This document shows positions 1 through 25,828 of a DNA stretch of 25,828 nucleotides, one piece after another. Position numbers and translations under genes: made by a program. The DNA is taken from positions 1-25,828 of the forward strand of contig JARKQP010000116.1 of assembly GCA_029974875.1 (NCBI GenBank), in the 5' to 3' direction. The first letter of the stretch is position 1. Every line of letters starts with the position of its first letter. The DNA is from Mobilitalea sp. GTDB taxonomy: Bacteria; Bacillota_A; Clostridia; Lachnospirales; Lachnospiraceae. The notes beneath the pieces were generated by a model, which saw nothing but the letters and a program-made list of their open reading frames with translations, did no database searches and was not told where the DNA came from.

Positions 1-1
1 G

Positions 2-1003
2 GGATTGGAATATGTTAAGAAGCATGATGGCTTCTCAACCTTATATATTAATGCCAGAATTTTTGATAAAAAGTCTGATTTTCATAAGACTTTGGGCGAA
101 AAAATGGCTATCAGGCAATATGATGGAAGCATGATTGGAGAAACCTATGGGCCGGAGCATTTTACCGTGAACTGTCCATCGGATTCATTGTGGAGGGATT
201 ATTTGATTGATACTGCAGAGTTTGCAGTTAAGGCATATGGTGCGGATGGCATTTACTTAGACCAGCTTGCATCTGCAGAACCATTTCCTTGCTATAATTC
301 AGAGCATAGCCATGATAATATTGGGGATTTTAATAATGGTTATGTTTATGTATTGAAGGAACTATTCCGTAGATTAAAGGAATATAACCCGGATGCTTAT
401 CTTATGACTGAAAATTGCGGAGATATTTACGGAAGCTATGTTTGGGGAAATCTTACCTGGAATGGCGAACATTATGATGAATTCTTTAATATATTCAAGT
501 ACACCTTTCCTGAGTTTGTCCAAGTAAATATGGTAAACCCCAGAGGCTGGGTCCAGGATATGGAAGAAAAGAGGAACTGGTTCTATAAAGATATGCAAAG
601 GGCAATATTACTCGGAAGTGTCTTATGGATGGGAATTACCACGCATTTAAAGGAAGAGCTGGAATTTGTAGAATTTAGTAAAAATGCGTTAAAATTCAGG
701 GAGAATATCCAACCATATATCAAAGGCGCTACATTCTTAGATAATAAATATATTTCGGAGATTACTGACGGATGTGATGCTACGTCATGGAGGCTTGCCG
801 ACGGCCGGGTTATGGTATTATGCGGTAATAAGGAAAAAGTTGATAACGCGGTAATTAAATTAAATCTGGATGAAACATCATTAGAGCTTCAGGTGTTTAA
901 TACAAATTGGGAACAAACAGCAGAGAGAAATGAAAGTGGTAATGTGATGTATCATATCGGTAATGAACGTTTATGGTGTTTTATTATAGGTTTTTCTAAA
1001 TAG
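2..1003 (+). CDS. DUF6259-like (beta/alpha)8 glycoside hydrolase, C-terminal part (5' end outside window)
   Basis: The frame is open to the first base, so the N-terminus is missing. The TTG at base 5 is an in-frame Leu codon, not a credible start. About 333 residues remain. The stretch GADGIYLDQ followed by a Cys/His-rich segment (CYNSEHSHD), and later MTENCGD, is typical of DUF6259-type barrel proteins that resemble clan GH-D hydrolases. The Asp of YLDQ and the Glu of TENCG are candidate active-site carboxylates. The last 80 residues look like a C-terminal beta domain. The protein probably acts in the cytoplasm or at the cell surface on an oligosaccharide; the substrate cannot be told. It points the same way as the GH13 gene downstream and the sugar importer further on. 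The family call rests on remembered motif patterns and is fairly but not fully secure. Confidence 0.7.
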   Translation, partial: GLEYVKKHDGFSTLYINARIFDKKSDFHKTLGEKMAIRQYDGSMIGETYGPEHFTVNCPSDSLWRDYLIDTAEFAVKAYGADGIYLDQLASAEPFPCYNSEHSHDNIGDFNNGYVYVLKELFRRLKEYNPDAYLMTENCGDIYGSYVWGNLTWNGEHYDEFFNIFKYTFPEFVQVNMVNPRGWVQDMEEKRNWFYKDMQRAILLGSVLWMGITTHLKEELEFVEFSKNALKFRENIQPYIKGATFLDNKYISEITDGCDATSWRLADGRVMVLCGNKEKVDNAVIKLNLDETSLELQVFNTNWEQTAERNESGNVMYHIGNERLWCFIIGFSK

Positions 1004-1095
1004 CATAAAGAATCGTTATAAAATGAAGGCTTGGCGGCGATTGTTATTAACAGAATAACTTCGTCGCTATACTTCGATTTGGGGTATTTATTTAA

Positions 1096-1278
1096 ATATT
1101 GCCAGGTATACATATGACTGTCTTTGAGGCGGGCGTTTTAGCAAAAAAGGCAAAGGTAAAAAAATTACTATTAACGCATTTGTTTGCTGCAGAGTCTGGT
1201 GAGGACTATATTAAGGAAGCGAAATCGAGTTTAGATAAGGTTGAGGTATCACAAATACTAAAAAACTACAATATATAG
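1096..1278 (+). pseudogene. Relic of a metallo-beta-lactamase-fold hydrolase gene (C-terminal end only)
   Basis: About 60 codons are open from just after a TAA at 1093 to TAG at 1276. The peptide contains GIHMTVFEAGVLAKKAKV, then KKLLLTHL, and ends in an Ile-rich tail. This matches the last section of RNase Z/ElaC-like metallo-beta-lactamase-fold proteins, where G-H-L-[ST]-x-x-E-A-G precedes V-K-K-L-L-L-T-H. The N-terminal HxHxDH metal motif and the rest of the fold are absent upstream. ATG 1114 could start a 54-residue peptide but has no SD site. It is best read as the 3' end of a deleted gene between the DUF6259 gene and the GH13 gene. Confidence 0.62.
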
Positions 1279-1314
1279 CATTATCTAAATGAACATGTTA
1301 TGAGGAGAATGAAA

Positions 1315-2985
1315 ATGGAAGCAAGAAATTGGTGGAAGGAAGCGGTTGTATATCAGATTTATCCAAGAAGCTTCATGGATAGTAACGGAGATGGGATTGG
1401 TGACCTGAAAGGAGTTATTAGCAAATTAGATTATTTAAAAGATCTTGGTATCGATGTTATTTGGCTCTCTCCGGTTTATCAATCACCAAACGACGATAAT
1501 GGCTACGATATCAGCGATTATTATTCCATTATGGGTGAATTTGGTACAATGGAAGATTTCGATGCCCTATTAGATGGAGCACATAAAAGAGGGATTAAAA
1601 TTGTCATGGATTTGGTAGTCAACCATACCTCTGACCAGCACAAATGGTTTATTGAAAGCAGGAAATCAAAAGATAATCCGTATCGCGATTACTATATATG
1701 GAGAGAAGGTAAGGACGGGAAAGAACCCAACAATTGGGGATCAAGATTTCGGGGCTCAGCCTGGGAATACGATGAAGAAACGGATATGTATTATTTGCAT
1801 TCCTATTCAAAAAAGCAGCCTGATTTAAACTGGGAAAATGTAAAGGTGCGGGAAGACATCTATCAGATGATGGACTGGTGGTGTCAGAAAGGTATTGACG
1901 GCTTTCGTATGGATGTCATCAGCATGATATCGAAAGACCAGAGCTTCCCGGATGGTGAAGTAAAAGGATTATATGGAGACTTTTCTCCCTACATAATGAA
2001 TGGACCGAAGGTACATGATTACCTAAAGGAAATGAATCATAAGGTTTTATCCCGTTATGACTTAATGACCGTAGGAGAAACGATTGGCGTTACTACGGGG
2101 GAGGCTAAGAAATATGCCAGCTGTCAAGGCGATGAACTAAATATGATATTTCAGTTCGAGCATGTTTGGCTAGGTGGGGGTAAGCTTGGTAAATGGACGG
2201 ATAAAAGAGTTGACTTAATTGAACTGAAGAACGTCATGTCAAAATGGCAGACTGAGCTGGAAGATAAGGCTTGGAATAGCTTATACTGGGATAATCATGA
2301 CCAACCCAGGGCGGTTTCAAGATTTGGAAATGATAGTACAAAATATAGAAACCTCTCGGCGAAAATGCTTGCTACCTGCTTGCATATGATGAAGGGAACC
2401 CCTTACGTTTATCAAGGGGAAGAGCTTGGTATGATAAATGTAAGTTTTGAAGCATTAGAAGATTATAAAGACATTGATACATTAAATACCTACGAAGAAT
2501 ATGTCAGTAATGGACTTGCAACAAAAGAAGAAATGATGGGATATATCCACTGTAAGAGCCGGGATAATGCCAGAACTCCGATGCAATGGAATGATAATCC
2601 AAATGCTGGATTCACGGCAGGCATTCCCTGGATTAAGATTAATCCAAACTATACAGATATTAATGCTGAGGCACAGGTAAATGATCCGGATTCTGTGTAT
2701 TCTTATTATAAAAAATTAATATCTTTGCGAAAACAATACGACATCATAGTCTATGGAAACTATCAATTGCTAGAAAAAGATCATGAAAAGCTTTTTATTT
2801 ACTCACGAACTTTAGGCAATGAGAAATTATTAATATTATGTAATTTCACAGAAGATATTGTAGATTATAAACCGGAAAAGGAATGGGAAAGTGCCACTGT
2901 ACTCATTGATAATTATTCAGGGGTTGAAAGAAAGAGCAATCAGCTATTACCATATGAAGCCAGGGTATTATATTCTTATTCTTAA
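1315..2985 (+). CDS. malL: GH13 oligo-1,6-glucosidase / alpha-glucosidase
   Basis: A 556-residue GH13 enzyme, the usual length for cytoplasmic oligo-1,6-glucosidases. From this start the four conserved regions are visible: DLVVNH near 99-104, GFRMDVI with nucleophile Asp200, TVGET with acid/base Glu255, and WDNHDQ with Asp329. These positions agree with those known for Bacillus oligo-1,6-glucosidase. Val directly after the nucleophile favours alpha-1,6 over alpha-1,4 linkages (family knowledge). No signal peptide is present, so it should act on imported isomalto-oligosaccharides or similar alpha-glucosides. In-frame ATGs lie at 1300, 1309 and 1315. GAGGAG at 1302-1307 overlaps the first and is too close to the second, but fits 1315. 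A long hairpin follows the gene at 3008-3049. The AraC gene beyond it is convergent. Confidence 0.93.
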   Translation: MEARNWWKEAVVYQIYPRSFMDSNGDGIGDLKGVISKLDYLKDLGIDVIWLSPVYQSPNDDNGYDISDYYSIMGEFGTMEDFDALLDGAHKRGIKIVMDLVVNHTSDQHKWFIESRKSKDNPYRDYYIWREGKDGKEPNNWGSRFRGSAWEYDEETDMYYLHSYSKKQPDLNWENVKVREDIYQMMDWWCQKGIDGFRMDVISMISKDQSFPDGEVKGLYGDFSPYIMNGPKVHDYLKEMNHKVLSRYDLMTVGETIGVTTGEAKKYASCQGDELNMIFQFEHVWLGGGKLGKWTDKRVDLIELKNVMSKWQTELEDKAWNSLYWDNHDQPRAVSRFGNDSTKYRNLSAKMLATCLHMMKGTPYVYQGEELGMINVSFEALEDYKDIDTLNTYEEYVSNGLATKEEMMGYIHCKSRDNARTPMQWNDNPNAGFTAGIPWIKINPNYTDINAEAQVNDPDSVYSYYKKLISLRKQYDIIVYGNYQLLEKDHEKLFIYSRTLGNEKLLILCNFTEDIVDYKPEKEWESATVLIDNYSGVERKSNQLLPYEARVLYSYS

Positions 2986-3007
2986 TTTCGTTATCATTAA
3001 CGCAACT

Positions 3008-3049
3008 GCTATTGTGAGAAATTTATGATCTTATATTTCTCACAATGGC
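3008..3049. terminator. 15-bp hairpin between convergent GH13 and AraC genes
   Basis: GCTATTGTGAGAAAT (3008-3022) pairs with ATTTCTCACAATGGC (3035-3049), one G-U pair, 12-nt loop. It sits between two convergent stop codons, so a shared transcription end is plausible. No U-run follows on either strand, so it may instead be a 3' stabilising hairpin. Confidence 0.5.
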
Positions 3050-3116
3050 AAATGTTATCAGATGCTTCCCACAGATGCATTGGTGCCCACGTATCTTAAG
3101 TTATAGTAAAAGTTTG

Positions 3117-4067
3117 TTATTCCTCAATTTGTGAACCTCTTTCAGAATATAGATACCGTATGCAATCTTTTGATTTTATACTTTTTGTGTATTCACTCGG
3201 ATACATTCCGGTATATTTTTTAAATGAGTTTGAAAAGTAGTTAATGTTGCAAAATCTTAGCTGATCTGCGATTTGTGTGATATTCAAATTCGATGTCCGA
3301 ATTAATTCTTTCGCCTTTTCAATCCGTAAGCTGGTTAAATATTGAATGATGGTGAGGCCGGTTTGTTTTTTGAAGGCAACATGCAGGAGAGTTTTAGAGC
3401 AATTTAAAGCCTCACAGATATCCGGTATTCTTATATTGGTAAAAAGATTGTTTAAGAGATATACCTTTGCAGATAATACCAATTCATTGCTTGAATTAGT
3501 ATGACTTTGTTCAACGCTTTTTTTGTCGTCAGATATAGTTGGATAGGTCATTGCATTAATATTGATTAGCTCTAACAAAAAGATTTCTAAATAATTGATT
3601 AGCATTTGCTCCAGGAAGAATGGGTATTTTTCATTCTTTACTAAGTAAAGGCGTTCTTTGGTATCCACAATGGATGTAAATATGATGGAGCCATATTTTA
3701 ATACCTGGGAAAGAATGTTCTGGCAATATTCCGGTAAAACAATTATTTTATCAGCAAGAGAGCCCAGAAGGGAGCTGTCACATTTAAAGGAAACAACGCA
3801 CATAGAAGGTATATTACCTGAAATTGTTTTATGCCGGTGATATTCATTTGGCTTATGAAAGTAAATACAGTTTTTTTCAAGAGTAAAGTTTTTTTCTTCC
3901 GTATCAATTTCTATTTTTCCGCGATCTATGTACACTAATTCCCAGAAGTCATGGCTTTCCCCCTTAGAATCGAATTTCTGGTTCAAATCGCTATAAAATA
4001 AACTAATGACATTATCAATTTCAAGGATCTTATGAAGTTCTTGCTTGTAAAACAATTTTGTGTCCAT
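3117..4067 (-). CDS. AraC-family transcriptional regulator
   Basis: A 316-residue regulator. The N-terminal half has a cupin-like sensing domain (SHDFWELVYIDRG near residues 38-50, and HKPNEYHRH near 71-79). The last 100 residues form the two-helix-turn-helix AraC domain, with IPDICEALNCSKTLLHVAFK and later ITQIADQLRFCNINYFSNSF, ending in the usual Y-P-S-E-Y. AraC proteins of this layout usually activate nearby sugar-use genes when a ligand binds the cupin. It is divergent from the PIG-L/URO-D/ABC operon and convergent with the GH13 gene, so either could be its target. AGGGGG lies 11 bases before the ATG. Its own promoter overlaps a repeated operator-like motif, which suggests autoregulation. 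Confidence 0.93.
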   Translation of the reverse strand: MDTKLFYKQELHKILEIDNVISLFYSDLNQKFDSKGESHDFWELVYIDRGKIEIDTEEKNFTLEKNCIYFHKPNEYHRHKTISGNIPSMCVVSFKCDSSLLGSLADKIIVLPEYCQNILSQVLKYGSIIFTSIVDTKERLYLVKNEKYPFFLEQMLINYLEIFLLELININAMTYPTISDDKKSVEQSHTNSSNELVLSAKVYLLNNLFTNIRIPDICEALNCSKTLLHVAFKKQTGLTIIQYLTSLRIEKAKELIRTSNLNITQIADQLRFCNINYFSNSFKKYTGMYPSEYTKSIKSKDCIRYLYSERGSQIEE

Positions 4068-4098
4068 CAGCTTTAATGCCCCCTGTTCGATTTGCTTA

Positions 4099-4126
4099 GA
4101 TCATGGACAAAAGCGTGTTCATGATC
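4099..4126. promoter_or_regulatory. Inverted operator-like pair in the AraC leader
   Basis: GATCATGGACA (4099-4109) and its near-perfect inverse TGTTCATGATC (4116-4126) face each other across 6 bases. The same 11-mer, as GATCATGAACA, recurs at 4195-4205 inside the AraC promoter. Likely binding half-sites for the adjacent regulator; this is inference from repetition and position. Confidence 0.5.
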
Positions 4127-4140
4127 CTGTTACTCCAATC

Positions 4141-4167
4141 GGAAATCGCAAGCAAGCTTGCATTTCC
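4141..4167. repeat. Imperfect hairpin in the AraC 5' leader
   Basis: GGAAATCGCAAG pairs with CTTGCATTTCC with one bulged base and a 4-nt loop. It lies between the proposed AraC transcription start and the inverted operator pair. It has no U-run, so it is not an intrinsic terminator. Confidence 0.4.
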
Positions 4168-4185
4168 TCATTCCGCTTTCATTAT

Positions 4186-4214
4186 ATTATAGCAGATCAT
4201 GAACAATATTACAA
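4186..4214 (-). promoter_or_regulatory. Promoter of the AraC gene with operator in the spacer
   Basis: On the minus strand the -35 is TTGTAA (4209-4214), the spacer is 17 bases, and the -10 is a perfect TATAAT (4186-4191). The operator-like 11-mer GATCATGAACA at 4195-4205 lies inside the spacer, where a bound protein would block RNA polymerase. The leader to the ATG would be about 110 nt. Confidence 0.6.
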
Positions 4215-4274
4215 ATAGTCTGAATTATATTATATATACAGAGAGTAAGCTACATGGTAATATTCATACATAAT

Positions 4275-4330
4275 ACATGAAACACATGAAGAAAAATGGT
4301 AATGATTTGTAAATTTTACTTAAATATAAT
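4275..4330 (+). promoter_or_regulatory. Probable promoter of the PIG-L/URO-D/ABC operon
   Basis: A perfect TATAAT at 4325-4330 lies 68 bases before the PIG-L ATG, with no good -35 at 16-18 bases (ATGATT at 4302-4307). Two direct copies of ACATGAA at 4275 and 4284, 9 bases apart and just upstream of the -35 position, resemble the CATGAACA core of the AraC motif. A weak -35 with upstream repeats suits an activator-dependent promoter. Confidence 0.45.
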
Positions 4331-4398
4331 TAAGCATACGATGTTTAATTGTGCAAGTTAAAATAATCAATTTGTTGCAATTACAAGGAGAAATAATA

Positions 4399-5100
4399 AT
4401 GAGAATATTAGCATTTTGCGCCCACCCAGACGATGTAGAAATTAATTGTGCCGGAACACTTGCAAAAAGTATCCAAAGAGGAGATGAAGCTTATATTGTA
4501 AATGCCTGTCTGGGAGATAAAGGGCATTATTATATCGAACCTAAGGAAATAGGAGAGATGAGATTAAGGGAAAGTCAAATGGCTAGTAAGGTAATAGGGG
4601 CTAAGGTTTCTTCGCTGAATTTTAGTGATGCTGAATTAGAAGTTAATCATGCCAACTTAGAGCTATTTGTAAAAAAAATCAGGGAAATAAACCCTGATGT
4701 TATTATCACACACGTGCCGGATGATTACCATTTGGATCATGTAGCGGTTAGCAAATTAGTGGTTGATGCCAGTTTTTTGGTATCGGTTCCGCATTGCTAT
4801 CCAGACCAAAAAGCGATGGAGCATACACCACAGGTTTATTTTATGGAGCCTTACACAGGTATCTCCTTTGTTCCCCAGGAGTTTGTAGACATTACGGATA
4901 CCTTTGATTTAAAGCTTGAAATGCTGTCATGCCACAAAAGCCAAATAGAGTGGTTAAAGGAACATGATGGCATGGACATCTTGGATTTTGTTAAAGTTAG
5001 CGCGGCTTATCGGGGATTTCAATGCGGAGTAAAATATGCGGAAGGATTTCAGAGATTAACCACTGCACTTAGGGCTATACCGGGACGGTTCTTACCCTAG
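4399..5100 (+). CDS. PIG-L / LmbE family deacetylase
   Basis: A 233-residue cytoplasmic protein. It opens with the family hallmark AHPDD (residues 8-12), giving zinc ligand His9 and catalytic Asp11/Asp12, followed by E14. The second metal motif HLDH (111-114) is present. Members remove N-acetyl groups from GlcNAc-bearing small molecules (GlcNAc-PI, mycothiol and bacillithiol precursors, diacetylchitobiose). The start at 4399 is chosen because AAGGAG at 4385-4390 stands 8 bases before it; the GTG at 4351 has no SD. It is the first gene of a same-strand run leading to an ABC sugar importer and a ROK kinase. This suggests deacetylation of an imported N-acetylated sugar rather than thiol biosynthesis. 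The substrate is not known. Confidence 0.9.
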   Translation: MRILAFCAHPDDVEINCAGTLAKSIQRGDEAYIVNACLGDKGHYYIEPKEIGEMRLRESQMASKVIGAKVSSLNFSDAELEVNHANLELFVKKIREINPDVIITHVPDDYHLDHVAVSKLVVDASFLVSVPHCYPDQKAMEHTPQVYFMEPYTGISFVPQEFVDITDTFDLKLEMLSCHKSQIEWLKEHDGMDILDFVKVSAAYRGFQCGVKYAEGFQRLTTALRAIPGRFLP

Positions 5101-5161
5101 TGTAACTGTCCCGCCCATAATTAGACTACCAGCGCTGTTAGCCTAAAGATGGATGGGACAG
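5081..5161. promoter_or_regulatory. Overlapping alternative hairpins between PIG-L and the first URO-D gene
   Basis: AACTGTCCCG (5104-5113) can pair back with CGGGACGGTT (5081-5090), 9 of 10 matched, at the end of the PIG-L gene. The overlapping CTGTCCCGCCCAT (5106-5118) can pair forward with ATGGATGGGACAG (5149-5161), 11 of 13. The two stems exclude each other. There is no U-run, so control of translation or RNA decay is more likely than classical attenuation. Confidence 0.4.
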
Positions 5162-5205
5162 TACCCTGGTTTTCACCATACAAAGCATTTACGAGGAGGA
5201 AGAAA

Positions 5206-6192
5206 ATGAAAGGATTAGAAAGAATTAATAATGCTATCTCAGGAATGAAGGTTGATAAAACTCCTGTTTGGCCATTTGTCATGGCATTTTCAGCTAAGTA
5301 TGCAAAGGTTACCTATAGGGAATTCGCTACGGTTTATAAATCGTTAGCGAAAGCCCAGATTATTACAGCGGATGCCTTTGGATTGGATGCAGTTACTGTA
5401 GATTCAGATGCATACCGTGAGGCAAGTGCCTGTGGTGCAATATTAGATTTTCCGGAGGATGGTCTTCCGGTTATAGTTAAGCATGCGATTACAGATAAGA
5501 CGAAATTCGCTTTTAAGCTGCCGGATATCAGTAATTCCGATAGGCTGACCGATAAGGTGGAAGGAATAAGATACCTTAAAAATCATTATAAAGATGAGAA
5601 AGCAGTTGTTGGATGGATTGAGTCACCGTTACAAAGTGCAGCAATGCTGTATGATATTAACGAATTCATGGTGGATCTTTTTGAAGAGCCTGAATTTGTC
5701 GAAGAGCTTCTATCGTTTGCAGCTGAAATGGGTATTGCCTTTGCGTTAGAGCAAGCCAAGGCAGGAGCGGATATTATTGGCATTGGAGATGCTACCGCAT
5801 CGATGATTTCCCCTAACCTATATGAAACAATTGTATACCCATACACGAAAAAAGTCGTTGATGGAATCCGTAAGAAATCAGATGTTAAATTAAAATACCA
5901 TATCTGTGGGGCTGCGAAGCATATTTTACCTTACGCGAAGGAACTTCAATTCGACTTAGTTAATATCGACTATAAGATTGATGCAAGGGAAGCCTTTGAT
6001 TTAGTAGGCGATAGCATTTGCATTAAAGGCAATATCGATCCTGTAGGAATTTTAAAGGATGGTACTCCGGAGCTGATCAGACAAGAAGTACTTAAGCTGA
6101 AGTCCCTAAATAAAGCGAAATTTATACTAAGCGCAGGATGTGAGGTAGCACGGGACACTCCTATAGAAAATATGAAAGCATTTGCGGAATAA
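5206..6192 (+). CDS. Uroporphyrinogen decarboxylase-family protein, MtaA/corrinoid methyltransferase-like
   Basis: A 328-residue URO-D-fold protein starting at ATG 5206, set by GAGGAGGA at 5193-5200; the upstream in-frame ATG at 5149 lies in a hairpin. It carries H-x-C-G (His232, Cys234) and a C-terminal S-A-G-C-E segment (Cys312) followed by TPIEN. His/Cys/Cys is the zinc-ligand pattern of MtaA/MtbA-type methyltransferases, which bind a thiol and exchange methyl groups with a corrinoid protein. True haem-pathway HemE lacks it. No corrinoid protein gene is visible here, so a partner would be elsewhere or the protein does other chemistry. It lies between the deacetylase and the importer and is probably cotranscribed with both. 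Confidence 0.85.
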   Translation: MKGLERINNAISGMKVDKTPVWPFVMAFSAKYAKVTYREFATVYKSLAKAQIITADAFGLDAVTVDSDAYREASACGAILDFPEDGLPVIVKHAITDKTKFAFKLPDISNSDRLTDKVEGIRYLKNHYKDEKAVVGWIESPLQSAAMLYDINEFMVDLFEEPEFVEELLSFAAEMGIAFALEQAKAGADIIGIGDATASMISPNLYETIVYPYTKKVVDGIRKKSDVKLKYHICGAAKHILPYAKELQFDLVNIDYKIDAREAFDLVGDSICIKGNIDPVGILKDGTPELIRQEVLKLKSLNKAKFILSAGCEVARDTPIENMKAFAE

Positions 6193-6218
6193 ATAATTTA
6201 TAAAGAAGGGAGGGTAAT

Positions 6219-7211
6219 ATGTTGGATACGATAAATGTAAATGATAAGAATACTGGGATAAGATATGTTGGACAGCAGTTATCCAAGTTTAGTAAAGAGT
6301 ATGCGGCTGTATTTGCAATTTTAATTATGGGCTTGATTTTTTCATTTATGTCCCCATACTTTTTTACGGCACAGAATATTAAAAATATTTTTTTACAATG
6401 TTCTGCATTAGCAATCGTTGCTATGGGCCAGGCCTTCATTATCCTAAATGGACAATTTGACATGTCACTGGGACAATGTGTTTGCTTTACCAGCGCTGTA
6501 GCAGCATATTTGATGAAAATAGAGGGAATTAACCCTTGGTTATCTATTTTAGTGGCTTTACTTTTAGGATGTTTAGTAGGATTAACAAATGGTGTACTTT
6601 TTGCATACTTCAAGATACCGGCATTCATTGCCACTTTAGGTCTCCAAATGATCTGCAGAAGTGCGGCTAAAATTATAACCAACGCCACACCAATCGCGAG
6701 ACTGCCGGATGAGATCGCATTTTTAGGCAGAGGCTATATTGGGATATTTCCGATCTGTGTAATCATTATGATTGCCCTATACATAGCAGGACAATTTGTA
6801 TCCCGTAAAACAAGATTTGGGAGAAATATTTATGCAACAGGTGGAGGGGCAGAAGCTGCATATTTTGCCGGTATTAATATAAAAAAGACCTATTGCTTAA
6901 CCTTTGCCATGGGTGGATTATTAGCTGCATTCGGCGGGATAATCCTAATGTCACGCCTAGATTCGGTATCCTTAACGAATGGCAATTTGTATGAATTTGA
7001 TTCTGTTATTGCATGTGTAATCGGTGGATTAAGTTTAACAGGAGGAAAGGGTAAAGTCATCGGTGCCCTATTTGGCGTAATCTTTTTAATAATTTTCTTC
7101 AACGGTATGACGATGATGAATATTGACCCATTTTACCAGGATGCCATAAAAGGTGCTGTATTAGTTATTGCAGTCCTATTGGATGTTTTTAGAAATAAAA
7201 GAAGTAAATAA
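6219..7211 (+). CDS. Ribose-type (RbsC-like) ABC sugar transporter permease
   Basis: A 330-residue inner-membrane permease of the BPD_transp_2 class. It has a short charged N-terminus, then about 8-10 hydrophobic segments. Family-typical stretches are GQAFIILNGQFDMSLG, GLTNGVLFAYFKIPAFIATL, and near the C-terminus GGLSLTGGKGKVIGALFGV. GGGAGG-like SD (AAGAAGGGAGGG) precedes ATG 6219. The gene starts 26 bases after the first URO-D gene and ends 31 bases before the ATPase gene, so it is in one operon. Permeases of this class import monosaccharides such as ribose, xylose, galactose or autoinducer-2, and sometimes nucleosides. The ligand cannot be told from sequence. Confidence 0.94.
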   Translation: MLDTINVNDKNTGIRYVGQQLSKFSKEYAAVFAILIMGLIFSFMSPYFFTAQNIKNIFLQCSALAIVAMGQAFIILNGQFDMSLGQCVCFTSAVAAYLMKIEGINPWLSILVALLLGCLVGLTNGVLFAYFKIPAFIATLGLQMICRSAAKIITNATPIARLPDEIAFLGRGYIGIFPICVIIMIALYIAGQFVSRKTRFGRNIYATGGGAEAAYFAGINIKKTYCLTFAMGGLLAAFGGIILMSRLDSVSLTNGNLYEFDSVIACVIGGLSLTGGKGKVIGALFGVIFLIIFFNGMTMMNIDPFYQDAIKGAVLVIAVLLDVFRNKRSK

Positions 7212-7242
7212 GAAAATATAGTTGAAGGAAAGGGGGGATGTC

Positions 7243-8721
7243 GTGAATAATACAATACTTCAATTCAAAGGAATTGGAAAAAGTTTTCCTGGTGTTAAGG
7301 CTTTGGATAATGTGTCATTTGAAATAAAAGAAGGGCATGTCCATGCGTTGATGGGAGAGAATGGAGCGGGCAAATCAACATTAATTAAACTATTGGCAGG
7401 TATTTATACAAATTATGAAGGCGAAATATACCTGGATGGTGAGCTTTTGAAATTACGGACCCCCAATGATGCGCAAAAGCATGGAATAAGTGTTGTACAT
7501 CAGGAAATAAAATTGGCAGAAACATTAAGCATAACAGAAAATATTTTTCTGGGTAACCTTATTTATAAAAATGGATTAGTGGATTGGAAAGAAATGAAAG
7601 GTAAAGCGCAGGATATGGTTGAAGGCCTCGGGATGGATCTGGATGTGGATATGCCGGTCAACCAGCTGACCGTTGCTAAAAAGCAAATTGTAGAAATCTG
7701 CAAAGCGATAAACCATGATTGTAAGGTTCTAATTATGGATGAACCGTCTGCTACCTTAACGGAAAAAGAACTAAAAATATTGTTTGGCATCATGGATAAA
7801 TTAGTCAGGGACGGAATTACAATTATTTATATTTCCCACAGAATGGAGGAGATTTTTAATCTGGCAAATACGATTACAGTACTAAGGGACGGAAAATACA
7901 TCGATACTTTGCCGGTGGAAGAATGTGACCGTAAAACACTAATCAAATTAATGGTAGGAAGATCGATCGATAATGAATATCCCAAAGAAGAAATTGATAT
8001 TGGTGATGTAATACTAAAAGCAGAGCATTTAACAAGAAAAAGAGTATTTAATGATATCTCTTTTGAACTTAGGAAGGGAGAAATTCTGGGCTTCTCCGGA
8101 CTTGTAGGCGCCGGAAGGACGGAGGTAATGCGTGCTTTAGTTGGTATAGACCATCTGGATAGCGGAGCTATTTATCTAAAGGGTAAGAAGCTTCTCATCA
8201 AATCCTTTCAGAATGCGATAGCAAATGGTTTCGGACTAATACCCGAAGACAGAAGACAGCAGGGGCTGGTGCAAATAGCGTCCGTGAAAGAAAATATTTG
8301 TATGGTCGGCAGAAATAAAGTGATCAGACATGGGCTGATAGAAGCTTCAATGGAAAAGGATATAAGCAAGCACTATGTTGATAAATTAGATATTGCCACG
8401 CCCAATATAGAGATAGAAGTACAATATTTGAGCGGTGGTAACCAACAAAAAGTGGTAATTGCAAAATGGTTACTGGAGGATAGCGAAATTATCATTATGG
8501 ATGAACCTACGAGAGGAATTGATGTAGGTGCAAAGTCAGAGATATACCGGCTGATGTGTGCACTCGTTAAGCAGGGCAAATCAATTATCATGATATCTTC
8601 AGAGCTGCCGGAGATTCTGGGGATGTGTGATAGAATTATGGTTATGCATGAAGGGAAGCTAGTTGGGGAGATGGCAGCAAAGGAAGCAACACAAGAAAAA
8701 ATTATGGAACTATGCATTTAG
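7243..8721 (+). CDS. Ribose-type (RbsA-like) ABC sugar transporter ATP-binding protein, two ATPase domains
   Basis: A 492-residue protein with two fused nucleotide-binding domains. Domain 1 has Walker A GENGAGKST (38-46) and Walker B LIMDEPSAT (163-171), with a degenerate signature (QLTVAKKQ). Domain 2 has a degenerate Walker A (GLVGAGRTE, 286-294), a full LSGGNQQ signature near 396-402 and IMDEPTRGID. This asymmetry is normal for RbsA/MglA/XylG proteins. The start is GTG 7243: a G-rich SD (AGGGGGG, 7231-7237) stands 5 bases before it. The TTG at 7222 would place this SD inside the gene, and ATG 7238 runs straight into TGA. It powers the permease encoded just upstream. Confidence 0.94.
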   Translation: MNNTILQFKGIGKSFPGVKALDNVSFEIKEGHVHALMGENGAGKSTLIKLLAGIYTNYEGEIYLDGELLKLRTPNDAQKHGISVVHQEIKLAETLSITENIFLGNLIYKNGLVDWKEMKGKAQDMVEGLGMDLDVDMPVNQLTVAKKQIVEICKAINHDCKVLIMDEPSATLTEKELKILFGIMDKLVRDGITIIYISHRMEEIFNLANTITVLRDGKYIDTLPVEECDRKTLIKLMVGRSIDNEYPKEEIDIGDVILKAEHLTRKRVFNDISFELRKGEILGFSGLVGAGRTEVMRALVGIDHLDSGAIYLKGKKLLIKSFQNAIANGFGLIPEDRRQQGLVQIASVKENICMVGRNKVIRHGLIEASMEKDISKHYVDKLDIATPNIEIEVQYLSGGNQQKVVIAKWLLEDSEIIIMDEPTRGIDVGAKSEIYRLMCALVKQGKSIIMISSELPEILGMCDRIMVMHEGKLVGEMAAKEATQEKIMELCI

Positions 8722-8751
8722 CAAAAAAATATATTAAAGAGGAGAAGGAAG

Positions 8752-9720
8752 ATGAAATTAAAAAAATTTGTAGCAGTGGTATTAGCAGGTGTTATAACTA
8801 CAACGGTATTCACAGGGTGTGGTGCAAAAACGGAAGAAGAGGTTACTGAAAAGGAAGGCAAAAAACTTAAAGTAGGTGTAGCCCTTTTGTATAAGGGGGA
8901 TGAATGGCTTGCAGCAATTTCGGATGAATATGAGAGGCAGGGTGCAGAGCTTGGTTACGAAATTAATGTTCAAGATGGTAATCAGGATAATGAAAAGCAA
9001 ACACAGCAAATTGAGAACTTTATCACGCAGCAATATGATGTTATTATAGCTTCCGCTGCTGATGCGCAGGGTATTATTCCGGCAATCCAAAAGGCCGAAG
9101 AAGCTGGTATTCCTGTTGTTTCTACAGATACACCGATTGAATATCCATATGTCTCAACCTGTGTTGCCTGGGATAACTATGAAACTGGCGTTAAATTGGG
9201 AGAATATGCTAAAAAGTATATTGAAGAGAACTATGCAGATAAAGAGAAGGTTAATCTGGTAATGATTAATGCTCCAAGCTATCCGCACTTAGTAAAGAGG
9301 GATGAAGGATTTTTAAGTATTATTAATACGATTGATAAGGTTGAAATCATTGCGACCCAGGATGCAAATGGAAGCCGTGAGGTATCCGCTAATATTATTA
9401 ATAATAATATTGCAAAAGGTATTGATATGGTTTATGGCGTAGTTGACAATCATGCCTGGGGTGCAGTAACCGCATTAGAAGAAGCAGGAGCAGAGGAATG
9501 CGCCGTATTATCCTGTGGTGGATATGGAGATGAGCCATTTACAGCTTTATCAGAGCACCATAAATATTATAAAGCTTTAATTGTTGTACCTCCGGTAGAT
9601 GTTGTAAAAGATTCATTGGCAGCAGCTGTAAAAGCGGTTAACGGAGAAGAATTAGAGGACATAACAAATACAAGCTTTGGTCTTGCGGACAGCTCTAATG
9701 TGAAGGATTATATGGATTAG
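8752..9720 (+). CDS. Ribose-type sugar-binding lipoprotein of the ABC importer
   Basis: A 322-residue substrate-binding protein. The lipoprotein signal peptide is clear: KLKKF, a hydrophobic core, then the lipobox FTGC with the modified Cys near residue 24. The mature part opens with KLKVGVALLYKGDEWLAAI and continues through QQYDVIIASAADAQGI and EEAGIPVVSTDTP, the pattern of Peripla_BP_4 (RbsB-like) proteins. A strong SD (AGAGGAGAAGGA) lies before ATG 8752. It is anchored outside the membrane and delivers ligand to the permease/ATPase pair encoded upstream. The ligand is unknown. This class usually binds one sugar ring, sometimes modified, unlike the oligosaccharide-type binding proteins at the right of this window. 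Confidence 0.93.
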   Translation: MKLKKFVAVVLAGVITTTVFTGCGAKTEEEVTEKEGKKLKVGVALLYKGDEWLAAISDEYERQGAELGYEINVQDGNQDNEKQTQQIENFITQQYDVIIASAADAQGIIPAIQKAEEAGIPVVSTDTPIEYPYVSTCVAWDNYETGVKLGEYAKKYIEENYADKEKVNLVMINAPSYPHLVKRDEGFLSIINTIDKVEIIATQDANGSREVSANIINNNIAKGIDMVYGVVDNHAWGAVTALEEAGAEECAVLSCGGYGDEPFTALSEHHKYYKALIVVPPVDVVKDSLAAAVKAVNGEELEDITNTSFGLADSSNVKDYMD

Positions 9721-9725
9721 TATTA

Positions 9726-9796
9726 TTTATATTTGGATTTCAAAATGTAAATATAAAACCAGTTAAGGTATCATAACACCTTATTAATATATACGG
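9726..9796. repeat. Two AT-rich dyads between binding protein and second URO-D gene
   Basis: TTTATATTT (9726-9734) pairs with AAATATAAA (9749-9757). A little further on, AAGGT...ACCTT forms a second small stem. The 135-base gap is larger than others in the operon. These weak stems could lower expression of the genes downstream, but no clear terminator or promoter is seen. Confidence 0.3.
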
Positions 9797-9855
9797 GACG
9801 TCCTTTTTGGAATGATAATAATGAGAGCTATTTTTATGGAAAATTGGAGGAAATA

Positions 9856-11031
9856 ATGACATCAAAAGAAAGGTTATTAACCGTTTTACAACATAAAATA
9901 CCGGATCGTGTACCGATTTCTACATATGATATGACCGGTTGGCATGTTGAACCAAAGAATTCGGTTCTGAAGGACGAAATGACCAGATATGTTGAGGACA
10001 ATATCTTTGGTACCTATATGTCAGGCTGGTGGAATAGGGAAGAGTCTTATATCCCTCTTATGAAATATATTAGGGAAAAAGCGGATTGCATTTATATGAC
10101 CAGTGTTAATTGCAATAATGCCTATGTGGCCAAGCATACACGCTATGAGCAAATGCAGGAAGGCGACAGCACTTTTACAAAGATAATTTTGACGACACCA
10201 AAAGGAGATTTAACCCAAACCTTCAGAATGGATAAGGGGATATATACTGCCTGGGAAATCGAGCACAGAATTAAGGACGAGAGTGATATAGAGAAGTATC
10301 TTTCTATCCCCTTTGAGCCTATGCCCGTGGATGTGTCCCATTTAAAGGAGCAGGAAGATTATATTGGAGACAATGGCATCCTGATGGTTGATATCTCTGA
10401 CCCAATCTGTGAAGTGGCAGGAATGTTTGAATTTGGAGATTTTACGGTGACCGCTTTTACCGAGGAGGAAACCATAACCAAGATGTTAGACAAGGCATAT
10501 GAAGAACAGGAATATTTTCTGAAGGATATGCTAAGACAGGGAGCAGGACCATTATTCCGTATGGCTGGGGCGGAATACTGTACACCACCCTATTTGCCAA
10601 ATGAATTTTTTAAGAAATTTGTTATGGCCTATGATAAAAAAATAATTCGATTAATTCATGATTATGGCAGGTATGCCCGTATTCATTCCCATGGAAAGGT
10701 TAAAACTGTCCTCCGGGATTTGCTGGATATGGAGATCGATGCTATCGATCCTGTTGAGGCTCCTGAATCTGGTGACATAACCCTGAAGGAAGCGAAAGAG
10801 ATATGCCGGGATAAAATTTGTCTGTTTGGCAATATACAGCTTAGGGATTTGGAGCTATTACCTGCTGATCAGATGAAAGAGGTTGTCCGTAAATGCGTCG
10901 AGGAAGGAAAGCCCGGAGGGAATTTTGTGGCTTTACCAACGGCAACGCCGCTTAATGTACCGCTTTCTCCCAGAACTGAAGAGAATTTTAAAATATTTAT
11001 AGATACGGTTCTTGAGATGGGAGTATATTAA
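9856..11031 (+). CDS. Uroporphyrinogen decarboxylase-family protein, divergent (His-only site)
   Basis: A 391-residue URO-D-fold protein opening with MTSKERLLTVLQHKIPDRVP, the usual family N-terminus. Where the first URO-D protein has H-x-C-G, this one has H-S-H-G (His277, His279), and its C-terminal segment (VALPTATP) has no Cys. It therefore lacks the His/Cys/Cys zinc site of MtaA-like enzymes. It belongs to a broader COG0407 group of unknown chemistry found beside sugar genes. GGAGG at 9846-9850 sets the start at ATG 9856, not TTG 9844. It is 136 bases after the binding-protein gene, on the same strand. HemE is unlikely: the N-terminal GRPPVW and porphyrin-site pattern is not seen. Confidence 0.82.
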   Translation: MTSKERLLTVLQHKIPDRVPISTYDMTGWHVEPKNSVLKDEMTRYVEDNIFGTYMSGWWNREESYIPLMKYIREKADCIYMTSVNCNNAYVAKHTRYEQMQEGDSTFTKIILTTPKGDLTQTFRMDKGIYTAWEIEHRIKDESDIEKYLSIPFEPMPVDVSHLKEQEDYIGDNGILMVDISDPICEVAGMFEFGDFTVTAFTEEETITKMLDKAYEEQEYFLKDMLRQGAGPLFRMAGAEYCTPPYLPNEFFKKFVMAYDKKIIRLIHDYGRYARIHSHGKVKTVLRDLLDMEIDAIDPVEAPESGDITLKEAKEICRDKICLFGNIQLRDLELLPADQMKEVVRKCVEEGKPGGNFVALPTATPLNVPLSPRTEENFKIFIDTVLEMGVY

Positions 11032-11042
11032 TCATTTATAAG

Positions 11043-11143
11043 AAGGGGCTGTCGCAAAATAAATTTTTCATATAAGATATTTGTGTTGGCCAACAGCCAG
11101 AAATTATATCTTGTTGAATTTTTACATTTTGCGGCGGCTCCTT
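11043..11143. mobile_element. MITE-like element with imperfect terminal inverted repeats
   Basis: AAGGGGCTGTCGCAAAAT (11043-11060) is matched inversely by ATTTTGCGGCGGCTCCTT (11126-11143), 15 of 18 with the differences as G-U pairs. The dyad extends weakly inward: AAGATAT occurs in both arms. Ends of the form GGGGCTGTCGCAAAA resemble those of DDE-transposase insertion sequences. No ORF lies inside and no target duplication is obvious. It could also be a folded leader of the ROK gene. Confidence 0.5.
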
Positions 11144-11224
11144 TTGTGCCGGCTGCAATATCTTGCTACATCCGGTTTTTGCTCCGGAGACCAAGAAGAG
11201 GAAGTTTCGTGAAAGGGGTAGATT

Positions 11225-12175
11225 ATGAATTATTATATTGGAATTGATTTAGGTGGGACAAATATTGCAGTAGGTGTAGTTGATGAAAGCTATCATATTA
11301 TATCAAAATATAATATGCAAACAAAGGCAGGCAGGCCTGCTAATGAAATTTGTGATGATATGGCTTATTGTGTAAGGCAGGCAATCCTTCAGATTGGTTG
11401 TACGATGGAGGAAATAGCAGGCGTAGGTATTGGCATACCAGGAACCATCAATGCAAAAACAGGGGAGATCAGCTTCACGAATAATCTGGGGTTTGACGGG
11501 CTGCCTATTAAAAAGATGATGCAGGATAGGTTAGGATGCAAGATCTATTTAGAGAATGATGCCAATGCGGCAGCTTACGGAGAAGCGTTGGCAGGTGCCG
11601 GCAGGGGTAAAAACCACATGCTAATGCTTACGCTGGGTACAGGCGTAGGTGGAGGCTATGTGACAGCTGGAAGAATATTTGCTGGCGGAAATAACATGGG
11701 CGGTGAGTTTGGCCATATGGGTATCGTAATGAATGGGCGCCCATGTACTTGTGGGAGAAGGGGATGCCTTGAAGCTTATGCCTCAGCTACCGGTCTCATA
11801 CAAAGCATGAGGGAGGCCATGGAATTACATCCGGAAAGCTTGGCGTGGCGGCAGGTGTCAGCTCTTGAGGAAGTGGAAGGAAAAACGATATTCCAGGCAA
11901 TGGATTTAAACGATGCAATTGCTAACCAGGTATTTGAACAGTATATTGAATATCTCTCCTACGGTATTCTTAACCTAATTAATATATTCATGCCAGAAAT
12001 CATTATACTGGGTGGCGGAATTAGTAATCAGGGAGAGCGTTTAATCAGTCCGCTCCGTAGAAAGGTTGGGCAAAATATATATGGAGAAATGACATGTCCG
12101 CAGATTGCCTGTGCAGAACTAAAAAATGATGCGGGCATTGTTGGAGCGGCATTGTTAGGAAATCAAGATTTATAG
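11225..12175 (+). CDS. ROK-family sugar kinase (glucokinase-like)
   Basis: A 316-residue kinase. The N-terminal phosphate loop DLGGTN (8-13) and the later LTLGTGVGGG segment bind ATP. NDANAAAYGE (111-120) holds the likely catalytic Asp112. The ROK zinc signature is complete: E-F-G-H-M (His164) and C-T-C-G-R-R-G-C-L-E (174-183). There is no N-terminal helix-turn-helix, so this is a kinase and not a NagC/XylR-type repressor. It should phosphorylate glucose, N-acetylmannosamine or a related hexose in the cytoplasm. It is the last gene of the left cluster and suits the role of activating the sugar brought in by the ribose-type importer. AAAGGGG precedes the ATG. Confidence 0.92.
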   Translation: MNYYIGIDLGGTNIAVGVVDESYHIISKYNMQTKAGRPANEICDDMAYCVRQAILQIGCTMEEIAGVGIGIPGTINAKTGEISFTNNLGFDGLPIKKMMQDRLGCKIYLENDANAAAYGEALAGAGRGKNHMLMLTLGTGVGGGYVTAGRIFAGGNNMGGEFGHMGIVMNGRPCTCGRRGCLEAYASATGLIQSMREAMELHPESLAWRQVSALEEVEGKTIFQAMDLNDAIANQVFEQYIEYLSYGILNLINIFMPEIIILGGGISNQGERLISPLRRKVGQNIYGEMTCPQIACAELKNDAGIVGAALLGNQDL

Positions 12176-12346
12176 TTCATAGCGAGGAAATAATAGCAGA
12201 AAAGTTTTAATGCAAAGCCAAAAACAAAATATATTTACAGGAGAGGAACTATAAAGCAGTGGACAGCCAGCAAAAGCATATGGGTGAAGAGCGGTACAAC
12301 GAGATATTAGTTCCGAAATAAATTATACATAATAGAATTGAAATGC

Positions 12347-12380
12347 AAAAAACTCAGGGAGATGTTACCCCGAGTTTTTT
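12347..12380. terminator. Bidirectional intrinsic terminator
   Basis: AAAAAACTCAGGG and CCCCGAGTTTTTT form a stem (one mismatch) with an A-run and T-run on either side, so both strands end in U-runs. It lies between the convergent ROK and GH30 genes. The 170 bases between the ROK stop and the stem hold only an unsupported short frame ending at 12321. Confidence 0.88.
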
Positions 12381-12459
12381 GTATTCCATAATATTTTGAG
12401 ATTCATGGCTCCTTGCCATCCCATGAAATGTTTCTTCCCAGGCGGCCTCTGTCTTAACC

Positions 12460-13929
12460 TTAAGACAGAACCACTGTACTAAGTGTTCTTGCAGGCAGAT
12501 CCACACGGATAACCTGGCCGTTCATACGGATCGCATATTTTACGTCATCATTATTTTTATTTAAAAGTACTGTTACTATAGAGCCGTCTGGATTTTTAGC
12601 AGCAGTCATTTCAATCTTATCGCTGCACCTGGAAAAACCAATACGCACCGCGCCCGGCAGAATGTATTTGGAAAAATGCCTTATAAAGTCAAAGGATAAA
12701 TTCTTGCGGTAGGTTCCATCATCATTGGCAACCATCGGTGCGGCAAAACCGGAGGGAACATGGCGCGGCCCACCGTCTTTATCAACAATCAGGTTCCAGT
12801 CAATCCAGCGGTTCATACCGGCATTTAAATTGCCAATCAGATCATGGGCATAAGCAACGGCGTCTTCAAACTCTACGGTTTCCGGAAGCTTACTGCCGCC
12901 GAACAGCCCCATAAATCCGGATTTTCCAGGGGGATGAAGAGCGCAGCATTCGCTGGACATCAGGATTTTACTGGGGAAGGCATTTCTGGTCAGCTCTACC
13001 GCTTCAAAATGATCCCCGGAATACCAATGGAAAGCGATACCTTCTACCATTTTATCAGTCACTTCATCAATGATGTCCCTGGAATACTCCAATACGCGTT
13101 CCTTGTTATGATCCCAAATATAAATACCGACTTTACCGGTTAATCCGGATTCCTGGAAGGCAGGATACAGGTAGTCGCGAAGAAATGTCTTCTGCTGGGC
13201 AGAGGTCCATACACAGCTGTCCCAATTTGTGGCAGCTATGGATTCATTCTGGATGGACATCATAGTAACAGGGATGCCTTCCTCCAGATATGCCTGTACA
13301 AATTTTACAAGATATTTTGCCCAGGAGCCATAATATTCCGGCTTTAAGGCTCCGCCATTGCAGCGGGACGGCTTGGTATAATCCACCGGCTCCATCTGAA
13401 AGCCGAACATTGCACCATAAACAGACAGGTCATTCTGGGGCTTTTCCGGCGGTGTTTTCCAGGCAGCAGGAGGTGACCAGGGACTGAGCAGGACACTGAG
13501 AGGCTCAGTGGAAAGCTCCATTGCTTCCTTCAGCATGGGAATAATATACTGATGGTCACGCTTTAGGGAAAATGTGTTTAGCTCCGGGTCCGCGATGGGA
13601 TCCTCTACAGCAGCATATTCCTCAAGGGAATAATCACAGCTATCCATATGGACACGAAGAAACTTGACGTGATTCCCCTGGGCTCCGAAATAATCCTCTA
13701 AGGCTTTTTTTCGGGTCTCTGCGTCCATTTTAGAAAGCAGATAAGCGGAGGATTCGGTCATAGCACCTCCAAAGCCTTCGATTGTCTGGAATGTAATATC
13801 CGGATAGAGATTTAAGACATCCGATTCTAAATGTGTCGGTTCGTCAGCTTCCCTTGTAACCGGAATGTCATACTGCTTAGGGTAAGCGATCCCGTTAGCA
13901 GAAAATGTGGTAATCTGTTTGCAACCCAT
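12460..13929 (-). CDS. GH30 beta-glycosidase (glucosylceramidase-like)
   Basis: A 489-residue enzyme without a signal peptide. Hallmarks: QTIEGFGGAMTESSA (48-62), LLSPWSPPAAWK (147-158), acid/base Glu229 in SIQNES, and nucleophile Glu327 in SSECC. The C-terminal 90 residues form the beta-sandwich with MVANDDGTYRKNLSF and VLLNKN. Family GH30 includes beta-glucosidases, glucosylceramidases, beta-1,6-glucanases and xylanases; this layout fits the bacterial beta-glucosidase/glucosylceramidase side best. AAAGGAG stands 8 bases before the ATG. It is divergent from an AraC gene, its likely activator, and convergent with the ROK gene. An upstream frame from 14009 overlaps its start in another frame and is not counted as a gene. 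Confidence 0.92.
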   Translation of the reverse strand: MGCKQITTFSANGIAYPKQYDIPVTREADEPTHLESDVLNLYPDITFQTIEGFGGAMTESSAYLLSKMDAETRKKALEDYFGAQGNHVKFLRVHMDSCDYSLEEYAAVEDPIADPELNTFSLKRDHQYIIPMLKEAMELSTEPLSVLLSPWSPPAAWKTPPEKPQNDLSVYGAMFGFQMEPVDYTKPSRCNGGALKPEYYGSWAKYLVKFVQAYLEEGIPVTMMSIQNESIAATNWDSCVWTSAQQKTFLRDYLYPAFQESGLTGKVGIYIWDHNKERVLEYSRDIIDEVTDKMVEGIAFHWYSGDHFEAVELTRNAFPSKILMSSECCALHPPGKSGFMGLFGGSKLPETVEFEDAVAYAHDLIGNLNAGMNRWIDWNLIVDKDGGPRHVPSGFAAPMVANDDGTYRKNLSFDFIRHFSKYILPGAVRIGFSRCSDKIEMTAAKNPDGSIVTVLLNKNNDDVKYAIRMNGQVIRVDLPARTLSTVVLS

Positions 13930-13996
13930 AGTAAACTCCTTTCGTTTGCTTCATAGTAAGTAATTGTGAAACCGTTAGTCAATGAAATCTTTTCAT

Positions 13997-14078
13997 ACAT
14001 TTGGTGCAAACTCCTTTATTCCGTGCTGTAATGTGTCATTGAATATGCTAATTACGCTTAGATATCTGCACCAAATGT
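13997..14078. promoter_or_regulatory. Paired 12-bp inverted repeats upstream of the GH30 gene
   Basis: ACATTTGGTGCA (13997-14008) and TGCACCAAATGT (14067-14078) are perfect inverses 58 bases apart, in the control region between the divergent GH30 and AraC genes. Such a pair is typical of AraC-type looping or of two half-operators. A related pair, a TTTCACAATT[AG]CTT motif, occurs at 14104 and inverted near 13960. Confidence 0.5.
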
Positions 14079-14147
14079 GTGAGAAATAGCCACAGTTTCT
14101 AAGTTTCACAATTGCTTGGTTTCATATAATCTAAGAATACCATAGAA

Positions 14148-14164
14148 GTAAGAAAAGTTCTTAC
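14148..14164. promoter_or_regulatory. Small perfect inverted repeat in the GH30/AraC control region
   Basis: GTAAGAA and TTCTTAC flank 3 bases. The 17-bp dyad lies 18 bases after a TATAAT (14125-14130) that has no clear -35. It is shaped like a repressor or activator operator; the binding protein is unknown. Confidence 0.35.
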
Positions 14165-14244
14165 CGTATTCAATATGGATATTCCATTATTCTATCAAAA
14201 TAAATAAAATAATATTGATGAAATTCCAGTTTTGTGATAGTTTT

Positions 14245-14334
14245 ATAGAGATAGAGATAGAGATAGAGATAGAGATAGAGATAGAGATAGAGATAGAGAT
14301 AGAGATAGAGATAGAGATAGAGATAGAGATAGAG
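14245..14334. repeat. Hexanucleotide tandem repeat (ATAGAG) x 15
   Basis: Fifteen perfect ATAGAG units cover 90 bases, followed by about 45 bases of decayed A/G-rich sequence up to the AraC gene. The unit is a multiple of three. Read in the AraC frame it gives an Arg-Asp dipeptide repeat, open from 14241 through the gene. No start codon lies upstream in that frame, so it is probably untranslated. Confidence 0.97.
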
Positions 14335-14423
14335 AAAGAGAGAGAGGTAGAAATAGAATAGAAATAGAAAAAGAGAAAGAGACAGTGGAGTTGAAACGGG
14401 AATTAATAATCAAGGGTGAAAGA

Positions 14424-15443
14424 GTGAATTATATGAAAAATACCGGATATTATGAAATAAAAACGAATAGGACCTTTGGAATGGAGCTTAGTGCAGCAGC
14501 TTTTGCTGGAAATGTACAGTTTAACCGCCTGCACTGGCATGAGCAGCTGGAAATTCTATGCTGCATCTATGGAACCTTCAACGTGCGTGTGGATGGCATT
14601 GTATATCACCTGAAAGAAGGAGACCTGATTACAATTAACAGCGGAGCCAGCCATGAGATCTTTGATGGTTCAGCAAATGGACTGCAGATTATTGTTTCGA
14701 TAGATCCATCCTTGCTGCATAAAGAAGAAACGGAAATTTATGATTTTTCTACAGTGGGGGACTTTGCGCTTGCAGCTGGCAGTGAAGAGGTAGAAGCTGT
14801 CCGCAGAAGTCTTGGGAAAATGGTATGGCTGCTGACTCCGGAGGCGGAGGAGATGCTTCAGATCCTGGAGGTATTCAAGGAAAAAAAGACACAGAAAAGG
14901 CATGTAGTACTTAAAACAGAGGAGGAATGGAATTGCTTTCACATGGAGCTGTACCGGGTGCTGATGTATCTTGCCCATCATAAGAGGAAGACAGAGGATG
15001 TGAAAAATGTGCCGTCGCCGAAGGCAGTATTTACAAAGTGCGTTGAAATACTGCACCGGGAATATGGACAGCCTCTCAATGCAAAAATACTTGCAGAAAG
15101 AGTGGGGGTCAGTGAACCGACGATTTACCGCATGTTCCAAAAACAGGTCGGTGTCAGCTTTATCAATTATTTAAACTCTATTCGCGTCAATGCCGCCTGT
15201 GGCTATATGGAAAACACGGAGTTGAGCATCACGGAAATCGCTGACCGTTGTGGATTTTCCAGTCTGAGTAATTTTTATCGGGTATTTCAGGCATATAAGG
15301 GGCAGGCACCGCGGGAATACCGGAAAAAAGAGGGAACGATGCTTTCCTGGAATAAGATAATGCGGCAGGATATTATGGAGCTGAACCGGTTCCAAAGTTT
15401 TTGGGAGCTGCCATATGACAGGGCGGAGCTGTTGATTAAATAG
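14424..15443 (+). CDS. AraC-family transcriptional regulator
   Basis: A regulator of about 340 residues with an N-terminal cupin (RLHWHEQLEIL, then GDLITINSGASHEIF) and a C-terminal AraC domain. The latter runs from LNAKILAERVGVSEPTIYRMFQ to ITEIADRCGFSSLSNFYRVF. The start is uncertain. GTG 14424 has AAGGGTG about 6 bases upstream, ATG 14433 also fits, and GTG 14385 is the longest option, lying directly after A/G-rich repeat debris. It is divergent from the GH30 gene and probably controls it and perhaps itself. The hexamer tract lies in its promoter or leader, so copy number could alter expression. Confidence 0.9.
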   Translation: MNYMKNTGYYEIKTNRTFGMELSAAAFAGNVQFNRLHWHEQLEILCCIYGTFNVRVDGIVYHLKEGDLITINSGASHEIFDGSANGLQIIVSIDPSLLHKEETEIYDFSTVGDFALAAGSEEVEAVRRSLGKMVWLLTPEAEEMLQILEVFKEKKTQKRHVVLKTEEEWNCFHMELYRVLMYLAHHKRKTEDVKNVPSPKAVFTKCVEILHREYGQPLNAKILAERVGVSEPTIYRMFQKQVGVSFINYLNSIRVNAACGYMENTELSITEIADRCGFSSLSNFYRVFQAYKGQAPREYRKKEGTMLSWNKIMRQDIMELNRFQSFWELPYDRAELLIK

Positions 15444-15521
15444 GTATCCTTAAGTTCCCAACCTATAAAGGATAAAATCACCGAAAGAGTTATCTTAGAG
15501 TGGTATATTATAATAAAAGTA

Positions 15522-15576
15522 GATAATATATTATATAGTTGTTGACATATTAAATGATTTTGGATAATATATTATC
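15522..15576 (+). promoter_or_regulatory. hipBA promoter and paired palindromic operators
   Basis: TTGACA (15542-15547), a 17-base spacer and TAATAT (15565-15570) form a strong promoter. The -10 box is embedded in a perfect 14-base palindrome GATAATATATTATC (15563-15576). A second copy, 13 of 14, is at 15522-15535, 41 bases upstream or about four helical turns. Transcription should start at about 15577-15578, on the antitoxin ATG itself. Autorepression by HipB is the natural reading. Confidence 0.8.
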
Positions 15577-15577
15577 T

Positions 15578-15862
15578 ATGAATAACTTTGCATTTAATAA
15601 AAGAACTTCAAAAGAAATCAATGAGCTAATTGCAACCAGAATCCGCGGTATTCGAAAAAGAAAGAAACTGTCACAGGAAAGGTTAAGTGAAAAATCGGGA
15701 GTAAGCTTAGGTTCTGTGAAAAGATTTGAGGGTAGTGGTGAGATATCATTGAGTTCGCTGACTAAGATAGCAATTGCATTAGAGTGTGAGGATGAACTGG
15801 AACGATTGTTTCAGGAGATTCCTTTTAATTCTATTCAGGAGGTAATTGATGGACAGGACTAA
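15578..15862 (+). CDS. hipB: HipB-like Xre-family antitoxin/regulator
   Basis: A 94-residue protein from ATG 15578. It holds one helix-turn-helix of the Cro/CI (HTH_3) type: IRGIRKRKKLSQERLSEKSG, then VSLGSVKRFEGSGEISLSSL, then a short C-terminal tail. It is the usual length for HipB. ATG 15554 gives 102 residues but lies upstream of the -10 box, so it cannot be on the mRNA from that promoter. No SD precedes 15578, which suggests a leaderless message. The gene overlaps hipA by 14 bases. HipB proteins neutralise HipA and repress the shared promoter. The paired palindromes upstream are the obvious binding sites. Confidence 0.87.
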   Translation: MNNFAFNKRTSKEINELIATRIRGIRKRKKLSQERLSEKSGVSLGSVKRFEGSGEISLSSLTKIAIALECEDELERLFQEIPFNSIQEVIDGQD

Positions 15863-17000
15863 AACATTATCGGTTAAGTATAATGGTAGATTAGTTGGAA
15901 CAATGGCATTATACAAGAATAGCCTGGCAGCCTTTGAGTACGCGAAAGAGTGGCTGAAGGACGGCTTTTCTATTAGTCCGTTTTCATTACCGTTAGAGCA
16001 GAAGGTATTTATACCAAAGCTAGATCCATTGGAAGGATTATATGGTGTATTCGCAGATAGTCTCCCAGATGGCTGGGGAAGATTGTTGGTTGACCGCTTA
16101 CTGGTGAAAAATAAAATTAATCCGCGTGAGATAAGCAATATGGATCGGCTTGCTATTGTCGGGTCATCAGGGATGGGGGCGCTTTGTTTTGAGCCGGAGC
16201 AGTACTTTGATATTCAGGAGAATCATTTGGATCTTGATACGATCGCAGAGGAATGTGCCAATATGTTAAAAACCGAATATTCGGATAACTTAGATGAACT
16301 TTTTCGCCTGGGTGGTTCTTCTGGTGGTGCCAGACCAAAGATACTTACGGAGATTGATGGGGAGGAATGGATGATCAAATTTCCTTCAGCAAATGATGCC
16401 AAAGATATTGGTGAACAAGAATATCGGTATTCAAGGTGTGCAAAGAAGTGTGGAATTAAGATGGAAGAGACTAGGTTGTTTCCATCTGCCACCTGTTCAG
16501 GTTATTTCGGTACGAAGAGATTTGACAGGGAAACGAATGCGGAGGGGAATGTGAAGCGAATTCATATGATTTCTGCAGGCGGAATATTAGAGACTTCTCA
16601 CCGTATTCCTAATCTGGATTATAATATTCTGATGAAACTGACCCTGGAATTAACAAAAGATTTTTTGGAAATCGAAAAATTATTCCGATTAATGTGCTTT
16701 AACGTATTTGCACATAACCGTGACGATCATTCAAAGAACTTCACATATCTCTATGATGATGAAGAAAATAGATGGTTATTATCGCCCGCATATGATTTGA
16801 CCTATAGCTATTCCCTTAGTGGAGAGCATGCTACATGTGTGAATGGCAATGGAAGTAATCCGGGGCTTGAAGAAATCGTGGAAGTCGGCAGAAATATAGG
16901 AATAAAAGAGCGAAAAGCAAAAGCAATAGCCGAGGAAATCAGAGGAATCGTGGAAGAGGATAAGCTGGTCATACCCCTAAAATATGTGGAAAAAATTTGA
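15849..17000 (+). CDS. hipA: HipA-like serine/threonine kinase toxin
   Basis: A 383-residue HipA-fold kinase (E. coli HipA has 440). The N-terminal domain has GVFADSLPDGWGRLL (66-80). The kinase core has GGSSGGARPK (155-164), where Ser157 lines up with the autophosphorylated Ser150 of E. coli. It also has ATP-binding Lys177 in WMIKFPS, the catalytic loop AHNRDDHSKN with Asp292, and the metal-binding AYDLTYS with Asp316. All key residues are present, so the kinase is probably active. Known HipA proteins phosphorylate glutamyl-tRNA synthetase or related targets and cause growth arrest. AGGAGG sits before ATG 15849, inside hipB. A relic of a P-loop gene overlaps its end. Confidence 0.9.
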   Translation: MDRTKTLSVKYNGRLVGTMALYKNSLAAFEYAKEWLKDGFSISPFSLPLEQKVFIPKLDPLEGLYGVFADSLPDGWGRLLVDRLLVKNKINPREISNMDRLAIVGSSGMGALCFEPEQYFDIQENHLDLDTIAEECANMLKTEYSDNLDELFRLGGSSGGARPKILTEIDGEEWMIKFPSANDAKDIGEQEYRYSRCAKKCGIKMEETRLFPSATCSGYFGTKRFDRETNAEGNVKRIHMISAGGILETSHRIPNLDYNILMKLTLELTKDFLEIEKLFRLMCFNVFAHNRDDHSKNFTYLYDDEENRWLLSPAYDLTYSYSLSGEHATCVNGNGSNPGLEEIVEVGRNIGIKERKAKAIAEEIRGIVEEDKLVIPLKYVEKI

Positions 17001-17058
17001 TACTTTTTCAGGAGTAAATGGTGTGGGGAAGTCTACATTGTATCAGGCGTTTTCTTAA
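16984..17058 (+). pseudogene. Relic of a zeta-toxin/P-loop kinase-like gene
   Basis: ATG 16984 opens a 24-codon frame overlapping the end of hipA by 17 bases and ending at TAA 17056. It contains FSGVNGVGKSTLYQAFS, a perfect Walker A (G-V-N-G-V-G-K-S-T) placed at the very N-terminus, as in zeta-toxin-like kinases. Everything after the P-loop is gone. The start overlap suggests it was once the third gene of the hipBA operon. A functional 24-residue peptide seems unlikely. Confidence 0.65.
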
Positions 17059-17113
17059 TACAAGCTTAAACCCAGGGAAGAAGCAAAGCCCTGGGTTTAA
17101 GCTTGTATGCCCT
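17058..17113 (+). terminator. 20-bp perfect hairpin terminator after the hipBA locus
   Basis: The arms TACAAGCTTAAACCCAGGG (17059-17077) and CCCTGGGTTTAAGCTTGTA (17089-17107) are perfect inverses, extended by one A-T pair, with an 11-nt loop. The sequence GCCCTTTTTG follows, a short U-run. It begins on the stop codon of the P-loop relic. The stem is long for a plain terminator, so it could also mark an excision scar. Confidence 0.75.
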
Positions 17114-17131
17114 TTTTGTATAATTTCCTGT

Positions 17132-17284
17132 TTAAAGTTCTAACTGCCCTAAGGCCATCCCTATAAGTTTATCCGCATAATCAGCCATAAACAAAGGGAT
17201 ATTCATAATTCTGAGTGAAAAACAGTCTATTAATCCTAGGGTAATTCTAAATTTATCCCAACATTTTACCTTAAAATAGTGCAA
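17132..17284 (-). pseudogene. Small unassigned ORF or C-terminal gene remnant (50 residues)
   Basis: Running on the minus strand from TTG 17282-17284 to TAA 17132-17134, this frame encodes a protein-like peptide. It includes WDKFRITLGLIDCF and ends in NIPLFMADYADKLIGMALGQ plus three residues. Composition is varied and looks like a real amphipathic helical C-terminus. There is no convincing SD and the frame is closed by a stop directly upstream, so a decayed fragment is more likely than a small gene. I do not recognise the family. The rest of 17,108-17,357 holds only the promoter of the next gene. Confidence 0.35.
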
Positions 17285-17327
17285 CTAACCGGACAATATA
17301 GTTATATCCCGGTCTTCCTCCCTCCTG

Positions 17328-17333
17328 TATAAT
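17328..17333 (+). promoter_or_regulatory. Putative -10 box of the first LplB-type permease gene
   Basis: A perfect TATAAT lies 24 bases before the ATG. The -35 position (TATCCC, 17305-17310) is poor and the spacer is a C/T-rich run, so activation by a regulator is likely if the promoter is used. The leader would be very short and mostly SD. Confidence 0.45.
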
Positions 17334-17357
17334 CAGTCATGAAAGGAAGGTAGGGAA

Positions 17358-18281
17358 ATGAAAAAGAAAAACAAGAAGGCCAGGATACTGCGGAGCATAC
17401 CAATTTACCTTATGATGTTACCAGGCTTAATTTATCTCTTTTGCAATAATTATATGCCCATGTTCGGCATTGTCATTGCCTTTAAAAAGATTAACTGGCA
17501 GAAGGGAATCTGGGGCAGTGAATGGGCAGGACTGAAGAATTTTGAATTTCTGTTTAAATCAAAGGATACCTTTACAATGATCCGCAATACGGTGCTTTAT
17601 AATATGGTGTGGATTATCCTGGGTACCATATTATCCATTGCAGTTGCAATTCTACTAAATGAAATCATAAATAAGTTCTCCAAAAAAATATATCAAAGTA
17701 TCATCCTGTTACCTTATCTGATGTCAATGGTAGTTGTCAGCTATCTGGTATATGCAGTATTGAGTAATGAGACGGGATTTTTAAATAACAGTATCCTACC
17801 AAGGCTGGGGCTGCAGCCCGTCAACTGGTATCAGGAGAAGGCATATTGGCCTGTAATCCTTACCATTGTAAACCTGTGGAAGGGCATAGGCTTCTCCATG
17901 GTAATCTACTATTCCAGCATTGTGGGAATCAGCACGGAATACTATGAGGCGGCAAGACTGGACGGAGCCAGTAAATGGCAGCAGGTGAAGCGGATAACGA
18001 TGCCCCTGCTAGTACCCACCATTATCACCTTGTTCATCTTAAGCGTCGGAAGAATTTTTGCTTCAGATTTTGGTTTGTTCTATCAGGTGACTAAGAATTC
18101 CGGCGCCTTATATCCTACGACACAGACCATTGATACCTATGTCTATAACGCATTAATGAAGCTGGGGAATGTGTCAATGTCATCAGCAGCCAGCGTTTAC
18201 CAGGCAATCATAGGGTTTATTCTGGTCATGATAACGAATGCCATTGTAAGAAAATACAGCAAAGAAAATGCATTCTTCTAG
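17358..18281 (+). CDS. LplB-type ABC oligosaccharide transporter permease
   Basis: A 307-residue permease with six hydrophobic segments. YLMMLPGLIYLFCNNYMPMFG near the N-terminus is the mark of the LplB group, and the EAA loop reads YYEAARLDGASKWQQVKRITMPLL. It is full length for the family, and GGAAGGTAGGGA provides an SD. LplB and YtcP permeases form a heterodimer that takes oligosaccharides from a lipoprotein; the ATPase (MsmK-like) is usually encoded elsewhere. Its partner genes directly downstream are both broken, so it is probably an orphan, unless it pairs with the second set of genes at 19,659-23,369, which includes its own LplB-type permease. Confidence 0.92.
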   Translation: MKKKNKKARILRSIPIYLMMLPGLIYLFCNNYMPMFGIVIAFKKINWQKGIWGSEWAGLKNFEFLFKSKDTFTMIRNTVLYNMVWIILGTILSIAVAILLNEIINKFSKKIYQSIILLPYLMSMVVVSYLVYAVLSNETGFLNNSILPRLGLQPVNWYQEKAYWPVILTIVNLWKGIGFSMVIYYSSIVGISTEYYEAARLDGASKWQQVKRITMPLLVPTIITLFILSVGRIFASDFGLFYQVTKNSGALYPTTQTIDTYVYNALMKLGNVSMSSAASVYQAIIGFILVMITNAIVRKYSKENAFF

Positions 18282-18299
18282 AGGGAGGGGAAATAAACA

Positions 18300-18893
18300 A
18301 TGAATTTAAAATATTCGAGTGACCGCAGGATCAGAGTGGTGGCTCATGTGGTAATGATATTCCTGACGGTCTGCGCCTTGCTTCCATTTATCCTGCTTAT
18401 GATGGCTTCCTTTACAGAAGAAAATACGGCAATTAAATACGGCTTTACCTTCTTTCCCAAGCAGCTCAGCATTTCAGCATACCAATACATAGCCGGGGAG
18501 TGGCAGCAGATCGGCCACGCCTATCTGATTTCCATGCTGGTTACCGTAGTAGGTACATTGTTAGGAATGCTAATCTGTACCCTTTTATCCTACGGACTGA
18601 CGAGGGATTTTATTGGGAAAAAGTTTATCAATATCTATGTGGTTTTCACAATGCTGTTTAATGGAGGAATCGTATCCACCTATTACATCTATTCCAATGT
18701 ATTCCATATCAAAAATACGATTTGGGCCTTGATTATACCGGGATTGCTTTTAAATGTATTCAATATCATGTATGAAAAAGCTAAGAAAAATGGGTTCTAT
18801 TTTAATTGTTCTCAGTATGGCAGTGACTATGTTCACGGCCTGCGGGAAACCAACAAAGGGAACCTCGGGAACAGACGATGCACCAACAGATAA
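18300..18893 (+). pseudogene. YtcP-type ABC permease, 3' truncated by a deletion
   Basis: The first ~157 residues are a normal YtcP/AraQ-type permease (ALLPFILLMMASFTEE, VVFTMLFNGGIVSTYY, WALIIPGLLLNVFNIM). The homologue at 22,446-23,369 goes on with MMRTYFQGNIPDAVIEAGRIDGAS and another 120 residues. Here the frame instead runs into the start of the next gene and reads 40 unrelated residues to a stop. The EAA loop that contacts the ATPase and the last membrane segments are missing, so the product cannot be a working permease. A good SD (GGGAGGGG) precedes ATG 18300. Confidence 0.88.
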
Positions 18894-19173
18894 TTCCGGT
18901 ACCGGTACTAAAGTGACCGGAGAAGCAGATGAAACGCCATATGAAATTGTAATGCCCTTTGTTACAGTAGGCACAACTCCAGCGGATTTAGGCAAGGTGG
19001 AGGCTGCCATCAGCGAATACACAATGCAGGAAATTAATTGTACTGTAAAGTTCAAGCCGGTAAGCATTATGGAATTAACAACCCAGTACAATCTTTGGAT
19101 CTCCTCCAGTGAAAAGGTGGATTTGCTGTTTTTATTTTTATCTGATTTAGGTTCCTATGTAAATATGGTATAA
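18772..19173 (+). pseudogene. Oligosaccharide-binding lipoprotein, N-terminal fragment
   Basis: From ATG 18772 comes a lipoprotein signal peptide (KKLRKMGSILIVLSMAVTM, lipobox FTAC), a Thr/Gly-rich linker, and the start of an LplA-type binding domain (PYEIVMPFVTVG, then TTQYNLWISSSEKVDLLF). It ends at 133 residues; relatives have about 500. Compared with the intact homologue (ALSSGEQIDVFSPFNLSTS), similarity fades right before the stop. The start has no SD because the upstream deletion joined it directly to the permease gene. It is therefore broken at both ends: at the front by loss of its leader and at the back by truncation. Confidence 0.88.
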
Positions 19174-19239
19174 AATGCGTCTTGAAGCATTTGATAATTT
19201 AAGTATCTTACTGCTGTGGGCAAAATCAATTCTTCTTAT

Positions 19240-19303
19240 GATTATATATGTCATACTTAACAAGTACTACTGATTATATACGCCTTACTTAACAGGTACT
19301 ACT
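19240..19303. repeat. Two tandem copies of a 32-bp repeat
   Basis: GATTATATATGTCATACTTA begins copy 1 (19240-19271) and GATTATATACGCCTTACTTA begins copy 2 (19272-19303). They match at 28 of 32 positions, and each ends GTACTACT. They lie in the 485-base gap between the broken and intact binding-protein genes, just before a hairpin. Confidence 0.75.
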
Positions 19304-19346
19304 CTGAACCATATCATACAGATGTGGCTCAGAGCGGTGCCTTTTT
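19301..19346 (+). terminator. Probable terminator upstream of the intact importer
   Basis: CTCTGAACCATATC pairs with GATGTGGCTCAGAG across a 5-nt loop, with one mismatch and one G-U pair, followed by CGGTGCCTTTTTG. The hairpin with a 5-T run could end transcripts from the broken operon. Confidence 0.65.
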
Positions 19347-19565
19347 GTATTACTTATATCCTGCCCTTGAACTGACAGAGGGTCGGGAATGGAACAATTC
19401 CAGGTATGGATTTTGATAATGGCAATAGGAAAGGCATCTTGAAGGTCGTTATTTTGCAAGCGAAGGTCTGCTTATGGGTAGAAAAGGGCTTCATACGTAG
19501 TTTAAAATAGAGATACACTAAGGAAAGGCAATGAAATACTGTTTCTACGGCTTTCCGAGGGTAAA

Positions 19566-19590
19566 GGTTGAAAAATGAGGATATTCAACC
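19566..19590. promoter_or_regulatory. Inverted repeat before the binding-protein gene
   Basis: GGTTGAA and TTCAACC flank 11 bases. The dyad lies about 70 bases before the ATG of the intact binding protein, where an operator or leader hairpin would be expected. No convincing -10/-35 pair was found in 19,347-19,658, and no gene was seen in that stretch. Confidence 0.35.
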
Positions 19591-19658
19591 GGCAGCAGGC
19601 AAAGGAAATATGCTTGTTGATTATTTGTGAGGTGCCTTTTGGCGGAATGGAGGTAATT

Positions 19659-21233
19659 ATGAAAAAGAAATTGGTGGCTGTCATTTTAGCTGCGATGGTT
19701 CTGTGTACGGCATGCAGCAGCGGAAAGACCAGCGATGTTTCCAATGGGAATGATTCCGGCGGCAATGATGCCCAGCCTACGGCAGGTACAACTGCTGATG
19801 AGGGTTCCCAGGATGAAGCGGCGGAGGAACCAAGTACTTATGATTTTTCTGACAGGGAGCCTGTTACCTTGAAGCTGTATATGTTTGGTGATGCAGATAC
19901 GGCACAGTGTGAGCTGGTTTCAGAAAAATTAAGTGAAATAACAAGGGAAAAGCTGAATTGTGATGTTCAATTGACACGAATCGGATTTGGCTCCTATGTA
20001 ACCCAATTGAATCTTGCCCTATCTTCAGGTGAGCAAATCGATGTGTTTTCACCCTTCAATTTAAGTACATCAACCCTAGCAAACTCGGGGCAAATTAAAC
20101 CGTTAACAGAGCTGCTTCAAGCTTACGGCAAGGAAACCTACGAAGCAATCTCAGCAGCTGACTGGGCTTGCCATACCGTTGGAGATGATATCTATGCGGT
20201 GCCTCCGAATAAGGATAAAGCCATGGATCTGGGCTTTATGATGAGAAAGGATATCGTTGATGAATTGGGAATCGATTTAAGCCAGGTAAAAGATTTTAAC
20301 GGTCTGCACGATGTACTGGTTAAGGTCAAGGAAGCCCATCCGGATATGTATCCTGCTGTTCCTGACTTTGGTAATATGCTGGGCTATTTAGAGGTTGACC
20401 AGTTAAGTGATTACTTTGGGGTGTTATTAGATCCTTACACCAGCGATTCTATAAAGGTGGAGAACCTGTTTGAAAGCGAATATTATAAAGAGCTTTGTAC
20501 GATGATGTATAGCTGGGCGAAGGAGGGCTTATTAATGCCCGATGCATCAACCAACACGGAAAGCGGTAACAACCTGATTAAATCGGGGAAGGCCTTTGGA
20601 CGGTTCTCCCATATGAAGGTTGGTTTTGAATCAGAAAATACGAACGCAATCGGAATGGAGATCGTTACCTGGAAATATGCCCCGGCTATTTCTGTAACCT
20701 CCAAGCTGTCTCCGGCCTGGTGCATTGGTGAGAACACCGTTGACGCGGAACGCTCTATGGCTTTGCTCAACTTAATGTATAATGATCCGGAGGTATCCAA
20801 CCTGTTAATCAACGGTGTGGAAGGTGTCCATTATCAGATTCTTGATGCGCAGAAGGGTATTATTGGATATCCGGAAGGCAAAGATGCCACAACGGTGGGT
20901 TATGCAAGACTTGCTTGGGGATGGCCCAATGAGCAGATTTCTTACCTGTGGGAAGGTGACAGTGAAACCCTGTGGAGCGATTTGAATCAGTTCAATCTGA
21001 CCGCAATCCAGTCTCCGGCAAAAGGCTTTACCTTTGACAATGCCATGGTATTAAATGAAGTTACGGCATGCAATAATATTTATACAAAATACCACCCTGC
21101 TTTATTGGGAGGACAGTTGGATCCGGAAGTTACCATTCCTAAATTTGTGGAGGAGTTAAAGAAAGCAGGCATTGATACAATTATAGCAGAAAAGCAAAAG
21201 CAGATCGATGCATGGGCAGCAAATAAAAAATAA
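19659..21233 (+). CDS. Oligosaccharide-binding lipoprotein (LplA-type)
   Basis: A 524-residue extracellular solute-binding protein of family 1 size. The signal peptide KKKLVAVILAAMVLCTAC ends in the lipobox CTAC, followed by a Gly/Asp/Glu-rich linker of about 50 residues. The ligand domain starts at PVTLKLYMFGDADTAQ and includes LALSSGEQIDVFSPFNL and several Trp-rich segments near the C-terminus that could stack on sugars. GGAGGT just before sets the start at ATG 19659; the upstream in-frame ATG at 19575 has no SD and would bury the signal peptide. It heads the set binding protein, LplB, YtcP, beta-glucuronidase, so its ligand may carry glucuronate (inference). Confidence 0.93.
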   Translation: MKKKLVAVILAAMVLCTACSSGKTSDVSNGNDSGGNDAQPTAGTTADEGSQDEAAEEPSTYDFSDREPVTLKLYMFGDADTAQCELVSEKLSEITREKLNCDVQLTRIGFGSYVTQLNLALSSGEQIDVFSPFNLSTSTLANSGQIKPLTELLQAYGKETYEAISAADWACHTVGDDIYAVPPNKDKAMDLGFMMRKDIVDELGIDLSQVKDFNGLHDVLVKVKEAHPDMYPAVPDFGNMLGYLEVDQLSDYFGVLLDPYTSDSIKVENLFESEYYKELCTMMYSWAKEGLLMPDASTNTESGNNLIKSGKAFGRFSHMKVGFESENTNAIGMEIVTWKYAPAISVTSKLSPAWCIGENTVDAERSMALLNLMYNDPEVSNLLINGVEGVHYQILDAQKGIIGYPEGKDATTVGYARLAWGWPNEQISYLWEGDSETLWSDLNQFNLTAIQSPAKGFTFDNAMVLNEVTACNNIYTKYHPALLGGQLDPEVTIPKFVEELKKAGIDTIIAEKQKQIDAWAANKK

Positions 21234-21248
21234 GGTTCAGCAAATCAT

Positions 21249-21366
21249 GAGGGTGTCCCAAACGTAGAGCATTTCTTCAGCGCCTATAATGTATTGATAT
21301 TTGAGATGCATTTTACACGGTATATGATAGGAGTTTGAAAGGAAATGCTGGTATGGGGACACCCTT
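21249..21366. mobile_element. MITE-like inverted-repeat element between binding protein and permease
   Basis: AGGGTGTCCC (21250-21259) is matched by GGGACACCCT (21356-21365). Inside, GCATTTC (21269-21275) matches GAAATGC (21342-21348). The ~118-base unit holds no ORF and lies inside an operon. Its ends (GGGTGTCCCAAA) resemble those of the element at 11,043-11,143. If transcribed it would fold into a long stem and could tune expression between the two genes. Confidence 0.5.
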
Positions 21367-21416
21367 ATAAATTTTTATGAATTTTGGTTTCGGGATTTTG
21401 GAATGGAGGATATGTG

Positions 21417-22370
21417 ATGAATACGGCAACAGTAACAGAAAGAGGACGGCAGAAGGGGCGTTTTGCCAAAAGATATCTTCGCTATTTACCGCTGTATCTC
21501 ATGATGGTTCCAGGGATGCTTTATCTTTTGATTAACAACTATATTCCCATGACAGGAATTATCATTGCGTTTAAACAGGTAAATTTTCGGATAGGGATTT
21601 TAAAGAGCCCCTTTATAGGACTAAAGAACTTTGAGTTTCTGTTCAGGGGAGATGCTTGGCTGATTACAAGAAATACCATCGGTTATAATCTGGTTTTTAT
21701 TATTATAACACCAATCATAGCAATTAGTATTGCGATTTTATTAAATGAATTGACGAAGAAGGGGCTGAAGCAGTTTTACCAGACAGTTATATTGGTTCCT
21801 TACTTAATCTCAATTGTTGTAGTAAGCTATCTGGTTTATGCTTTATTATCTACGGAAAACGGTTTTCTGAACAATACCATACTGCCGCTGTTTGGAATAA
21901 AGGAGAAGATCGGTTGGTATTCTTCACCCCAGTATTGGCCGTTTATCCTTGTATTGACCCAGGTGTGGAAAGGATTTGGCTATAGCAGCATTATTTATTT
22001 TGCAACCATAGTAGGAATTGATCAAAGCTATTATGAAGCTGCTTCCATCGATGGAGCTACCCGTTGGGAAAAAATCAAACATGTAACGCTCCCATGCATA
22101 AAGTCCACGGTTATAACCTTAACCTTGTTGAGTATCGGGCGAATGTTCTACTCGGATTTTGGTTTGTTCTATCAGGTTCCGATGAATTCGGGACCGTTAC
22201 TGGATGTCACGAATACCATTGATACCTATGTATATCGTGGGCTGATGCAGAATAACAATATCGGCATGTCCTCGGCAGCCGGTGTATTTCAGTCTGTTGT
22301 AGGCTTTATACTGGTACTCACTGCTAATGCGATTGTGAATAAAGTCAGTAGAGAGGATGCATTGTTCTAG
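21417..22370 (+). CDS. LplB-type ABC oligosaccharide transporter permease
   Basis: A 317-residue permease with six membrane segments. It shows the LplB N-terminal signature (YLMMVPGMLYLLINNYIPMTG) and the EAA loop YYEAASIDGATRWEKIKHVTLPC. It is clearly related to the permease at 17,358 along its whole length, including the C-terminal GMSSAAGVFQSVVGFILV, so the two systems are paralogous. GGAGGA at 21405-21410 is 6 bases before ATG 21417; ATG 21412 meets TGA at once, and the ATG at 21384 lacks an SD. It should pair with the YtcP-type permease that follows and with the lipoprotein before it. Confidence 0.94.
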   Translation: MNTATVTERGRQKGRFAKRYLRYLPLYLMMVPGMLYLLINNYIPMTGIIIAFKQVNFRIGILKSPFIGLKNFEFLFRGDAWLITRNTIGYNLVFIIITPIIAISIAILLNELTKKGLKQFYQTVILVPYLISIVVVSYLVYALLSTENGFLNNTILPLFGIKEKIGWYSSPQYWPFILVLTQVWKGFGYSSIIYFATIVGIDQSYYEAASIDGATRWEKIKHVTLPCIKSTVITLTLLSIGRMFYSDFGLFYQVPMNSGPLLDVTNTIDTYVYRGLMQNNNIGMSSAAGVFQSVVGFILVLTANAIVNKVSREDALF

Positions 22371-22389
22371 CAGAGAGGAGAGAAGAAGG

Positions 22390-22464
22390 TTGAAAGAAAT
22401 AAAAATAATGAATGAAGGGGGGACCGGGTCCATGCCAGCACTTTCATGGCATTTTGTGCGGTAA
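22390..22464 (+). other. Possible 24-codon leader ORF between the two permease genes
   Basis: TTG 22390, preceded by AGAGGAGAGAAGAAGG, opens a frame with inner starts at ATG 22408 and ATG 22432. The last has GGGGGG at 22417-22422 as SD. The frame ends at TAA 22462-22464, with the peptide tail MPALSWHFVR. The in-frame permease ATG 22470 starts 5 bases after this stop, so translational coupling is possible. It could also be chance or a relic of a frameshifted N-terminus. Confidence 0.35.
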
Positions 22465-23369
22465 ATGGCATGGGCATAAGTATGGTTGAAAATAATAAAA
22501 TATTTCAGATCATTACCAATGTAATAATGATTTTTCTTTGTGGCTTTTGTGTGTTTCCCTTTCTTATCCTATTTTCATCATCTATTACCTCGGATATGAC
22601 ATTGGTAAGGGAAGGATATTCGGTCCTGCCAAAGGACATTGACTGGTCTGCCTATAAATTTTTATTGACCGGTTCAGACAGTATTATAAGGGGCTATATT
22701 ATAACCATAGCTGTTTCCGTGATTGGGACATCAGCTAATCTGATCTTAACGACATTATTTGCCTATCCATTATCCAGAAGGGATCTGCCCCACAGAAATG
22801 TATTTGCATTTATTGTATTTTTTACAATGCTGTTTAACGGAGGAATTGTTCCTTCCTATATTATGTGGTCCAGGTACCTGCATATTTCAAATACCTACCT
22901 GGCGTTGATCCTGCCAAACCTATTAATGTCCGCCTTCTATATCATCATGATGAGAACCTATTTTCAGGGTAATATCCCGGATGCGGTCATAGAGGCCGGG
23001 CGAATTGATGGTGCCAGTGAGATAGTTGTCCTATTGAAGGTGGTGTTACCCATGTCAAAGCCGATTATTGCAACCATAGCATTATTAGTGGGTTTACATT
23101 ACTGGAATGATTGGACCAACGGTTTGTATTATATTAATAAGGATAAATACTACAGCATTCAGGTTCTGTTAAACAGAATGCTGCAGGATGTACAATATTT
23201 GATGAGCTCGGCAGCCAGCGGAAATTCATCGGAGCTTGCCAAGGACATTCCTTCCGTATCGTTAAAAATGGCGGTCGCTGTCATGGGTGCACTTCCAGTG
23301 TTGTGTATCTATCCCTTTTTTCAAAAATATTTTGTGAAAGGGATTACCATTGGAGCGGTCAAGGGATGA
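22446..23369 (+). CDS. YtcP-type ABC oligosaccharide transporter permease
   Basis: Up to 307 residues with six membrane segments: CVFPFLILFSSSITSD near the N-terminus, FTMLFNGGIVPSYIMW in the middle, the EAA loop AVIEAGRIDGASEIVVLLKVVLP, then HYWNDWTNGLYYI and the C-terminal YPFFQKYFVKG, all typical of YtcP/AraQ (COG0395). The start is unsure: ATGs at 22446, 22470 and 22482 are all in frame and none has a good SD. The last two fit the family N-terminus better. Initiation may depend on the short leader frame that ends at 22464. Together with the LplB-type partner upstream it makes the membrane channel of the intact importer. Confidence 0.92.
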   Translation: MAFCAVNGMGISMVENNKIFQIITNVIMIFLCGFCVFPFLILFSSSITSDMTLVREGYSVLPKDIDWSAYKFLLTGSDSIIRGYIITIAVSVIGTSANLILTTLFAYPLSRRDLPHRNVFAFIVFFTMLFNGGIVPSYIMWSRYLHISNTYLALILPNLLMSAFYIIMMRTYFQGNIPDAVIEAGRIDGASEIVVLLKVVLPMSKPIIATIALLVGLHYWNDWTNGLYYINKDKYYSIQVLLNRMLQDVQYLMSSAASGNSSELAKDIPSVSLKMAVAVMGALPVLCIYPFFQKYFVKGITIGAVKG

Positions 23370-23470
23370 GCGGAGGTTGCCGTAGAGGTTCGCTGTGACA
23401 GGTGTTCGGTAACTAATTGATAGAATAAATAAATTAATATTAGGTTGAATTAAGATAGGAGGAAAATAAA

Positions 23471-25300
23471 ATGCTTTATCCTGTTGTTACAGATTCCAGA
23501 GCGCTGATCGATTTGAGCGGGATTTGGGCTTTCCGGTTAGATAACGGTGAGGGCTTTGAAGAAAAATGGTATGGGAGACCGCTGGTGGACGCGGTTACTA
23601 TGGCGGTGCCGGCTTCCTACAATGACTTAAAGGACGACATGGCTTACAGGGATCATTATGGCTGGGTTTTTTATCAGACCACCTTCCATATCCCCGTATT
23701 TATGAAACAGGAGAGAATCCTGCTCCGCATGGAAGCGGTGACCCATACCGCGAAGGTATATATAAACGGTATAGAGGTATGCCATCATAAAGGGGGATTC
23801 CTTCCTTTTGAAGCTGAGATAAACCGGCACATAAAAATGGGAGATAATCTGTTAACCATAGCAGTAGATAACCGGATTGACCATTCGACCCTACCCGTGG
23901 GCTCAGAAAATTTAGGCGGGGTAATGTTGATAGGTGGGACGGAAAAGAACTGCGGGACGGTAAGGCCACAGAACAAGCCTAATTTTGATTTTTTCAATTA
24001 CTGCGGAATAACCCGTCCGGTGAAAATATATACAACACCCCAGGCATACATTAAGGATATTTCATTAAGGGCAACTGTGGAAGGAACCACGGGAGTCCTT
24101 CATTATGAGGTTGAAACCTGTGGGGAAGGAGAAGTCCGGGTTGAGGTGTGTGACAGGGAAGGCACGGGCTTAACCTCAGCAGCGGGAGCATGCCAGAGCT
24201 TAATCCTGGAGAATGTAAAGCTTTGGCAGCCGTTAAATGCATATCTGTATAAGATAAAGGTTACCTTCGCAGAGGATATCTATATCCTTCCTTATGGTGT
24301 CCGAACCGTAAAGGTCGAAGGAGCAAGGTTTTTAATCAATGGACAGCCCTTTTATTTTAAGGGCTATGGTAAACATGAAGATACGTTCCCTGCCGGACGG
24401 GGACTGAATATACCCATGAATGTCAAGGATATAAGCCTATTAAAATGGCAGGGGGCGAATAGCTTCCGTACCTGCCATTACCCATACAGCGAAGATATGA
24501 TGCGCTTGTGTGATGAAGAAGGTATTGTAGTGATTGATGAAACACCGGCGGTAGGACTTCACTTAAATTTCGGCGGCGGTGCAAACTTTAAAAATGGCAG
24601 GAAGGTCAATACCTTTGATCCGGTGGAGGATGGCGGAATCCGTACCTTAGAACACCATAAGGAGACCGTAAGGGAGCTGATCCTGCGTGATAAAAATTAT
24701 GCCTGTGTGGTCATGTGGAGTATTGCAAACGAAGCGGATTCAGCAGGCCCGGGAGCTTATGAATATTTTAAGCCCTTATTTGATATTGCCAGGGCATCGG
24801 ATCCACAGAGACGCCCCTGTACTATTGTCGGCATGCAGGTGGAGGATAATACAAAGGATTGTACCTTAAAGCTCAGTGATGTATATTGCCTGAACCGCTA
24901 TTATGGCTGGTATGTCATGGGCGGAGACTTAGAAACAGCTGAAAAGCTGATGCGGGAAGAACTGGAGTTTTGGAATAATCAGGGGAGACCCTTTATGTTT
25001 ACGGAATACGGTGCGGATACGGTCAGTGGGTTCCATGATACGGTACCGGTCATGTTTACGGAAGAATATCAGGTGGAATATTACAAAATGAATCATAAGG
25101 TCATCGATGATTTTCCAAATTTTGTTGGGGAGCAGGTATGGAATTTTGCTGATTTTGCAACCTCCCAAGGCATTATGCGTGTTCAGGGAAATAAGAAGGG
25201 GATTTTCACAAGGGAACGGAGGCCGAAGCTGGTTGCCCATTATCTGAGAGAGCGCTGGAGGAGCATACCGGATTTTAACTACAAAGGCTCCGGGCAGTAA
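23471..25300 (+). CDS. uidA: GH2 beta-glucuronidase
   Basis: A 609-residue cytoplasmic enzyme, the usual size of bacterial beta-glucuronidases. It has the N-terminal sugar-binding domain (GWVFYQTTFHIP, VYINGIEV), an immunoglobulin-like domain, and a catalytic barrel from about residue 285. The acid/base is Glu421 in WSIANE and the nucleophile is Glu512 in FTEYGAD. N-x-K at Asn574/Lys576, in GNKKGIF, is the glucuronate carboxylate-recognition motif that separates true glucuronidases from galactosidases in GH2. The active-site loop near 362-386 (HLNFGGGANFKNGRKVN) is short to medium. GGAGG precedes ATG 23471. It follows the importer and would cut glucuronic acid from imported glycans or conjugates. 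Confidence 0.93.
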   Translation: MLYPVVTDSRALIDLSGIWAFRLDNGEGFEEKWYGRPLVDAVTMAVPASYNDLKDDMAYRDHYGWVFYQTTFHIPVFMKQERILLRMEAVTHTAKVYINGIEVCHHKGGFLPFEAEINRHIKMGDNLLTIAVDNRIDHSTLPVGSENLGGVMLIGGTEKNCGTVRPQNKPNFDFFNYCGITRPVKIYTTPQAYIKDISLRATVEGTTGVLHYEVETCGEGEVRVEVCDREGTGLTSAAGACQSLILENVKLWQPLNAYLYKIKVTFAEDIYILPYGVRTVKVEGARFLINGQPFYFKGYGKHEDTFPAGRGLNIPMNVKDISLLKWQGANSFRTCHYPYSEDMMRLCDEEGIVVIDETPAVGLHLNFGGGANFKNGRKVNTFDPVEDGGIRTLEHHKETVRELILRDKNYACVVMWSIANEADSAGPGAYEYFKPLFDIARASDPQRRPCTIVGMQVEDNTKDCTLKLSDVYCLNRYYGWYVMGGDLETAEKLMREELEFWNNQGRPFMFTEYGADTVSGFHDTVPVMFTEEYQVEYYKMNHKVIDDFPNFVGEQVWNFADFATSQGIMRVQGNKKGIFTRERRPKLVAHYLRERWRSIPDFNYKGSGQ

Positions 25301-25370
25301 AAAAAGCTTGGTGATTGCGGCAGGCTTATGAAAAGTAATTAAATGGAACGGATAGAATGACCATAAATCG

Positions 25371-25399
25371 TTTTATTTGAATAAAAAAGATGGTATACT
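25371..25399 (+). promoter_or_regulatory. Extended -10 promoter of the sensor kinase gene
   Basis: TGGTATACT (25391-25399) is a TGn-extended -10 box (TATACT) with a weak -35 (TTTTAT, 25371-25376) at 17 bases. The leader to ATG 25557 would be about 150 nt, so the kinase would be transcribed separately from the glucuronidase gene. Confidence 0.55.
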
Positions 25400-25441
25400 G
25401 GAGCTGAGATGAAAAGACATGCGTAAATGAATGAAAAGCAT

Positions 25442-25488
25442 CATTCCCATGCTGGATTTAGGCAATGGCGCAAACTGGCATGGGGATG
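25442..25488 (+). promoter_or_regulatory. Hairpin in the sensor kinase leader
   Basis: CATTCCCATGC (25442-25452) pairs with GCATGGGGATG (25478-25488), 11 bp with one G-U, 25-nt loop. It lies about 40-90 nt after the expected transcription start. It has no U-run, so it may be a regulatory leader fold or a protein-binding site. Confidence 0.4.
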
Positions 25489-25556
25489 CAGGGGCGCCGG
25501 GGTGAAAAGGGCAGATTGCAGAACAATAGGGCGGTTCGTATTAAGAGGATGAGCGT

Positions 25557-25828
25557 ATGAAGCAACAGATCGGGGTCTATTCCATAAAGTGGCGGGTTCT
25601 TAAGATATTAATGGGCATGTTGGTACCTGTATTTGCATTCCTGATTTTCCTGAATTGGTTTGTAATCCATGAATTGGACAATAAAATAGTAGAGGCCAAC
25701 GGAAATACCTTATATATTCAATGTGAAGGAATGGAGAAAACATTGAAAAGCATAGATAATGCCATGGTAAGCATCATAGCAGAGCGTCCTTCCTTCTATA
25801 GCCTTACCTATGGAAAGGCTATAGAATA
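25557..25828 (+). CDS. Two-component sensor histidine kinase, N-terminal part (3' end outside window)
   Basis: ATG 25557, after AAGAGGATG, opens a frame that runs uninterrupted to the window end (90 codons). The peptide has a short basic N-terminus (KWRVLK), one membrane segment (MGMLVPVFAFLIFLNWFVI) and then an extracellular helical region with a Met-rich repeat-like pattern (EGMEKTLKSIDNAM). This is the beginning of YesM-type histidine kinases, which often sit next to LplB/YtcP importers and pair with a YesN-type AraC response regulator. The kinase domain itself is not in the window, so the call rests on layout and context. Confidence 0.7.
   Translation, partial: MKQQIGVYSIKWRVLKILMGMLVPVFAFLIFLNWFVIHELDNKIVEANGNTLYIQCEGMEKTLKSIDNAMVSIIAERPSFYSLTYGKAIE

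Follow-up and report, generated by a model that had tools for sequence, protein, structure and literature searches.

A rare operon joining a PIG-L deacetylase, two URO-D proteins, a CUT2 importer and a ROK kinase: a possible route for a methylated N-acetylhexosamine

What could a PIG-L deacetylase, two URO-D proteins, a ribose-type importer and a ROK kinase do together in one operon? The question arises from a window of 25,828 nucleotides of Mobilitalea sp. DNA. Seven same-strand genes had been predicted here, with larger gaps only on the two sides of the second URO-D gene. The layout is borne out: all seven genes are intact and lie on the + strand, and the two gaps measure 135 and 193 bases. 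The gap between the PIG-L gene and the first URO-D gene is 105 bases if the ATG at 5206 is the start of the latter. Each of the seven proteins scores above its Pfam gathering cut-off. The features are as follows.

3117..4067, - strand: AraC-type regulator (Pfam HTH_18 and AraC_binding), in the same place in genome G001
4399..5100, + strand: PIG-L/LmbE-type de-N-acetylase, predicted (Pfam PIG-L 93.1 bits, cut-off 28.2)
5105..5162, no strand: imperfect palindrome, a dispersed repeat, in the PIG-L/UROD1 gap (self-inverted match of 79% over 58 bases)
5206..6192, + strand: UROD1, MtaA-like URO-D protein (Pfam URO-D 235.1 bits; His-Cys-Cys site H232, C234, C312)
6219..7211, + strand: permease of a CUT2 (ribose-type) importer (Pfam BPD_transp_2 125.6 bits)
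about 7243..8721, start codon placed by eye, + strand: double ATPase of the CUT2 importer (Pfam ABC_tran, two stretches)
8752..9720, + strand: lipoprotein sugar-binding protein (Pfam Peripla_BP_4 136.6 bits; ribose-type relatives in the PDB)
9856..11031, + strand: UROD2, divergent URO-D protein (Pfam URO-D 45.7 bits; HxH replaces HxC, third Cys absent)
11046..11145, no strand: long hairpin with arms of about 20 bases in the UROD2/ROK gap (RNA fold -47.7 kcal/mol)
11225..12175, + strand: ROK-family sugar kinase (Pfam ROK 235.1 bits)
12346..12381, no strand: terminator-like hairpin 3' of the operon, also facing GH30 (called on the - strand with 14 pairs; folds on the + strand too)

The regulator gene is divergent from the operon, and from its position the regulator likely controls it. 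A stretch similar to the palindrome is found in G001 (L069 8723-8760). The region of the long hairpin matches G001 at 98.5% identity along 206 bases, and this hairpin is a candidate MITE-like or structural element.

The PF02585 score and the HPDD...H residues place the deacetylase, as predicted from sequence, among the PIG-L/LmbE de-N-acetylases. The residues H9, D11, D12 and H114 are invariant in all 16 aligned homologues, and diacetylchitobiose deacetylase is among the closest solved structures. The bacillithiol deacetylase BshB1 was considered and rejected, the protein scoring 128.4 bits with TIGR04001 where the curated cut-off is 182.5.

The two URO-D proteins are of different kinds. The His-Cys-Cys (HCC) zinc site of the S/Se-methyltransferases is present in 35 of 35 aligned rows for UROD1 and in none of 24 for UROD2, where the three columns read HHA in every row. 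UROD2 also carries an invariant D-P-x-E motif. According to PMC10418091, HCC marks S-type methyl transfer and loss of the Cys marks the O-type. The best profile match of UROD1 is MtaA (4ay7, 7.8e-38). Among solved structures UROD2 matches MtaA (2.3e-8) and CdmB (2.8e-4), both corrinoid methyltransferases; its predicted structure has a pLDDT of 93. Neither protein reaches the cut-off of 235.4 for the MtaA/CmuA methyltransferases (TIGR01463; UROD1 165.7 bits, UROD2 42.7). Uroporphyrinogen decarboxylase HemE is rejected for both (TIGR01464, cut-off 302.95; UROD1 110.8 bits, UROD2 not among the matches). The original description of both as MtaA-like suits UROD1 far better than UROD2: by Pfam URO-D score UROD2 is distant from UROD1, and of the two UROD1 alone has a zinc site of the MtaA type.

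The importer has the three parts of a CUT2 system, namely a binding protein, a BPD_transp_2 permease and a duplicated ATPase. The identity of the ribose importer RbsABC was rejected, each protein scoring below its curated equivalog cut-off (RbsB 69.4 of 337 bits, RbsA 534 of 745, RbsC 216.8 of 398). Two identities were likewise rejected for the kinase, ROK glucokinase (TIGR00744, 248.8 bits, cut-off 260.35) and GlcNAc kinase (PRK13310, 141.8 bits, cut-off 380).

Conservation of the gene set in related genomes, on which the prediction had been staked, was found at two distances. In G001, the nearest genome compared, contig C75 carries all seven genes in the same order with 95-99% protein identity. 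In two distant genomes, G885 and G1138, a core of PIG-L (52 and 49% identity), UROD1 (49 and 46%) and UROD2 (42 and 39%) is joined in one operon. There the importer is a different one, a PfkB kinase replaces the ROK kinase and a NagB gene is added, whose product scores 298.4 and 309.3 bits with TIGR00502 (glucosamine-6-phosphate deaminase, cut-off 236.9). The core is conserved across swapped importers and kinases. A database record identical to the UROD1 of G885 comes from a metagenome-assembled Desulfitibacter genome.

The operon is rare and accessory. Of the 34 genomes of the genus that were compared for PIG-L, G001 alone gave a close match, as it did for UROD1 among 150 genomes of the family. 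When the best 120 homologues of each protein were compared, with contigs matched by exact size, PIG-L and UROD1 had 13 contigs in common (200 shifted controls: mean 1.2, maximum 4) and UROD1 and UROD2 had 6 (controls 0.9); UROD2 and PIG-L showed no excess (2 versus 1.0). A URO-D gene is missing from nine of 11 further PIG-L loci. Where a UROD1-like gene shares an operon with an importer and another URO-D gene, that other gene is non-HCC in 6 of 6 operons, the HCC member being partly preset by the way the loci were found. Genome G503 has neighbouring URO-D pairs with no HCC member (L085, L087, L098). UROD1-like genes also occur singly beside sugar genes.

If the URO-D proteins use a corrinoid, it would be supplied in trans: no corrinoid protein or activase family was recognised among the scanned window proteins, and none lies in the operon. 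The original prediction proposed looking for a corrinoid protein and its reductive activator in the genome; both are present in relatives, and they lie outside the operon. The activase RACo and a short corrinoid protein occur in all 12 genomes with UROD1-like proteins (G001 and 11 others). The co-occurrence of URO-D and RACo in Clostridia (65 of 73 versus 21 of 123 genomes) is uncorrected for shared ancestry, and is confounded by it and by other uses of RACo. RACo is common (86 of 196 genomes); it adjoins MtaB in G001 and lies near MTTB in G786. It is present in 10 of 10 genomes with a PIG-L homologue, though only two of these have an adjacent URO-D gene. Loci joining PocR, corrinoid protein and RACo with a pterin-binding methyltransferase were found in G502, G503, G885 and G1138. 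G648 has 46 URO-D matches and G503 has 32, with a single RACo match in each.

The original prediction was that a modified sugar is imported and unblocked before phosphorylation. It is supported in part: the gene set is conserved in G001, and in the two distant genomes PIG-L and both URO-D proteins are kept with an importer, a sugar kinase and NagB, a combination that would suit the unblocking of a hexosamine bearing an N-acetyl group and a further modification. Since the core is kept with another importer, PfkB and NagB in the two distant genomes, the idea gains support and narrows to an N-acetylhexosamine. We consider it an even call that the operon serves to catabolise a hexosamine carrying both N-acetyl and methyl groups, with URO-D demethylation via a corrinoid encoded elsewhere. 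We infer the substrate, the position of the methyl group, the order of steps, the use of a corrinoid and the role of each URO-D protein. The CUT2 importer would take up the sugar and PIG-L would strip the N-acetyl group. Both URO-D enzymes would transfer the methyl group through the trans-encoded corrinoid protein, kept reduced by RACo; the substrate-specific demethylase is more likely to be UROD2, with UROD1 better suited to a thiol-linked (S/Se-type) methyl transfer. Once stripped of both groups, the sugar would be phosphorylated by the kinase and then channelled into glycolysis by a deaminase of the NagB type, assumed to be encoded elsewhere here and in-operon in the two distant relatives. 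Several points weigh against this pathway: the operon has no corrinoid gene and the window no NagB gene, RACo is common and has other partners, UROD2 and PIG-L share no excess of contigs, most further PIG-L loci lack URO-D, and some URO-D pairs of G503 have no HCC member. In addition, single UROD1-like genes beside sugar genes fit an acceptor-only role badly, and hubs holding a pterin-binding methyltransferase would not require UROD1 as the acceptor enzyme.

It is unlikely that the URO-D proteins instead perform another, corrinoid-free sugar step in an amino-sugar pathway (lyase, epimerase, decarboxylase or other TIM-barrel chemistry), considering the invariant HCC of UROD1, the co-occurrence of URO-D with RACo and the corrinoid methyltransferases among the profile relatives of UROD2. 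Quite improbable is an operon that simply imports and phosphorylates a sugar of the ribose or galactose type, the other genes being unrelated and interspersed; the palindrome and the long hairpin do occupy gaps, and the binding protein is closest to ribose-type proteins, but the core recurs in distant genomes with other importers and kinases, and the ribose equivalog cut-offs are not reached.

A further alternative, improbable though less so, is that the methyl is S- or Se-linked, a methylthio- or methylseleno-N-acetylhexosamine being taken up and stripped of its acetyl and methyl groups as a source of selenium, sulfur or carbon. NagB acts on glucosamine phosphate and is not known to act on galactosamine phosphate, which counts against it; the presence of importer, kinase and NagB points to use as a carbon source, UROD2 is non-HCC, and neither the operon nor loci L151 and L152 showed a recognisable selenium or sulfur gene. 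In its favour are the adjacency of single UROD1 genes to sugar genes, the HCC of UROD1 as an S/Se-type site and the methylation of selenide by Mlp2 of C. ljungdahlii (PMC10418091). A candidate substrate, both N-acetylated and Se-methylated, is the urinary selenosugar 1beta-methylseleno-N-acetyl-D-galactosamine (PMC5372522).

The methylated N-acetylhexosamine module invites a wider, tentative reading that leans to the doubtful side. In anaerobes, one locus of corrinoid protein, RACo and PocR may serve as a hub for scattered URO-D enzymes that demethylate methylated (amino) sugars, these enzymes lying in sugar-import operons singly or as HCC and non-HCC pairs. If true, this would explain what many members of the expanded and so far unassigned URO-D superfamily do in anaerobes, and the window operon would be the branch for methylated N-acetylhexosamine. 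In the literature surveyed, corrinoid methyltransferases act on methylamines, methyl-sulfur and methyl-selenium compounds, aromatic ethers and haloalkanes. A methylated amino-sugar route would show how anaerobes use a modification blocking ordinary sugar enzymes, and would supply URO-D proteins with a testable function.

Among known systems, the soluble coenzyme M methyltransferases MtaA/MtbA and the MtaA-like proteins (Mlps) share with UROD1 the fold family and the His-Cys-Cys site; UROD1 differs in lying in a sugar operon with no corrinoid protein, activase or methyl-sulfur/selenium genes. Of the features of a type 1 mlp gene cluster, the operon has the His-Cys-Cys zinc sphere, in UROD1, and lacks the clustering of Mlp2 and Mlp3 with a corrinoid protein and reductive activase (Kountz & Balskus, PMC10418091). 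UROD2 shares the URO-D superfamily, the absence of HCC and a proposed part as substrate methyltransferase with the corrinoid O-demethylases and dehalogenases MtvB, OdmB, VdmB and CdmB. According to PMC13222342, the genes of such systems lie together with those of their corrinoid protein and activase, and the substrates are aromatics or haloalkanes, whereas UROD2 is surrounded by sugar genes and its corrinoid is proposed to act in trans. The operon PIG-L has the fold family and invariant HPDD...H of the PIG-L/LmbE deacetylases, including BshB1 and diacetylchitobiose deacetylase; it differs from BshB1 in its score and in the surrounding genes. Compared with N-acetylglucosamine catabolism (deacetylase, kinase, NagB), PIG-L replaces NagA, the usual deacetylase, two URO-D proteins are extra and no NagB gene lies in the window, yet both routes would remove the N-acetyl group and phosphorylate the sugar, and two relatives also have the NagB of that pathway.

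All seven operon genes are intact and lie on one strand of the window, as judged by gene calls and Pfam. Their order is PIG-L (de-N-acetylase), UROD1 (an MtaA-like URO-D protein), CUT2 permease, CUT2 ATPase, binding lipoprotein, UROD2 (a divergent second URO-D protein) and ROK kinase. The layout matches the original prediction of seven same-strand genes with two larger gaps at the second URO-D gene; the gaps flanking UROD2 are 135 and 193 bases. The bordering genes are:

3117-4067, divergent: AraC gene, on one side of the operon
12460-13929, convergent: GH30 gene, on the other side

The nearest relative, G001, has all seven genes in the same order on a 42,717-base contig, with protein identities of 95-99%. 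In its locus (L021) a gene of the metallo-beta-lactamase fold (12909-13730) separates DUF6259 from GH13, and the window (1003-1300) has no such gene. Past GH13 and DUF6259, at L021 15803-18292, two SIS-domain sugar isomerase genes flank one for a BadF-type kinase, which matches GlcNAc kinase weakly (81.5 of 370 bits). Elsewhere in the window, a HipBA-like pair, its HTH protein overlapping a HipA-type kinase, occupies 15554-17000. A CUT1-type importer set at 17358-19173 is apparently decayed, since after its intact permease come two ORFs that lack a Pfam match, one of 197 residues and one, lipoprotein-like, of 139; an intact importer set follows at 19575-23369. The GH2 protein at 23471-25300 scores 779.2 bits, above the curated cut-off of 544 bits for beta-glucuronidase.

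Co-location of the core, PIG-L, UROD1 and UROD2, was examined with the best 120 homologues that each protein has among the 5.8 billion sequences of a database, contigs being paired by exact size and compared with 200 shifted controls. PIG-L and UROD1 homologues gave 13 exact matches (control mean 1.2, maximum 4) and UROD1 and UROD2 homologues 6 (mean 0.9, maximum 3); UROD2 and PIG-L homologues showed no excess among these best 120 (2 versus 1.0). Of 348 phylum genomes, 11 have a PIG-L homologue at E <= 1e-40. Eleven PIG-L loci from 10 genomes were read besides that of G001, and two carry the core, L151 in G885 and L152 in G1138; there the importer is of the CUT1 type, the kinase is a PfkB, and NagB (glucosamine-6-phosphate deaminase) scores above the equivalog cut-off. 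Identities to the window in G885 and G1138 are 52% and 49% for PIG-L, 49% and 46% for UROD1, and 42% and 39% for UROD2. The MAG Desulfitibacter sp. BRH_c19 has a protein identical to the UROD1 of G885; two other genomes of G885's genus and one more of its class lack this UROD1. The other nine loci have no URO-D gene in the stretches read, those of L156 and L157 being short. At L153, L154, L158 and L159 (PIG-L homologues of 42-50%) the neighbours look by eye like DegT aminotransferases and Gfo/Idh dehydrogenases, not URO-D; these loci perhaps serve other amino-sugar pathways.

The seven-gene set is thus conserved in full in G001, and its core recurs in G885 and G1138 with another importer and kinase. 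Because the core is fixed while importer and kinase are swapped, and NagB is added, the substrate is probably an N-acetylhexosamine bearing a group removed by the URO-D enzymes. This is the main argument. The predicted import and unblocking of a modified sugar has partial support and is now narrowed to that of a methylated N-acetylhexosamine.

A close PIG-L was found only in G001 in the genus sample (34 genomes). The next UROD1 match after G001 in the family sample (150 genomes) has 35% identity. UROD2 has any match in 42 of 295 genomes of the order sample, others among the matches listed reaching at most 36%. This scarcity of close homologues indicates that the operon is accessory and not a genus trait.

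The anticipated corrinoid protein and activase were not found among the window proteins scanned, but RACo (the reductive activase of corrinoid proteins) and a corrinoid protein (212-236 residues, open frame) are present in 12 of 12 tested genomes having UROD1-like proteins. RACo occurs in 86 of 196 genomes of the class sample, a subset of the 391-genome class sample as judged by handle numbers. It is present in 8/8 UROD1 carriers versus 78/188 remaining genomes (one-sided p 0.001, shared ancestry ignored), and in 65/73 genomes with URO-D (E <= 1e-12) versus 21/123 without, again ignoring ancestry, with at most ten candidates per genome scored and HemE not separated. URO-D occurs without RACo in eight genomes; among the 44 with at least four URO-D matches, 40 have RACo and the remaining four are 73-84% complete. 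RACo, a corrinoid protein and a PocR-type AraC regulator share one locus in several genomes, joined in G502, G503, G885 and G1138 by a pterin-binding methyltransferase; these loci were recognised partly by BLAST to Pfam-checked G503 proteins. A specific link between operon and RACo is weakened because RACo adjoins MtaB in G001, lies near an MTTB protein in G786, and occurs in 10 of 10 genomes with a PIG-L homologue regardless of that gene's neighbours, ancestry being uncorrected. About 15 kb from PIG-L, the same contig of G001 also holds genes for a corrinoid protein and a PocR regulator, along with another URO-D gene of the His-Cys-Cys type. A palindromic repeat between PIG-L and UROD1 (window 5105-5162) has a relative just upstream of the RACo of G001 (L069 8723-8760).

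UROD1 is nearest MtaA (profile E 7.8e-38), and its zinc ligands His-Cys-Cys are invariant in 35/35 aligned homologues. UROD2 is a distant member (Pfam 45.7 bits) with His-x-His and the third Cys missing in 24/24 rows, and an invariant D-P-x-E close by. Its AlphaFold model is a URO-D barrel (pLDDT 93), a fold not diagnostic of the reaction. In six operons (window/G001, L023, L024, L028, L151, L152) a sugar importer stands together with both a UROD1-like gene and a further URO-D gene. In all six the UROD1-like member has His-Cys-Cys, which is partly preset by the search that yielded these loci, and the other does not, the third alignment column being uncertain for distant proteins. G503 has URO-D pairs without any His-Cys-Cys member at L085, L087 and L098; its one His-Cys-Cys protein is at L063, and 26 others aligned include none, one being Phe-Cys-Cys. 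His-Cys-Cys proteins are few in the other genomes too, with 2/8 of those aligned in G486, 2/8 in G671 (a ninth match left out), 2/5 in G562 and 2/4 in G502. URO-D matches number 46 in G648 and 32 in G503, each genome having one RACo match.

In the proposed pathway the importer would take up the sugar and PIG-L would then de-N-acetylate it. UROD2 would take the methyl group off the sugar to a corrinoid protein encoded elsewhere, and UROD1 would carry out the thiol-linked methyl transfer; ROK (PfkB in the relatives) would phosphorylate the sugar and NagB would deaminate it. Families, motifs, conservation and co-occurrence are known from sequence, and from them we infer the substrate, step order, methyl position and acceptor.

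The weak point of the pathway is that UROD1-like genes also stand singly beside sugar genes. UROD1-like proteins at E <= 1e-40 occur in 10 of 391 class genomes, and four of nine contexts (G001's excluded) have sugar genes: CUT2 and ROK at L056, CUT2 at L060, and GH13 and GH127-like genes at L057 and L058. Two are weaker, with CUT1 about 3 kb off (L059) or an adjoining ROK-type regulator (L062). L063 has no adjacent sugar genes, the L061 stretch is too short to judge, and L064 is a corrinoid cluster whose UROD1-like protein has 31% identity; corrinoid-type clusters are also among the family-sample loci read (L026, L027, L030). In G503, where 20 of the roughly 23 URO-D loci were used, sugar-type importer genes are found in 12/20 URO-D stretches (16-19 kb) versus 3/20 control stretches (16 kb each; Fisher p 0.008). 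Where a single UROD1-like gene lies among sugar genes, UROD1 itself may act on the substrate. Under the rule that His-Cys-Cys marks an S/Se-type methyltransferase and loss of Cys an O-type (PMC10418091), the substrate in such cases could be a thio- or seleno-ether. Since a lone UROD1 may so act and the rule then allows such an ether, the reading in which the methylated substrate of UROD1 is a selenosugar is kept alive, at low probability.

A literature search, mostly lacking coverage of subscription papers, found nothing joining the URO-D family, carbohydrate and corrinoid; PIG-L, URO-D and ABC transporter; or URO-D, N-acetylglucosamine and corrinoid. By profile search, the solved relatives of UROD2 within E 0.01 are MtaA and CdmB only. 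CdmB, according to an excerpt of its report (PMC13222342), is a zinc-free URO-D enzyme able to serve as a substrate methyltransferase.
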